A DNA stretch of 64,000 bases from Tateyamaria omphalii (GTDB lineage Bacteria; Pseudomonadota; Alphaproteobacteria; Rhodobacterales; Rhodobacteraceae): the NCBI RefSeq assembly GCF_019802125.1, contig NZ_JAHVHT010000006.1, positions 1 to 64,000 of the forward strand. The letters run 5' to 3'. How positions within the stretch are numbered: the first letter of the stretch is position 1; each line of letters opens with the position of its first letter. The notes beneath the pieces were generated by a model, which ran no database searches, was not told where the DNA came from, and saw nothing but the letters and a program-made list of their open reading frames with translations. The translations under genes were made by a program, and so were the position numbers. Positions 1-64,000 of this stretch are shown piece after piece.

Positions 1-224
<224 letters not shown>

Positions 225-227
225 TTA

Positions 228-2345
228 TTAAGCGTATTTCGCCTGGATCTCGTCGCTGATGTTCTGCGGCACCGGATCGTAGTGATCGAACTGCATGGTG
301 AACTGGGCACGGCCCGAGCTCATCGAACGCAGGGTGTTGATGTAGCCGAACATGTTGGCCAGCGGCACCATTGCGTCGATGGCGATGGCGTTGCCGCGGT
401 TTTCCTGGCCCGACACCTGACCCCGACGCGATGTCAGGTCACCGATGATGCCACCGGTGTATTCTTCAGGCGTGATGACCTCGACCTTCATGATCGGTTC
501 CAGAAGCTTGGCGCCAGCCTTCTTCATGCCTTCGCGCATGCCCATACGGGCCGCGATTTCGAAGGCCAGAACGCTGGAGTCCACGTCGTGGAATTTACCG
601 TCGATCAGAGCCACCTTGAAGTCGATCACAGGGAAGCCCGCCAGCGGACCGGAGTCCATGACCGACTGGATGCCCTTTTCAACGCCCGGGATGTATTCCT
701 TGGGCACGGCACCGCCGACGATGCGGCTCTCGAAGGAGTAGCCTTCGCCCGCTTCCGTCGGCGAGATGATCATCTTCACCTCGGCGAATTGACCCGAACC
801 ACCCGACTGTTTCTTGTGGGTGTAGGTGTGCTCGACCTCGTGACCGATGGTCTCGCGATAGGCCACCTGCGGGGCACCGATGTTGGCTTCGACCTTGAAC
901 TCACGCTTCAGACGATCGACGAGGATGTCGAGGTGCAGTTCGCCCATGCCTTTCATGATGGTCTGACCGCTTTCGAGGTCAGTTTCCACACGGAAGGACG
1001 GATCTTCTGCCGCCAGACGCGCCAGACCCTGGCTCATCTTCTCCTGGTCGCCTTTGGTCTTGGGCTCAACCGCGATCTCGATCACCGGATCGGGGAAGGT
1101 CATCGTTTCCAGCACAACCGGCTCTTTTTCCGAGCACAGCGTGTCACCGGTGGTGGTGTCTTTCAGACCCGCCAGCGCGATAATGTCGCCTGCGAACGCT
1201 TCCTCGATCTCCTCGCGGTTGTTCGAGTGCATCATCATCATCCGACCAACGCGCTCTTTCTTGCCTTTGGTCGAGTTCAGCATCGAGCCGCCCTTGTTCA
1301 GGACGCCCGAGTAGATGCGGGTGAAGGTCAGCGAGCCCACGAAGGGGTCGTTCATGATTTTGAACGCAAGACCCGAGAACGCCATGTCGTCGTCCGCGCG
1401 GCGGGCGATGTTACGCTCTTCAGTCTCGTCACCGGGGGCGAAGCCCATGTAGTCAACCACGTCCAGCGGGCTGGGCAGGTAGTCGATCACGGCGTTGAGC
1501 AGAGGCTGGACACCTTTGTTTTTGAAGGCGGAGCCACCCAGAACCGGAACGAAGTCCAGTGCCAGCGTGCCCTTGCGCAGCAGTTTGCGCAGCGTGGGAA
1601 CGTCGGGTTCGTTGCCTTCCAGATAGGCTTCCATCGCGTCGTCGTCTTGCTCGACGGCGGCTTCGATCATCTTCTCGCGCCATTCGGCGGCCATGTCCTG
1701 CAGCTCTGCACGGATGGGGGCTTTGATCCAGGACGCACCCAGGTCTTCGCCCTGCCACAGCCACTCTTCCATGGTGACGAGGTCAACCAGACCTTCCAGC
1801 TCGGTCTCTGCACCGATCGGGATACCGACGGGCACGGCGCGAGCGCCGGTGCGGTCTTCGATCATGCGGACGCAGTTGAAGAAGTCGGCGCCGATCTTGT
1901 CCATCTTGTTGACAAAGACCATGCGCGGCACCTTGTAGCGGTCAGCCTGACGCCACACGGTTTCGGTCTGCGGCTCGACACCGGCGTTTGCGTCCAGAAC
2001 ACAGACAGCACCGTCGAGAACCGCCAGCGAACGCTCGACTTCGATGGTGAAGTCCACGTGGCCGGGGGTGTCGATGATGTTCAGGCGGTGCTTGGGCGTG
2101 TCAGCGGTCTGACCGTCCTCGGTGCGCTCCCAGAAGGTGGTGGTCGCAGCCGACGTGATGGTGATCCCGCGTTCCTGCTCCTGCTCCATCCAGTCCATGG
2201 TGGCCGCACCATCGTGCACCTCACCGATGTTGTGGGACTTGCCTGTGTAGTACAGGATGCGTTCCGAACATGTGGTCTTGCCGGCATCGATGTGAGCCAT
2301 GATGCCGAAGTTGCGGTAGCGGTCGAGCGGATATTCGCGTGCCAT
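228..2345 (-). CDS. fusA: Elongation factor G
   Basis: EF-G is the cytoplasmic GTPase that drives translocation of tRNA and mRNA on the ribosome. The 705-residue length is normal. G1 is AHIDAGKTT at residues 17-25, followed by RGITITSA (G2), DTPGHVDF (G3) and NKMD (G4). The C-terminal part carries the usual domains IV and V, including the [15 protein letters not shown] stretch. The ATG at 2345 comes 26 bases after the rpsG stop, so the genes are cotranscribed. A long antisense frame covers the same bases but is a shadow. Confidence 0.99.
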
Positions 2346-2371
2346 GGGGCTGCTTCCTCAGGGTGTCTGGA

Positions 2372-2842
2372 TTACCAACGGTAATGGCTGAACGCTTTGT
2401 TGGCGTCGGCCATCTTGTGCGTGTCTTCACGCTTCTTCACGGCAGTACCGCGCGACTGTACGGCGTCGAGCAGTTCACCGGCGAGGCGTTCTTCCATCGT
2501 GTTTTCGTTGCGGCCGCGGCTGGCAGTGATCAACCAGCGGATGGCCAGCGCTTCGCGGCGCTCGGGACGAACTTCAACCGGCACCTGGTAAGTGGCACCA
2601 CCGACGCGGCGCGAACGCACTTCGACGGACGGTTTGATGTTGTCCAGCGCTTCGTGGAACACTTCCACGGGCGCGCGCTTGATCTTGCCTTCAACACGGT
2701 CCAGCGCGTTGTAGACGATGCGTTCGGCGGTCGATTTCTTACCGTCCAGCATCAGGTTGTTCATGAACTTGGTCAGAACCTTATCGCCATATTTGGCGTC
2801 AGGCAGGACTTCGCGTTTCTCGGCGGCGTGACGACGTGACAT
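2372..2842 (-). CDS. rpsG: 30S ribosomal protein S7
   Basis: S7 is a primary 16S rRNA-binding protein that nucleates assembly of the 30S head and lines the E site. The 156-residue length is standard. It opens [20 protein letters not shown] and has the conserved [25 protein letters not shown] segment. It lies between rpsL and fusA with short gaps, the str-operon arrangement. Confidence 0.99.
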
Positions 2843-2854
2843 CTGCTGCTCTCC

Positions 2855-3226
2855 TTATTTGGGGCGCTTCGCGCCGTACTTCGAACGGCGTTGCTTACGA
2901 TCTTTGACGCCCTGGGTATCCAGAACACCGCGCAGGATGTGGTAGCGCACACCGGGAAGGTCTTTGACACGGCCGCCGCGGATCAACACAACCGAGTGCT
3001 CTTGCAGGTTGTGGCTCTCGCCGGGGATGTAGCTGATGACCTCGAACCCGTTGGTCAGGCGCACCTTGGCAACCTTCCGCATGGCCGAGTTCGGCTTCTT
3101 CGGTGTGGTGGTGTACACGCGCGTGCACACGCCGCGCTTCTGAGGGTTGCCCTCAAGGTGAAGCGACTTCGAGCGTTTTACTTTGGGCTGCCGCGGCTTG
3201 CGGATCAGCTGTTGGATCGTTGGCAT
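2855..3226 (-). CDS. rpsL: 30S ribosomal protein S12
   Basis: S12 sits at the decoding centre and controls translational accuracy. It is 123 residues. The start was placed at [13 protein letters not shown] (CAT at 3224-3226) because this is the universal S12 N-terminus; the open frame runs 16 residues further upstream without family similarity. The loop [13 protein letters not shown] keeps the wild-type lysine at the usual streptomycin-resistance position, and the second loop [14 protein letters not shown] is also wild type. First gene of the str operon, with a promoter about 230 bases upstream. Confidence 0.99.
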
Positions 3227-3453
3227 TGCAGGTTCTTTCCCCGTCTCATCAACACATGTGTCATGCGGGACCATCCCGCGGTTTCAATCTCATCGCTGCA
3301 TGTGCGTCCACAACAGCGCAAAAACCGCAATCGCTCCTGTTCACAGGGGCGACGCGGTGGGTTTCCAGAGGATCGGGCCAATGCGAGGGCCGGATCGTGT
3401 CCACTTAAGCTTTGATTTCGGTGCCGGGGCGACCCCCTTGCCGAGATAGCGGG

Positions 3454-3482
3454 CGTATAGGGGGAGTCGGAGGTACTGTCAA
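3454..3482 (-). promoter_or_regulatory. Probable sigma70-type promoter of the rpsL-rpsG-fusA-tuf operon
   Basis: On the minus strand a perfect -35 hexamer TTGACA (plus-strand bases 3477-3482) is followed, after exactly 17 bases, by TATACG (3454-3459). Transcription would start near 3447, leaving a leader of about 220 bases before rpsL. The rest of the gap (3227-3566) shows no convincing gene. Confidence 0.7.
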
Positions 3483-3566
3483 CAGCCACAGGCGCCTTGC
3501 ACGGGCCATATCCGATAGGGCACAGTCCACCGCAATACGAGCAGAAAAACAAGGGGCTTTGCAGCC

Positions 3567-4373
3567 ATGCAGATCATCGGGCTCTGCCGCTTTTCCTATC
3601 CCGCCATCGGGGGCTTTCAGGTCGGTCACGAAACCATCGAGGACCGGATGGATTATCTCTGGGCTCATGACCGGCTGGAGGAGCGGTTTCGCCTGCTCGA
3701 GACCATGGCCCTGCCCTGTTTGCGTGCGCAGACGGATCAGGATTTCGACCTGATCATGCTGATCGGGGACACGTTCCCCAAACAGCACGAGGACCGGCTG
3801 CGTGACCTGACCGCGGACATGCCGCAAGTCCAGATCATCAAGAAGCCCCCGCTCGATAGCCGTCCGGTCTGCAAGGACGTCCTGAACGCTGCCCGGCGCG
3901 ATATCGACAAACCTTGTATCCAGTTCCGACATGATGATGACGACGCCTGCGCGGTGGACTTCATCGAAAAACTGCGGAACGCGGCCCATGACGCACGGTC
4001 GCTGTGCCGCAACAACAAGACCGTCGCCTTCGACTGGAACCAGGGCTACGTGGCCGAGGTCGGCGCGCACGGCATCGCGGCCACCGAGATTTACCGCCCC
4101 TTCTATGTCTCCGCGCTTGGCGTTTACATCGCGGGCGGGGTCATGACCTCGATCCATAATTTCATGCACGAACGCATTCCGCAATTCATGCCCTGCGTGA
4201 CCTATTCCGACAAGCACATGTTCGTGCGCACGCACAACGGCTACAACGACAGCCGTCAGAAAAAGGTCAAGGACTGGCCGGTCGAGCCATTGAGCCCGGA
4301 ACAGGAGCGGCTGTTCAAATCCTGCTTCAACGTAGACGTGGCACAGGTGCGTTCTGTCTTTTCAGCGCCCTGA
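3567..4373 (+). CDS. Putative rhamnosyltransferase-like glycosyltransferase
   Basis: A 268-residue cytoplasmic protein resembling the putative rhamnosyl transferase family common in Rhodobacteraceae. It opens IGLCRFSYPAIGGFQ, has ERFRLLETMALPCLRAQTDQ, which fits the family, and an acidic FRHDDDDAC motif near residues 118-126. That motif is a plausible nucleotide-sugar and metal site. No signal peptide or membrane segment. It stands alone downstream of the divergent rpsL promoter and overlaps the DMT gene by 12 bases tail to tail. Donor and acceptor sugars cannot be read from the sequence; rhamnose specificity is a family label only. Confidence 0.7.
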   Translation: MQIIGLCRFSYPAIGGFQVGHETIEDRMDYLWAHDRLEERFRLLETMALPCLRAQTDQDFDLIMLIGDTFPKQHEDRLRDLTADMPQVQIIKKPPLDSRPVCKDVLNAARRDIDKPCIQFRHDDDDACAVDFIEKLRNAAHDARSLCRNNKTVAFDWNQGYVAEVGAHGIAATEIYRPFYVSALGVYIAGGVMTSIHNFMHERIPQFMPCVTYSDKHMFVRTHNGYNDSRQKKVKDWPVEPLSPEQERLFKSCFNVDVAQVRSVFSAP

Positions 4374-5228
4374 CAGCCGCCGCTCGCGATACAGCGTGAA
4401 CAGCCCCGTCGCGACAACGATCCCCGCCCCAAGGAGCGTCAGCGACGAGGGCCAGTCGCCAAAGACCAGCCACCCCAGCACAAGCGCCCAGATCAGCCCG
4501 GTATAGCGGAATGGTGCGATGAAGCTGATCTCGCCCACGCGCATCACCTGCACGGAAAAGAAGTATCCGCCGATGATGAAGACGGACGCGCCGCCGATCA
4601 GCACGGCCAGGCGCAGATCAATGGGCACCCATGCCGTGCCCGTCGTGCTGACACCGGCAAAGGCGGTGACCGTCAGCGCCGCGACAAGGGTCACGGTCAT
4701 GGATGGTACCTCCTCGGACAGCCGCCGCGTCGCCAGATCGCGCAGGGTCACACAGGCAACCGCGATCAGGGCATAGGCGGACCAGACCGAAAACCCCTCG
4801 GCCCCCGGGCGCACGATCAGCAACATGCCCATGAACCCGATCAGAATGGCGGACATCCGGCGCCAGCCCAGCGGCTCCCGGAAAAACAGGGCGGCCCCCA
4901 CTGCGACCGTCAACGGCAGCACCTGCAGGATCGCCGTCACATTGGCGAGCGGCATGTTCAGAAGCGCGGTGATGAAGAAATACGCCGCCCCGACCTCGGC
5001 CCCAGACCGCACGGCGATCAGCCCCCAGTCACGGCCCCCGATGCGAAAGTGAATGGTGCCCAACCAGCGAGCCATCCCCACGATCAGAACGGATGAAATC
5101 ACGCCGCGAATGACCAGAAGCTGCATCAACGGCACCGCTCCGTCCGTCATCTTGATCAGCGTGTCATTCAGCGTGAAAGACGCCATCGACGCCATCATCA
5201 AAAGCGCACCAATCGTGTTGGGAGACAT
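4362..5228 (-). CDS. DMT-family (EamA) inner-membrane transporter
   Basis: A 288-residue hydrophobic protein with about ten membrane helices in two five-helix repeats, as in EamA drug/metabolite exporters (RhaT/YdcZ type). The first repeat opens GALLMMASMASFTLNDTLIK and the second contains the characteristic RYTGLIWALVLGWLVFGDWP segment. It ends in a basic RERRLSGR tail. Substrate unknown; relatives export amino acids, purines or other metabolites. Convergent with the preceding glycosyltransferase-like gene, divergent from the MFS gene. Confidence 0.85.
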   Translation of the reverse strand: MSPNTIGALLMMASMASFTLNDTLIKMTDGAVPLMQLLVIRGVISSVLIVGMARWLGTIHFRIGGRDWGLIAVRSGAEVGAAYFFITALLNMPLANVTAILQVLPLTVAVGAALFFREPLGWRRMSAILIGFMGMLLIVRPGAEGFSVWSAYALIAVACVTLRDLATRRLSEEVPSMTVTLVAALTVTAFAGVSTTGTAWVPIDLRLAVLIGGASVFIIGGYFFSVQVMRVGEISFIAPFRYTGLIWALVLGWLVFGDWPSSLTLLGAGIVVATGLFTLYRERRLSGR

Positions 5229-5367
5229 GGGGAAAACCGATCCTGAGCTTGTGCGCAGACGCTATCCCCACCGTCTCGCAGTGACCAGAGACACAGTTGA
5301 GAATTTTCCTTGACCTAAAGTCGACTTGACCTCGTAGGCGTTGAAAAACTCTGGCACGAAGACATCA

Positions 5368-6633
5368 ATGGCAAACCGCTCTCTCCTACCCCGTTTTATC
5401 GCAGCAAGTGGCATGACGAACCTGGCCGACGGCATTGCCGTCGTGGTCTGGGCGTGGATCGCGTCCCTGCTGACACGCGATCCGCTGCTGATCGCTTTGA
5501 TGCCCATCGCTTTGCGGCTTCCGTGGTTCGTCTTCGCGCTGCCTGCAGGGGTCGTCACGGACCGGGTGGACCGGCGCCACCTGATCCTGATCATGGATGT
5601 CCTGCGCGCCACTGCCTTTGCCGCGGCCGGGCTCTGCGTCTGGATGTCGATGCCGCTCGCACCTGCTGCAGACAGTGGTACCGGCGATCCAATGCTCTTC
5701 TACGCATTGCTGGGATGCGCGCTTGTGGTCGGGACGGCCGAAGTGTTCCGTGACAACGCCGCCCAGACCATCCTGCCCGCCCTGGTGCCGCATGACAGGC
5801 TGGAACAGGCGAACGGCCTGTTGTGGAGCGTCGAACTTGTCGGAAACTCGTTGCTCGGCCCGGCCCTTGGAGCATTTTTGATCGCCACGATCCTGTGGAC
5901 GCCCTTCGCGCTGAACGCCGCCATGTTTGCCCTCGCTGCGCTGCTCGTGCTGTCCCTGGCCGGATCCTTCAAACCGACGCGGGCAATGCACGGATCGTGG
6001 CGCAGCGATCTGACCGAGGGTTGGACGTTCCTGCGCGGACATCCCTTCCTGATGGTGCTCGCTGTGATCACCGGGGTGTGGAACCTGCTGCATCAAATGG
6101 TGGTGATCGCACTGATCCTGCACGTGCAGGAAAATCTGCAGATCGGGGCGCAAGGGTACGGTCTGATCCTCGCCGCCGGGGCGGTCGGCGGCATTGCCGG
6201 CGGGATCGTTGCGGCCCGCGTTGTCGAAAAGATCGGACAAAACGCAGCCGCCCAGTGGATGACGCTGGCCTCTGCCGTCGCGTTTGCGCTCATGCCCTTT
6301 GCGCCCAATGGTTACACGCTGGCATTGGTGCTTGTTGCCTTTGAGTTCACCGGTCTGATCTGGAACACCGTGTCGGTGTCCTACCGACAACGCTCGATCC
6401 CCGACGAATTGCTTGGACGCGTCAACAGCATCTACCGCTTGCTGGCATGGGGCATGATGCCCATCGGGCTGCTGTTGTCAGGTCTGGTCGTGCGCTGGTC
6501 CGAAGATGTCGTGACGCGCGACCTGGCGTTGATGGCACCCTTTGTCCTTGCGGCTGTTGGTGCCACCCTGCTCACGGCCCTTGCCTGGCGTCCTCTTGGC
6601 CGCGGGTTCAAGCCGATCCTGCCAAATCCGTGA
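5368..6633 (+). CDS. MFS transporter (EntS/enterobactin-exporter-like group)
   Basis: A major facilitator of 421 residues from ATG 5368; an in-frame TTG at 5341 would add nine residues. It has about twelve membrane helices. The loop-2 motif GVVTDRVDRRHLILIMDVLRA is typical of the MFS_3 / EntS-like exporters. The central DLTEGWTFLRGHPFL segment and the late NTVSVSYRQRSIPDELLGRVNSIYRL segment also fit that group. Substrate unknown. Single gene, divergent from the DMT gene and convergent with tctE, which begins 6 bases past its stop. Confidence 0.85.
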   Translation: MANRSLLPRFIAASGMTNLADGIAVVVWAWIASLLTRDPLLIALMPIALRLPWFVFALPAGVVTDRVDRRHLILIMDVLRATAFAAAGLCVWMSMPLAPAADSGTGDPMLFYALLGCALVVGTAEVFRDNAAQTILPALVPHDRLEQANGLLWSVELVGNSLLGPALGAFLIATILWTPFALNAAMFALAALLVLSLAGSFKPTRAMHGSWRSDLTEGWTFLRGHPFLMVLAVITGVWNLLHQMVVIALILHVQENLQIGAQGYGLILAAGAVGGIAGGIVAARVVEKIGQNAAAQWMTLASAVAFALMPFAPNGYTLALVLVAFEFTGLIWNTVSVSYRQRSIPDELLGRVNSIYRLLAWGMMPIGLLLSGLVVRWSEDVVTRDLALMAPFVLAAVGATLLTALAWRPLGRGFKPILPNP

Positions 6634-6639
6634 CACCGG

Positions 6640-8016
6640 TCAGGCAAGCTCTGCCAGGGGCAGCTCAAGGACAATACATGCACCCTGATCGCACTCGGCA
6701 ATCGTCAACCGCCCGCCATGATTTTCCATCACGCGGGCCGCAATCGGCAGGCCAAGGCCCGTCCCGGGCCCGGCCTTTGGCTGGCTGAAGCGCCCAACGG
6801 CCAGCGTGCGATCCTCGGGCGCGATGCCGATGCCATTGTCCCGCACCTCCAGCCGCGCAACGTCACCGTCAGCTGTCAGACGCAACACGATACGCGACAC
6901 GTCACGGCCACCGTGCAGCACTGCATTTGTGAGCAGGTTGAGCAGCGCCTCCTGCACCATCAGGTCATCGCCAGAAACGCACACGGGTCCGGTCGGCGCG
7001 TCCAGAATGACCTGAACATGATCAACGCACAGGGACGACCCGCCCTCGAACCGCGAAATGACAGTCTGGCACAGCGCGGCCAGATCCAGCACGGCGCGCG
7101 GTTGCGCCGTGTCTGACCCCTTGGCCCGCTCAAAGGACAGAAGCTGGTTCGTCAGATGCGTCGCCTCCCGCGCAGCCGCCACCAATTCCGCACTGCGCGC
7201 CTTGGACGCCGCGCGCGTTGGCGCGCTTTCGACCGCCTCGGCCAGCGCCAGCACCCCGGCAATCGGATTGCGCAACTGATGCGCCGCGTTCGAGATGAAC
7301 TCGTCCTTGGAACTGATGCGGCGCGCCACACGGTCGAGCAGGGCATTCAGAGTGGCAACGATGCCCTGTGCTTCGGTCGGCACAGGACGACGGATCGGGG
7401 TCAGATCGCTGGGTGTGCGCCGGGCGATGGCATCCTCCAACTCGAGCAGCGGGCGCAGCCCCAATCGCACCCCGAACCAAACGATCAGCGCCACCGACAG
7501 CACCAACAACAAAAGCACCGCGATTGTGCGGGACACCACGGTCGTCACAAAAGACGCGCGCACGCCCATGTCCTGCCATACGGAGATTGTGAAGATGCCT
7601 GTAAACCCATCCAGCGTCGCCGCATCCTGAAACCGCAACGCACGCACGTCCCGGCCCTGATAGATGGCATCGTAGAACAACGGCTCGGCTTCGGTCATGG
7701 GCACGGCAGAGGGCGGACGCGGCGGCGTGGCATATCCGGTCACGAACACGCCATCGGGGGCAAAGACGTGGTAGAACAACTCGCCTCCCGAGGTGTCACT
7801 GATCAACCGCCTCGTATCCGGCGACAACGCATCGCCCCCGGACAAGGCAACATCGCGCGAAATAGCGAGCGCCGCCGACAACAGTCCGCGGTCAAAGATC
7901 TCCCCGGCCCGCTCGGTCGTGCCTCGAAACTCCAGAACCGCCAAGCCAACGGCAATCAGCAACAAGGGCGTCAGGATGATGATGATCAGGCGCGTGCGCA
8001 GTGACCGGGTCTTCAT
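6640..8016 (-). CDS. tctE: Sensor histidine kinase, TctE type
   Basis: A 458-residue membrane sensor kinase. Helix 1 is near residues 9-27 (LIIIILTPLLLIAVGLAVL). A periplasmic sensor region follows, then helix 2 near 165-185. Next come a HAMP-like linker, the HisKA box ISNAAHQLRNPIAGVLALAEA with the phospho-accepting His, N box LLNLLTNAVLHG, G1 RDNGIGIAPED and G2 GTGLGLPIAARVM. The TctE periplasmic domain senses citrate-type acids in known relatives. Its start overlaps the stop of the tctD-like regulator by 4 bases, so the two are translationally coupled, and the pair is divergent from a tripartite tricarboxylate transporter. Confidence 0.92.
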   Translation of the reverse strand: MKTRSLRTRLIIIILTPLLLIAVGLAVLEFRGTTERAGEIFDRGLLSAALAISRDVALSGGDALSPDTRRLISDTSGGELFYHVFAPDGVFVTGYATPPRPPSAVPMTEAEPLFYDAIYQGRDVRALRFQDAATLDGFTGIFTISVWQDMGVRASFVTTVVSRTIAVLLLLVLSVALIVWFGVRLGLRPLLELEDAIARRTPSDLTPIRRPVPTEAQGIVATLNALLDRVARRISSKDEFISNAAHQLRNPIAGVLALAEAVESAPTRAASKARSAELVAAAREATHLTNQLLSFERAKGSDTAQPRAVLDLAALCQTVISRFEGGSSLCVDHVQVILDAPTGPVCVSGDDLMVQEALLNLLTNAVLHGGRDVSRIVLRLTADGDVARLEVRDNGIGIAPEDRTLAVGRFSQPKAGPGTGLGLPIAARVMENHGGRLTIAECDQGACIVLELPLAELA

Positions 8017-8687
8017 GGCTCCTCGCTCACGCGCAACTGATAGCCCAAACCGCGCTGCGCCTTGATCCCGATGCCATAGGGCTTCAGGCGCGACCGGATG
8101 CGCGAGATATAGACCTCGATCACCTGCTCCTCGACATCCGCGCCGGTGCCATAGGCATAGTCAAGCAAGGCCGACTTGGTCACCAGCCGCTGGCCCGCAT
8201 TCAGCAGGCATTCGAACACCGCAAGCTCGCGGCGCGGAAGCTCGACCGGCGTGTCACCATCCAGCAACTGCCGGGCATCGGGGTCAAAGGCCAGCCGCCC
8301 GACCTGCCGCACCCGCCGCTGCGGCACTGCGCGACGGCGCGCCAAGGCCCGCACACGCGCCTCAAGCTCGGCCATTTCGAACGGTTTGATCAGGTAGTCA
8401 TCGGCCCCGGCATCCAGACCCAGCACACGGTCCTCGGTCGCGGCCCGCGCCGTCAGCAGGACAACCGGGCGCGGATCGCCCCGCTCCCGCAACTCCGACA
8501 GGATGCGCAACCCGTCGGTTCCCGGCAGATTGATGTCGAGGATGATCATGTCCGACGTGTCGGTCCGCAGAAACTCCGCCGCGTCGGCTCCGTTGTGCAG
8601 AACATCCACGGCGTGGCCCGCATCCTCCAACCGGTAGGCGATGCCCTTGGCCAACCCGACATTGTCTTCCACCAACGTGATCCGCAT
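8013..8687 (-). CDS. tctD: OmpR-family response regulator, TctD type
   Basis: A 224-residue regulator. The start was placed at MRITLVEDNVGLAKGIAYRL (CAT 8685-8687); the frame extends six residues further but this is the normal TctD length. The receiver has ED at 7-8, the phospho-acceptor in IILDINLPGTDGL, T in LLTARA and K in YLIKPFEMAEL. The C-terminal winged helix ends EVYISRIRSRLKPYGIGIKAQRGLGYQL. Cytoplasmic DNA-binding protein, predicted to activate the divergent tctC operon in response to TctE. A direct repeat suited to an OmpR-type dimer lies just upstream at 8703-8723. Confidence 0.93.
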   Translation of the reverse strand: MRITLVEDNVGLAKGIAYRLEDAGHAVDVLHNGADAAEFLRTDTSDMIILDINLPGTDGLRILSELRERGDPRPVVLLTARAATEDRVLGLDAGADDYLIKPFEMAELEARVRALARRRAVPQRRVRQVGRLAFDPDARQLLDGDTPVELPRRELAVFECLLNAGQRLVTKSALLDYAYGTGADVEEQVIEVYISRIRSRLKPYGIGIKAQRGLGYQLRVSEEP

Positions 8688-8702
8688 GAATTTCCCGGTC
8701 TG

Positions 8703-8723
8703 CAAGTTTCGCGCAAGGTTCGC
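8703..8723. promoter_or_regulatory. Candidate TctD operator (11-bp direct repeat)
   Basis: CAAGTTTCGC (8703-8712) and CAAGGTTCGC (8714-8723) match at 9 of 10 bases with an 11-base period, the spacing expected for tandem OmpR-type binding. In addition TGCAAGTT at 8701-8708 is inverted as AACTTGCA at 8729-8736. The site lies in the 132-base gap between divergent tctD and tctC. Assignment to TctD is inference. Confidence 0.45.
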
Positions 8724-8819
8724 AGGTCAACTTGCACACATCAACCGGGCACGGACAGCCCGGTCACATGGCTTCGGTCGGCCCGGGGAGGGGACGACCA
8801 GCACATAAGGGAGGAACAT

Positions 8820-9932
8820 ATGTCCACTATCAAAACCACACGTCGTGTGGCCTGTAGCCTCGTGGCTGCGGCAGCCGCGACTTTCGCCGTGCAGGCCAAC
8901 GCAGACGGCCACGGCATCGATCTGCAAGGCAAGACCGTCGAATGGATCATCCCGTTCTCGGAAACCGGCGGCTCGGCCAAATGGGCCAACTTCTATGCAC
9001 CTCTGCTCAGCGAAGCGCTGCCCGGCCAACCCACCGTCGTCGTCAAGTTCATGCCCGGCGCCGGCTCGACCAAAGGTGCCAACTTCTTCCAGGAACAGCA
9101 ATACGCAGACAGCGAAGGCACGCTGATCTTCGGCTCGTCCGGATCCACACAATTCCCGTTCCTGCTGGACGACCCACGGGTCAAATACAATTACGCCGAC
9201 TGGAACGTCGTGCTGGCCTCGGGCACGGGCGGTGTCGCCTACCTGCCGCCGGACATGGCGGCCAAGATGGACGGGCTCGACGCCTCCGGCCTTCAGGGCG
9301 AAGACTTCATCTACGGCTCGCAAGGCGCCACACGGCTCGACCTTGTCCCGCTTCTGGCGTGGGAAATGCTGGGCCTGCAGGTCGAGCCGGTCTTTGGCAT
9401 CAAGGGCCGCGGCGATGGGCGGCTGATGTTCGAGCGGGGCGAAGCCAATATCGACTACCAGACGTCCTCCGGATACCTGTCGGGTGTAGCCCCGCTGGTC
9501 GAAGCAGGCACCGCCGTCCCGATGATGAGCTGGGGCGCGCTGGATGCTGATGGTAACATCGTGCGCGACCCGACCTTCCCCGACATGCCGACATTCAAAG
9601 AGGTGTGCGAGGCAACGGATGGCTGCGAGACGTCGGGTACACAATGGGATGCGTGGAAAGCCTTCTTCATCGCAGGCTTCCCGGCGCAGAAGATGGTGTT
9701 CCTGCCCAACGGCGCCTCGGCAGACGCGATTGCGACCTACACGCAGGCGTTTGAAGCGGTCAAAGCCCGCGCAGACTTTGCCGACATCTCGTCCAAACGT
9801 CTGGGCAAGTACCCGCAAATGACCGGGGCCGAAGCCCAAGGCGCGCTCGAAAGTGGCACCAACGTCCCGCAAGAGGCGAAGGACTTTGTTGTCGGCTGGT
9901 TGGAAGAGCGCTACGGCGTGACGCTCAACTAA
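8820..9932 (+). CDS. tctC: Tripartite tricarboxylate transporter substrate-binding protein
   Basis: A 370-residue periplasmic binding protein of the TctC/Bug family. It captures a carboxylate in the periplasm and delivers it to the TctAB permease. The Sec signal peptide is residues 1-28 (hydrophobic core VACSLVAAAAATFAVQA, cleavage near NADG). The mature part opens GKTVEWIIPFSETGGSAKWANF, with the family's substrate-loop pattern, and later KFMPGAGSTKGANFF. The start is fixed by AAGGGAGG seven bases upstream of ATG 8820; the frame runs far upstream but only as a shadow of tctD. It is longer than typical Bug proteins (about 300-330 residues). Confidence 0.9.
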   Translation: MSTIKTTRRVACSLVAAAAATFAVQANADGHGIDLQGKTVEWIIPFSETGGSAKWANFYAPLLSEALPGQPTVVVKFMPGAGSTKGANFFQEQQYADSEGTLIFGSSGSTQFPFLLDDPRVKYNYADWNVVLASGTGGVAYLPPDMAAKMDGLDASGLQGEDFIYGSQGATRLDLVPLLAWEMLGLQVEPVFGIKGRGDGRLMFERGEANIDYQTSSGYLSGVAPLVEAGTAVPMMSWGALDADGNIVRDPTFPDMPTFKEVCEATDGCETSGTQWDAWKAFFIAGFPAQKMVFLPNGASADAIATYTQAFEAVKARADFADISSKRLGKYPQMTGAEAQGALESGTNVPQEAKDFVVGWLEERYGVTLN

Positions 9933-9948
9933 GCCCTGCTGTCTGACT

Positions 9949-9972
9949 GCCCTGTCCCCGCGGGGACAGGGC
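9949..9972. other. Perfect 24-bp palindrome between tctC and tctA
   Basis: GCCCTGTCCCCG (9949-9960) is followed at once by its exact reverse complement (9961-9972). No T-run follows, so a simple terminator is unlikely. Placed between a binding-protein gene and its permease gene, it probably blocks 3' decay or attenuates, giving more TctC than TctAB. That role is inferred. Confidence 0.6.
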
Positions 9973-10000
9973 GCTTTACCGGGTAAGGCAGAGACATCTC

Positions 10001-12028
10001 ATGGACATTCTGGCAACGGCTCTCCCCGCGCTCGGGCAAGCGTGGGCCCTCATCCTGCAACCTGTCGTGCTGGGCTATCTGGTGCTGGGCGTGGTCATGG
10101 GGCTGTGCATCGGCGTCTTTCCCGGCCTTGGGGGCATCGCGGGGCTGTCACTGCTCCTGCCCTTCATGTTCGGCATGGACCCGATCCTGGGCCTCGCGCT
10201 GATGATCGGCATGGTGGCTGTCGTGCCTACCTCCGACACGTTCGCCTCGGTCCTCATGGGCATCCCCGGATCCTCTGCATCCCAAGCCACCGTGCTGGAT
10301 GGCTTTCCCCTCGCAAAGAAGGGCCAAGCCGCCCGCGCCCTCTCCGCTGCCTTCGCCTCATCCCTCTTCGGCGGCCTTGTCGGCGCGAGTTTCCTCACGA
10401 TCTTCATCCTGATCGCCCGCCCCATCGTACTGGAATTCCGCACGCCTGAACTGCTGATGATCACCATCTTCGGCCTGTCGATGGTCGGCATCCTCGCCGG
10501 TCGGGTGGCAATCAAGGGGCTGGTCGCCGCAGGGCTCGGGATGCTGATCGGCACCATTGGCGAGGGCGCCTCGTCAGGTGATCTGCGCATGTCGTCCTAC
10601 GACTACCCCTACCTTACCGACGGTCTGAAACTGGTGATCGTGGGCCTCGGCATCTTCGCCATCCCCGAGATCATCTCGCTCCTTCGCCAGGACCGCGCCA
10701 TCGCCAAGGAACAATCCCTGGGCGGTGGCTGGCTCGACGGGGTGCGCGACTGGTTTGCAAACATCTGGCTGTCGGTCCGCTGCTCAATCATCGGGGTGGT
10801 GGTCGGCGTGATCCCCGGCCTCGGCGGCTCGGTCGTCGACTGGATCGCCTACGGTCACTCTGTGCAATCGACCAAGGACAAGTCGAACTTCGGCAAGGGC
10901 GAAGTGCGCGGCGTGATCGGCCCCGAAAGCTCGAACAACGCGAAAGAAGGTGGCGGACTGGTCCCCACCCTCCTGTTCGGCATCCCCGGGTCCGGCTCCA
11001 TGGCGATCTTCATCGGTGCCATCGCCCTTCTGGGTTCCGGCCAGATTGAGGTCGGCCCGGCCGTGCTGAAAAACAACCTCGACATCACCTATTCGATCGT
11101 ATGGCTGCTGGCACTTGCCAATGTGGTTGGCACCATCATCTGCATCGCGGCCTCGAACGGCATCGCCAAGCTCACGACAATCCGCTTCGCGCTCCTCGCC
11201 CCGTTCCTCTTCATGATCATCAGTTTCGCGGCCTTCCAGTCAGGCCAGAACCTGATGGACCTCGTCGCCCTCTTCGCCATCGGCTTCCTGGGCATCCTCA
11301 TGCGCCGCTTCGACTGGTCGCGGCCTGCCTTCCTGATCGGCTTCGTGCTCAGCAATCCAGCCGAAACATACGCCAACCAAGCCCTGCAAATCGCCCAATC
11401 CCGCTTCCGCCGCAGTATGGAAGAAGGGCTCGACTACATCTTTTCCCCCATCGTGATCGTACTGATCATCATCACGGTCCTGTCGGTGGTCATCGGCCTG
11501 CGCCAATCGAAAAACATCATGGCCGAGGGCGATGTGCAGTCCGGTTCAAAACGCGCGCCGTTCCTCTTCCTGATCGCAATCACCGCCTACATCGCTTACG
11601 CCCTCTACGACGCCGCCTCGATCCCAAGCTTCAGCCGCGACCGCACCTTCCCAATGTTCGTCGCGGGCGTCTGCCTCGCGGGCTGCGTGATCCTGATCAT
11701 CCGCATGATGTTGCGCCCGGAGACCGACACGATCTTCGCCGACCGCGAGAGCGACGGCGAAGATGCCGACGCCACCCATGGCCTTTGGCCCACCCTCGCA
11801 TGGTTCGCCGCCCTTCTAGTCCTGACGTCCCTCCTCGGTTTCATCCTCGCCCTCGCCCTTTTTCTCTTTGCCTTCCTCAAGATCCGGGCGGGTCTGAGCA
11901 ACGCCATGGCCGCCGCCTACACCACCGCAGGCATCGCCTTCATGTGCCTGATGGCAGGCCTCCTGAACCGCGACTTCCCGCCCGGCCTGCTGCAAGGCTA
12001 CGCCGACCTGCCCTGGCCGCTCACATGA
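10001..12028 (+). CDS. tctA: TctA-TctB fusion permease of a tripartite tricarboxylate transporter
   Basis: A 675-residue inner-membrane protein. Residues 1 to about 505 are TctA. They include GVVMGLCIGVFPGLGG, LMIGMVAVVPTSDTFASVLM and the second-repeat GVIPGLGGSVVDWIAYGH, and they contain about twelve helices. After a charged linker, residues about 515-675 form a TctB-like four-helix part (PFLFLIAITAYIAYALYDA ... LLGFILALALFLFAFLKI). TctA and TctB are usually separate genes; here a single frame carries both and no separate tctB is present. It imports the tricarboxylate captured by TctC, driven by an ion gradient in known systems. The stop overlaps the next start (ATGA, 12025-12028). Confidence 0.9.
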   Translation: MDILATALPALGQAWALILQPVVLGYLVLGVVMGLCIGVFPGLGGIAGLSLLLPFMFGMDPILGLALMIGMVAVVPTSDTFASVLMGIPGSSASQATVLDGFPLAKKGQAARALSAAFASSLFGGLVGASFLTIFILIARPIVLEFRTPELLMITIFGLSMVGILAGRVAIKGLVAAGLGMLIGTIGEGASSGDLRMSSYDYPYLTDGLKLVIVGLGIFAIPEIISLLRQDRAIAKEQSLGGGWLDGVRDWFANIWLSVRCSIIGVVVGVIPGLGGSVVDWIAYGHSVQSTKDKSNFGKGEVRGVIGPESSNNAKEGGGLVPTLLFGIPGSGSMAIFIGAIALLGSGQIEVGPAVLKNNLDITYSIVWLLALANVVGTIICIAASNGIAKLTTIRFALLAPFLFMIISFAAFQSGQNLMDLVALFAIGFLGILMRRFDWSRPAFLIGFVLSNPAETYANQALQIAQSRFRRSMEEGLDYIFSPIVIVLIIITVLSVVIGLRQSKNIMAEGDVQSGSKRAPFLFLIAITAYIAYALYDAASIPSFSRDRTFPMFVAGVCLAGCVILIIRMMLRPETDTIFADRESDGEDADATHGLWPTLAWFAALLVLTSLLGFILALALFLFAFLKIRAGLSNAMAAAYTTAGIAFMCLMAGLLNRDFPPGLLQGYADLPWPLT

Positions 12029-13110
12029 CACAGACGGCGATCCCATACCTGTTCATGCGGGGCGGTACGTCGCGCGGGCCGTACCTGAACCGCGCTGACC
12101 TGCCCGAAGACCTCGACACGCTGGCCCAAGTCCTGATCGCCATGCTCGGCTCGGGCCATCCACTTAATATCGACGGCATCGGCGGTGGCGCAGCAGTCAC
12201 AACCAAGGTCGCCATGCTCTCGCGCTCAGACGACGACTGGGCCGACATCGACTATTTCTTCGCCCAGGTCAGCGTCGAAGACTGCCTGGTCGATTTCAAA
12301 CCCACTTGCGGCAACATCCTGTCCGGCGTCGGCCCAGCGGCGATCGAAATGGGTCTGACCTCGGCACAAGAGGGTGAGACACGCATCAATATCCGCGCCG
12401 TCAACACAGGCGCACGAGTCAGCGCGACCGTCCAGACACCGGACAGGCAAGTCGCCTACGCAGGCGAGGCCCACATCGATGGCGTCCCGCACACAGCCGC
12501 ACCCGTTGCGCTGCAATTCATGGACACTGTCGGCGGCGCAACCGGAGCCTTCCTGCCCACCGGTAACCTGATCGACGAGATCGACGGCATCCAAGTCACA
12601 TGCATGGACGTTGCCATGCCCATGGTCATCGCCCGCGCCTCGGACTTCGGGCTAACCGGTTACGAAAGCGCTGCAGAACTGGACGACAACACAGAATTCT
12701 TCGCGCGGATGGAGGCTGTGCGGCTCAAGGCCGGCGCACTCATGGGCATGGGCGACGTATCGAAGTCGGTCACCCCAAAATTCGGCGTGGTCGCCCCGGC
12801 CCGCAACGGCGGAACCGTCGCAACCCGCTACTTCATGCCGTGGAAAACGCATCCGACCATGGCTGTCACCGGCGCACAGTGCCTGGCCTCCTGTGTGCTG
12901 ACACCGGGCACGGTGGCCGACGCTCCCACCCCGAACGAACGCCCGGCAACGATCACACTCGAACACGCATCGGGCCAGATCGAGGTGCTGGTCGACTACG
13001 ACCCAACCGGCAACGGGATCACGATCAACTCGGCCGGACTGGTGCGCACCGCCCGCAAACTGGCCGCCGGACACGTCTTTATTCCGGCTTCGATCTGGGA
13101 CGGGAATTGA
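12025..13110 (+). CDS. PrpF/GalD-family isomerase (aconitate or oxalomesaconate isomerase-like)
   Basis: A 361-residue cytoplasmic enzyme of the PrpF / 4-oxalomesaconate tautomerase family. Family features are the N-terminal IPYLFMRGGTSRGPYL, the lysine in GGGAAVTTKVAML and the cysteine in KPTCGNILSGVGPAAIE. In this family the Cys/Lys pair moves a proton to shift a double bond in an unsaturated tricarboxylate. ATG 12025 overlaps the tctA stop, so the genes are coupled; the longer frame upstream is a shadow of tctA. With TctABC and a TcuA-like enzyme downstream, an aconitate or related isomerase is more likely than gallate catabolism. This is inference. Confidence 0.85.
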   Translation: MTQTAIPYLFMRGGTSRGPYLNRADLPEDLDTLAQVLIAMLGSGHPLNIDGIGGGAAVTTKVAMLSRSDDDWADIDYFFAQVSVEDCLVDFKPTCGNILSGVGPAAIEMGLTSAQEGETRINIRAVNTGARVSATVQTPDRQVAYAGEAHIDGVPHTAAPVALQFMDTVGGATGAFLPTGNLIDEIDGIQVTCMDVAMPMVIARASDFGLTGYESAAELDDNTEFFARMEAVRLKAGALMGMGDVSKSVTPKFGVVAPARNGGTVATRYFMPWKTHPTMAVTGAQCLASCVLTPGTVADAPTPNERPATITLEHASGQIEVLVDYDPTGNGITINSAGLVRTARKLAAGHVFIPASIWDGN

Positions 13111-13122
13111 CCTTTGCCTCAA

Positions 13123-13144
13123 ATTGTATACACCTGGATACAAT
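13123..13144. promoter_or_regulatory. Inverted repeat before the small ORF, GntR-like operator
   Basis: ATTGTAT (13123-13129) and ATACAAT (13138-13144) form a perfect 7-base inverted repeat around 8 bases, ending just before the GGAGG ribosome site of the next gene. The TTGTATAC-type half-site resembles sites of FCD-class GntR regulators. It marks a possible internal promoter or operator in the operon. No GntR gene is in the window. Confidence 0.4.
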
Positions 13145-13158
13145 ATTGGAGGTACACC

Positions 13159-13398
13159 ATGCCCGACACGTTCGAAGACTGCGTCCTCGCCGCACGCGCG
13201 GAACTGGCCATGGCCCGGCAACTGCTGCGGGACGAGATTTCCACCTACCCAAGCCCCATCGCGGGCTGTGACGCCCAATTCAATCACCTGCTGGCCGCGC
13301 GGCAAAAGGTGCTGACAGCGATCCGGTCGCTGGATGACAGCGTGTTCGTGCCCACGCCGCGCACCCCGACGCCCGAGGCCGGTATCGAAAGCCGATGA
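13159..13398 (+). CDS. Small hypothetical protein in the tricarboxylate operon
   Basis: A 79-residue soluble protein that I do not recognise. It is mostly helical in appearance (residues 1-60, VLAARAELAMARQLLRDEI and HLLAARQKVLTAIRSLDD) with a proline-rich tail VPTPRTPTPEAG. The start is fixed by GGAGGT eight bases upstream of ATG 13159; the frame runs back to 13114 across the inverted repeat. Its stop overlaps the next gene's start by 4 bases. Helical hairpin plus tail suggests a binding or accessory protein, but no function can be assigned. Confidence 0.7.
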   Translation: MPDTFEDCVLAARAELAMARQLLRDEISTYPSPIAGCDAQFNHLLAARQKVLTAIRSLDDSVFVPTPRTPTPEAGIESR

Positions 13399-14369
13399 AG
13401 GTCCACATCCTCGACGACTGGTTCAACACGCTGCGCAGCCTGCCCTGCTTCCACAAGCTGGCCGCACACAACGTCACCGTATGGACCGATCACGAACCCG
13501 ACCCGGCCGCCCTAGCCCAGCGCGTACGGGAGGCCGAAGCACTTGTCCTCTTCCGCGAGCGCACAAAAATCACCGCAGACCTTCTTGACCGCCTCCCAAA
13601 CCTGAAACTCATCTCCCAGCGCAGCGTCTATCCCCATATCGACGTCGACGCCTGCACCCGCACCGGCGTGCTCCTATGCTCCAACATGCACGCGGGCACG
13701 CCCTCCTACGCCGCCGCCGAACACACGCTTGCCCTGATACTCGCGAGCTACCGGCAAATCCCGGAACAGGTGGCATCGATCCGAAGCGGCAATTGGCAAT
13801 CCGGCGTTGGGCGTACCCTGCGCGGGCGTAAACTCGGGCTCTATGGCTACGGGCGCATCGCCCAAGCCGTCGCGGGCTACGCCAAGGCCATGGGCCTGCA
13901 GGTGCAATGGTGGGCCTCGGACGATGGCCGCGCCCGCGCGCAGGCAGATGGCGAAACCGTCGCCCCCTCCCGCGAAGCCTTCTTTGCCACTTCCGACATC
14001 GTTAGCCTCCATGTCAGGCTCAAGCCAACAACGCGCGGCATCATCACCGCAGACGACCTCGCCGCCATGACCCCGCGCAGCCTCTTCGTGAACACCTCTC
14101 GCGCAGGCCTCGTCGCCCCCGGCGCGCTTGAAGCTGAAATCGCACGCCAGCGCATCTTTGCAGCCATCGACGTCTTCGACACCGAACCGCTGACGGACAC
14201 CGCCCATCCGCTGCTCACAGCCCCCAACGTCCTGCCGACACCCCACATCGGCTATGTCACCGAGGACGAGTTCGACCTGCAATTCTCCGACATCTTCGAC
14301 CAGGTCAACGCCTACGCCAGTGGCACCCCCATCCACATGATCAACCCCGAGGTTTGGACCACCCCATGA
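13395..14369 (+). CDS. D-isomer-specific 2-hydroxyacid dehydrogenase
   Basis: A 324-residue cytoplasmic NAD(P)-dependent oxidoreductase of the D-2-hydroxyacid dehydrogenase family. The nucleotide-binding loop is KLGLYGYGRIAQAVAGYAKAMG near residues 145-166. The catalytic triad is visible as R in FVNTSRAGLV, E in DVFDTEPL and H in LPTPHIGYVT. It resembles the phosphoglycerate dehydrogenase-like subgroup rather than lactate dehydrogenase. Overlaps of 4 bases on both sides (ATGA type) place it inside the tct operon, where it may oxidise or reduce a 2-hydroxy acid made from the imported tricarboxylate. Substrate unknown. Confidence 0.88.
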   Translation: MKVHILDDWFNTLRSLPCFHKLAAHNVTVWTDHEPDPAALAQRVREAEALVLFRERTKITADLLDRLPNLKLISQRSVYPHIDVDACTRTGVLLCSNMHAGTPSYAAAEHTLALILASYRQIPEQVASIRSGNWQSGVGRTLRGRKLGLYGYGRIAQAVAGYAKAMGLQVQWWASDDGRARAQADGETVAPSREAFFATSDIVSLHVRLKPTTRGIITADDLAAMTPRSLFVNTSRAGLVAPGALEAEIARQRIFAAIDVFDTEPLTDTAHPLLTAPNVLPTPHIGYVTEDEFDLQFSDIFDQVNAYASGTPIHMINPEVWTTP

Positions 14370-15835
14370 CCCACATCATCATCGCCGGCTCCGGCAACGC
14401 CGCCCTCTGCGCCGGCATCGCAGCCCTCGAAAAAGGGGCCACCGTCCTGATGCTGGAAAAAGCGGACGAGGCCCTCGCAGGCGGCAACACCAAATACACC
14501 GCAGGCGCCATGCGCTTTGCCTACGAGGATGGGGCGGACCTGATCCCACTTCTGAATGACCCCAACGATCCCCGTCTGCCCCACACTGATTTCGGCAGCT
14601 ACACCCAAGACAAGTTCGGCACCGACCTTCTCGGCTTCAACGACGGCCGCCCGCTCAGCCCCGAACAGCAAACCCTGATCTCGGAAAGCTACGAAACACT
14701 CAAATGGCTCGGTAGCCACGACGTCAAATTCGAGCCGATCTATTCCCGCCAGAGCTTTGAAAAGGATGGCCGCCACGTCTTCTGGGGTGGCCTGACGCTC
14801 GCAGCAGAAAACGAAGGCGTCGGCCTCTTCGACCAGGAACTCGCCTCTTTCAAGCGACTGGGCGGAGAGATCCGCTACAACACCGCCGTTGCAGACCTGA
14901 TCACCGACAAGGGCCGCGTCACCGGCGTCATAACCGATGCAGGCGACCGCATCCCTGCCGATGCCGTCATCCTCGCCTGCGGAGGGTTCGAGGCGAACGC
15001 GGACCTGCGCCAGCGCCATATCGGCACCGACTGGGACAAGGCCAAGGTGCGCGGCACGCCTCACAACACCGGCGACGGGCTCGTGATGGCAACCAAACTT
15101 GGCGCGCAGGAATACGGGTTCTTCGGCGGCTGCCACGCCACGCCCATGGACCTGCACATGGCCGAGTATGGCAATCTCGACATCCCCCCGGGTGAGCGCA
15201 AGAACTACCGCAAGATCTGCTACTTCCTCGGCGTCATGCTCAACGCAAACGGCCAGCGCTTCGTCGATGAAGGGATCAATTTCCGCAACTACACCTACGC
15301 CCAGTTCGGCGCGGCGATCATGGAGCAGCCGGGCCACTTCGCCTGGCAGATCTTTGACGCCAAGGTGCTGGGCTTGCTCTACGGCGAATACCACTTCCAC
15401 GACGCGCATTATGTCGAGGCCGACACGCTCGACGCACTGATCCCGATGCTGGACGGGGTCGATCACGCGCAGGCGGCCCAAACGCTCGATGCCTACAACG
15501 CCGCCGTGGACGACAGCACGGTCTTCGATCCGACCATTCTGGACGGTAAGGCCACCCAAGGGCTGCCTCTGGCCAAATCCAATTGGGCGCAGCGGCTGGA
15601 TCAGGGGCCCTTCCGCGCCTACCCGGTCACGGGCGGGATCACCTTCACCTATGGTGGTCTCAAGGTGAACCAGACAGGTGCCGTGCTGACCGAAACCGAC
15701 GCGCCCATCCCCGGCCTCTACGCCTGCGGCGAGTTGGTGGGCGGTGTGTTCTTCAACGGCTACCCTGGCGGTTCCGGCCTTACCTCCGGCGCCGTGTTCG
15801 GACGACGCGCGGGCTACGGCGCCGCCTCGGCCTAG
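14366..15835 (+). CDS. tcuA: FAD-dependent tricarballylate dehydrogenase-like protein (TcuA family)
   Basis: A 489-residue flavoprotein of the fumarate reductase / succinate dehydrogenase flavoprotein superfamily, closest in appearance to TcuA, which oxidises tricarballylate to cis-aconitate. The FAD loop is HIIIAGSGNAALCAGIAALEKG at residues 3-24, with GGNTKYTAGAMRFAY after it. The family C-terminus is YACGELVGGVFFNGYPGGSGLTSGAVFGRRAG. ATG 14366 overlaps the previous stop; an earlier in-frame ATG at 14354 would add four residues. TcuB, its usual electron-transfer partner, is not in the window. Last gene of the operon; its stop lies in the same CTAG as the lacI stop. Confidence 0.85.
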   Translation: MTHIIIAGSGNAALCAGIAALEKGATVLMLEKADEALAGGNTKYTAGAMRFAYEDGADLIPLLNDPNDPRLPHTDFGSYTQDKFGTDLLGFNDGRPLSPEQQTLISESYETLKWLGSHDVKFEPIYSRQSFEKDGRHVFWGGLTLAAENEGVGLFDQELASFKRLGGEIRYNTAVADLITDKGRVTGVITDAGDRIPADAVILACGGFEANADLRQRHIGTDWDKAKVRGTPHNTGDGLVMATKLGAQEYGFFGGCHATPMDLHMAEYGNLDIPPGERKNYRKICYFLGVMLNANGQRFVDEGINFRNYTYAQFGAAIMEQPGHFAWQIFDAKVLGLLYGEYHFHDAHYVEADTLDALIPMLDGVDHAQAAQTLDAYNAAVDDSTVFDPTILDGKATQGLPLAKSNWAQRLDQGPFRAYPVTGGITFTYGGLKVNQTGAVLTETDAPIPGLYACGELVGGVFFNGYPGGSGLTSGAVFGRRAGYGAASA

Positions 15836-16833
15836 GTCAGGTCGGCTACAGAGCCGCGCTCGATAATCTGCGCCGTCAGCAACTCGTTTTGCAGCGGCGC
15901 GCCATCCTCAAGGTACGCCACGATCCGATGCGCCACCATCTCGCCCATACCAACGGCGGGCAGGTCGATGGTGGTCAGCGGTGGCACGATGTCCCGCGAC
16001 CAATCAAGGTTGTCGAAGCCCATGACAGACACGTCTTGCGGGATGCGTTTGCCCGCTTCGGCACAAGCGAAATACGCGCCCAGCGCCAGCACGTCGGTCG
16101 AACACAAGTAAGCGGTGAAATCGCGCGGATCCTCAAGCGCGGCACTGACACAAGCCTTGCCACCCGCAACGTCCAAGGGCGCCTCAAAAAACGCCAGATG
16201 CTCGAACCGGTCGCTCACCGACATCGCACCGGCGCGGCGGGCACGGGTCCGGTCGCTTTCGGCCAACGGCCCATGCACAACAGCGACCCGCCGATGCCCA
16301 TGATCCGCCAAATGATGCATGGCCCGCTCGGCAAGCAGCGCATTGTCATAGCCGATGGTGGGCCGCGCACTGCGCGCGTCCCAGGCTGACGTAAACACGT
16401 AAGGCACCGCACGACGTTCCAGCATGTCGAGCAGCAGGTCACTGTGATCCAGCCCGCTCAGGATCAGCGCATCGGCCCCCATGCCCAACAGCTTGCGGGC
16501 CGCGGCCAGCTCCTCTGTCTCGTCCGCATTGGAAATGGCCATGATCAACGAATACCCACGCTCCCCCAAAGCCCGCTCGATGGCGGCGATGAACTTGGCA
16601 AAGACCGAATGCTCGATGGTCGGGATGATAGCCGCCACCGCCTTGGACCGGCGGGTCGACAGGGCACGCGCCGCTGGGTTTGGCAGATAGTCCAGCCGCG
16701 CACAGGCCTCCAGCACCCGCGCCCTTGTCTTTTCGCTGACCTTTCTGCCGCCATTGACCACGCGCGAGATCGTCGCCGTGGACAAGCCCGTTTCGCGGGC
16801 AACATCGCGGATACTGACGCCAATCTTGTTCAC
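15832..16833 (-). CDS. LacI-family transcriptional repressor
   Basis: A 333-residue repressor. The N-terminal helix-turn-helix and hinge read IRDVARETGLSTATISRVVNGGRKVSEKTRARVLEA and LDYLPNPAARALSTRRS. A periplasmic-binding-protein-like sensor follows, with the usual VMGFDNLDWSRDIVPPLTTIDLP segment near the end. It is divergent from the DUF1989-GcvT gene, and a perfect palindrome with a central CG lies between them at 16890-16903. It therefore very likely represses that operon and itself, responding to the imported substrate. It ends tail to tail with tcuA, sharing the CTAG at 15832-15835. Confidence 0.93.
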   Translation of the reverse strand: MNKIGVSIRDVARETGLSTATISRVVNGGRKVSEKTRARVLEACARLDYLPNPAARALSTRRSKAVAAIIPTIEHSVFAKFIAAIERALGERGYSLIMAISNADETEELAAARKLLGMGADALILSGLDHSDLLLDMLERRAVPYVFTSAWDARSARPTIGYDNALLAERAMHHLADHGHRRVAVVHGPLAESDRTRARRAGAMSVSDRFEHLAFFEAPLDVAGGKACVSAALEDPRDFTAYLCSTDVLALGAYFACAEAGKRIPQDVSVMGFDNLDWSRDIVPPLTTIDLPAVGMGEMVAHRIVAYLEDGAPLQNELLTAQIIERGSVADLT

Positions 16834-16889
16834 AAACTGCCCCCTACCCGACCCACACTCTTGACCGAAGCGATTCGCGAGTGTTGAAA

Positions 16890-16903
16890 TGTAACCGGTT
16901 ACA
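16890..16903. promoter_or_regulatory. Palindromic LacI-type operator
   Basis: TGTAACCGGTTACA is a perfect 14-base palindrome with the central CG typical of LacI/GalR operators. It lies 57 bases upstream of the lacI start and 47 bases upstream of the probable GTG start of the fusion enzyme. It also overlaps the far-upstream alternative start of that frame (16881), which argues against using it. Confidence 0.8.
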
Positions 16904-16949
16904 CCGCACCTGCGTCAATGATGCGGAAACCAAACAGGGAAATAGGCTC

Positions 16950-19274
16950 GTGTTACAACGCAGCGACAGCTTTGCGCCACAACGGGTGCGGTACCGGGGT
17001 CTCAAGGACACGTCGACCCTGCGCCGCGACGTGCGGTATGGAGGTATGGACCGGGTCCACGTTCGGGCCGGTTCAGTCATCTCCATCACCGCGACCGACG
17101 GCGGATGCGACGTCTGGCTCACCGCGCTGCCGGACGCTGCAAGAGACTTCGGTGTCAGCGCATTCGAAGGAGTAACCGGCACAGGCGACGCGCTGCCCAA
17201 ATCCGGCTACGACACCCGCGCGCTGAAAGCCATCGCGCAAGGACGCGACACCGCGCTCTCCGAAGCGCGGGCGCTGCACATCTTCACCACCGACGACGCG
17301 CCAGGCGAAACCCATATCGGCAAGGTCACGCAGGACGCTGACCTGTTCTGCATCCTGCCCGCCCAAAAAGGCTTCATCGAAACCGGCGCGGGCGGCAGCG
17401 TGACACTGACCGTCCAGCCACCTGCAGGCGACGGTTTCGAGCTCACCCTGCCCGAGCCGCTGGGCCACGTGGTCGACGAATGGCGCGTAAATCGCGGCAC
17501 CGCGCACGCCTACACGCTCAAAAAGGGACAATTCGTCCAGATCATCGACGTCGAAGGGCAGCAATGCTCCGACTTCATGGCGATGCGGGCGGACGCGCTT
17601 GATCAGGGCACCGAACGCTACATCGACAGCACTGTTTCGCGCACCATGGCGCGCGGCGCCTACCCCACGCCCGGCCTGCACGACAAGTTCTTTGACCAAG
17701 ACATGGTGCCCCTTCTGGCACTCCGCCAAGACACGGTTGGCCGCCACGACACCTTCGCGCTCGCCTGCACCGCCCGCGGGTACGAAGAACGCGGCTTTCC
17801 CGGCCACATCAACTGCTCCGACAACATCTCGGGCGCCTTCGCCCCCTACGGCATCGGCAACCGCCGCGCATGGCCTGCGATCAACTTCTTCTTCAACTCG
17901 TGGATCGACTGGCAGAACCACCACATCGCCGCGGACGAGGCGTGGTCCCGCCCCGGCGATCACGTGACGATGCAGGCGCTCACCGACCTCGTCTGCGTCT
18001 CCACCGCCTGTCCCGACGACGTGGACCCGATCAATGGATGGAACCCAACGGATGTCCACGTGCGCATCTACGACGAAAACAGCCGGATACAGCACGCCGT
18101 CGCATGGCGCGCCAACCCCGAGGACGCAGCGCAAATGACCGCCCACTCCGCCTTCCATCCGCGCATCTCAAAACTGACAAGCAGCTACCAGGTCGCGCGG
18201 CAGCTTTGGATGCCCACGCAATACGACGCCACGGGGGCCATCGCCGAATACTGGGCCTGCAAGAACGCCGCCACGCTGCAGGACATGTCGGGCCTGCGCA
18301 AGTTCGACATCATCGGCCCGGACGCCGAGGAACTCCTGCAAATCTGCCTGACGCGCAACGCAGCCAGACTGTCCCAACATCGCGGCTTCTACGCCCTGAT
18401 CTGCGACGCACGCGGGTCGGTGCTGGACGACGGCACGCTCTTCCGGCTCGAAGACACGGCCTTCCGCTGGTGCTGCGGCTCGGACAACTCGGGCCTGCAC
18501 CTGCGCGAACAGGCAGCGGCCCACGGGTTGAACGTCCGGGTGCTCAGCTACGGCGACAAGATCCAGAACCTCGCCCTTCAGGGCCCCAAGTCCCGAGATA
18601 TCTTGCGCAAGATCGTCTTCACGCAGCCCTCGCGCCCGTCCCTCGACAACCTCAAATGGTTCGGCTTCACCATCGCCCGGCTGCACGACCGCGACGGGCC
18701 GATGTTCATGCTCTGCCGCACGGGCTTCACCGGGGAACTCGGCTACGAACTCTTCTGCGACAGCGCCGACGCGGTTACCATCTGGGACGCGCTCATGGAG
18801 GCTGGCGCACCCGACGGGCTGGTGCCCATGGGCGGCAACGCACTGGAAATGCTGCGGATCGAAGCGGGGCTGATGATCTCGGGCGCCGAATTCGGTCCCG
18901 AAGCGGACGCCTTTGAATCCGGCCTCGGCTTTGCCGTCGATCTGAAAAAGGAAAACTTCATCGGGCGCACCGCCCTTGAACGCAACAACACGGCACCACG
19001 GCGCAAGCTCGTGGGCCTGCACATGGCCGGCAATGAGGTGCCCGTCCATGGCGATGGCATCTTTGTGGGACGCGAGCAGGTGGGCACGATCACCAGTGCC
19101 TGCCACTCCCCCGCACTCGGACATGCAATCTGCATGGCCCGGGTCGCCGTCGAAAACGCCGCACCCGGCACGGAACTGGAAGTGGGCAAACTGGACGGAC
19201 ATATGAAGCGCCTCGGCGCAACGCTTGTCGATCTGCCCTTCCTCGACCCAAAAAGAGAAAAGGCACGCGCTTGA
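16950..19274 (+). CDS. DUF1989-GcvT fusion enzyme
   Basis: A 774-residue cytoplasmic protein from GTG 16950 (CAGGGA upstream). Residues about 1-170 look like a degenerate copy of the next domain. Residues about 180-375 are DUF1989 (urea-carboxylase-associated family), with GQQCSDF (Cys206), GHINCSDN (His286, Cys289) and GWNPTDVHVRIYD as likely metal or active-site motifs. Residues about 415-774 are a GcvT/DmdA-type folate-dependent aminomethyltransferase (YALICDARGSVLDDGTLFRL, ALQGPKSRDILRKIV, RTGFTGELGYELFC). Some DUF1989 proteins act as carboxyguanidine deiminases; GcvT domains move one-carbon units to tetrahydrofolate. It is coupled to ProVWX (TTGA overlap), so the substrate is probably an imported N-methylated compound. 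Exact reaction unknown. Confidence 0.85.
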   Translation: MLQRSDSFAPQRVRYRGLKDTSTLRRDVRYGGMDRVHVRAGSVISITATDGGCDVWLTALPDAARDFGVSAFEGVTGTGDALPKSGYDTRALKAIAQGRDTALSEARALHIFTTDDAPGETHIGKVTQDADLFCILPAQKGFIETGAGGSVTLTVQPPAGDGFELTLPEPLGHVVDEWRVNRGTAHAYTLKKGQFVQIIDVEGQQCSDFMAMRADALDQGTERYIDSTVSRTMARGAYPTPGLHDKFFDQDMVPLLALRQDTVGRHDTFALACTARGYEERGFPGHINCSDNISGAFAPYGIGNRRAWPAINFFFNSWIDWQNHHIAADEAWSRPGDHVTMQALTDLVCVSTACPDDVDPINGWNPTDVHVRIYDENSRIQHAVAWRANPEDAAQMTAHSAFHPRISKLTSSYQVARQLWMPTQYDATGAIAEYWACKNAATLQDMSGLRKFDIIGPDAEELLQICLTRNAARLSQHRGFYALICDARGSVLDDGTLFRLEDTAFRWCCGSDNSGLHLREQAAAHGLNVRVLSYGDKIQNLALQGPKSRDILRKIVFTQPSRPSLDNLKWFGFTIARLHDRDGPMFMLCRTGFTGELGYELFCDSADAVTIWDALMEAGAPDGLVPMGGNALEMLRIEAGLMISGAEFGPEADAFESGLGFAVDLKKENFIGRTALERNNTAPRRKLVGLHMAGNEVPVHGDGIFVGREQVGTITSACHSPALGHAICMARVAVENAAPGTELEVGKLDGHMKRLGATLVDLPFLDPKREKARA

Positions 19275-20329
19275 ACGACAACAGGGAAGAAGGGGTGGTC
19301 GTCACCCGCAACGTTTGGAAAATCTTTGGCAGCCGCGCAGACGAAGCGATGGAAGCCGTCCGCAGGGACAACCTGTCCAAGGCCGAGGTGCTGGAGCAAT
19401 TCGGCGCCGTCGTGGGGGTCAAGGATGTCTCGATCTCCGTCGGTGAGGGCGAGATTTTCTGCATCATGGGCCTCTCGGGCTCGGGCAAATCCACCCTCGT
19501 GCGGCACATCAACCGCCTGATCGAACCCACGGGTGGCGACATCCTGATCAACGGGGCCAATGTTGGCCAACTCAACGCCGAAGAGCTTCGCGCCATGCGC
19601 GCCGACAAGATCGGCATGGTGTTCCAGAACATGGCGCTCTTGCCCCACCGCACGGTGCGCGACAACGTCGCCCTGTCGCTGGAGCTGCGCAACGTCGACG
19701 CCTACACCCGCGCGCAAGTCGCCGACCGCGTGATCGAACTGGTCAGCCTGCAAGGCTACGGCGACCGCCTGCCTTCCGAACTGTCGGGTGGGATGCAGCA
19801 GCGCGTGGGCCTCGCCCGCGCCATGGCCGCCGACCCGGACATCCTCTTGATGGACGAACCCTTCTCGGCCCTCGACCCGCTGATCCGGCGGGTGCTTCAG
19901 GACGAATTCCTCGACCTGTCGAAGTCGATGAACAAGACCACGCTCTTCATCACCCACGACCTGGATGAGGCGATCCGCATGGGCAACCGCATCGCCATCA
20001 TGAAGGATGGCGAGATCGTGCAAGTGGGCACACCCGAAGACATCGTGACCAAGCCCGCTGACGACTACGTGGCGGACTTCGTGGCTGGCATCTCCAAGCT
20101 GAAGCTGCTCTATGCACACACAGTCATGGAACCGCTCGAAGCCTACGAACAACGCAAGGGACCCATCCCGCAGGCCGAGGCCCCCGTGGCCGAACCCGAC
20201 GACGACCTCGACAAGCTGATCGCGCTCAGCGTCAACCAGGACCACCCGGTGCTGATCAAGTCGGACGGCAACGTCGTGGGCGTGGTGTCCAAAGATGCAA
20301 TCCTGCACGGCGTCCAGGGGGAGGCGTAA
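19271..20329 (+). CDS. proV: Betaine/proline-type ABC transporter ATP-binding protein
   Basis: A 352-residue ATPase of the ProV/OpuAA group that powers uptake of quaternary amines. Walker A GLSGSGKST is at residues 67-75, followed by the Q-loop (GMVFQNMALLPHRTV), signature LSGGMQQR, Walker B ILLMDEPFSALDP and the H-loop FITHDLDEA. A single short CBS-like region at the end (LIKSDGNVVGVVSKDAILHG) replaces the longer tandem CBS pair of ProV. It starts at TTG 19271, overlapping the fusion-enzyme stop by 4 bases. Cytoplasmic face of the inner membrane, partner of the next gene. Confidence 0.92.
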   Translation: MNDNREEGVVVTRNVWKIFGSRADEAMEAVRRDNLSKAEVLEQFGAVVGVKDVSISVGEGEIFCIMGLSGSGKSTLVRHINRLIEPTGGDILINGANVGQLNAEELRAMRADKIGMVFQNMALLPHRTVRDNVALSLELRNVDAYTRAQVADRVIELVSLQGYGDRLPSELSGGMQQRVGLARAMAADPDILLMDEPFSALDPLIRRVLQDEFLDLSKSMNKTTLFITHDLDEAIRMGNRIAIMKDGEIVQVGTPEDIVTKPADDYVADFVAGISKLKLLYAHTVMEPLEAYEQRKGPIPQAEAPVAEPDDDLDKLIALSVNQDHPVLIKSDGNVVGVVSKDAILHGVQGEA

Positions 20330-20330
20330 C

Positions 20331-21917
20331 ATGACCGACACAACACCCGATCAAATGGGCGGCGCACCTGCTGCCGCCACGGACGAAACCAAACCCTTCG
20401 TCGAGTTCGCCGACAAATCCGGCGGCTACTTTGCCGAAACCTTCCTCTCCATCCAAAAGGCCAAGCTGCCCGCCACCCACGTCAACTGGATGGCGGCCAT
20501 CGCGGGCTTCCCATGGGCCGCCCTGCGCGCCAACAAGATGCTGTTCTGGATCGGCTTCCTGATCGACCTCGTGGCAGCGGTCTATCTCATGCAGGTCTGG
20601 AAGTTCTCCCGCGCCGCCGAACAGGCGGTCATCGACAACAAGGATTTCCTGGTCGAACGGTTCGAAAACTGGACCACGTCCAGCCTCTGGGCCGCCGTGA
20701 TCATCTTCATCCTCGGTCGCGTCATCTTCGGTTGGCTCGCCGACCGGCTCTACTTCCGCCAGTACAACACCTGGCGCGTCGACCATTCCAAACCCTCCGG
20801 TTGGGACATGAAACGGCTCGTCTGGGCGACACTGATCGTAGCTATGATCGCGCCCCTCATGCTCTACCGCGCCTCGCAATTCCCGCCCGAAGAACGGACC
20901 TGCATCAAACAGGCCCGCTCCATCGCCGCGGGCGAAGAGGTCGCGTTCAAGGACCAGTTCGACTGCATGATCATCGGGGAATTCCCCACCATCGTCTGGC
21001 TGGAACGGCGCGACACGGTCACCTACCCCCGCGACGACAACGGCGACCGCTTTGTGCGCCGCGAAGCCCCGCGTGAGGGTCTGCCACCGGTCAACCTCAA
21101 CAGCTACACGGCCCAGCTCATCGATGACGGCATCGGCTACCTGACGGCGTTCTATGGCTTCTTCTTCGACGGGATCACGACCTTCCTGCGGTCGATGCTG
21201 TCGGCCATCACGGCGGTCTTCGTGGGCACGCCATGGATCATCGCCATGGGGGCGATCATGGCGATCAGTTACACGATGGCCGGGGCCCGAATAACCATAT
21301 TCGTGGCCGCATCGCTCTGTTACCTCGCCCTCTTCGGCTTCTGGCAAACAGCGATGGACACGATGAGCCTCGTGGTCGCGGCCTCGATCATCTGCATCGT
21401 CTTCGGCCTGCCCCTGGGCATATGGGTCGGCAAATCGAAACGGGGGCAAGCGATCATCACGCCCATCCTCGACATCATGCAGACGATCCCGTCCTTCGTG
21501 TATCTGCTGCCTGCGGTCGCCTTCTTCTCGATCGGCAAACCGCCGGGCATTCTGGCCACAGTGATCTTCGCCATGCCCCCCATGGTGCGTCTCACGGCCC
21601 TCGGCATCCGCCACGTGCCCGAGAACACCAAGGAAGCGGCCCTGGCCTTCGGCGCCAACCCACGGCAACTCTTGATGAAGGTCGAACTGCCCCAGGCCCT
21701 GCCGTCGATCATGGCAGGGGTCAACCAGGTGGTGATGATGGCATTGTCCATGGTCGTCGTGGCCGCGCTGATCGGCGCAGGCGGCATGGGCTTTATCGTG
21801 ACGGAGGCGCTCGCGAACACTCGCACGGGCGCAGGCATCCTGGCCGGCATCGGCATCGCGCTTCTGGCGATGATGATCGACCGCGTGGTCCAGAAGGCCA
21901 ACACCGTCAAACACTAA
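20331..21917 (+). CDS. proW: Betaine/proline-type ABC transporter permease
   Basis: A 528-residue inner-membrane permease of the ProW/OpuAB family, with ATG 20331 next to GGGGGAGG. The N-terminal half (to about residue 300) is longer than in E. coli ProW, with extra helices and a soluble segment around residues 190-250. The C-terminal half carries the binding-protein-dependent transport fold and the EAA loop EAALAFGANPRQLLMKVELPQALPSIMAGV that contacts the ATPase. It follows proV by one base. Roseobacter relatives with this long form exist, but the role of the insertion is not known to me. Confidence 0.92.
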   Translation: MTDTTPDQMGGAPAAATDETKPFVEFADKSGGYFAETFLSIQKAKLPATHVNWMAAIAGFPWAALRANKMLFWIGFLIDLVAAVYLMQVWKFSRAAEQAVIDNKDFLVERFENWTTSSLWAAVIIFILGRVIFGWLADRLYFRQYNTWRVDHSKPSGWDMKRLVWATLIVAMIAPLMLYRASQFPPEERTCIKQARSIAAGEEVAFKDQFDCMIIGEFPTIVWLERRDTVTYPRDDNGDRFVRREAPREGLPPVNLNSYTAQLIDDGIGYLTAFYGFFFDGITTFLRSMLSAITAVFVGTPWIIAMGAIMAISYTMAGARITIFVAASLCYLALFGFWQTAMDTMSLVVAASIICIVFGLPLGIWVGKSKRGQAIITPILDIMQTIPSFVYLLPAVAFFSIGKPPGILATVIFAMPPMVRLTALGIRHVPENTKEAALAFGANPRQLLMKVELPQALPSIMAGVNQVVMMALSMVVVAALIGAGGMGFIVTEALANTRTGAGILAGIGIALLAMMIDRVVQKANTVKH

Positions 21918-21947
21918 CCAAGAATGAGTTCAATAAGGGAGACACAT

Positions 21948-22898
21948 ATGAAACTCATCACAACCCTCACCGCTGCAGGGGCGCTGTCCGTCGCCGCAGT
22001 GGGTGCATCGGCACAGGAAAAGGTCGCCATCTCCGACCTCAACTGGACCGGCGCCAAGGCCATCGCCCACGTGATCAAAACGGTCATCGAAGGGCCGCTG
22101 AACTCCGAAGCCGAAATCGTCGAAGGCCTGTCCGACCAGGCCATCATCGGCGCAGGCATGGACAAGGGCGACGGCTCTGCCGACGTCTGGACCGACATGT
22201 GGATGCCGAACCAGCAAGCGCCCTGGGACAAGTATATCGAAGACGCAGGCACGGTCGCTCACAACCAACCCTATGCCGGCACCCAGCAGATGTACGTGCC
22301 CAGCTACATGTCCGACCAGATCAAGTCCTTCGAGGACCTGAAGGACCCGGCGGTCGCCGCCATGTTCGACAAGGACGGCAACGGCAAGGGCGAATACTGG
22401 GCCGGTGACGCCTCGTGGAAATCCACGAAAATCTGGCAGGTCAAGATGAAGTCCTATGGCCTGTCCGAACTGTGGGAGCCGGAGATTATCTCCGACGCGA
22501 CCTTCAAGGCGCAGCTGAAAACATCCTACGGCAACCAGAAGCCGATCCTGTTCTACTACTGGACGCCCGAATGGATCCACGCCGCCTATGACATCTCGCC
22601 CCTGGCCGAGCCCGAGCACACCGAAGGCTGCATGAACCTGCAGCTCGACGGCGAAGATTGGCTGGAAGTGTCCGAAGCAGGCTGCAAGACGCCCGACGCG
22701 TCGATCTATGTCAGCTACTCCAAGTCCCTGGAAGAGCGGAACCCGCCCGCGGCCAAGTTCCTGAGCCAGATCCAACTGGACCCGGCAGTCGTGAACGACT
22801 GGATCCTGAAAATCGGTCGGGATGAAATGGACCCGCAGGACGTGGCCGAAGAGTGGGTCGCAGAAAACATGGACATCGTCGAAGGCTGGATCAACTAA
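21948..22898 (+). CDS. proX: Betaine-type ABC transporter substrate-binding protein
   Basis: A 316-residue periplasmic binding protein of the OpuAC/ProX family. Signal peptide residues 1-22 (MKLITTLTAAGALSVAAVGASA) with cleavage before QEK. The mature protein has DLNWTGAKAIAHVIKTVIE, DGSADVWTDMWMPN and FYYWTPEWIHAAYDI. Such aromatic residues build the cation-pi box for quaternary ammonium groups in this family. ATG 21948 follows AAGGGAG. Last gene of the operon, ending at a strong terminator. Confidence 0.92.
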   Translation: MKLITTLTAAGALSVAAVGASAQEKVAISDLNWTGAKAIAHVIKTVIEGPLNSEAEIVEGLSDQAIIGAGMDKGDGSADVWTDMWMPNQQAPWDKYIEDAGTVAHNQPYAGTQQMYVPSYMSDQIKSFEDLKDPAVAAMFDKDGNGKGEYWAGDASWKSTKIWQVKMKSYGLSELWEPEIISDATFKAQLKTSYGNQKPILFYYWTPEWIHAAYDISPLAEPEHTEGCMNLQLDGEDWLEVSEAGCKTPDASIYVSYSKSLEERNPPAAKFLSQIQLDPAVVNDWILKIGRDEMDPQDVAEEWVAENMDIVEGWIN

Positions 22899-22920
22899 GC
22901 AGCCCTGATCGTTCTACAGA

Positions 22921-22953
22921 CCCGGCGCGAGGGATGCCTCGCGCCGGGTTTTC
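22921..22953 (+). terminator. Rho-independent terminator after proX
   Basis: A 12-base perfect stem CCCGGCGCGAGG / CCTCGCGCCGGG with a GATG loop, followed by TTTTCTTT. It ends the fusion enzyme-proVWX transcript and sits in front of the convergent serine hydrolase gene. Confidence 0.9.
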
Positions 22954-22977
22954 TTTGCCCGACTGCTGCCTGCGCAC

Positions 22978-24876
22978 TCACCACGTCAACGCAGCCGTCG
23001 GCACATTCCACACCCACGCGACAACCAAAACCCATCCAAAGCACGCAACAGCCGCCAGCGTTGCACCTCGTTCGCCGAGTGGTATCCGTGTCGCCGGGAC
23101 AACTGACCTCGCTATTGCCCAAACCAGCGCAAGCGCGATGGCCACGCACAGACCTGTTGCAATCCACAAGTCATCGCCTGGTGACGCCTGACTGGACAGA
23201 TCACGACCACTGATGATCGGGGTGATGATGACGTAACACCCCGGGACCCCGATCAACCCGACCGCACCAAGCCACGTGGCTGCTCCGATAATACTCCGCC
23301 GGGCACGCCAGGCGAGTGCAATCCCGATCATGCAGAAAAGCACACCACCGACCGTCGCCCATAGTGCGGAATCCAAAGACACACCGCTGTGCCAAAAACC
23401 GACGCGGTCAAATGTTTGCATACCACCGTTCAAATTTGCGCCCACGACACGGCCCGCCGCGTCGCGTATGAACCCAAGCGGCACGTCGCCTTCGGCCGTT
23501 TCGAACTGATCAGTCCCTATGGGTTCAAACCGCAACGGATAGCCCAACCCAGAGACAAGAAGCGCACCGTTATCAGTCGCAGACACATCAAAAGCATGGG
23601 TGTTCAGCACATGCAGCCTGTCCAAACCAGAGGTGTTGCGGCGCGTCATCATGTAACGGCCTTCCATCTCTTGTAAGCAGACGTCATCGCACGCGATGCG
23701 CTCCGCAACAGGACGTGTATCTGGGGAAATCACTTCTCGCAGCACGCGGCGCGGAAGTGCCGCCAACGCTGAACCGCCAGGGCTGTTGGCCGCAACGAAA
23801 AAGCCGAGATCAAGCTCGGGAACAAGCACCATGTTGGTGTGGAACCCGAAATGCGATCCGGCATGATGGTACACTTCATGTCCAGCCCAAGTTTCGGACC
23901 AGAGACCCTTGGTCCGCGATGTGAACCCGGGACGATCTGGCCACATCGGCGCGTACAGGTCGGCAACGGCAGTTGAACCTGCCCCATCAACAGCGGTGTC
24001 TCCCAACAGAAGCTGCATCACGCGGCCCATGTTTTCAGCGCTTAGCGCCAAGCCGCCCGAAGCCGTGTGCGGCTGTGGAAACGGCGTGGGGTCAACGCCG
24101 ACATATTGCCCGGCATTCCACACATGAAACGGGCTCGCGCCATTCTGATCCTTGGGCATGTGCATGGCACGCAGATCGTAGACACCGTGCGGCGCGAGCA
24201 TTTCAGCGATGTAGTCGGTCAGGGGCGTACCAGCGACCTGGGCCACGATTTCACCAAGCAGGACATAGCTGGCGTTTGAATAGGCGATGACGTCTTCCGG
24301 CGGACGCACCTGGCGCGGCAAAATTGCGGAAATATGGTCAATGGCATTTTCAGCGCCGATGGCCTCAGGCGTCGTGAAATACCCCGCGTACCGTTCCTCA
24401 AGACCGGCCGTATGACTTAACAAATGACGCACCCGGACCTCACCAAACCGCTGGTCCAGCTTGAGCCCCGGCAAGTGCTGCGCAATCGGATCATCAAGCG
24501 TCAACCGCCCTTCACGCTCCAACTGCAGAATTGCCCAAGCCGTAAAAACCTTGGAAATGGACGCAAGTGGGATCACATCCTGTTCCGGGGACATCAATCG
24601 CCCGGTGCGCGCATCCCCCAGCCTGTAACCCCGCGACAAGATCACGTCGTCCCCAGAGACGACAACGACAACCGCGCCAGCGACAGCATCCTGATCCAGG
24701 CCGGTTGTCACAACACCGTCGACAAACCCGCTCAACTCTGCCTGCCACTGATCATCCGATGGCACCTCACCCGCGGCCAAAGACGCAGTAACCACCCATG
24801 ACAGTGCAGCAAAAACGACGAACAGCCCCAGTACAACGTTCCGAAATGGGCGCAAAAATGTGCTTGATGTGGTCAA
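22978..24876 (-). CDS. Beta-lactamase-fold serine hydrolase with C-terminal membrane domain
   Basis: A 632-residue protein of the class C beta-lactamase / CubicO family. TTG 24876 was chosen because AAGGAG lies nine bases upstream and the signal anchor VVLGLFVVFAALSWVVTASLAAG follows directly; the frame stays open to 24948. The catalytic SxxK motif is SISK in VIPLASISKVFTAW and the Tyr motif is YSN in DVIAYSNASYVLLGEIV. About 380 residues of periplasmic hydrolase are followed by a linker domain and roughly four membrane helices in the last 150 residues. Members are esterases, peptidases or D-aminopeptidases; substrate unknown. Single gene, convergent with proX. Confidence 0.85.
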   Translation of the reverse strand: MTTSSTFLRPFRNVVLGLFVVFAALSWVVTASLAAGEVPSDDQWQAELSGFVDGVVTTGLDQDAVAGAVVVVVSGDDVILSRGYRLGDARTGRLMSPEQDVIPLASISKVFTAWAILQLEREGRLTLDDPIAQHLPGLKLDQRFGEVRVRHLLSHTAGLEERYAGYFTTPEAIGAENAIDHISAILPRQVRPPEDVIAYSNASYVLLGEIVAQVAGTPLTDYIAEMLAPHGVYDLRAMHMPKDQNGASPFHVWNAGQYVGVDPTPFPQPHTASGGLALSAENMGRVMQLLLGDTAVDGAGSTAVADLYAPMWPDRPGFTSRTKGLWSETWAGHEVYHHAGSHFGFHTNMVLVPELDLGFFVAANSPGGSALAALPRRVLREVISPDTRPVAERIACDDVCLQEMEGRYMMTRRNTSGLDRLHVLNTHAFDVSATDNGALLVSGLGYPLRFEPIGTDQFETAEGDVPLGFIRDAAGRVVGANLNGGMQTFDRVGFWHSGVSLDSALWATVGGVLFCMIGIALAWRARRSIIGAATWLGAVGLIGVPGCYVIITPIISGRDLSSQASPGDDLWIATGLCVAIALALVWAIARSVVPATRIPLGERGATLAAVACFGWVLVVAWVWNVPTAALTW

Positions 24877-24976
24877 CGCAAATGGCTCCTTGCAACGAAA
24901 AGTAGAAATGACTTGGAGCACATGTTTGGGTCGCGACCAGCCATTCAAGCAGGCCGCGAACGTTTTTTCTGTCCAG

Positions 24977-25005
24977 ACAAAAAAACCCCGCCGTCTCCGG
25001 CGGGG
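24977..25005 (-). terminator. Rho-independent terminator of rpoBC
   Basis: On the minus strand the stem CCCCGCCG / CGGCGGGG (24986-24993 and 24998-25005, loop of four) is followed by a run of T (plus-strand A at 24979-24985). It lies 30 bases past the rpoC stop. Confidence 0.92.
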
Positions 25006-25034
25006 CTTTCAATCTCAAAACCGAAAGATCGGGA

Positions 25035-28000
25035 TCAGTCGCGGCTCTCTTCCGAGGTGTCGATGACCGTGTCGAACACGTCGCCACCCACCACGTCGTC
25101 GGCTGTCGGAGCAGCCAGGGCAGCGGCCGCTTCGGCCTCTTCCCGACGTGCTTCGATGACGACGTTGTCGCGGTCCGACGCGATCTTGCGCACGGCCTGA
25201 GTTGCCCCACCAGTCCCCGCAGGGATCAGGCGACCCACGATGACGTTTTCCTTCAGACCGACCAGCTTGTCCTTCTTGCCCTGCACCGACGCTTCGGTCA
25301 GCACGCGGGTGGTTTCCTGGAAGGACGCGGCCGAGATGAACGACCGGGTCTGCAGCGACGCCTTGGTGATGCCCAAGAGGATCGGACCACCCTGTGCCGG
25401 ACGACCGCCTTTCGACAGCGCCTTCTCGTTGGCCGCGTCGAACTCCTGCTTGTCCACATGCTCGCCTTTCAGCAGCGTGGTGTCGCCCGAGTCCTCGATC
25501 TCCCACTTCTGGAGCATCTGACGCACGATGACCTCGATGTGCTTGTCGTTGATCTTCACGCCTTGCAGTCGGTAAACCTCCTGCACCTCGTTGATCATGT
25601 AGTCGGCAAGCGCCTCCACACCCATGATGGCAAGGATGTCATGGGGGGCTGGGTTGCCGTCCATGATGTAGTCACCCTTCTGGATGAAGTCGCCTTCGGC
25701 CACCGGGATGTGCTTACCCTTGGGCACCATGTACTCGACCTTTTCCATGGTCTCGTCGCTGGGCTCAATCGCAATGCGGCGCTTGTTCTTGTAGTCCTTG
25801 CCAAAGCGCACGTAACCATCGATTTCGGCGATGATCGCGTGGTCCTTGGGACGACGGGCTTCGAACAGTTCGGCCACACGGGGCAGACCACCGGTGATGT
25901 CCTTGGTCTTGGCACCTTCACGCGGGATCCGGGCGACAACGTCACCGGCTTCCACGGTCTGGCCATCCTCGACCGACAGAACCGCATCCACGGACATCGG
26001 ATAGGTCACCGGATTGCCCGCATCGTTGCGGACCGGCTCGCCATCTTCGCCCACCAGAATGATCTCCGGCTTCAGCTCGTTGCCCTTCGGTGCGGCACGC
26101 CAGTCGATCACGATCTTCTGGGTCATGCCGGTGGCGTCGTCCGTTTCGTCGCGCACGGCCAGGCCGCTCACGAGGTCCACGTATTTCGCCGTACCCGCCT
26201 TCTCCGCAATGATGGGCAGCGTGTAGGGGTCCCACTCGAACAGCTTCTCGCCGCGCTTCACATCCTGACCATCGGTCACGAACAATGCCGTACCGTAGCC
26301 CAGCTTGTGGCTCGCGCGCTCGTCGCCATTCTCGTCCTGGATCACCAGCTTCATGTTCCGGCCCATGACCAGAACCTGACCGGCTGCATTGGTCAGCGTC
26401 TGCGGGTTCTCAAAGACGATCTTGCCTTCCTGGCTCGCTTCCAGGAACGACTGTTGACCACCCTGAGCAACCCCACCGATGTGGAAGGTCCGCATCGTCA
26501 GCTGCGTGCCAGGTTCACCGATGGACTGTGCCGCGATGATGCCGACAGCCTCGCCCGTGTTCACCATGGTGCCACGCGCCAGGTCGCGACCGTAACACAT
26601 GGTACACACACCCTCTTCGCTTTCGCAGGTCAGGGGCGAGCGGATGCGCATGGACTGCACACCCATCTCTTCGATGGTGTCGGACATGCGTTCGTCGATC
26701 AGCGTACCGGCGGCAACGATTACCTCGTCGGTCCCTGGCTTCAGCACGTCGTCAGCTGCAACACGGCCCAGCACACGCTCGGCCAGCGATGCAACCACCT
26801 CACCGTCATTCACAGCCGCTTCGGCGGTGATGGCGTTTTCAGTGCCGCAATCGATGTCGCGCACGATGCAGTCTTGGGCCACGTCCACCAGACGACGGGT
26901 CAGATAACCCGAGTTCGCCGTCTTCAAAGCGGTGTCCGACAGACCTTTCCGCGCGCCGTGGGTCGAGTTGAAGTATTCAAGAACGGTCAGACCTTCCTTG
27001 AAGTTCGAAATGATCGGCGTCTCGATGATGTCGCCATTCGGCTTCGCCATCAGGCCGCGCATCCCGCCCAGCTGCTTCATCTGCGTGACCGAGCCACGGG
27101 CACCGGAGTGCGCCATCATGTAGACCGAGTTCGGCTCCATTTCGGCGCCCGCCTCGTCCTTACGCTCGGCCGAGATCGAGCCCATCATAGCATCGGTGAC
27201 CTTGTCGTTACACTTCGACCAGGCATCGACCACCTTGTTGTACTTTTCACCCTGGGTGATCAGGCCGTCCATGTACTGCTGTTCAAAGTCCTTCACCTGC
27301 TCGCGGGTGTCATCCACGATGGTCCACTTGGTGTCGGGGATCAGCATGTCGTCCTTGCCGAACGAAATGCCCGCCTTGAACGCTTCCTTGAAGCCCATGG
27401 ACATGATCTGGTCACAGAAGATGACCGACTCTTTCTGACCGCAATAACGGTAGACGGTGTCGATGACCTGCTGCACTTCCTTCTTCCGCAACAGGCGGTT
27501 GACCAGGTCAAACGGCGCCTTGTTGTTCAGCGGCAGAAGCGCACCCAGACGGACACGGCCCGGCGTGGTTTCAAAGCGCTGCATGACCTCTTCGCCATGG
27601 TCGTTGATCTGCGGCACACGGGCCGTAACCTTGGCATGCAAGTGCACTTCGCCCGCGTCGAGGGCATGTTGCACTTCCTCGATCGAGCCAAAGACCATGC
27701 CTTCGCCCTTCATCCCCTCGCGTTCCAGCGTGGTGTAGTAAAGGCCAAGGATCATGTCCTGCGACGGCACAATGATCGGCGCGCCGTTGGCAGGCGACAG
27801 AACGTTGTTCGTCGACATCATCAGCACGCGCGCTTCGAGCTGGGCTTCCAGCGAAAGCGGAACGTGAACAGCCATCTGGTCGCCGTCAAAGTCAGCGTTA
27901 AAGGCTGAACAGACCAGCGGGTGAAGCTGGATCGCCTTACCTTCGATCAGCACAGGCTCGAACGCCTGAATGCCCAAACGGTGCAGCGTCGGTGCACGGT

Positions 28001-29279
28001 TCAGCATGACAGGGTGTTCGCGGATAACCTCGTCCAGAATGTCCCAAACTTCGGGACGCTCTTTTTCCACCAGCTTCTTGGCTTGCTTGACGGTGCTGGA
28101 CAGCCCCTTCGCCTCAAGCCGCGAGTAGATGAACGGCTTGAACAGTTCGAGCGCCATCTTCTTCGGCAGCCCACATTGGTGCAGTTTCAGTTCCGGCCCG
28201 GTCACGATGACCGAACGGCCCGAGAAGTCGACCCGTTTCCCCAGAAGGTTCTGACGGAAACGACCCTGCTTACCTTTCAGCATGTCCGACAGCGATTTCA
28301 GCGGACGCTTGTTGGCACCGGTGATCACACGGCCACGACGGCCGTTGTCGAACAGCGCGTCAACGGATTCCTGCAGCATCCGCTTTTCGTTGCGGACGAT
28401 GATGTCAGGCGCGCGCAACTCGATCAGACGCTTCAGACGGTTGTTCCGGTTGATGACCCGGCGGTACAGGTCGTTCAGGTCGGACGTCGCGAAACGGCCC
28501 CCATCCAGCGGCACCAGCGGGCGCAGTTCTGGCGGGATCACGGGGATCACGGTCAGAACCATCCACTCCGGGCGGTTGCCGGACTCGAGGAACGACTCCA
28601 CCACTTTCAGACGCTTGATGATCTTCTTGGGCTTCAGCTCGCCTGTCGCCTCTTTCAGATCAGCGCGCAGGTTTTCGGCTTCTGCTTCGAGGTCGATCTG
28701 GGACAGCATCTCACGGATGGCTTCGGCGCCGATGTTCGCGGTGAAGGCGTCCATGCCAAACGCGTCCTGCGCGTCCATGTACTCTTCTTCCGACAGCATC
28801 TGGCCATAGGACAGGTCGGTCAGACCCGGCTCGGTCACCACGTAGTTTTCGAAATACAGCACACGCTCCAGATCACGCAGCGTCATGTCCAGCATCAGAC
28901 CGATGCGGGACGGGAGCGATTTCAGGAACCAGATGTGCGCGACCGGGGCCGCCAGTTCGATGTGACCCATCCGCTCGCGGCGGACCTTTTGCAGTGTGAC
29001 TTCGACACCGCATTTCTCGCAGACAACGCCGCGATACTTCATGCGCTTGTATTTGCCGCACAGGCATTCGTAATCCTTGATCGGGCCAAAGATACGCGCA
29101 CAGAACAGGCCGTCACGCTCGGGCTTGAACGTCCGGTAGTTGATGGTCTCGGGCTTCTTGATCTCGCCAAACGACCACGAGAGGATGCGTTCGGGCGACG
29201 CCAGGCTCACCTTGATCTCGTCAAAGACCTTGGGCGGCGTCAGCGGGTTGAACGGGTTGTTTGTCAGTTCTTGGTTCAT
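25035..29279 (-). CDS. rpoC: DNA-directed RNA polymerase beta' subunit
   Basis: The 1414-residue beta' subunit of RNA polymerase. It has the N-terminal zinc site [22 protein letters not shown], the catalytic magnesium loop [12 protein letters not shown] and the trigger-loop region HIGGVAQGG preceded by [12 protein letters not shown]. The second zinc cluster is [19 protein letters not shown]. The start is [13 protein letters not shown] (CAT 29277-29279); the frame begins two codons earlier at TTG. It follows a small membrane-protein gene that separates it from rpoB. Confidence 0.99.
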
Positions 29280-29292
29280 TTTCAAATCCCTA

Positions 29293-29495
29293 TCAGAGGG
29301 CCAAACGGTAAAGGACGATTCCGGCTAGGAGCGCGACGGATCCTGCAACGAACGCACAGCGCCCGACGAAATCTGTTCGCACGGAATTGTCGACGAAAAA
29401 GTACCGATACGCACAAACTGCTCCGACGGCGCCGGACGCCATCGAAGTGAGAACAACAAGCATTCCCAACAGCTTGAAAGTAACGGTTTCGACGA

Positions 29496-29499
<4 letters not shown>
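29293..29499 (-). CDS. Small two-helix membrane protein between rpoB and rpoC
   Basis: A 68-residue protein with two predicted membrane helices, [21 protein letters not shown] (about residues 8-28) and [21 protein letters not shown] (about 46-66). They are joined by a short loop with [13 protein letters not shown]. It starts at GTG 29499 overlapping the rpoB stop (GTGA), so it is translationally coupled to rpoB, and it ends 13 bases before rpoC. I do not recognise the family. Coupled position and clear helices favour a real gene, but why a membrane protein would be made with RNA polymerase is unknown. Confidence 0.65.
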
Positions 29500-33632
<4,133 letters not shown>

Positions 33633-33764
33633 GCGGTTCTCGCACTCCATCTTTGTTCTGGTCGCGCAACGGAAGGGGCATTCCCGGCGCGAGCCTCAAA
33701 GATCGAAAAGGTGATCTATCCCTGCGCACCCGCCCAAGATGCGCGCCCGATCACAATCTTTCCT

Positions 33765-33802
33765 AAAAAGCCGCCGCAGCGGTTCGTACCCAGCGGCTTT
33801 TT
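33765..33802. terminator. Terminator-like hairpin upstream of rpoB
   Basis: AAAAAGCCGC (33765-33774) and GCGGCTTTTT (33793-33802) are perfect inverted repeats around 18 bases, giving a GC stem with T-runs on both strands. It lies about 135 bases in front of rpoB in the direction of transcription, so it would reduce read-through from rplL or act as an attenuator. Confidence 0.65.
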
Positions 33803-33978
33803 GCGAAAGATCGGAACATGAAGTGTGTGTTCGGCTGACCCCCTTAGATACAAGACGCAAAAAGCCGGGCGCGAATCATCGCTCCCAGCGGAGAGGTTCA
33901 TTTAGGACGCTATCGGGGAAAGCACAAGGGACACCCTGCGCCAAACACCCGCTTTTGTCAAATCCGGCCCCTCAAAGC

Positions 33979-34006
33979 AAAAGGGCGCCCCGTCTCCGGA
34001 ACGCCC
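33979..34006 (-). terminator. Terminator after rplL
   Basis: A 10-base-pair stem with a four-base loop (33983-33992 and 33997-34006, two G-U pairs on the minus-strand RNA) followed by TTTT (plus A at 33979-33982). It begins 24 bases after the rplL stop and probably makes the high L7/L12 to RNA polymerase ratio by partial termination. Confidence 0.75.
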
Positions 34007-34029
34007 CCTGAATTGCGAAATCGCAAGGC

Positions 34030-34407
34030 TTAGGCCAGCTCGACCTCGGCGCCAGCTGCTTCCAGCTTGCCCTTGATGTCTTCGGCTTCGGCTTTGTCGA
34101 CGCCTTCCTTGATCTTGCCGCCGGCTTCGACCAGGTCCTTGGCTTCTTTCAGGCCCAGACCGGTGATGCCGCGCACTTCCTTGATCACGTTGATCTTGGA
34201 GGCGCCTGCGTTCTTCAGGACAACGTCGAATTCCGACTTCTCTTCCTCGGCTGCGCCACCGGCGTCGCCTGCAGGGCCAGCCATCATCACTGCGCCGCCA
34301 GCGGCGGGCTCGATGCCGTACTCGTCCTTGAGGATGGTTTTCAGTTCTTGTGCTTCCAGCAGGGTCAGACCCACGATGCTTTCTGCGAGTGCTTTCAGAT
34401 CAGCCAT
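34030..34407 (-). CDS. rplL: 50S ribosomal protein L7/L12
   Basis: The 125-residue stalk protein that recruits translational GTPases. It has the N-terminal dimer helix [26 protein letters not shown], the flexible Ala/Gly hinge [22 protein letters not shown], and the C-terminal domain [35 protein letters not shown]. Follows rplJ by about 70 bases. Confidence 0.99.
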
Positions 34408-34476
34408 TGTATCAGCTCTTTCCGTTTACATGTGTTCCAACGTGCAGTGTCTACCGCACGCCAATCAGACAATGCC

Positions 34477-34989
34477 TCAGGCCGCCTTTTCCTCGATGGT
34501 CGAGAGGATGGAGGCGATGTTGCTTGCAGGTGCGCCAATGGCCCCGGCGATGTTCGATGCAGGTGCGCCGATGCAGCCCACGATGGAAGCAATAAGCTCC
34601 TCGCGCGAAGGCATCTTCGACACAGCCGTCACACCGGCCCGGTCCAACGCATTCTCACCCATGGCTCCGCCGAGGATCACGAACTTGTCGTTGCCCTTGG
34701 CAAAGTCCTCCGACACCTTGGCGGCTGCCACGGGGTCCTCGGAATAGGTCAGAACGGTCATGCCCGTCAGGTAGTCAGCAATGCTTTCGCAGGGCTTGTC
34801 CTGAAGGGCAATCTTGGCGAGCCTGTTTTTGGCAACACGAACCGCAGCATCTGCTTCACGTGCTTTCGCGCGCAGATCCTGCATTTCGGCAACTGTCAGA
34901 CCGGCGTAGTGGGCAACCACAACGACGCCAGAGCTTTCAAAGATCTGGCCGAGTTCCTCGACCACTTTCTCTTTCTGGGCTCTATCCAC
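34477..34989 (-). CDS. rplJ: 50S ribosomal protein L10
   Basis: L10 anchors L7/L12 dimers to 23S rRNA. The 170-residue length is typical. It opens [40 protein letters not shown] and ends in the L12-binding helix segments [21 protein letters not shown]. Note the near-duplicated GAPASNIA unit that gives two L12-binding repeats. In other bacteria L10-L12 represses its own mRNA through the leader; a long leader is present here. Confidence 0.99.
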
Positions 34990-35428
34990 AGTTTTCTCCA
35001 GTTTATGGGAGGCGAACCCCCCGGCTCAGTTTGCACCGGATCACTCCGGCGGTTTGGTCCTCGAAATACACGGGTCCAAGACCGCCAGAGGCTCGACGGA
35101 GCATCTGGAGAAGTAAGGTCTGTTCCCGCCTCGGGCAGGATTTATGAGCCAAGGCTCACCCACCGTCTCGGACGAAAGCGAGGGCGTTCGAATCAATCGG
35201 ACACCCTCGAGGTGCGGAGTTATAGGGTTTGGGGGGCGTTGTGAAGGGGGTTCACTAATCTTCACCGGTTGGGACTGAAGTCGAACGTATCGTCAATCCA
35301 CAGCCCACGGAACAAGTGACAGTCTTCACCTTACTGCGTTCCAAATTGGGTTGCGGTAAGTAAATGAGCAAGTTCGCTCGTGACGCCGGCCTCTGACAAA
35401 TTAAATTGTGTGACCCCAACTATCGCTG
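34990..35428 (-). promoter_or_regulatory. rplJ leader and promoter region
   Basis: A 440-base gap with no credible gene. On the minus strand the 230 bases before rplJ are rich in short self-complementary GC stretches, as expected for an L10-binding leader. A possible -10 TATAAC (plus bases 35219-35224) would start that leader, but its -35 is weak. Beyond 35240 the composition becomes AT-richer towards the receiver/kinase pair. The leader identification rests on position, not on a matched RNA motif. Confidence 0.4.
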
Positions 35429-36511
35429 TCAGCTCGGCACAAAGCGGCGTTTTCGTCTCGCCATGTTCATACGGTAGGTGTCTTCACCGCTTGAAGGGAC
35501 AGAAAAGGTAAATGTCGTAGTCCGGTATGCAGTACCTTCGCGTTGCACTACTTCGCCCGTCTGCTCTACCGAAAGCTCTCCTGAAAACTTTTCCACGATC
35601 TCTTTGGCAACCGATAACCCGATACCAGTACCAGCAGGTCGGAGCTTAGAAGCCGTCTGACCTCTAAAGCCAACTGAGAAAACTTTCTCGACCTCAGATT
35701 CAGCTATCCTCGGGCCAATGGATGTTACTGACACCACCGTCTTTGCCTCCAAGTCGTACACTCCGACTTCCACAGCGTTGTGCGGAGGGCTGTACTTAAT
35801 TGCATTGTCGATAAGGGTGTATGGGACAATATCAAGAATGTTTGGCCCTCTTGTGAACCGGTAAGAGCCGCCTGAAATTTTGATATTAATAGATTTATCG
35901 TTGGCCGCAGCACGAAAACAGCGCACAACCTTGTCTACCCGACTATATACCGGAATCTTCTCTAATTTTTCAAAGCGGTCTACACCGGTGGTATAGTCGA
36001 GATAGTCAATTCTCGCTTTGAGCATTGTTTGCGTCGCGACAATAGTCTTCAAACTGTCCGCTAACTCAGAATGGTCTCTATTTGCATGCGCCCTTCCAGC
36101 CTGCTCAGCGGAATGATATATTGCAGAAGACAAGTGCCTGAGGTCGTGCACCAGAGCCGTCGTGCTTTCCTCTGCGAGTAGCCTCTGCTGCTTGGAGCGC
36201 AAGAGATGCTGCTTGAGATACTCCTCAATCATTTGCTTAGTATTGACGGCAGTATACCCATACACTTTTTTGGTTGGCTTTGGGCCATCAAGCAGATGCA
36301 AACCGGGGATAATATACGAGCGACCAAAATCGTCGGTTTTTCGATACAGCAGATATCCGAATTCAGAGACATGCCATCCGTCTTCATTGATTGATGTATA
36401 TTTTGAGACACGAAACTGGTCACAGAGTTCAGGTGGCAACCTAAACAAGGAACCTTGACAAGAGGTAAATGAACCGTTCGGCTCAACAATTATTGAAAAG
36501 TACGCAAGCAT
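35429..36511 (-). CDS. Soluble histidine-kinase-like ATPase of an orphan two-component pair
   Basis: A 360-residue protein without membrane helices. Residues 1-95 form an N-terminal region I cannot match. A coiled stretch (95-120) follows, then a dimerisation box TTALVHDLRHLSSAIYHSAE with the likely phospho-accepting His122. The HATPase domain has N box YTLIDNAIKYSP (Asn236) and G2 GTGIGLSVAKEIVEKFSG (294-311). The G1 motif is degenerate: SIGPRI in place of DxGxGI, so the kinase may be weak, altered or a phosphatase. The tail is basic (MARRKRRFVPS). It starts one base after the receiver gene. Base composition is clearly more AT-rich than the neighbours, suggesting acquisition. Confidence 0.8.
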   Translation of the reverse strand: MLAYFSIIVEPNGSFTSCQGSLFRLPPELCDQFRVSKYTSINEDGWHVSEFGYLLYRKTDDFGRSYIIPGLHLLDGPKPTKKVYGYTAVNTKQMIEEYLKQHLLRSKQQRLLAEESTTALVHDLRHLSSAIYHSAEQAGRAHANRDHSELADSLKTIVATQTMLKARIDYLDYTTGVDRFEKLEKIPVYSRVDKVVRCFRAAANDKSINIKISGGSYRFTRGPNILDIVPYTLIDNAIKYSPPHNAVEVGVYDLEAKTVVSVTSIGPRIAESEVEKVFSVGFRGQTASKLRPAGTGIGLSVAKEIVEKFSGELSVEQTGEVVQREGTAYRTTTFTFSVPSSGEDTYRMNMARRKRRFVPS

Positions 36512-36512
36512 T

Positions 36513-37196
36513 CTACGCTAGGATAAGACTATAAATTGCAGAGGCTATCAAGCTCTGAACAATACCCTTTGCATGTCCACTTACGTTTACTTTTGAAAGT
36601 ACTTGGCTGAGTAGTTTGAAGTCAGCATCTTGCGTCTGCACCGATCGCACATATGCATCTTCAAGTTTTACGATGTCTCGGATATCAATCTCTTGATCAA
36701 GCAAACCTTCTCTTGCGTTTAACCACATGATGTAGGGGTCCATGACCTGTTTTACGTAAGCGTCTAGCATTTCTGACCAAGCAGTTAAATCTTCATCCTT
36801 CTTGAGAAAGTGATCGCAGTACTCTTTAGCCGCTATTGCTTCGGCAGAGTTAGCGCGCGCACCGGTGTAGGCTATCACTATCTTCGTTGGGTAATTGGTT
36901 TTTATTTCTTTGATAAGACTAGCGCCACCAATGCGTTGGTCAAAATGCGCCCCAACGCCCATCAAATCAGACAGCACTATATCATATCCGCTTACCTCTG
37001 CAGTATTTGAGATATCATGCAGCAGCGTTATGTCATATCCGTATGATTTTAAGTTGGAATATGGTTGGAATTTTTCGTCATCAATCACCGCAATTTTAAC
37101 TGCCGACCGCAAGTCAGCTTGGTTTTGGTTCATACGGTTCTTTTTTGCGTAGTCTCGCAGTTCTAGAACCGATTTGTAAGAGCTCAATCCAAACAC
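36513..37196 (-). CDS. Receiver-domain protein without recognised output domain
   Basis: A 227-residue protein. The receiver is residues about 32-150: acidic pocket IAVIDDE (Asp39, Asp40), phospho-acceptor Asp77 in YDIVLSDLMGVG, Thr111 in IVIAYTGA and Lys132 or Lys133 in DHFLKKDED. The C-terminal 75 residues look helical and end hydrophobic (GIVQSLIASAIYSLILA); no DNA-binding, enzyme or other known output is visible. It starts at GTG 37196; an internal ATG 37133 (MNQNQADL) is an alternative. First gene of the pair, upstream of the kinase. AT-rich, with codon use unlike the surrounding genes. Confidence 0.8.
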   Translation of the reverse strand: MFGLSSYKSVLELRDYAKKNRMNQNQADLRSAVKIAVIDDEKFQPYSNLKSYGYDITLLHDISNTAEVSGYDIVLSDLMGVGAHFDQRIGGASLIKEIKTNYPTKIVIAYTGARANSAEAIAAKEYCDHFLKKDEDLTAWSEMLDAYVKQVMDPYIMWLNAREGLLDQEIDIRDIVKLEDAYVRSVQTQDADFKLLSQVLSKVNVSGHAKGIVQSLIASAIYSLILA

Positions 37197-37334
37197 TTCT
37201 CATCGTTCCTTAGCATAGACGTACGCGACGCCATCAGTTCTGCACCTTATACAGGGCTGAGCGCCGTAAGTGTAGCTGTCTTGCTAGAGAAGCGAACTGA
37301 AGCCACAAACTTCCCTGTTGTTGCCCACCATACA

Positions 37335-37352
37335 AAAACCGCCCGCCTTCGG
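37335..37352 (-). terminator. Probable terminator of the exported-protein gene
   Basis: On the minus strand a GC stem with an AAG-type turn (CGCCCG / CGGGCG) is followed by GGTTTTTG. It lies downstream of the 37602-38174 gene and upstream of the receiver/kinase pair, isolating the pair's transcription. Confidence 0.65.
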
Positions 37353-37564
37353 GCGTCATGCTACAAATCAACCCGTTAAAATCCCGGAAACTCACCGTGC
37401 GGTGGCCTCGCCCCCAAGACCGGCCCCACGGGCTGGCGATACATCTCCACCTGCACTCCGCGCATCCGTCCGATGACCCCACGACCATAAAGCGCGCCGC
37501 ACGACCCCCAAGATCGCCATCCCCCGGTCCCGCGATGTCCGTCTCACCGCGCAGCCAATACACC

Positions 37565-37587
37565 GTAGGGTGGGCATTCTGCCCACC
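37565..37587. repeat. Single REP-like palindrome
   Basis: GTAG head at 37565-37568, then arms GGTGGGCA (37569-37576) and TGCCCACC (37580-37587) around TTC. It has the same layout (GTAGG, 8-base arm, TTC-type turn, 8-base arm) as each half of the doublet at 148-199 but different arm bases. It lies just downstream of the exported-protein gene, a usual REP position. Confidence 0.6.
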
Positions 37588-37601
37588 ACCCCGACCCGCC
37601 T

Positions 37602-38174
37602 CTACGCGCAAGGCACCATTTCCGCCTCTATCGCCGCCTGATACGCCTCGGCAAACCGCGCGCTGAGCGGATCCAGCGCAAGGATCCGCGCGCTTGCCGC
37701 ATCCATCCGCATGCACGCAAACTGGTCGATGCCGGCAAACAGCGTCGCGTGGGCCGTGTCCTCCGTCATATCCGGCTGCGTCGCGGCCCAGAGTGTCGCG
37801 ATCCGGTCGCGCTCCGTCTCTGTCGGCATCAGGCACAGGGTCAGGTCAAATTTCGCTTGTGCCAGCGCCAGGCTGGCGGGGTCCCGTGCGACCGCATCGG
37901 GCAGCCCCACGAACACGCCCACATACTCGGCCAGCGCGACCACACCCGCCGCATATTTTTCAAAGGCTGCGCGGGCCACAGAGTCTGTGGTCTGCACGGG
38001 TGTCACTGGCCCGACGGCGCCCCATGCCTCGGGCTCCATCGCGGTCACGGCCGCCCACTCTGCCGGGCAGGTCCGTGCCGCAATGTCGATCGCGCGTGTG
38101 CCCGCCTGCGCCGCCGTGGCCGTCATCACCACCAGCGCGGCGGATACGTTCAGAAAGAGCTGTCTTGCGGTCAT
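37602..38174 (-). CDS. Exported protein of unknown function
   Basis: A 190-residue protein with a clear Sec signal (LFLNVSAALVVMTATAAQAG, cleavage near residue 24). The mature part is Ala-rich and helical with four cysteines (ARTCPAEW, LTLCLMPT, FACMRM, VPCA at the C-terminus) that could form two disulfides in the periplasm. I do not recognise the family. Alone on the minus strand. GC-rich codon use matches the chromosome, unlike the neighbouring receiver/kinase pair. Confidence 0.75.
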   Translation of the reverse strand: MTARQLFLNVSAALVVMTATAAQAGTRAIDIAARTCPAEWAAVTAMEPEAWGAVGPVTPVQTTDSVARAAFEKYAAGVVALAEYVGVFVGLPDAVARDPASLALAQAKFDLTLCLMPTETERDRIATLWAATQPDMTEDTAHATLFAGIDQFACMRMDAASARILALDPLSARFAEAYQAAIEAEMVPCA

Positions 38175-38540
38175 GCGTCCGGCCCGTTTTCAGCGCTGTC
38201 TACAGGCCAAGCGTGTCAGGATTTGGGCCGCATATGTTACCAAAAGGTAAAAACGCCCTTGTAACCCTTTGATCCTACAGGGGTCGCGCAATGTCCCCGC
38301 GTGGGACACCAAAAAAGGCGCGTACATTGCAGTCCAAAATCCCCACATCTTCTCTAACCAGCCGAGAGGTCAAAGACCTCAGGAATGGCGCAACCAAGAG
38401 GGCTTCTCAAAAGGTCAGCAAAACCAGCGAACGCGACGCGAAGCTATCGATCTCATGGCCAACGCCAGACCGCATGGACTTGCCATCCGCCCCGGCAACA
38501 GCTGTGGTCCCACAACCCGCCGCCGCAGGCAAAGGCTGCG
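38175..38540. other. Intergenic region with one doubtful ORF
   Basis: About 365 bases between paaE and the exported-protein gene. On the plus strand an open frame from ATG 38291 runs to 38737. Its first 80 residues (MSPRGTPKKARTLQSKIPTS, very basic) lie in the gap and the rest is antisense to paaE. There is no good ribosome site, so I give it little weight. No terminator for paaE was recognised. Confidence 0.3.
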
Positions 38541-39602
38541 CTAATGGCCGGCTTCATCGTAGTTCCAGACAACTTTCTTGCCGGAAACCGGATAGCACTG
38601 GCAGGTCAGCACATAACCCGCGTCCACCTCGTAATCTTCCAGCGCATGGTTGGCCACCATCTCGACATCACCCTCCGTCACCTTTGCTTTGCAGGTCGAG
38701 CAAACACCAGCCTTACACGCAAAAGGCGCATCGATAGTGTTGGCGAGCGCAGCATCCAGCAGGCTGGTGTCCGGTGGGATGACAAATGACCGTGCCTCGC
38801 CACCCAATGTCACGCGCCCCTGCACGCCTGCTTCCATCTCTGACGCATCAGCGACTTTTTGCGGCAAGCGGCCCGGTTGGGCGCTGGCGAAAAGCTCGAA
38901 GCGGATCTGGTCCTTGGACAGCCCGTGGTCTGACAGAGCCTCGGAAATCGCCAGCATCATCGGTTCAGGTCCGCAGATATAGGCCATATCTACCGAAGCA
39001 ATGTCGATCCAGTTGCGGAACAATGTGGCACATTTGGCGCCATCCACACGACCGTGGAACAAATCGATGTCTTGGCTGTCGTCTTCAAGCACATGAATCA
39101 CATTGAGACGGCCAAGATGCTGATTTTTCAGGTCTTCAAGCTCCTCCCGGAACATGATCGTGTTCGGGCTGCGATTGGCGTAAACCAAGGTGAAGCGCGA
39201 CGTTGGGTCGTCGGCCAGACCGGTTCGGATGATCGACAGGATCGGCGTTATGCCAGAACCACCTGCAAAAGCGAGGGAATGGTTGCCGTCCGGTTCGGCA
39301 TAGAAGTTGCCCATCGGCGGCATTGCCTCAACAACATCACCCACGGAAAGATCACTGTTGGCCCAGCTGGAAAACGCGCCCCCTGCCACGCGCTTGATAC
39401 CCACCTGCAGAACCCCGTCATCCTGACCCGCGCAGATGGAATAGGACCGACGCAACTCCTGTCCGTCGAAGTCGCGACGAAACGTCAGATACTGGCCTTG
39501 AGTGAAGGTGAAATCGCCCTCTCGGGGTTTCAGCGTGACGACGACGGCATCACGGATCGTCTTTTGGATGTCGGTGACTTCCAGGGGATGGAACTGGGGC
39601 AT
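38541..39602 (-). CDS. paaE: Phenylacetyl-CoA epoxidase reductase subunit
   Basis: PaaE passes electrons from NADPH to the PaaABC diiron epoxidase. It is 353 residues from the second of two adjacent ATGs (39602; AGGTGAG upstream). The FAD domain has RRSYSICAG and the NAD domain has FAGGSGITPILSIIRTGL. The C-terminal 2Fe-2S domain reads ACKAGVCSTCKAKVTEGDV with the fourth Cys in YVLTCQCYP. Last gene of the paaABCDE run, 10 bases after paaD. Confidence 0.96.
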   Translation of the reverse strand: MPQFHPLEVTDIQKTIRDAVVVTLKPREGDFTFTQGQYLTFRRDFDGQELRRSYSICAGQDDGVLQVGIKRVAGGAFSSWANSDLSVGDVVEAMPPMGNFYAEPDGNHSLAFAGGSGITPILSIIRTGLADDPTSRFTLVYANRSPNTIMFREELEDLKNQHLGRLNVIHVLEDDSQDIDLFHGRVDGAKCATLFRNWIDIASVDMAYICGPEPMMLAISEALSDHGLSKDQIRFELFASAQPGRLPQKVADASEMEAGVQGRVTLGGEARSFVIPPDTSLLDAALANTIDAPFACKAGVCSTCKAKVTEGDVEMVANHALEDYEVDAGYVLTCQCYPVSGKKVVWNYDEAGH

Positions 39603-39612
39603 CATCTCACCT

Positions 39613-40089
39613 TTAGATACATTTGAAGTAATCGAAGGGCTCAAGGCAATCCGTGCAGCGCCACTGCGCCTTGCAGGGGGTGGAGCCGAACTGGCTCACC
39701 TTTTCCACTGCGTCGGAATGGCAATGCGGGCAGCGGGTCGGACCGCCCGCCGGTTGTGGGGGAGCAATGCCATAATCCTCAAGCCGGGCGCGGCCTTTGT
39801 CAGACAGCCAGTCGGTGGTCCACGCGGGCGCAATCTGGGTCTTGAGTTGAACGTCGGTAACACCTTGCTTCGCCAGGGCCGTCTCGATGTCCATTGCAAT
39901 CACGGACATGGCGGGACAGCCCGAGTAGGTCGGCGTGATGGTCACGGTGACCGCAGTGTCCAACACGGACACATCCCGTACAACACCCAGATCCACGACC
40001 GAGATCACGGGGATCTCGGGATCAGGCACGTCGTCGAGCCACGCCCAAACCTGCGCCTCGGAAAGAGCTGCTGTCTGCGGCCTCACCAC
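39613..40089 (-). CDS. paaD: Phenylacetyl-CoA epoxidase maturation protein
   Basis: PaaD is a SufT/DUF59-type factor needed for epoxidase activity, probably in iron-centre assembly. It is 158 residues. The N-terminal part has VPDPEIPVISVVDLGVVRDV, and the C-terminal zinc or iron site is CPHCHSDAVEKVSQFGSTPC followed by WRCTDC. It overlaps paaC by 7 bases. Confidence 0.95.
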   Translation of the reverse strand: MVRPQTAALSEAQVWAWLDDVPDPEIPVISVVDLGVVRDVSVLDTAVTVTITPTYSGCPAMSVIAMDIETALAKQGVTDVQLKTQIAPAWTTDWLSDKGRARLEDYGIAPPQPAGGPTRCPHCHSDAVEKVSQFGSTPCKAQWRCTDCLEPFDYFKCI

Positions 40090-40838
40090 ACCGCACCAGG
40101 GTAGGAGCGTTGCAAGGTCTGCATGGTCGCCAGCATGTGGCCGAGATGCTCGGTGTGCCGTTTGCCGGATCGTCCCCCAGCATGGGCAAAGCCACTTTCA
40201 GGCTGCACGAGATTGGCGTTGGTCAAGGTCTCGGTGACTGTCGCGGTCCACTGACCGCGCAAGGTGGACGGCAGCGGTGCGACGCCCTGATCGGCCATCG
40301 CCCGATCCACGTCGTCGTCGACAAAGACCTCGCCCGTATACGGCCAAAGGTAGGCCAGTGCGGCCTGCATCCGGGCATTGCTGTCTTCCGTCCCATCGCC
40401 CAATGCGATCACGGTCTCAGCCGAACGAGCGATGTGATACTTGGCCTCTTTCAAAGACTTTGCGGCAATCTCTGCAACACGTTGGTCAGACGACGTTTGC
40501 AATGCGTCCAGCCACGGCACCTGAAACGCATCAAAGAAAAATTGGCGCATCAAGGTACGGCCGAAATCCTCGTTCGGGACCTCGACCATCAGCATGTTGC
40601 GAAAATCATAGGCGTCGCGCCGAAACGCGAGGTCATTGGCGGTGCGCCCTTCGCCTTCGACCTCTGCCGCGTAACCAAGCCACAACTGGGTCTGACCGAT
40701 CAGATCGAGGGCCGTGTTGGCAAGCGCGATGTCTTCTTCGAGGGCCGGCGCAACGCCACACCACTCCGAGGTGCGATGCCCCAGAACCAAGGCGTTGTCG
40801 CCCTGACGCAAAAGGAACTCGAACAGGTGGTTCATCAC
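40083..40838 (-). CDS. paaC: Phenylacetyl-CoA epoxidase structural subunit
   Basis: PaaC is the catalytically inactive ferritin-like partner of PaaA in the epoxidase complex. It is 251 residues, opening MMNHLFEFLLRQGDNALVLGHRTSEWCG, the standard N-terminus. It has the helix-bundle segments EDIALANTALDLIGQTQLWLGY and KEAKYHIARSAETVIALGDG. Its start overlaps the paaB stop by 4 bases. Confidence 0.96.
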   Translation of the reverse strand: MMNHLFEFLLRQGDNALVLGHRTSEWCGVAPALEEDIALANTALDLIGQTQLWLGYAAEVEGEGRTANDLAFRRDAYDFRNMLMVEVPNEDFGRTLMRQFFFDAFQVPWLDALQTSSDQRVAEIAAKSLKEAKYHIARSAETVIALGDGTEDSNARMQAALAYLWPYTGEVFVDDDVDRAMADQGVAPLPSTLRGQWTATVTETLTNANLVQPESGFAHAGGRSGKRHTEHLGHMLATMQTLQRSYPGAVW

Positions 40839-41125
40839 ATTTTCCCCACTTCTTCGGGGATGTCGTAGAAGGTTGGATGGCGATAGACCTTGTCCCGCGC
40901 CGGTTCATACAATGGCCCCTTTTCCGAAGGGCTTGAGGCTGTGATCTGCGCGGCTTCAACCACCCAGATACTGACACCTTCGTTGCGGCGCGTGTAGACA
41001 TCCCGCGCATTGCGGATCGCATGTTCCGCGTCGGCGGCGTGAAGAGACCCTACATGCCGATGGCTCATCCCGTGCTGTCCGCGAATGAAGACTTCCCACA
41101 GCGGCCATTCCTTTGACGTGCTCAT
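40835..41125 (-). CDS. paaB: Phenylacetyl-CoA epoxidase subunit B
   Basis: A 96-residue small subunit that bridges the PaaAC dimers of the epoxidase. It reads EWPLWEVFIRGQHGMSHRHVGSLHAADAEHAIRNARDVYTRRNEG, the conserved PaaB core, and has the usual length. It is tightly packed between paaA (4-base gap) and paaC (overlap). Confidence 0.97.
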   Translation of the reverse strand: MSTSKEWPLWEVFIRGQHGMSHRHVGSLHAADAEHAIRNARDVYTRRNEGVSIWVVEAAQITASSPSEKGPLYEPARDKVYRHPTFYDIPEEVGKM

Positions 41126-41129
41126 GATC

Positions 41130-42107
41130 TTACTCCGCTGCCAGCTTGCGTGCGCGTTTTTTCTCTGCGTGTGCCACCATTGCCTCGCGCACCCAGGCGC
41201 CGTCGTCCCAAGCCTTCTGGCGCGCGTTCAGACGGTCGGTGTTGCAAGGCCCGTTGCCCGAGATCACATCGAAGAATTCTGACCAATCAGGCTCGGAAAA
41301 GTCGTAGTGCCCGGTCTCTTCGTTCCAGCGCAGATTTTCGTCCGGCACGGTCAGGCCGAGGTATTCGGCCTGCGGCACGGTTTCGTCCACAAACTTCTGA
41401 CGCAGCTCGTCATTTGTGTTCATCTTGATCTTCCACGCCATGCTTTGGGTGGAATGGACGCTGTCCTTATCCGACGGCCCGAACATCATCAGAGCAGGGT
41501 ACCAGAACCGGTTCAGGGCATCCTGAGCCATACGTTTCTGGGCGTCCGATCCGTTGACCATCGCCATCATGATGTGAAAGCCCTGCCGCTGGTGAAAGCT
41601 TTCTTCCTTGCAAATCCGCACCATCGCACGGGCGTAGGGCCCGTAGGACGTGCGCTGCAACGGCACCTGGTTCATGATGGCCGCCCCATCGACCAGCCAA
41701 CCAACCGCGCCCATGTCGGCCCAAGTCAGCGTGGGGTAGTTGAAGATGGAGGAATACTTCATCCGCCCATCCAGCAGCATCTCGGTCAGCTCATCCCGGC
41801 TGACCCCCAGCGTTTCGGCCGCACAATAGAGATAAAGACCGTGCCCTGCCTCATCCTGCACCTTGGCCAGCAGGTTTGCCTTGCGCTCCAGCGTCGGGGC
41901 GCGGGTGATCCAGTTGCCCTCGGGCAGTTGGCCCACGATTTCGGAATGGGCGTGCTGACCAATCTGACGGATCAGCGTTTTGCGGTAGCCTTCAGGCATC
42001 CAGTCCTTCGGCTCAATCTTTTCGCCAGCGTCGATGCGGGCCTGAAAGGCGGCGAGCATTTCAGGATCGTCCTGCGTTGCTTCGGATTTGATCATTTGTG
42101 CGTACAT
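41130..42107 (-). CDS. paaA: Phenylacetyl-CoA epoxidase catalytic subunit
   Basis: PaaA carries the diiron centre that adds oxygen across the ring of phenylacetyl-CoA. It is 325 residues. Carboxylate and histidine ligands are visible in [20 protein letters not shown] and [19 protein letters not shown]. The N-terminal [26 protein letters not shown] is the family signature. First gene of paaABCDE; a 40-base gap separates it from the thiolase upstream. Confidence 0.98.
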
Positions 42108-42147
42108 GATGTGTGTCCTATCGCTTGTGCTACGTGAGGGCGGAGCC

Positions 42148-43344
42148 TCAGACCCTTTCCAAAATCAGTGCCGTACCCTGGCCTACGCCCACGCACATCG
42201 TGCAAAGCGCATAGCGTCCCCTGGTCCGCTTCAACTGGTAAGCCGCCGTCATCACAAGGCGTGCGCCAGACATGCCCAGCGGGTGACCCAGTGCAATGGC
42301 CCCGCCGTTGGGGTTCACATGGGGCGCGTCATCGGGCAGGCCCAATTCGCGCAAGACGGCCAGACCCTGCGAGGCGAAAGCCTCGTTCAGTTCGATCACG
42401 TCCATCTGGCCGAGCGTCAGGCCGGTTCGATCCAACACTTTTCGCACGGCGGGCACGGGGCCAATTCCCATGACGCGCGGGGCGACGCCAGCGGCGGCCA
42501 TGCCGACCACGCGGGCCAGAGGTGTATGCGCCTTTGCGGCGTCTTCATCCCCCAGAAGCAACGCTGCCGCACCGTCATTGACGCCGGAGGCATTGCCCGC
42601 GGTAACGGATTTTTCCGGTGCATTCACGCCACGCAGCTTGGACAGCTTTGCCGCATCGGTGCCGGGTCGGGGGTGCTCGTCAGTATCGAAGACGATGGGG
42701 TCACCCTTGCGCTGCGGGATGCTGACGGACATCAGCTCATCCGCAAATACACCTGCCTCGGCAGCCGCTGCATATCGAGCCTGCGATCTGGCAGCAAAGG
42801 CATCCTGGTCCGCGCGCGATACGTCGTAGTCTTCAGCGACGTTATCCGCCGTTTCCGGCATCGAGTCCACGCCATATTCCGCCTTCATCTTCCGGTTCAC
42901 GAAGCGCCAGCCGATGGTGGTGTCGTAGACCGCGTTGGCGCGGGAAAAGGCAGCCTCCGCCTTTGGCATGACGAAGGGGGCGCGGCTCATGCTTTCGACA
43001 CCGCCGGCGATGGCCAAGCGGTAATCACCGGCCTTGATCCCACGGGCCGCCATGCCCACGGCGTCCATGCCAGAGGCGCAGAGGCGGTTGATGGTTGTTC
43101 CCGGCACGCTCTCGGGCAGACCCGCAAGAAGCGCTGCCATACGTGCGACGTTGCGGTTGTCTTCACCCGCCTGATTGGCATCGCCAAGGATCACATCATC
43201 CACATCGCCAAAACTGACATTTGGGTTACGCCGCGCAAGTTCCGCAATCGGCAGCGCGGCAAGATCGTCCGTGCGCACAGAGGACAAAGCCCCGCCAAAG
43301 CGGCCAATTGGTGTACGAACTGCGTCAAGAATAAATGCGGACAT
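42148..43344 (-). CDS. paaJ: 3-oxoadipyl-CoA thiolase
   Basis: A 398-residue thiolase that cleaves 3-oxoadipyl-CoA to acetyl-CoA and succinyl-CoA; it also fits the 3-oxo-5,6-dehydrosuberyl-CoA step. The catalytic cysteine is in [12 protein letters not shown], followed by the His loop [19 protein letters not shown] and the second cysteine in [29 protein letters not shown] is the usual start (CAT 43342-43344). It could equally be called pcaF. Upstream lies a large palindrome likely to be the PaaX operator. Confidence 0.93.
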
Positions 43345-43381
43345 GGATCTTTCGTCTTTCACGTGTTGCTTTGACTTTATT

Positions 43382-43418
43382 TGTTACAAAATTTGTTTTC
43401 AACAAATTTCCGGTAACA
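43382..43418. promoter_or_regulatory. Nested palindrome in the thiolase promoter, candidate PaaX operator
   Basis: The inner arms AAATTTGTT (43389-43397) and AACAAATTT (43401-43409) flank TTC. The outer arms TGTTAC (43382-43387) and GTAACA (43413-43418) extend the symmetry to 37 bases. It sits 38 bases in front of the thiolase start and directly downstream of paaX, in an AT-rich gap. Binding by the adjacent PaaX-type regulator is inference. Confidence 0.55.
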
Positions 43419-43460
43419 TATTGTGGGATGGATTGCTCATTTCAGTTATTTCGTCCTTGT

Positions 43461-44186
43461 TCAGATTTCAGGTGGCGTCAGTTGATCAGTGCGGTCCAAA
43501 AGATCGGTCACAACCCGATGACACCGTGCCATTTCACCAGACGGGACCAATGAGATATGCGCCCAAACACCTGTTCTTAAAGCCATTTTTCGCCAGAAGT
43601 GAATAAACAGGATCCGCGCGGTCGTGGCATTGGCTGCGGTCAGCTTCCCGGAAACGTCCTCAAAACATGCGGCGAGATCAGCCAAGACATGTGCCTGATG
43701 CAGCAGGTGCGGTGCAACGAGCGTGTCGGCGACCCATTGCGGCAGATCCCCGTCTGCCAGTGAAAGTGTCAAAGCATCCGCAAAATCCTTGCCTTCGGGC
43801 GCAAGGACGAGGTTCCGGCCAAGGGTGATTCCTCCGCACGCATCCATTGGTGCGCCTGGGTCGAGAGCATACACCTGCCACCCAGCACTGAATTTCACAT
43901 CACGACGGTAAACATCCTTTTGGGCGGCGAATGTTTCCGCCCGCCCCCGATCCGAAAGAGCATAGCTGACCTCTCGCCCGGTTTTGTGTGACACGATCCA
44001 GCCATCGCTTCGCAAGCGATGCAGGGCCACGCGGCTCGCCTCAGGCTTGATGCCTGCATCGGCCAAGAGCGCACCGATCTGTTTGCCGGACAAACTGTCA
44101 CCGTCCAAATCTCCGAACATCGTAGCAATCAGAGACCAGGTTTTCGGCGGCTCGATCTGCAAGAGCGATGTGACGAACGGATGCAT
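43461..44186 (-). CDS. paaX: PaaX-family transcriptional regulator
   Basis: PaaX-type repressors respond to phenylacetyl-CoA. From ATG 44186 (MHPFVTSLLQIEPPKTWSLIATMFGDL) it has 241 residues. The frame is open to 44279 and overlaps paaZ, but those 31 residues do not look family-like. The winged helix is GKQIGALLADAGIKPEASRVALHRLRSDGWIVSHKTGREVSYALSD. The C-terminal part (PHLLHQAHVLADLAACFED, LFIHFWRKMALR) matches PaaX proteins. It is slightly short for the family (about 270-310), so the longer start cannot be excluded. Confidence 0.82.
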   Translation of the reverse strand: MHPFVTSLLQIEPPKTWSLIATMFGDLDGDSLSGKQIGALLADAGIKPEASRVALHRLRSDGWIVSHKTGREVSYALSDRGRAETFAAQKDVYRRDVKFSAGWQVYALDPGAPMDACGGITLGRNLVLAPEGKDFADALTLSLADGDLPQWVADTLVAPHLLHQAHVLADLAACFEDVSGKLTAANATTARILFIHFWRKMALRTGVWAHISLVPSGEMARCHRVVTDLLDRTDQLTPPEI

Positions 44187-44265
44187 GTCGGGCACAAGAA
44201 AAACCTGATTTGCCAATAGGGTCTTGGCGCCAGCATAGGCACCGGACACATCTGGGCAAGCAGGG

Positions 44266-46305
<2,040 letters not shown>

Positions 46306-46325
46306 TGGGGCGTCCTTCTTTTGGA

Positions 46326-48338
46326 TCAATCTTCGCGATACCGGACAGCACGGGTCCAGGACCCCGGACTCGCGGCTTCAAGCTGCCTGAGGGCTGCGCA
46401 GATGGTCACGTGCCCTTGTGCGGCGGCCCAATGCATCGGGCCACCCCGCCAGCGTGGAAAACCATATCCTGCAACTTTGACCACATCGACGGCATCCGCG
46501 CTTTCTGCAATGCCCTCCTCGACGATCCGAGCCCCTTCATTCGCCATGGCGGCAAGCAAAAGGGCTCGGATGTCTTGGGGAGAAAACGTCTGCCGGGTCA
46601 ATCCGACTTCAGCGGAATAGTCAGCGATCAGTGCGTCGACCTCTGGATCGCGATGAGCGGTGCCGCCACTATAGTCGTACCAGCCGGAGCCGCTGCGTTT
46701 GCCGAAACGTTCCAGCGCACACAGACGGTCAGAGATCGGCACGTATCGCTCGGCTGGATCACGTGTGGCATCCTGTCTGCGCCGATTGGCCAGTGCAATT
46801 TGAAGCCCGGCCATATCCTGCGCCTCGAATGGCCCCATAGCCATGCCAAAATCGCGCATGGCTGCATCGACCTCGTGCGGCAACGCGCCGTCGGCGAGCA
46901 GATATTCTGCGGCTCGCCGGTAAACAGAGAGAATACGGTTGCCGATAAACCCGTCGCAGATACCTGAAAGGACAGGAGTTTTTTGCAGTGTCTTCGCGAA
47001 TGCAAATGCGGTAGCGAGCACTTCGGGCTTTGTCTCCTTCGCCTGCACGATCTCTACCAGTTTCATGATGTGGGCGGGTGAAAAGAAGTGAATCCCGACA
47101 CACCGCTCCTGTCCCGACAGGCCTGCGAAGATCTCATCCGGGTTCAGATAGGATGTGTTTGTAGCCAGTATTGCGTCCGGGCGCATCACCTCAGCCAAAT
47201 TGCACATGACATCGCGCTTGGCTGTTAAGTCCTCGAACACAGCTTCGATCGCGAGGTCTGCGTCTCGCGCGTCGGTATAGCTCTCGGTGACGTGCAACGC
47301 ATTCATACGTGCGACCAGCCCGGCCGCATCGATTTTGCCACGCTTCAGGCTGCCATCCATCAGGCGCTGCACATTTGCCAGCGCGGCCGCAGCCGCTGGC
47401 GCTTCCCGCTCGATGATCGTCGCATGTATATCGACATTCAAGCAGGCGGCCGCAATGCCCGACCCCATCAGTCCGCCACCAACAATGGCAATGCGCTTCA
47501 ACAGTCGGGGTTTTTGACTTGAGATAACATCAGGCCGTGTGGCGACCCGTTCGGCAAAGAACTGGTGACGTAGCGCCTTGCTTTCTGCGGAACCGCGCAA
47601 CTCAAGATGCAAGGCGCGCTCCTTCGGTTGCGCCTTGACGAAGGGCATGATCGCATTCTGCAGCATGGTCAGGTTGTGGATTGGCGCTTGCCGCCCTTTC
47701 GCGAATTTTTCGACTTGCGCGCCGTACGCCTCCCAATCCGCTTCGGCCATTGGGCTGATACTCCGCTCTGAAACGGGCTCAAAGGGAATCCCCACAAACC
47801 GCTGTACCGCGCTCTCCGGATCGTCGGAAATGAGGTCAAGCGCCCCCACCCTCTTCAAGTCATCGGTCGTCTTGCGTTGCCCAAGACAGGCCATCTCTAT
47901 CGCCATCTGCCAACCCAAGAGCCGCGGCGCGCGCTGTGTGCCGCCTGCGCCCGGAACCAGTCCGACATTGACTTCTGGCAGCCCGAACAGAGTGCCCGGA
48001 CGCGCAATACGGAACGCACAGGCCATCGCGATTTCAAGGCCACCACCAAGCACGTTACCATGCAAAATCGCAAGGAACGGCGTTTCGCTGCTCTCGACCG
48101 CATTCACAACATCAGGCAGATGGGGCTCTACCGGAGGGGCGTCAAACTCCGACATATCGCCGCCTGCGATGAACGTTTTTCCGGCACAGAAAAGCACGGC
48201 AAGCTCACAGCCCTGCACTTCACGAACAGCATTCAGAAGCCCCGCACGCACCCCCGTCGAAGCGGCATTCACCGGCGGATTGTCAATCCGAACCCATGCA
48301 ATATTCCCATTGATTTCTATGGTAACAGGGCCTGCCAT
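46326..48338 (-). CDS. FadJ-like enoyl-CoA hydratase / 3-hydroxyacyl-CoA dehydrogenase
   Basis: A 670-residue two-domain beta-oxidation enzyme. The start at ATG 48338 has GGAG ten bases upstream; ATG 48347 is the alternative. The N-terminal crotonase has CAGKTFIAGGDMSEF and HGNVLGGGLEIAMACAFRIA, with Glu in FGLPEVNVGLVPGAGGTQR. The dehydrogenase has the NAD loop RIAIVGGGLMGSGIAAACLN near residue 290 and HFFSPAHIMKLVEIV, with family His and Asn residues in place. As first gene of the minus-strand paa run, it probably does the hydration and oxidation steps of PaaF and PaaH, for which no separate genes are present. Divergent from paaG. Confidence 0.9.
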   Translation of the reverse strand: MAGPVTIEINGNIAWVRIDNPPVNAASTGVRAGLLNAVREVQGCELAVLFCAGKTFIAGGDMSEFDAPPVEPHLPDVVNAVESSETPFLAILHGNVLGGGLEIAMACAFRIARPGTLFGLPEVNVGLVPGAGGTQRAPRLLGWQMAIEMACLGQRKTTDDLKRVGALDLISDDPESAVQRFVGIPFEPVSERSISPMAEADWEAYGAQVEKFAKGRQAPIHNLTMLQNAIMPFVKAQPKERALHLELRGSAESKALRHQFFAERVATRPDVISSQKPRLLKRIAIVGGGLMGSGIAAACLNVDIHATIIEREAPAAAAALANVQRLMDGSLKRGKIDAAGLVARMNALHVTESYTDARDADLAIEAVFEDLTAKRDVMCNLAEVMRPDAILATNTSYLNPDEIFAGLSGQERCVGIHFFSPAHIMKLVEIVQAKETKPEVLATAFAFAKTLQKTPVLSGICDGFIGNRILSVYRRAAEYLLADGALPHEVDAAMRDFGMAMGPFEAQDMAGLQIALANRRRQDATRDPAERYVPISDRLCALERFGKRSGSGWYDYSGGTAHRDPEVDALIADYSAEVGLTRQTFSPQDIRALLLAAMANEGARIVEEGIAESADAVDVVKVAGYGFPRWRGGPMHWAAAQGHVTICAALRQLEAASPGSWTRAVRYRED

Positions 48339-48364
48339 CAGCGGCATTCTCCAGCAATTCTATA

Positions 48365-48387
48365 ATTGACCAACCGGTCGGTTTATG
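48365..48387. promoter_or_regulatory. TetR-type operator (PaaR site) in the divergent paa promoter
   Basis: The core ACCAACCGGTCGGT (48370-48383) is a palindrome with one mismatched pair, centred between the divergent fadJ-like and paaG genes. The 23 bases 48365-48387 match 21 of 23 with the site at 51618-51640. The TetR gene three genes downstream is the likely ligand-responsive repressor. Confidence 0.7.
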
Positions 48388-48433
48388 CCAAAACAGGTAG
48401 ACCGGGGCAAATCAAATTGCAAGGGAGAGTTCG

Positions 48434-49219
48434 GTGGGAGAAACAATTTTAAACCAAGACCACGGCACTTGGTCCGAGATCACACTGAACCGCCCCGACA
48501 AGCTTAACAGTTTCAACGAAGATATGCATCTTGCCCTGCGCGAACGGCTGGAGCATGCGATCCAAGATGGCAAACGTGCGATACTGCTGACAGGCGCAGG
48601 GCGTGGTTTTTGCGCCGGGCAAGATCTCGGCGACCGCGACCCCGCCAAGATGGATGGTCCACCCGATTTGGGTGACACACTTACACGTTTTTATAACCCG
48701 TTGGTACGCTTGATCCGCGATGCAGAACTCCCGGTGATCTGCGCTGTTAATGGCGTCGCGGCAGGTGCGGGTGCAAATCTGGCTATGGCATGTGACATCG
48801 TTCTTGCAGCAGATACGGCAAAGTTTGTGCAGTCCTTTGCCAATGTTGGGCTTGTCCCGGACGCAGGAGGCAGCTGGAACCTCACACGCCTGCTTGGCCC
48901 TGCCCGCGCCAAAGCACTCGCGATGACAGGAGAACCATTGCCCGCGACACAGGCCGCCGATTGGGGCATGATCTGGCGGGCCGTCCCCGCTGAAGACCTT
49001 ATGGCAGAGGCCCGGGCGCTCACCGCCAGACTGGCCAATGGTCCAACCCAAGGGTTTGCGCACACTAAAAAAGCCATGAACGCCGCGACAATGCACACGT
49101 TGGACCAACAGTTGGAACTCGAAGCACGTTTTCAAAAAGCGTGCGGCCAAAGCGCTGACTACGCAGAAGGCGTTGCAGCCTTTTTGAACAAGCGCAAACC
49201 CGAGTTTAGCGGCCAATGA
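48434..49219 (+). CDS. paaG: 2-(1,2-epoxy-1,2-dihydrophenyl)acetyl-CoA isomerase
   Basis: PaaG converts the ring epoxide to the oxepin and also shifts double bonds later in the pathway. It is 261 residues from GTG 48434, with AAGGGAGAG upstream. Crotonase features are LTGAGRGFCAGQDLGDRDP for the oxyanion hole, NGVAAGAGANLAMACDIVLAA, and FANVGLVPDAGGSWNLTRLLG with the catalytic Asp of the PaaG group. Overlaps paaI by 4 bases. Confidence 0.94.
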   Translation: MGETILNQDHGTWSEITLNRPDKLNSFNEDMHLALRERLEHAIQDGKRAILLTGAGRGFCAGQDLGDRDPAKMDGPPDLGDTLTRFYNPLVRLIRDAELPVICAVNGVAAGAGANLAMACDIVLAADTAKFVQSFANVGLVPDAGGSWNLTRLLGPARAKALAMTGEPLPATQAADWGMIWRAVPAEDLMAEARALTARLANGPTQGFAHTKKAMNAATMHTLDQQLELEARFQKACGQSADYAEGVAAFLNKRKPEFSGQ

Positions 49220-49641
49220 CACCAAAGGAACGCGCCGAAAAGTCTGCCGCTGTCATGTGGTCGGATGACCGGGCCAGCACATGGCTCGGCATGACATTGG
49301 CAAGTATTGATGAAGGCAGGGCAACCTTGCATTTGTCTGTTCAGGAACATCACACAAATGGCCACGGCATCTGTCATGGTGGTATTACCTTCGCTTTGGC
49401 CGACAGCGCCTTCGCCTTTGCCTGCAACAGCCGCAACCAATCAACGGTCGCGCAGCACAACAGCATCACTTACATCGCGCCCGCGCATCTTGGCGATACG
49501 CTGACCGCCTTCGCACGCGAAGTCAGCCTATCGGGGCGCAGCGGTATCTACGACGTGACCGTGACCAATCAGGACGGGATCACAATCGCAGAATTCAGAG
49601 GCGGGTCTCGCGCCATACGCGGCACGCTCTTTGACGAATGA
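49216..49641 (+). CDS. paaI: Hydroxyphenylacetyl-CoA thioesterase (hotdog fold)
   Basis: PaaI hydrolyses dead-end CoA esters in the phenylacetate pathway. It is 141 residues, with hotdog motif HHTNGHGICHGGITFALADSAFAFACNS (catalytic Asp in LADS) and YIAPAHLGDTLTAFAREV. It is coupled to paaG (ATGA overlap). A ribosome site for paaK follows its stop. Confidence 0.94.
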   Translation: MTPKERAEKSAAVMWSDDRASTWLGMTLASIDEGRATLHLSVQEHHTNGHGICHGGITFALADSAFAFACNSRNQSTVAQHNSITYIAPAHLGDTLTAFAREVSLSGRSGIYDVTVTNQDGITIAEFRGGSRAIRGTLFDE

Positions 49642-49654
49642 CCCGGAGGAGACC

Positions 49655-50968
49655 ATGAAAGATTTAACCCCATCCCGAGAGAGCCTTGATCCGATCGAGA
49701 TCGCCTCGACAGACGAAATTCGTGCGCTGCAACTTGAACGGATGAAGTGGTCGGTCCGCCACGCCTACACCAACGTCCCGATGTACAAGGAACGGTTTGA
49801 AGCGGCGGGGGTACACCCCGACGACCTGCAAACTCTTGCTGATCTCGCGAAGTTTCCGTTCACCTACAAAAACGACTTGCGTGACAACTATCCTTTCGGC
49901 CTGTTTGCCGTGCCTCGCGAACAGATTATGCGTTTGCATGCCTCATCCGGAACGACCGGTAAACCGACCGTGGTGGGTTACACCAGGAACGACATTGATA
50001 TGTGGGCGAACATGGTTGCTCGATCGATGCGAGCCTCGGGCACGAAACCCGGTGATATCGCGCATATTGCCTACGGATACGGGCTGTTCACGGGCGGACT
50101 TGGTGCTCATTACGGCGCGGAACGGCTGGGTTGTTCGGTCGTGCCCGTGTCTGGCGGCATGACGGAGCGGCAGATCACGCTGATCCAGGATTTCAAGCCG
50201 ACCACGATCATGGTCACCCCATCTTACATGCTCAACATTCTGGAACAGTACCAGAAGGCGGGTTTGGACCCGCGCGAAAGCTCTCTTCAGGTGGGCATTT
50301 TTGGCGCAGAACCGTGGACGAACGCCATGCGCGCCGAGGTCGAAGAGGCGTTCGACATGCATGCCGTCGACATCTACGGCCTATCCGAAATCCTTGGTCC
50401 CGGTGTGGCAAACGAATGTGTGGAAACAAAGGATGGACTGCATATCTGGGAGGATCACTTCTATCCCGAAATCATCGACCCGGAAACCGGAGAGGTTCTG
50501 CCCGATGGCGAGATGGGTGAACTGGTTTTCACCACGATAACGAAAGAAGGCCTGCCGATGATCCGCTACCGCACTCGCGACCTTACGCGGCTGTTGCCCG
50601 GCACCGCGCGAACAATGCGGCGGATGGAAAAGATTACTGGGCGCTCCGACGACATGATCATCTTGCGCGGCGTCAATGTCTTCCCCACCCAGATCGAAGA
50701 ACAGGTGCTGGCGATCCCTGAGCTCGCCCCGCATTTCCAGATCACGCTGTCGCGCGACGGCCGAATGGACAAGATGGCGGTGATGGTCGAAGCCATGCCA
50801 GACGCCGCAAGCGAAGACGCCCGCACCGCCAGCAGCAAGATCCTGTCCAAGAAGATCAAGGATGTGGTTGGCGTCTCGACCCAGATCACTGTAGGCACGC
50901 CAGGCACTGTCGAACGCAGTGAAGGCAAAGCTCGCCGCGTCGTCGACAACCGTCCGAAGGGGGAATGA
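49655..50968 (+). CDS. paaK: Phenylacetate-CoA ligase
   Basis: PaaK activates phenylacetate with ATP and CoA, the entry step of the pathway. It is 437 residues from ATG 49655, preceded by GGAGGAG; the frame opens at TTG 49631 inside paaI. The adenylate-forming motif is RLHASSGTTGKPTVVGYTRND near residues 88-108. Later come DIYGLSEILGPGVANECVE, IRYRTRDLTRLLPG, and KITGRSDDMIILRGVNVFPTQIEE with the CoA-stage hinge. Cytoplasmic. The stop is one base from the TetR start. Confidence 0.96.
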   Translation: MKDLTPSRESLDPIEIASTDEIRALQLERMKWSVRHAYTNVPMYKERFEAAGVHPDDLQTLADLAKFPFTYKNDLRDNYPFGLFAVPREQIMRLHASSGTTGKPTVVGYTRNDIDMWANMVARSMRASGTKPGDIAHIAYGYGLFTGGLGAHYGAERLGCSVVPVSGGMTERQITLIQDFKPTTIMVTPSYMLNILEQYQKAGLDPRESSLQVGIFGAEPWTNAMRAEVEEAFDMHAVDIYGLSEILGPGVANECVETKDGLHIWEDHFYPEIIDPETGEVLPDGEMGELVFTTITKEGLPMIRYRTRDLTRLLPGTARTMRRMEKITGRSDDMIILRGVNVFPTQIEEQVLAIPELAPHFQITLSRDGRMDKMAVMVEAMPDAASEDARTASSKILSKKIKDVVGVSTQITVGTPGTVERSEGKARRVVDNRPKGE

Positions 50969-50969
50969 C

Positions 50970-51569
50970 TTGGTCCGCACGATTGCAAAAGACCACGACG
51001 ATAAACGTCGTCATATCCTGAAGGTCGCAGCAGAGGTTTTCGCGCGCGAAGGCATTGCCCGGGCCTCCATGAATGAGGTTGCCCGTGCGTGCGGGATCTC
51101 GAAGGCAAACATCTATCACTACTATTCTAGCAAGGATGACCTGATCTTCGACATCCTCGACAGTTATCTGTCGGAACTGCGTGATTGGATTTGTGATTTG
51201 TCCCTCGATGCGCTGTCACCGGCCGAACAGTTGAGGGCCGTTACACGCGAGTTCTTATTGGCTTACGACGGCATGGACCATCAACACAAAATCCAGGGCG
51301 AAGGCCTGCCGCTCTTGCCAGAAGACAAGCAGACCATTCTGAAAGGCTACCAACGTGACCTTGTCGCGGTGGTCTCGCGCATTTTGCAAGGGTGCGCGCC
51401 AGAAACACTGGGACAAGACAGGGCGCAGTGCCGCGATGTGACAATGTCTGTGTTCGGCATGTTGAACTGGTTCTACATGTGGCAGCCAAAAGCCACAAAA
51501 GATGCCCGCATCGCCTATGCGGGGTCTATCGCAGACCTGACGCTTAACGGAATCACTACCAAAACCTGA
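50970..51569 (+). CDS. paaR: TetR-family regulator, PaaR-like
   Basis: A 199-residue TetR repressor from TTG 50970, with GGGGGA upstream. The helix-turn-helix is ILKVAAEVFAREGIARASMNEVARACGISKANIYHYYSSKDDLIFDIL. The C-terminal ligand domain ends RIAYAGSIADLTLNGI. It is the last gene of paaGIK, so it senses the pathway it belongs to; PaaR-type regulators elsewhere respond to phenylacetyl-CoA. Two near-identical TetR-type sites (48365-48387 and 51618-51640) flank the gene set and are its probable targets. Confidence 0.9.
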   Translation: MVRTIAKDHDDKRRHILKVAAEVFAREGIARASMNEVARACGISKANIYHYYSSKDDLIFDILDSYLSELRDWICDLSLDALSPAEQLRAVTREFLLAYDGMDHQHKIQGEGLPLLPEDKQTILKGYQRDLVAVVSRILQGCAPETLGQDRAQCRDVTMSVFGMLNWFYMWQPKATKDARIAYAGSIADLTLNGITTKT

Positions 51570-51617
51570 CCGCACGAACAGGATCAGACGCTCAAGGGCG
51601 TTTGACTTGCCATTATT

Positions 51618-51646
51618 ATTGACCGAACGGTCGGTTTATGTATAGT
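51618..51646 (+). promoter_or_regulatory. TRAP operon promoter overlapped by a TetR-type operator
   Basis: -35 TTGACC (51619-51624), a 16-base spacer and -10 TATAGT (51641-51646). The operator core ACCGAACGGTCGGT (51622-51635) covers the -35 end and spacer, so a bound repressor would block polymerase. The 23-base block 51618-51640 is almost identical to that at 48365-48387. Confidence 0.75.
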
Positions 51647-51689
51647 GCTTTCGACAAAGGGCAATCAGCCCGGTTCAGAGGAGGGAACC

Positions 51690-52688
51690 ATGAAATTGAA
51701 GCTCGCAACAGCGCTTGCGGTCGCGCTCGGCACCAACGTGGCCTCGGCCGAAGAAATGGTCATCTCATCTTGGCTCCCGCCGAGTCACGTGATGAACGAG
51801 ATCATCTGGCCCGAGTTCATCAACCGCGTGGAAGCAGCAACCGATGGCCGTGTGACTGCCACGGTTGAATACCAGCTCGCATCCCCACCCTCACAAGCTG
51901 ATTTGGTTGAAGACGGCGGCGCAGATGCTGCGTGGATTTTCCACGGCTACAATCCGGGCCGGTTTGTCACAACAAAGCTCATCGAAATTCCGGGGCTGCA
52001 AGGTGATAGCGCTGCTGCTTCTGCTGCGCATTGGCGCGCGCATGAAGAAGTGCTGGGAGCCGCGAACGAACATGATGGCGTGGTGCCTGTTGCCATGATG
52101 GTGCACGCGCCGGGGATGTTGCACTTGTCCAGCGAGATTGCGTCACTGGACGAGGCTGACGGGCTCAAAATCCGGTCCGGCGGAGGTGTAATGGGCGACG
52201 TGCTGGCAGGTCTCGGAATGGCAGGCGTTCAGGTCGCGGCCCCCGCGGTCTATGAAACCGTTTCGAACGGCGTGGCCGACGGCACATTTTTCCCGGGTGA
52301 CACGATTGCAATTCTGCGCCTGACAGAGGTGCTGCCCTACACCTACCGCGTTGACGGGGGGTTCTACCGCGGATCGTTTGCCATCGTCATGTCCGAGGAA
52401 TTCCTGGAGTCCATAGGTGAGGAAGACGCGGCCGCAATCAAAGCTGTTTTGGGAGAGGACTTCTCTGCATTCGCAGGCGCGGCATGGGACCAAGGCAACC
52501 AGCGTGGCCTTGATGCACAAGCTGAAACGGGTCAGATCATCGATCTCTCGGGCGAGGCTTCCGCCAAATTCGAGACCCTTGTCCCCCAAATCCAAGCTTC
52601 TGTTCTGGCCGAAGTGAACGCCAAAGGCGTTGACGCAGAAGCGGCGCTCGAGATCATCCGATCGACAATGGCCGAATACAGCAACTGA
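51690..52688 (+). CDS. dctP: TRAP transporter substrate-binding protein
   Basis: A 332-residue periplasmic DctP-family protein. The signal peptide is MKLKLATALAVALGTNVASA (1-20), then EEMVISSWLPPSHVMNEIIWPEF. It has the family's GLKIRSGGGVMGDVLAGLGM segment with the carboxylate-binding Arg, and YETVSNGVADGTFFP. ATG 51690 follows GGAGGGA. The operator in front of it points to an aromatic acid such as phenylacetate as substrate; that is inference. Confidence 0.92.
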   Translation: MKLKLATALAVALGTNVASAEEMVISSWLPPSHVMNEIIWPEFINRVEAATDGRVTATVEYQLASPPSQADLVEDGGADAAWIFHGYNPGRFVTTKLIEIPGLQGDSAAASAAHWRAHEEVLGAANEHDGVVPVAMMVHAPGMLHLSSEIASLDEADGLKIRSGGGVMGDVLAGLGMAGVQVAAPAVYETVSNGVADGTFFPGDTIAILRLTEVLPYTYRVDGGFYRGSFAIVMSEEFLESIGEEDAAAIKAVLGEDFSAFAGAAWDQGNQRGLDAQAETGQIIDLSGEASAKFETLVPQIQASVLAEVNAKGVDAEAALEIIRSTMAEYSN

Positions 52689-52690
52689 AC

Positions 52691-53182
52691 ATGGCGGATG
52701 TTCTTGCTCGGGCGGGCCATTGGCTCGCCAGTATCTTCCTGACACTCAGCGCGGTATGCTTGGTGGCTATCATGTGCCTGACGGTGGTCGAGGTCATTGG
52801 CCGCTATGCCTTCAATGCACCGATCTTCGGGCGGCAGGATCTGGCACAAATCCTCTTGGCGCTTGCAATTTTCTTTGCGTTCCCCGTTGTAACTCTGCGC
52901 GGCGAACAAATTGACGTGGACTTGCTGGACAGCGTTTTTAGCGTGCGCGCGGCCTTCTGGCGTGATCGATTGATTGCGTTGATGATGTCTGGATCGCTTC
53001 TGACGATGGGATACTGGCTTTTCGCGCGCGCCGAGAAATTCCAAAGCCGCGGCATCACCACCGAGCTGCTGTTTCTGCCAAAATATCCATTAATCTACGC
53101 CATCGCCACAGTGGTCACGGCAACTGGCCTGTTGTTGGCCGTGGCAACAGCCACAAAGATGTTCAAAGGGGTTCAGACGTGA
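52691..53182 (+). CDS. dctQ: TRAP transporter small permease (DctQ)
   Basis: A 163-residue four-helix inner-membrane subunit. Segments include LASIFLTLSAVCLVAIMCLTVVEVIGRY, GRQDLAQILLALAIFFAFPVVTLRGEQI (with the FPVVTLRGEQI stretch typical of DctQ) and two later helices near residues 98-112 and 132-152. It starts 2 bases after dctP and overlaps dctM by 4 bases. Confidence 0.92.
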   Translation: MADVLARAGHWLASIFLTLSAVCLVAIMCLTVVEVIGRYAFNAPIFGRQDLAQILLALAIFFAFPVVTLRGEQIDVDLLDSVFSVRAAFWRDRLIALMMSGSLLTMGYWLFARAEKFQSRGITTELLFLPKYPLIYAIATVVTATGLLLAVATATKMFKGVQT

Positions 53183-54519
53183 TTGTCTCCCTGATCGCCT
53201 TTGCTATCGTCATCGGCTTTGTTCTGGTGCGCGTGCCCATCGGCATTGCAATGGGTGGCGTTGGCGCGATCGGATTTGTTTTTTTGCGCGACTGGCGCTG
53301 GTCGGCCGGGCTGGGGCCCGCTGCGGACTCGATCCTCGATGTCACACAGAATGACGCGCTCTCTGTCATCCCGCTGTTTATCTTCATGGGGATGTTGATC
53401 GCGCAAAGCGGTATGGCGCACGATCTCTACCGCGCGGCCTATGCTGTTGTCGGGCGGCTGCCTGGCGGGCTCGCAATGTCGACCATTTTGGCGTGTGGTG
53501 GCTTTTCTGCGGTCTCGGGCTCGTCTTTGGCGACAGCGGCTACCATGTCGCAGGTGGCGCTGCCATCGATGCGCAAGTTTGGCTATCACGACAGCCTGTC
53601 CACCGCGTCTGTCGCCGCGGGCGGCACGCTTGGGATCCTGATACCCCCAAGCATCATCCTCATCATATACGGCTTTCTGACAAGTCAATCCATTGGCAAG
53701 CTGTTCCTCGCAGGTATCCTGCCCGGCCTTCTCGGCGTCCTGCTTTACCTTTGCGCCGTGGCATTCGTCGTTTGGCGCAAGCCCGAAGCGGGCCCGGCTG
53801 GCACCCCCCTCACACCCGCGGAAACCCGTGAAAGTGTTGTACGTGTTGTTCCGATCCTGCTTTTGTTCACACTGATTATTGGCGGCATCTACGGACAGAT
53901 TTTCACAGCAGACGAAGCTGCTGGCGTCGGTGCGTTCGGTGCAATCCTGATCTCAATCGTGATCAAAAGGTTCAGTTGGAAGGGCCTGATCGACGCACTG
54001 ACGCAAACGGTCAAAACCTCCGTAGGTCTCTTCGTGCTGCTGATCGGCGCAGACATCTTCAATCGGTTCGTGTCGCGCGCCGGACTGCCCGAAGACCTGT
54101 TGGCACTGGTCCAAGGAGCCGGCTTCGACCCCTTCACGGTTCTGGCCCTGATCGTCCTGATCTACCTGCTTCTGGGCGCCGTGTTCGAAAGCCTCTCCAT
54201 GATCACGCTTACCGTGCCTGTCTTTGCCCCGTTGATCGCGACACTCGGCTTCTTCGAAGGTGATGTAACCGGGGAAGTGGCGCTGATCTGGTTTGGCATC
54301 ATCGTGGTGGTTGTCACCGAAATCTCGCTGATCACGCCGCCTATCGGGCTGAACGTCTTTGTCTTGCGCTCCGTCGTTCAGGATGTGTCGACAGGGACAA
54401 TTTTCCGGGGTGTTACCCCCTTCTGGGCTGCCGATATCGTGCGCCTGGTCATTCTGATCACCCTGCCCTTCTTTGCCTTGATGCTGCCCATGGGCGTGGT
54501 GAGTTTCGGAGGCCCCTGA
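53179..54519 (+). CDS. dctM: TRAP transporter large permease (DctM)
   Basis: A 446-residue permease with about twelve helices that couples uptake to a sodium gradient in characterised systems. Signatures are SVIPLFIFMGMLIAQSG, ACGGFSAVSGSSLATAATMSQVALPSM, GGTLGILIPPSIILIIYGFLT and LITPPIGLNVFVLRSV. GTG 53179 overlaps the dctQ stop (GTGA). Completes the dctPQM operon under the TetR-type operator. Confidence 0.95.
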   Translation: MIVSLIAFAIVIGFVLVRVPIGIAMGGVGAIGFVFLRDWRWSAGLGPAADSILDVTQNDALSVIPLFIFMGMLIAQSGMAHDLYRAAYAVVGRLPGGLAMSTILACGGFSAVSGSSLATAATMSQVALPSMRKFGYHDSLSTASVAAGGTLGILIPPSIILIIYGFLTSQSIGKLFLAGILPGLLGVLLYLCAVAFVVWRKPEAGPAGTPLTPAETRESVVRVVPILLLFTLIIGGIYGQIFTADEAAGVGAFGAILISIVIKRFSWKGLIDALTQTVKTSVGLFVLLIGADIFNRFVSRAGLPEDLLALVQGAGFDPFTVLALIVLIYLLLGAVFESLSMITLTVPVFAPLIATLGFFEGDVTGEVALIWFGIIVVVVTEISLITPPIGLNVFVLRSVVQDVSTGTIFRGVTPFWAADIVRLVILITLPFFALMLPMGVVSFGGP

Positions 54520-54539
54520 AGCAAGAAGGAGACCCAAAT

Positions 54540-55463
54540 ATGCCGACTTTGCCATTTGCCGAGCAGACGACCCCACAAGACGTCTTTGAGGCGCAGTTGA
54601 ACGCGATCTGCGGTTCTTTTGATGTGCAGCACGACAAACCGACCCTCACAGGTCACGTCGATTTGCTCTGCAAAGGTGGGTTGAGCTTTGCCAAGGTGGC
54701 CCAGAACGCCAAGGCGATCCACAGATCGCGCACCAACATCAAGCAAGACCCCGGCAATCACTTCTTCCTGGTCCTGCAAACGGAAGGCGAGGCCTTGATG
54801 TGTCAGGATGATGCGGATGTTCAGATGAAACAGGGGGATATGTTCCTTGTCGATTCAACCCGCCCATCGACCTTTGTTTACAACAACCAGGCCTCGCGCC
54901 AATTGTCCCTGCATCTGCCGCGCGAGGAAGCAACACAGCGCTTTGGACATCGAATTGGCGGCGGTATCGCCATGACCCGCGCAGACCCTTTGGCGCAGGC
55001 GATCGAGGCGATACTCAAAGACCTGACACAAAACGACCGCCCGCAGCAAGAACACGTCGCCGAAGCATTCTTTGCGGTCCTGGGCGCGTTTCTGTTCAAC
55101 CGGTCGATCGGGGACCGCAGCCCGGCGACGCCTGATCATCAGATCATAAACCGGGCCATGCAAATCCTGTCGCAGCATTATGCTGATCCCGAATTTGCGC
55201 CGATCCATCTGGCCAACATGACGGGCGTCTCCCTGAGGAAGCTGCAGCGGGCCTTTGGGTCATTGGACACCAGCCCCCACAAACGCATTCAAGAAGTCCG
55301 ACTTGATGCAGCAGGGGAGATGCTGAACCGACTGGGCGACAAGCCACAAACCTCAATTGCCTCCATCGCATTCGATTGTGGGTTCAGTGACCTGTCGACA
55401 TTCTATCGCCACTACAAAAAACGTCACGGTTGTGCCCCGGGTGAGCGTCGCGCATTGCAATAA
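54540..55463 (+). CDS. AraC-family regulator, FeaR-like
   Basis: A 307-residue activator. The N-terminal ligand domain (about 30-170) resembles the AraC_binding_2 type found in FeaR, with DDADVQMKQGDMFLVDSTRPSTFVYNN. The C-terminal double helix-turn-helix reads FAPIHLANMTGVSLRKLQRAFG and SIASIAFDCGFSDLSTFYRHYKKRHGCAPGERR. ATG 54540 is preceded by AAGGAG. It lies directly upstream of the aldehyde dehydrogenase gene, the FeaR-FeaB arrangement, and 20 bases after dctM, so it may also be read from the TRAP promoter. Confidence 0.88.
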   Translation: MPTLPFAEQTTPQDVFEAQLNAICGSFDVQHDKPTLTGHVDLLCKGGLSFAKVAQNAKAIHRSRTNIKQDPGNHFFLVLQTEGEALMCQDDADVQMKQGDMFLVDSTRPSTFVYNNQASRQLSLHLPREEATQRFGHRIGGGIAMTRADPLAQAIEAILKDLTQNDRPQQEHVAEAFFAVLGAFLFNRSIGDRSPATPDHQIINRAMQILSQHYADPEFAPIHLANMTGVSLRKLQRAFGSLDTSPHKRIQEVRLDAAGEMLNRLGDKPQTSIASIAFDCGFSDLSTFYRHYKKRHGCAPGERRALQ

Positions 55464-55551
55464 CTTTTGACGCGGAGCGCAAAGACCCGGCTCCATCCGC
55501 TTTCTACGCTGTCATATCGCCCTTTGAGGCATTCAAGCGGAAGGAACACCC

Positions 55552-56961
55552 ATGACACAGACCTATCAGATGGTCATCGACGGCCAATCTGTTGCCGCAG
55601 CCAGTACCTTTGAAGTCCGCAACCCATCGACGGGCGAGGTGATCGGCCTTGCACCTGAAGCAAGCCTGCACGACCTCAACACAGCGGTCGCCGCGGCCCA
55701 TGCAGCTTTCAAGACATGGTCGGCAAGTAGTGACGACGATCTTCGTTCTGCCTGCGAAGCGGTGACGGCCAAGATTGCCGAACACTCCGATGAGCTCGCG
55801 CGCCTCATCACACTGGAGCAAGGCAAGCCGCTAAATGGTCTTGGTTCCCGCTGGGAAATGGGTGGCGTAGGGGCGTGGGGCGGCTACACAAGTGCGCTAT
55901 CCCTGCCGATGAAGGTCCTGCAGGACAACAACGAAGGCCGAGTGGAATTGCATCGCAAACCACTTGGCGTGATCGGCTCGATCACGCCCTGGAATTTCCC
56001 GGTGATGATCGCGATCTGGCATATCATGCCCGCCCTGCGGACGGGGAACACGGTGGTGATCAAACCATCCCCCATGACGCCGCTGTCGACGATACGCATG
56101 GTCGAGTTGATGAACGAGGTGCTGCCCAGCGGCGTCGTGAACTGTGTCACCGGCAGCGATGGCGGAGACTCGATCGGAGCGGCGATGTCCGCACATCCCG
56201 ATATCCGCAAAATCGTGTTCACAGGCTCTTGCGCGACAGGCGAGAAGGTCATGCGATCTGCCGCAGAAACCATGAAGCGATTGACCCTGGAAATGGGCGG
56301 AAACGACGCAGGCATCGTGCTGCCGGACGTCGACACCGCGCAGATTGCAGAAGGTCTGTTCTGGGGCGGCTTCATCAACAACGGCCAGACATGTGCTGCA
56401 ATGAAACGCCTATATGTCCATGAAGACGTCTACGACGAGGTCTGCGAGCACCTGGTCAACTTCGCCAAGAGCATTCCGGTTGGCGATGGCATGTCCGAGG
56501 ACAGTATTCTGGGTCCGATCCAGAACCAGATGCAGTTCGACAAGGTCAAGAGCCTCGTCGATGATGCAAAGGGTAAAGGACGCGTTCTTTTGGGCGGTGA
56601 GGCAGGCGAGGGTCTGTTTTTTCCACCCACGATCATTGCCGATCTGAGCAATGACGACCCGCTGGTGGCCGAGGAACAGTTCGGCCCGGCATTGCCGATC
56701 ATCAAGTTTTCGGATCTCGACGAAGTGATCGCACAAGCCAATCGGTCTGAAAACGGTCTCGGTGGCTCCGTCTGGTCGCAGGACATCGAAAAGGCCAAGG
56801 AAATCGCGCTGAAGATGGAATGCGGCTCCGTCTGGATCAACAAGCACGGCGCCATCCAACCCAACGCACCGTTTGGTGGGGTCAAGAAATCAGGCATCGG
56901 CGTCGAGTTCGGGGAAGAAGGCCTGCAAGAATACACCGACGTGCAGGTTGTCTTCAGCTAA
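55552..56961 (+). CDS. NAD(P)-dependent aldehyde dehydrogenase
   Basis: A 469-residue cytoplasmic aldehyde dehydrogenase. It has the conserved GVIGSITPWNFPVMIAIWHIMPALRTGNTVVIKPSPMTPL, catalytic Glu in LTLEMGGNDAGIVLPD and catalytic Cys in NNGQTCAAMKRLYV. The C-terminal NAPFGGVKKSGIGVEFGEEGLQEYTDVQVV is normal. ATG 55552 follows GGAAGGAA. Given a FeaR-like regulator before it and the paa cluster nearby, phenylacetaldehyde or another aryl aldehyde is a reasonable guess; the sequence alone does not fix the substrate. Confidence 0.92.
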   Translation: MTQTYQMVIDGQSVAAASTFEVRNPSTGEVIGLAPEASLHDLNTAVAAAHAAFKTWSASSDDDLRSACEAVTAKIAEHSDELARLITLEQGKPLNGLGSRWEMGGVGAWGGYTSALSLPMKVLQDNNEGRVELHRKPLGVIGSITPWNFPVMIAIWHIMPALRTGNTVVIKPSPMTPLSTIRMVELMNEVLPSGVVNCVTGSDGGDSIGAAMSAHPDIRKIVFTGSCATGEKVMRSAAETMKRLTLEMGGNDAGIVLPDVDTAQIAEGLFWGGFINNGQTCAAMKRLYVHEDVYDEVCEHLVNFAKSIPVGDGMSEDSILGPIQNQMQFDKVKSLVDDAKGKGRVLLGGEAGEGLFFPPTIIADLSNDDPLVAEEQFGPALPIIKFSDLDEVIAQANRSENGLGGSVWSQDIEKAKEIALKMECGSVWINKHGAIQPNAPFGGVKKSGIGVEFGEEGLQEYTDVQVVFS

Positions 56962-57019
56962 ACGCTCGGCCGCCGCGTTTGCCGGAGGCCTCTTCGCACA
57001 CAACAAAGGACATGATCAG

Positions 57020-57418
57020 ATGAACCGTCTGCTCTCCATTTATCAGTCGTTCCGCCGCCTGCATCCGGGCACGCAAGCATGGATGATGCTCGCACTTGGC
57101 CCGGGCATCTTTCTGCCCCTGTTTGCCATGAACGGGCCGCTGGGTCCGTGGGTGGCAACCCTGTCGATCCTGGGCTTTGCCCCGGCCCCATTCATTATTT
57201 GGAAAGAAGCCGGGTTTTCACTGAAACTTGGTCTTGCACATGTGGTATTCTGGCCGCCGCTATTGGCGCTGCTGGCGTGGCATTTTGCAAGCCACGGGTT
57301 CACCGGCGGGACCGCCGAAGTGATCTATCTGATCAATGCTGCGATCCTGTCAATCTCTCTTCTTTTTGACATCCGCGACGCGCGCCGCTGGCTCACCGGT
57401 GCGCGTGCAGTTGCCTAG
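57020..57418 (+). CDS. Small four-helix membrane protein
   Basis: A 132-residue inner-membrane protein, ATG 57020 with AAAGGA upstream; the frame is open further back as a shadow of the previous gene. Helices are near WMMLALGPGIFLPLFAM, WVATLSILGFAPAPFIIW, LGLAHVVFWPPLLALLAWHF and VIYLINAAILSISLLF. The tail DIRDARRWLTGARAVA is cytoplasmic-like. I do not recognise the family. It lies between the aldehyde dehydrogenase and the NTF2-like gene, probably in one operon. Confidence 0.75.
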   Translation: MNRLLSIYQSFRRLHPGTQAWMMLALGPGIFLPLFAMNGPLGPWVATLSILGFAPAPFIIWKEAGFSLKLGLAHVVFWPPLLALLAWHFASHGFTGGTAEVIYLINAAILSISLLFDIRDARRWLTGARAVA

Positions 57419-57443
57419 CGCTTTCCTTGAAAGGACTGAAACC

Positions 57444-57803
57444 ATGAACAGAACTGATGATGCCGCCGCCGTAGAGGCCATCGTGAATACCTATATCAAA
57501 GGCACTGCCGACCGCGACGTCGACCTGCTGAAAACGGTGTTCCACGAAAACGCCGTGATGGCGGGCTACCTGGGGCCGGCCAAACTGATCGGTTCACCCC
57601 AACCGTTCTACGACCATCTCACGGCCAACGAACACGGACCGGGCTATGTCGCCAAGATCACCCATATCGCGGTCACCGGCCGGACGGCGGTGGCGCGCAT
57701 CGTTGAGGACAGCCTTTATGGCATGTCGTTCGTCAACGATTTCCACCTGATGAACGACGACGGCTCATGGGTGATCACGGCCAAGCTGTTTCACCACGAC
57801 TAA
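57444..57803 (+). CDS. NTF2-like (putative lumazine-binding type) small protein
   Basis: A 119-residue soluble protein of the NTF2 / SnoaL-like fold. It opens DDAAAVEAIVNTYIKGTADRDVDLLKTVFHENAVMAGYLGP and ends FVNDFHLMNDDGSWVITAKLFHHD, the usual Lumazine_bd_2 pattern. Such proteins are small-ligand binding or isomerase-like; no function is known for this subgroup. ATG 57444 follows AAAGGAC. A terminator follows its stop. Confidence 0.82.
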   Translation: MNRTDDAAAVEAIVNTYIKGTADRDVDLLKTVFHENAVMAGYLGPAKLIGSPQPFYDHLTANEHGPGYVAKITHIAVTGRTAVARIVEDSLYGMSFVNDFHLMNDDGSWVITAKLFHHD

Positions 57804-57811
57804 CCAGACCA

Positions 57812-57838
57812 AGGGGCGCTGTGGCGCCCCTCTTTCTT
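57812..57838 (+). terminator. Terminator between the NTF2-like gene and the GMC oxidoreductase
   Basis: Stem AGGGGCGC (57812-57819) / GCGCCCCT (57824-57831) with a four-base loop, then CTTTCTTT. It would reduce read-through into the GMC gene, whose start is 21 bases further on. Confidence 0.8.
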
Positions 57839-57858
57839 TGCCAGATAGGGAGGACATC

Positions 57859-59496
57859 ATGGCACATAAAACTCAGACACGGCGCAGTTTTTTGAAAAGT
57901 ACGGGTGTCGCCGCGGGCGTTCTGTCGCTTGGTGGCGGGCTTTGGGGGGCGTCCGTCAACACAGCCGCGGCGCAAACCGGCAGCTTCGACTACATCATCT
58001 GCGGCGCCGGATCAGCCGGTTGCGTTCTGGCCAACCGCCTTACCGAAGATGGCGCCACCGTCCTGCTGATCGAGGCAGGTGGCCCGGACAATTCAGAAGC
58101 GATCAGCACACCCATGCGGCTGCTCGAGCTTTGGGGCACCGAATACGACTGGGCCTACAGTACGGCACCACAAGAACACTGCAACGGACGGCAGATCTTT
58201 TGGCCGCGCGGTAAAACGCTCGGCGGGTCCAGCGCGCTCAACGGGATGATCTATGTGCGCGGCCATGCGTCGGACTACGACAATTGGGCCTATGCCGGAA
58301 ATGCCGGGTGGTCATATGATGACGTCCTGCCCTATTTCAAAAAATCCGAGGACTTCTCCCGCGGTGAAGATTCGTTTCACGGTGAGGGCGGACCCTTGCA
58401 CGTGACCGCTGACTTTGAGCCGCACCCCACCACGAAACGCATCGTCGAAGCCGCCCAGCAAGCGGGCTACGCCTTTAACGACGACTGCAACGGGGCCGAC
58501 AGCGAGGGTGTGGGTTACACCCAACTGACCACCAAGGACGGCGTGCGCCAATCGACGGCGGAGGCTTTCCTGCGTCCGGCCCTTGAGCGCAGCAACCTCA
58601 GCCTGATCACCAACGCCCGGGTCAAACACGTCGACTTCACCGGACAAACAGCAACAGGCGTGACCTACATTCAGGACGGGCAGGAAATGTCCGTGACCGC
58701 GACCAGAGAGGTCATCCTGTCCGGTGGCACGCTCGAGACGCCAAGGATCCTGATGCTGTCCGGCATCGGCGCCCCGGAGGAGCTGGAACCGCACGGGATC
58801 GAGGTACGTCACGCCTTGCCCGGTGTGGGCAAGAACCTGCACGACCACACGCTTTTGCCCGTCATCTTCGAAGGATCCGAACCCATCGCGCCGCCCAGCG
58901 ACATGGCCATTCAGGTCCTGCACGGTCAGGCATTCATCCGGTCAGAACCGGGTTTGCCCGCCCCCGACATGCAGCCTCTGTTCTTCCATGTTCCCTTTTA
59001 TCAGGACGGGATGGAGCAGGTGACGGGCAACGCATACACCATCAACGCCGGTGGCGTGATACCCACCAGCCGCGGCCACCTGACAATCACCGGCCCGAGT
59101 GTCGAAGACCCGCTGCACATTGATCCGAACCTGTTGGAAACCGAGTACGATGTGATGACGCTGGTCAAAAACATCCGTATCAACCGCGAGATCGCCAAGC
59201 AGCCTGCCTTGGCCGAGGTGACAGCGCGGGAAACCTACCCCGGTGAGGACAAACAGACGGATGAAGAACTGGCCGACTACGCCCGATCAGCCCTGGCCTC
59301 CTACCACCATCAGGTTGGCACCTGCAAAATGGGGCATGATGAGATGGCGGTGGTCGATCATCATCTCAAGGTGCATGGGGTCGAAGGATTGCGGGTGGTC
59401 GACGCCTCGATCATGCCGCGCGTGACGACGGGCAATACGAATGCACCCGTCATCATGATCGCCGAAAAGGCTGCGGATATGATCAAATCGGCCTGA
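57859..59496 (+). CDS. Tat-exported GMC-family oxidoreductase
   Basis: A 545-residue FAD enzyme of the glucose-methanol-choline family (alcohol or choline dehydrogenase-like). It carries a twin-arginine signal, RRSFLKSTGVAAGVLSLGGG, with cleavage near NTAAAQ, so it acts in the periplasm; that is unusual for choline dehydrogenase relatives. The FAD loop is DYIICGAGSAGCVLANRLTE, then the signature GKTLGGSSALNGMIYVRGH. The catalytic His pair lies in SYHHQVGTCKMG and TTGNTNAPVIMIAEKAADMI. ATG 57859 follows AGGGAGGA. Probable role: oxidise an alcohol to the aldehyde used by the upstream dehydrogenase. Substrate not determined. Confidence 0.9.
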   Translation: MAHKTQTRRSFLKSTGVAAGVLSLGGGLWGASVNTAAAQTGSFDYIICGAGSAGCVLANRLTEDGATVLLIEAGGPDNSEAISTPMRLLELWGTEYDWAYSTAPQEHCNGRQIFWPRGKTLGGSSALNGMIYVRGHASDYDNWAYAGNAGWSYDDVLPYFKKSEDFSRGEDSFHGEGGPLHVTADFEPHPTTKRIVEAAQQAGYAFNDDCNGADSEGVGYTQLTTKDGVRQSTAEAFLRPALERSNLSLITNARVKHVDFTGQTATGVTYIQDGQEMSVTATREVILSGGTLETPRILMLSGIGAPEELEPHGIEVRHALPGVGKNLHDHTLLPVIFEGSEPIAPPSDMAIQVLHGQAFIRSEPGLPAPDMQPLFFHVPFYQDGMEQVTGNAYTINAGGVIPTSRGHLTITGPSVEDPLHIDPNLLETEYDVMTLVKNIRINREIAKQPALAEVTARETYPGEDKQTDEELADYARSALASYHHQVGTCKMGHDEMAVVDHHLKVHGVEGLRVVDASIMPRVTTGNTNAPVIMIAEKAADMIKSA

Positions 59497-59589
59497 TGTA
59501 TCTTCATGGATCTGCACGGGGCGGTTGCGGTTGAGACCGCCCCGTGCGGTGGCAATCCGTCTCGACGCACTATGCGAACTGACATAGAA

Positions 59590-59619
59590 AAACGCCCGGC
59601 GCGCTTGCACCGGGCGTTT
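59590..59619. terminator. Bidirectional terminator between GMC and nitrilase genes
   Basis: AAACGCCCGG (59590-59599) and CCGGGCGTTT (59610-59619) form a perfect 10-base stem around 10 bases, with A/T tracts on both flanks. It sits between two convergent genes and can serve both. Confidence 0.85.
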
Positions 59620-59641
59620 CAGTTTCGCTGCATGCGCGTGG

Positions 59642-60673
59642 CTATTCAGATTGCTCTATCACCGCTTCCAGTTGCGCCTCTGCGCGCTCCACGACTTCAT
59701 CTGTGCCCGCGGCCTGCAAACCTTCGTCAAAGTTCATTACGCGCGGATTCTTGCTGCGGTTAAACATCAACCGGAACACGTCCGGGCGTGAATAATGGCC
59801 GGTCGGGTCAGCAGCCGCCTTGGCAATCGCGATAGTGTCCAGATTGATTTCCGCTATCAAAAGCCCCTCTTCGGTCTCGGCCAGCGGCTCTGCCAATGCC
59901 TGGCCATCTGGCCCGAAGATATTGGCATATCCCCCGCCCTCAAGCAGGAATTGACGCTTCACATCCGTGTCGCACAGCATCTCGATCATCTCTTTTGATA
60001 CTGTCGCGCAGGCCGAGAGCACGAAGCATTGCCCTTCAACGGCGTGCTGTCGCGCGGCGCAAACATTCACGTCAGACCCAAGCTGATATGCACCTCCGCG
60101 ATAGACACTGAAACTCGGCCAAGCGGCTGCGTGGATCTGCTCATTCTGCGAGAACATCGCGTATTTGGTCAGCGGCTGCAGATGCTCCCAGCAGCAGAGT
60201 GCCCCAATACGGCCAAGCTCGGTCTCGTTCACCACGATGTCGCTGCCGTCTCCCTCGCCAAACACGGCGCGTTCCACATGGGTCGGTTTCAGTTTGCGGC
60301 GGCGCGAGATCACGTCGCCGTTCGCATCATAGTGCCATTGCCCCATATACAGCGATCCCTCATGGCGTTCAGACACGCCCATGATCACTTGAATGTTGTT
60401 CTTACGGGCCGCCTCCGCCAGCGCGAGATCCTCGTCACTGCCTGCTTCTATGGAGTTTTGAAAGTAGGGCACGACATATTGCATGCCGACCGCGGGGGCA
60501 TCCAACCAGATCCACCAAGGATAGCCGGGCAACCACGTTTCAGGAAACGCAATCAACTTGACGTCTTGTGCTGCGGCTTCTTCGATCAACGCGATGGCTT
60601 TGGCGACGCCAGCTTTCAGATCAAGAAAAGCCGGCGCGGCCTGAACGGCAGCGGCTTTGAACGGTGTGGTCAT
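59642..60673 (-). CDS. Nitrilase (arylacetonitrilase-like)
   Basis: A 343-residue cytoplasmic C-N hydrolase that converts an organic nitrile to the acid and ammonia. MTTPFKAAAVQAAPAFLDL (CAT 60671-60673) is the natural start; 24 upstream codons are open but unlike the family. The catalytic triad is Glu in LIAFPETWLPGYPWWIW, Lys in RRRKLKPTHVER and Cys in IGALCCWEHLQPLTKYAMFS. The CWEHLQPL loop and AAWPSFSVYRGG resemble bacterial arylacetonitrilases from memory. Its product could be phenylacetate. Divergent from an AraC regulator, its likely activator. Confidence 0.9.
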   Translation of the reverse strand: MTTPFKAAAVQAAPAFLDLKAGVAKAIALIEEAAAQDVKLIAFPETWLPGYPWWIWLDAPAVGMQYVVPYFQNSIEAGSDEDLALAEAARKNNIQVIMGVSERHEGSLYMGQWHYDANGDVISRRRKLKPTHVERAVFGEGDGSDIVVNETELGRIGALCCWEHLQPLTKYAMFSQNEQIHAAAWPSFSVYRGGAYQLGSDVNVCAARQHAVEGQCFVLSACATVSKEMIEMLCDTDVKRQFLLEGGGYANIFGPDGQALAEPLAETEEGLLIAEINLDTIAIAKAAADPTGHYSRPDVFRLMFNRSKNPRVMNFDEGLQAAGTDEVVERAEAQLEAVIEQSE

Positions 60674-60838
60674 CTGCAATGCTCCTGTTTGGATCCAAAA
60701 ATGTGATCGAAAGCCTAAGCACAGTGCGATCAGGACAGTTTGCACGTCTGGGCGGAAAACCTTGTCATGTTACAGATTTGAAAAATTCGACGAATTGTGT
60801 ATCGTTTCAGCGCGAAGACCGCGTTCGGGAACCTGCCA

Positions 60839-61828
60839 ATGGAAATGATCTTTCGCACAGATGACGTCAGACCGGCGGACCGGTTCGCCTATTGGTCAGA
60901 TGCTGTTTGCGCATCCTACACAAAACTGTGCTGCGATACCGAGAACCGGCAGACCTTTGCGGGCGGTATCCGCCTCAACAAGATCGCCAATGTCGGAAGT
61001 TCAAAGGTCTGGGGCAGCGGTCAGGTCGTCGAGCGCAGACCCTGCGACATCGCGCAATACGATGACGAAAGTGTCCTGCTCAGCTTTCAGGTACAGAACC
61101 AGTGCGAAATCCGCCAGAACGGCCGCAGCGCCGTCATCGAACCGGGCGAGTTTGCCGCCTATCGCAGTTCGGATCCCTATCGGCTGCGGCTTGATGACAA
61201 CTTCCGACAGCACGTTATCCAGGTGCCGCACCGCGCCCTGTCGAACCGTCTGCCCAACCTTGATCAGCTCACCGCCCGCAGGATCAGGAAAGATGTGGGC
61301 GAGGCGATCTATTTCAGTATTCGCAAGATCATCGCGCTGGGGTCATCATCGAATGAAGTCATGCGCGCCTGCCAGGAAGACGCCATCATCGACCTCATCG
61401 CGACCGGCCTGGCTTCGCTGGATGAGGGACGGATCAAGCTGCGCGAGTCCGGCCAAAACATCCTGATACATGCGCGTCAGCACATTGAACGCACATGCAC
61501 CCAGCCGGAGTTGACCCGCATGGATGTCAGCGACGCGGTTGGCGTCTCTGTCAGGCGCCTCAATGAACTGTTCGCAAGCGAAAACAGTTCAATCCAGGCT
61601 GAAATCCGTGAGGCGCGGCTGCAGAGAATCTGCGCCGCCCTCGCGGACCCGAGACAAGCCCACCGCTCGGTCGCGGACATCGCTTTCCGTTGCGGGCTCG
61701 AGAACGCCCAGTACTTTTCTCGGCAATTCAAGGCACGGTTCGGACAGACGCCGACAGCCTACAGAGCCAGCAAAGGTTGGAGGGTTCGTGACGGCCAATC
61801 AAAGCAAAGCCGCCGTGAGCAGATGTGA
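60839..61828 (+). CDS. AraC-family regulator next to the nitrilase
   Basis: A 329-residue regulator from ATG 60839 (MEMIFRTDDVRPADRFAYWS); the frame opens at GTG 60797. The N-terminal ligand domain is of the AraC_binding_2 type (SVLLSFQVQNQCEIRQNGRSAVIEPGEFAAYRSSDPYRL). The C-terminal DNA-binding domain has RMDVSDAVGVSVRRLNELFA and SVADIAFRCGLENAQYFSRQFKARFGQTPTAYRAS. It is divergent from the nitrilase gene, as seen for nitrilase activators elsewhere. Same regulator subgroup as the gene at 54540. Confidence 0.9.
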   Translation: MEMIFRTDDVRPADRFAYWSDAVCASYTKLCCDTENRQTFAGGIRLNKIANVGSSKVWGSGQVVERRPCDIAQYDDESVLLSFQVQNQCEIRQNGRSAVIEPGEFAAYRSSDPYRLRLDDNFRQHVIQVPHRALSNRLPNLDQLTARRIRKDVGEAIYFSIRKIIALGSSSNEVMRACQEDAIIDLIATGLASLDEGRIKLRESGQNILIHARQHIERTCTQPELTRMDVSDAVGVSVRRLNELFASENSSIQAEIREARLQRICAALADPRQAHRSVADIAFRCGLENAQYFSRQFKARFGQTPTAYRASKGWRVRDGQSKQSRREQM

Positions 61829-61971
61829 TCACGATCTTTCGATTGCAGGCTTCGAAGGCAGGCCAATGAAGGCAGAGAATTGCCCGCAAAGCTAAAAATG
61901 ACCAACACAATCCTTACGGTCGCACGAGCAGGGCTATGTGTGCGCGTAAGACTGCACTCTAACCAACCAAC

Positions 61972-64000
61972 CTAGCCACATTTTGAAAAGCCGCAGGACG
62001 CGCAGGTCATGCACCCTTCGATCATGCGCATCTCGAAGCTGCCGCAGCTTGAACAGGCTTTGCCGCGGGGAGTATCCAGACCGACGACCTCGGCCTGCGG
62101 GTCGGACTTCAGGCCCATGCCTTCACCCTCGATAAATCCGATCTGGATCATGTGCTGTTCGATCACCCCGCCGATGGCTGCGAGGATCGAGGGAATATAC
62201 TTGCCTTGCATCCATGCGCCGCCACGCGGGTCGAATACGGCCTTCAGCTCCTCGACCACGAATGACACGTCCCCGCCCCGCCGGAACACGGCAGAGATCA
62301 TGCGCGTGAGCGCAACGGTCCAGGCGAAGTGTTCCATGTTCTTGGAGTTGATGAACACCTCGAACGGGCGCCGATGCCCGCCGATCACCAGATCGTTGAT
62401 GGTGATGTAGAGCGCATGTTCGCTGTCGGGCCACTTGACCTTGTATGTGTTCCCCTCAAGCGAGGTTGGACGGTCGAGCGGTTCGGCCATGTAGATCACG
62501 TCGCCATGGGGCTGCATGGGTTCTGCATCGTCGTTGGCCATGACCGGCGCTTCGGCAGGTTTTTCCTCGGCCACAGTCAGGACGGAGCCGGTGACTGCGT
62601 TCGGGCGGTAGGTTGTGCAGCCTTTGCAGCCGGTGTCCCAAGCCTGCATGTAGACGTCTTTGAAATCGTCAAAGCTGATGTCTTCGGGGCAGTTGATCGT
62701 TTTGGAAATCGACGAGTCGACCCATTTCTGGGCCGCAGCCTGCATCTTGACGTGGTCGCTTGGTGCGAGCGTCTGGGCGTTCACGAAATAGTCGGGCAGC
62801 TCCGCGTCGCCGAACTTATCGCGCCACATTTGTACTGCGTAATCAACGACTTCTTCCTCGGTTCGGCTGCCGTCTTTTTGCAGGACCTTGCGGGTGTAAG
62901 CATAGGCGAAGACGGGTTCGATGCCGGATGAGACATTGCCTGCATACAGCGAAATGGTGCCAGTCGGCGCGATAGATGTCAGGAGCGCGTTGCGGATGCC
63001 GTGTTCGGCAATGGCGTCCCGTACGTCGTCATCCATCGCCTGCATCGTGCCTGACTGCAGATAAGCATCTGCATCAAAGAGCGGAAAGGCGCCCTTTTCC
63101 TTCGCCAATTGCACCGACGCCAGATACGCGGCGCGGGCAATCGCTTTCAACCAGTGCTCGGTCTGACGCGCCGCCTCGTCCGAGCCGTAGCGCAGGCCCA
63201 GCATCAAGAGCGCGTCGGCGAGGCCGGTGACGCCCAGTCCGATACGGCGTTTGGCGGCTGCTTCGCGTGCCTGTGCTTCAAGCGGGAAGCGCGAGGCGTC
63301 GACCACGTTGTCCATCATCCGGACCGCTGTAGCGACGAGGTCGGACAGTGCAGACTCGTCAAGTTCCGCTTCTTCTTCAAAAGGTTGGGTGACCAGGCGG
63401 GCGAGGTTGATGGAGCCAAGGAGGCATGCGCCATAGGGCGGCAGGGGCTGTTCGCCGCAGGGGTTCGTGGCAGCGATGGTCTCGCAATAGTTCAGGTTGT
63501 TGGCGGCGTTGATGCGGTCGATGAAGATCACGCCGGGTTCGGCGTAATCGTAGGTCGAGCGCATGATGCCGTTCCACAGATCGCGAGCCTCAACCGTCTT
63601 GTAAACGGTACCGTCGAAGACCAGGTCCCAGGACCCGTCGGCCTTCACCGCTTCCATGAAGGCGTCCGTCACGAGGACCGACACGTTGAACATGCGCAGG
63701 CGGGCGGCGTCGGACTTGGCGGTGATGAAATCCTCGATGTCGGGATGGTCGCAGCGCATGGTGGCCATCATCGCACCGCGGCGCGATCCGGCGGACATGA
63801 TGGTGCGGCACATCGCGTCCCAAACGTCCATAAAACTAAGGGGTCCGGAGGCATCTGCGGCCACGCCTTTGACCCCTGCCCCCTTGGGCCGGATGGTCGA
63901 GAAATCATAGCCGATACCGCCGCCCTGCTGCATGGTCAGCGCCGCCTCTTTCAGCATCTCGAAGATGCCACCCATGCTGTCGGGGATCGTGCCCATGACA
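61972..64000 (-). CDS. nrdJ: Adenosylcobalamin-dependent ribonucleotide reductase, C-terminal part
   Basis: Class II ribonucleotide reductase, which makes deoxyribonucleotides without needing oxygen. About 676 C-terminal residues are in the window and the gene runs off the right edge. Visible features are [15 protein letters not shown], the active-site strand [25 protein letters not shown] (Asn, Cys, Glu of the radical site), the substrate loop [23 protein letters not shown] and [11 protein letters not shown]. The C-terminus has [27 protein letters not shown], redox or zinc cysteines. Any cobalamin riboswitch would lie outside the window. Confidence 0.97.

Follow-up and report, generated by a model that had tools for sequence, protein, structure and literature searches.

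In a 64,000-nucleotide stretch of Tateyamaria omphalii DNA (the window), a single gene encodes a 774-residue protein (positions 16950–19271, plus strand) with DUF1989 and GcvT domains in one chain. Judged by its sequence, this fusion is not a canonical trimethylamine N-oxide (TMAO) demethylase (Tdm) but a Tdm-type enzyme of a sister clade that has its own importer and regulator. Weighing its architecture, metal ligands, separate clade, operon, operator and genome co-occurrence, all established by computation, we lean slightly toward a formaldehyde-releasing demethylase of the Tdm type whose substrate, a methylated N-oxide or onium compound brought in from outside, is probably something other than TMAO. 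To our knowledge, no gene is known for the demethylation of such a non-TMAO solute.

According to this model, the regulator, operator, fusion gene and importer would form a self-contained catabolic cassette, in which a LacI-type repressor would bind a single operator lying between lacI and the operon. In the presence of inducer, a small methylated solute of the onium or N-oxide kind would enter through the ABC importer, and the DUF1989 domain, with a Zn/Fe site as in Tdm, would free one of the solute's methyl groups as a formaldehyde-level product. From there, the GcvT domain may hand this group to tetrahydrofolate (THF), and oxidation by FolD and PurU would follow.

The fusion gene is arranged in an operon with a betaine-type importer

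The features of the cassette in the window are as follows.

15832–16833, minus strand: LacI-family regulator, divergent from the fusion gene (Pfam LacI, 57 bits; Peripla_BP_3, 91 bits)
16890–16903, no strand: palindromic operator-like site TGTAACCGGTTACA between lacI and the fusion gene
16950–19274, plus strand: DUF1989–GcvT fusion of clade B, the sister clade to Tdm, 774 aa plus stop (from domains, Tdm matches and trees)
19271–20329, plus strand: ABC ATPase, ProV type (TIGR01186, 351 bits; cut-off 326.6); its start overlaps the fusion stop
20331–21917, plus strand: ABC permease, ProW type (BPD_transp_1, 84 bits), with an ATG start
21949–22898, plus strand: periplasmic substrate-binding protein, OpuAC/ProX type; reading frame also open from 21924

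The DUF1989 (residues 180–348, 137 bits), GCV_T (residues 407–662, 186 bits) and GCV_T_C (the C-terminal barrel, residues 685–766, 69 bits) matches in the fusion all exceeded their Pfam cut-offs, confirming the 774-residue DUF1989–GcvT fusion of the preliminary description. The N-terminal residues 24–156 formed a beta-rich, mostly confident fold in the predicted structure model. The fusion, ATPase, permease and binding protein genes followed one another in this order on one strand. Translational coupling to a betaine-type importer, which had also been proposed, is borne out by this layout, since the TTG start of the ATPase gene at 19271 overlaps the TGA stop of the fusion (19272–19274) and the permease ATG is separated by only one base from the ATPase stop. 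The fusion reading frame was also open from a GTG at 16881; a start at or near the GTG at 16950 appears more plausible because the longer version would run across the operator. For the binding protein, the ATG at 21949, preceded by GGAG, is the more likely start.

The fusion shares the architecture and metal site of Tdm

The NCBIfam model that best matched the fusion, over almost its full length, was that of trimethylamine N-oxide demethylase (NF053776), with a score of 1058 bits that lies below the curated cut-off of 1100. The best PDB matches, 9q59 (646 bits) and 9q5a (638 bits), were likewise both trimethylamine N-oxide demethylase. Conversely, the models of the urea amidolyase-associated DUF1989 proteins (UAAP1/2; TIGR03424 and TIGR03425) gave 85 bits (cut-off 285) and 53 bits (cut-off 206), respectively, so that the deamination by DUF1989 considered in the preliminary description finds no support. 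That description had also left the pathway without a name, a position superseded by the match to TMAO demethylase, even though the protein lies outside the canonical clade; the catabolism of an N-methylated solute that it proposed is supported as the likely role.

The paper on Methylocella silvestris Tdm (PMC12560246) describes three domains: one at the N-terminus that resembles DUF1989, DUF1989 itself and GcvT. The Zn ligands (C263, C279 and C343) are provided by the DUF1989 domain, as is an Fe site made up of H276 and D346, to which D198 is added from earlier work. The products are given there as dimethylamine and formaldehyde, and THF is reported to be unnecessary. These six metal-site residues (M. 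silvestris numbering) were identical in 32 of 32 clade-A proteins and 38 of 38 clade-B proteins (clades defined below) and were kept in 34 of 34 further aligned proteins. As all six are retained, the fusion would work like Tdm as far as its sequence tells, and homology to Tdm points to demethylation as its chemistry. An identity of about 43% together with the full set of metal ligands is also compatible with TMAO as the substrate.

The window protein thus resembles Tdm (M. silvestris, PDB 9q59; Ruegeria pomeroyi Spo1562; NF053776) in combining DUF1989 and GcvT in one protein of about 760–800 aa, in its identity and metal site, and in having a betaine-type ABC importer nearby. It differs in falling into a separate clade, in 24 diagnostic residues and in scoring below the curated cut-off. 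In addition, its operon has another regulator, operator and binding protein, and no trimethylamine monooxygenase (Tmm) gene is adjacent or present in its own genome. None of tmm, tmoXVW, dmm and gmaS was found among the annotated window neighbors, which do not comprise every gene.

Tdm-type proteins fall into two clades

A first tree was built from 70 proteins, namely, 32 canonical proteins including M. silvestris Tdm (clade A) and 38 others including the window protein (clade B), and the two sets lay on opposite sides of one branch with a support of 100. The 38 comprise the window and 37 other loci encoding the same kind of fusion (31 of 34 from one collection scan plus six from further genomes). 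A second tree of 104 proteins, in which 33 of the 34 added proteins joined clade A and one joined clade B, kept the split, again with a support of 100. In both trees, the window protein was outside the clade of M. silvestris Tdm. No characterized member of clade B was found.

The clades differed at 24 diagnostic positions that were at least 90% conserved within each (32 A and 38 B proteins). The residue of the window protein was absent from the 33 further clade-A proteins at 16 of these positions and occurred in one to six of them at the other eight; the single new clade-B protein carried it at 23 of 24. Diagnostic changes from A to B that are near the metal ligands in sequence were Y267 to G, D270 to E, Y273 to F, N284 to S, G297 to A and A350 to I.

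Searching 149 genomes of the host's family with the Tdm model revealed 34 genomes above the cut-off (1114–1236 bits) and a lower-scoring group of eight (1031–1058 bits), with three genomes holding one of each. No Tdm above the cut-off was detected in 14 control genomes. The cut-off alone did not separate the clades cleanly because a protein below it (G475, 1078 bits) was placed in clade A by the tree. Sampling 398 genomes across the phylum yielded 24 copies above the cut-off and three full-length copies below it; by tree, one of the three belonged to clade A and two (those of the window and G243) to clade B. Clade B was therefore the rarer of the two clades.

Clade B coexists with canonical Tdm in many genomes

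The genomes of 35 of the 38 clade-B loci were searched for Tdm, Tmm and GmaS. A Tdm above the cut-off was also present in 17 of the 35, showing that clade B is no stand-in for clade A; beyond these, G162 contained an additional second copy cut by the contig end. Tmm exceeded its cut-off in 15 of the 35 genomes, and 13 of these 15 (14 with G162) also had Tdm-A, the exception (G175) being a MAG. Neither Tmm nor Tdm was above the cut-offs in 16 of the 35, including the window's own genome, where the best Tmm match had 75 bits against a cut-off of 675. By these counts, clade B neither replaces clade A nor requires the trimethylamine route. GmaS was above its cut-off in 27 of the 35 genomes, including the window's own.

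The importer ATPase adjoined the fusion gene at 24 of the 38 clade-B loci, the window included; at two of these, L022 and L030, the binding protein was found by a separate search. The ATPase was missing beside the gene at 14 loci, among them L016, L026 and L031, where the contig ends. Among the loci with a searched genome, Tdm-A was present for 7 of the 12 without an adjacent importer (8 with the truncated copy) and for 10 of the 23 with one. Since 7 of the 12 importer-less loci share a genome with Tdm-A, some clade-B enzymes could be fed by TmoXVW.

Two individual cases were also recorded. The genome of locus L037 (G173) has three full-length fusion copies, of which one exceeds the Tdm cut-off; of the two that fall short of it, one adjoins a clade-B-type binding protein. 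In L013 (13304–14899), the permease beside the clade-B gene is split over two reading frames, reflecting a broken gene or a sequencing error.

A palindromic operator-like site marks many clade-B operons

A divergent lacI homolog was located directly upstream of the fusion gene at 21 of the 38 clade-B loci, including the window. The palindrome ATGTAACCGGTTACAT or a close variant was found in 18 of these 21 lacI/fusion intergenic regions; L016 and L079 had the palindrome core with one mismatch at the equivalent place, and no palindrome was seen in the intergenic region of L074. TGTAACCGGTTACA was the only site in the window at up to two mismatches (0.03 expected from shuffles) and the only one in the window's own genome at up to one mismatch. 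Exact copies occurred in 12 of 15 genomes searched, most of them selected for a palindrome already seen at the locus, with one copy each and always at the fusion gene; a reversed control pattern had zero exact matches in the same 15 genomes. A search of ten genomes that tolerated one mismatch gave 12 sites spread over nine of them, 11 at the fusion gene and one (G164) elsewhere. As the reversed control also gave 12 sites, only the position of the sites speaks for an operator in this search. The LacI regulator looks dedicated to the clade-B operon, and it would act by repression at this computed site.

The importer is of the betaine type, with a binding protein distant from TmoX

Family models and fold comparison assigned the window importer to the betaine type, with an OpuAC-type binding protein, a ProW-type permease and a ProV-type ATPase. 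Identity of the binding protein to two TmoX-like proteins encoded beside canonical tdm was 23% (over 326 columns) and 26% (over 137 columns), and the ATPase was 46–51% identical to those of two canonical tdm clusters. TmoX Glu131, which contacts the oxygen of TMAO (PMC8918994), aligned with Thr or Gln of the window protein in three alignments differing by one residue, a weak assignment because the identity is only about 23%. TmoX Trp55, Trp102 and Trp177 aligned with W41, W93 and W165, which were conserved without exception in 20 clade-B binding proteins. Fold comparison did not separate TmoX from other binding proteins.

The window importer is thus similar to TmoXVW in superfamily, fold, the three TMAO-box tryptophans and the ATPase, but differs in the low identity of its binding protein and, in the weak alignment, at the Glu131 position. 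Its family models and fold are also those of the onium importers ProVWX, OpuA, ChoXWV and DmpXWV, but it scored below the equivalog cut-offs for choline and for E. coli ProV, ProW and ProX. The importer would bring in the substrate of the enzyme, which is probably not TMAO. In SAR11, the TmoX pocket functions despite variation, and TMAO is used without DmmABC, so that gaps in the pathway do not exclude TMAO.

A sister importer of the betaine type was observed in L155, L156, L157 and L159 (about 6360–14130), between a PLP enzyme and an alpha/beta hydrolase (annotated in L155). The PLP enzyme was above the D-cysteate sulfo-lyase (CuyA) cut-off in L155, L157 and L159 and was assigned by clustering in L156. 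This importer probably serves another solute, perhaps a sulfonate.

Genes at other loci and alternative readings

At the L018 locus of Marinomonas sargassi, electron transfer flavoprotein (ETF) genes, PurU, a dimethylglycine-dehydrogenase-like gene, FolD and an HTH-cupin gene precede the clade-B gene. At L024, from an Olavius algarvensis symbiont, the clade-B gene occurs with a FolD homolog (by clustering), an HTH-cupin gene, glutamate-synthase-like genes and the methylamine gene GmaS, the latter also being a neighbor of canonical tdm; the canonical locus L080, for instance, has GmaS, FolD, PurU and Tmm. The L018 and L024 neighbors fit a C1 product at the formaldehyde level and the catabolism of methylated amines.

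The main rival reading, possible but given distinctly less credence, is that clade B is a second TMAO demethylase that carries out the same reaction with another importer and with substrate-specific LacI control replacing the methylamine regulators. It would agree with the Tdm-like architecture and metal ligands, the top rank of Tdm in NCBIfam and PDB, the GmaS gene at L024 and the Tdm-A genes in the genomes of 7 of the 12 loci lacking a neighboring importer; TmoXVW is itself of the betaine type, and the pocket of SAR11 TmoX is somewhat different. A substrate other than TMAO is nevertheless the better reading, given the score below the curated Tdm cut-off, the separate clade with residues changed near the metal ligands, the Tdm-A found alongside clade B in 17 of 35 genomes, the lack of Tmm in the window's own genome and, in the weak alignment, a binding protein without the equivalent of Glu131.

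Two further readings place the chemistry elsewhere in the protein or change it. An improbable one regards the GcvT domain as the catalyst, moving a methyl group off a betaine or sulfonium in a DmdA-like, THF-dependent reaction, with a structural role for DUF1989. The invariant DUF1989 metal ligands argue against this, as does the lack of a THF requirement reported for Tdm (PMC12560246). The tyrosine at position 101 of E. coli T-protein was, moreover, replaced by F in 36 of 38 clade-B proteins (25 of 32 in clade A), and the C1 genes annotated at L018 were FolD and PurU, with no methyl-THF gene among them. Most improbable is the bifunctional deiminase and demethylase for creatine-like or methylated guanidine compounds envisaged in the preliminary description. 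DUF1989 does occur in urea-associated proteins (TIGR03424), and amidase genes lie near the clade-B gene at two loci; however, the closest characterized relatives are demethylases, and no guanidine or urea carboxylase gene was found among the annotated flanking genes, which cover part of the flanks. The amidases, at L036 (6947–9545, with an enolase-superfamily gene) and L040 (12399–16001, with RidA-like, DUF1028 and LysR genes), are left unaccounted for by a Tdm-type demethylase.

Clade B and the counting of tdm

In the sea, TMAO and similar methylated solutes matter as sources of nitrogen and carbon, and tdm serves in genome and metagenome surveys as a marker for one step of the TMAO route. 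In BLASTP, the window protein scored 596–662 bits against canonical proteins (a set without Spo1562). One survey used R. pomeroyi Tdm as the BLASTP query with a threshold of e-50 (PMC5520151). Clade B would very likely pass this threshold and be counted as tdm, since the scores of the window protein against that canonical set start at about 600 bits. We regard it as an even proposition that the Tdm family has two functions, with clade B dedicated to an imported non-TMAO methylated N-oxide, sulfoxonium or other onium, and that tdm counts based on a BLASTP threshold mix both. If the clade-B substrate does differ, a second solute-degrading route has been overlooked in such counts. The operator and the cultured strains holding both clades, such as Roseovarius nubinhibens ISM (L014/G154), make the split directly testable.

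Other genes were noted in the window. A separate catabolic cluster upstream (10001–15835, plus strand), convergent with the LacI gene, encodes a TctA/TctB-type transporter, a PrpF/4-oxalomesaconate tautomerase, a 2-hydroxyacid dehydrogenase and a TcuA-like flavoprotein, and its homologs were found at few clade-B loci, mostly of close relatives. A serine hydrolase of the beta-lactamase superfamily (PF00144, a family that also includes esterases and peptidases) adjoins the operon at 22978–24948 on the minus strand. Farther downstream (42148–48347, minus strand), genes for thiolase, aldehyde dehydrogenase–MaoC and 3-hydroxyacyl-CoA dehydrogenase/enoyl-CoA hydratase proteins resemble what we take to be part of a phenylacetate degradation operon.
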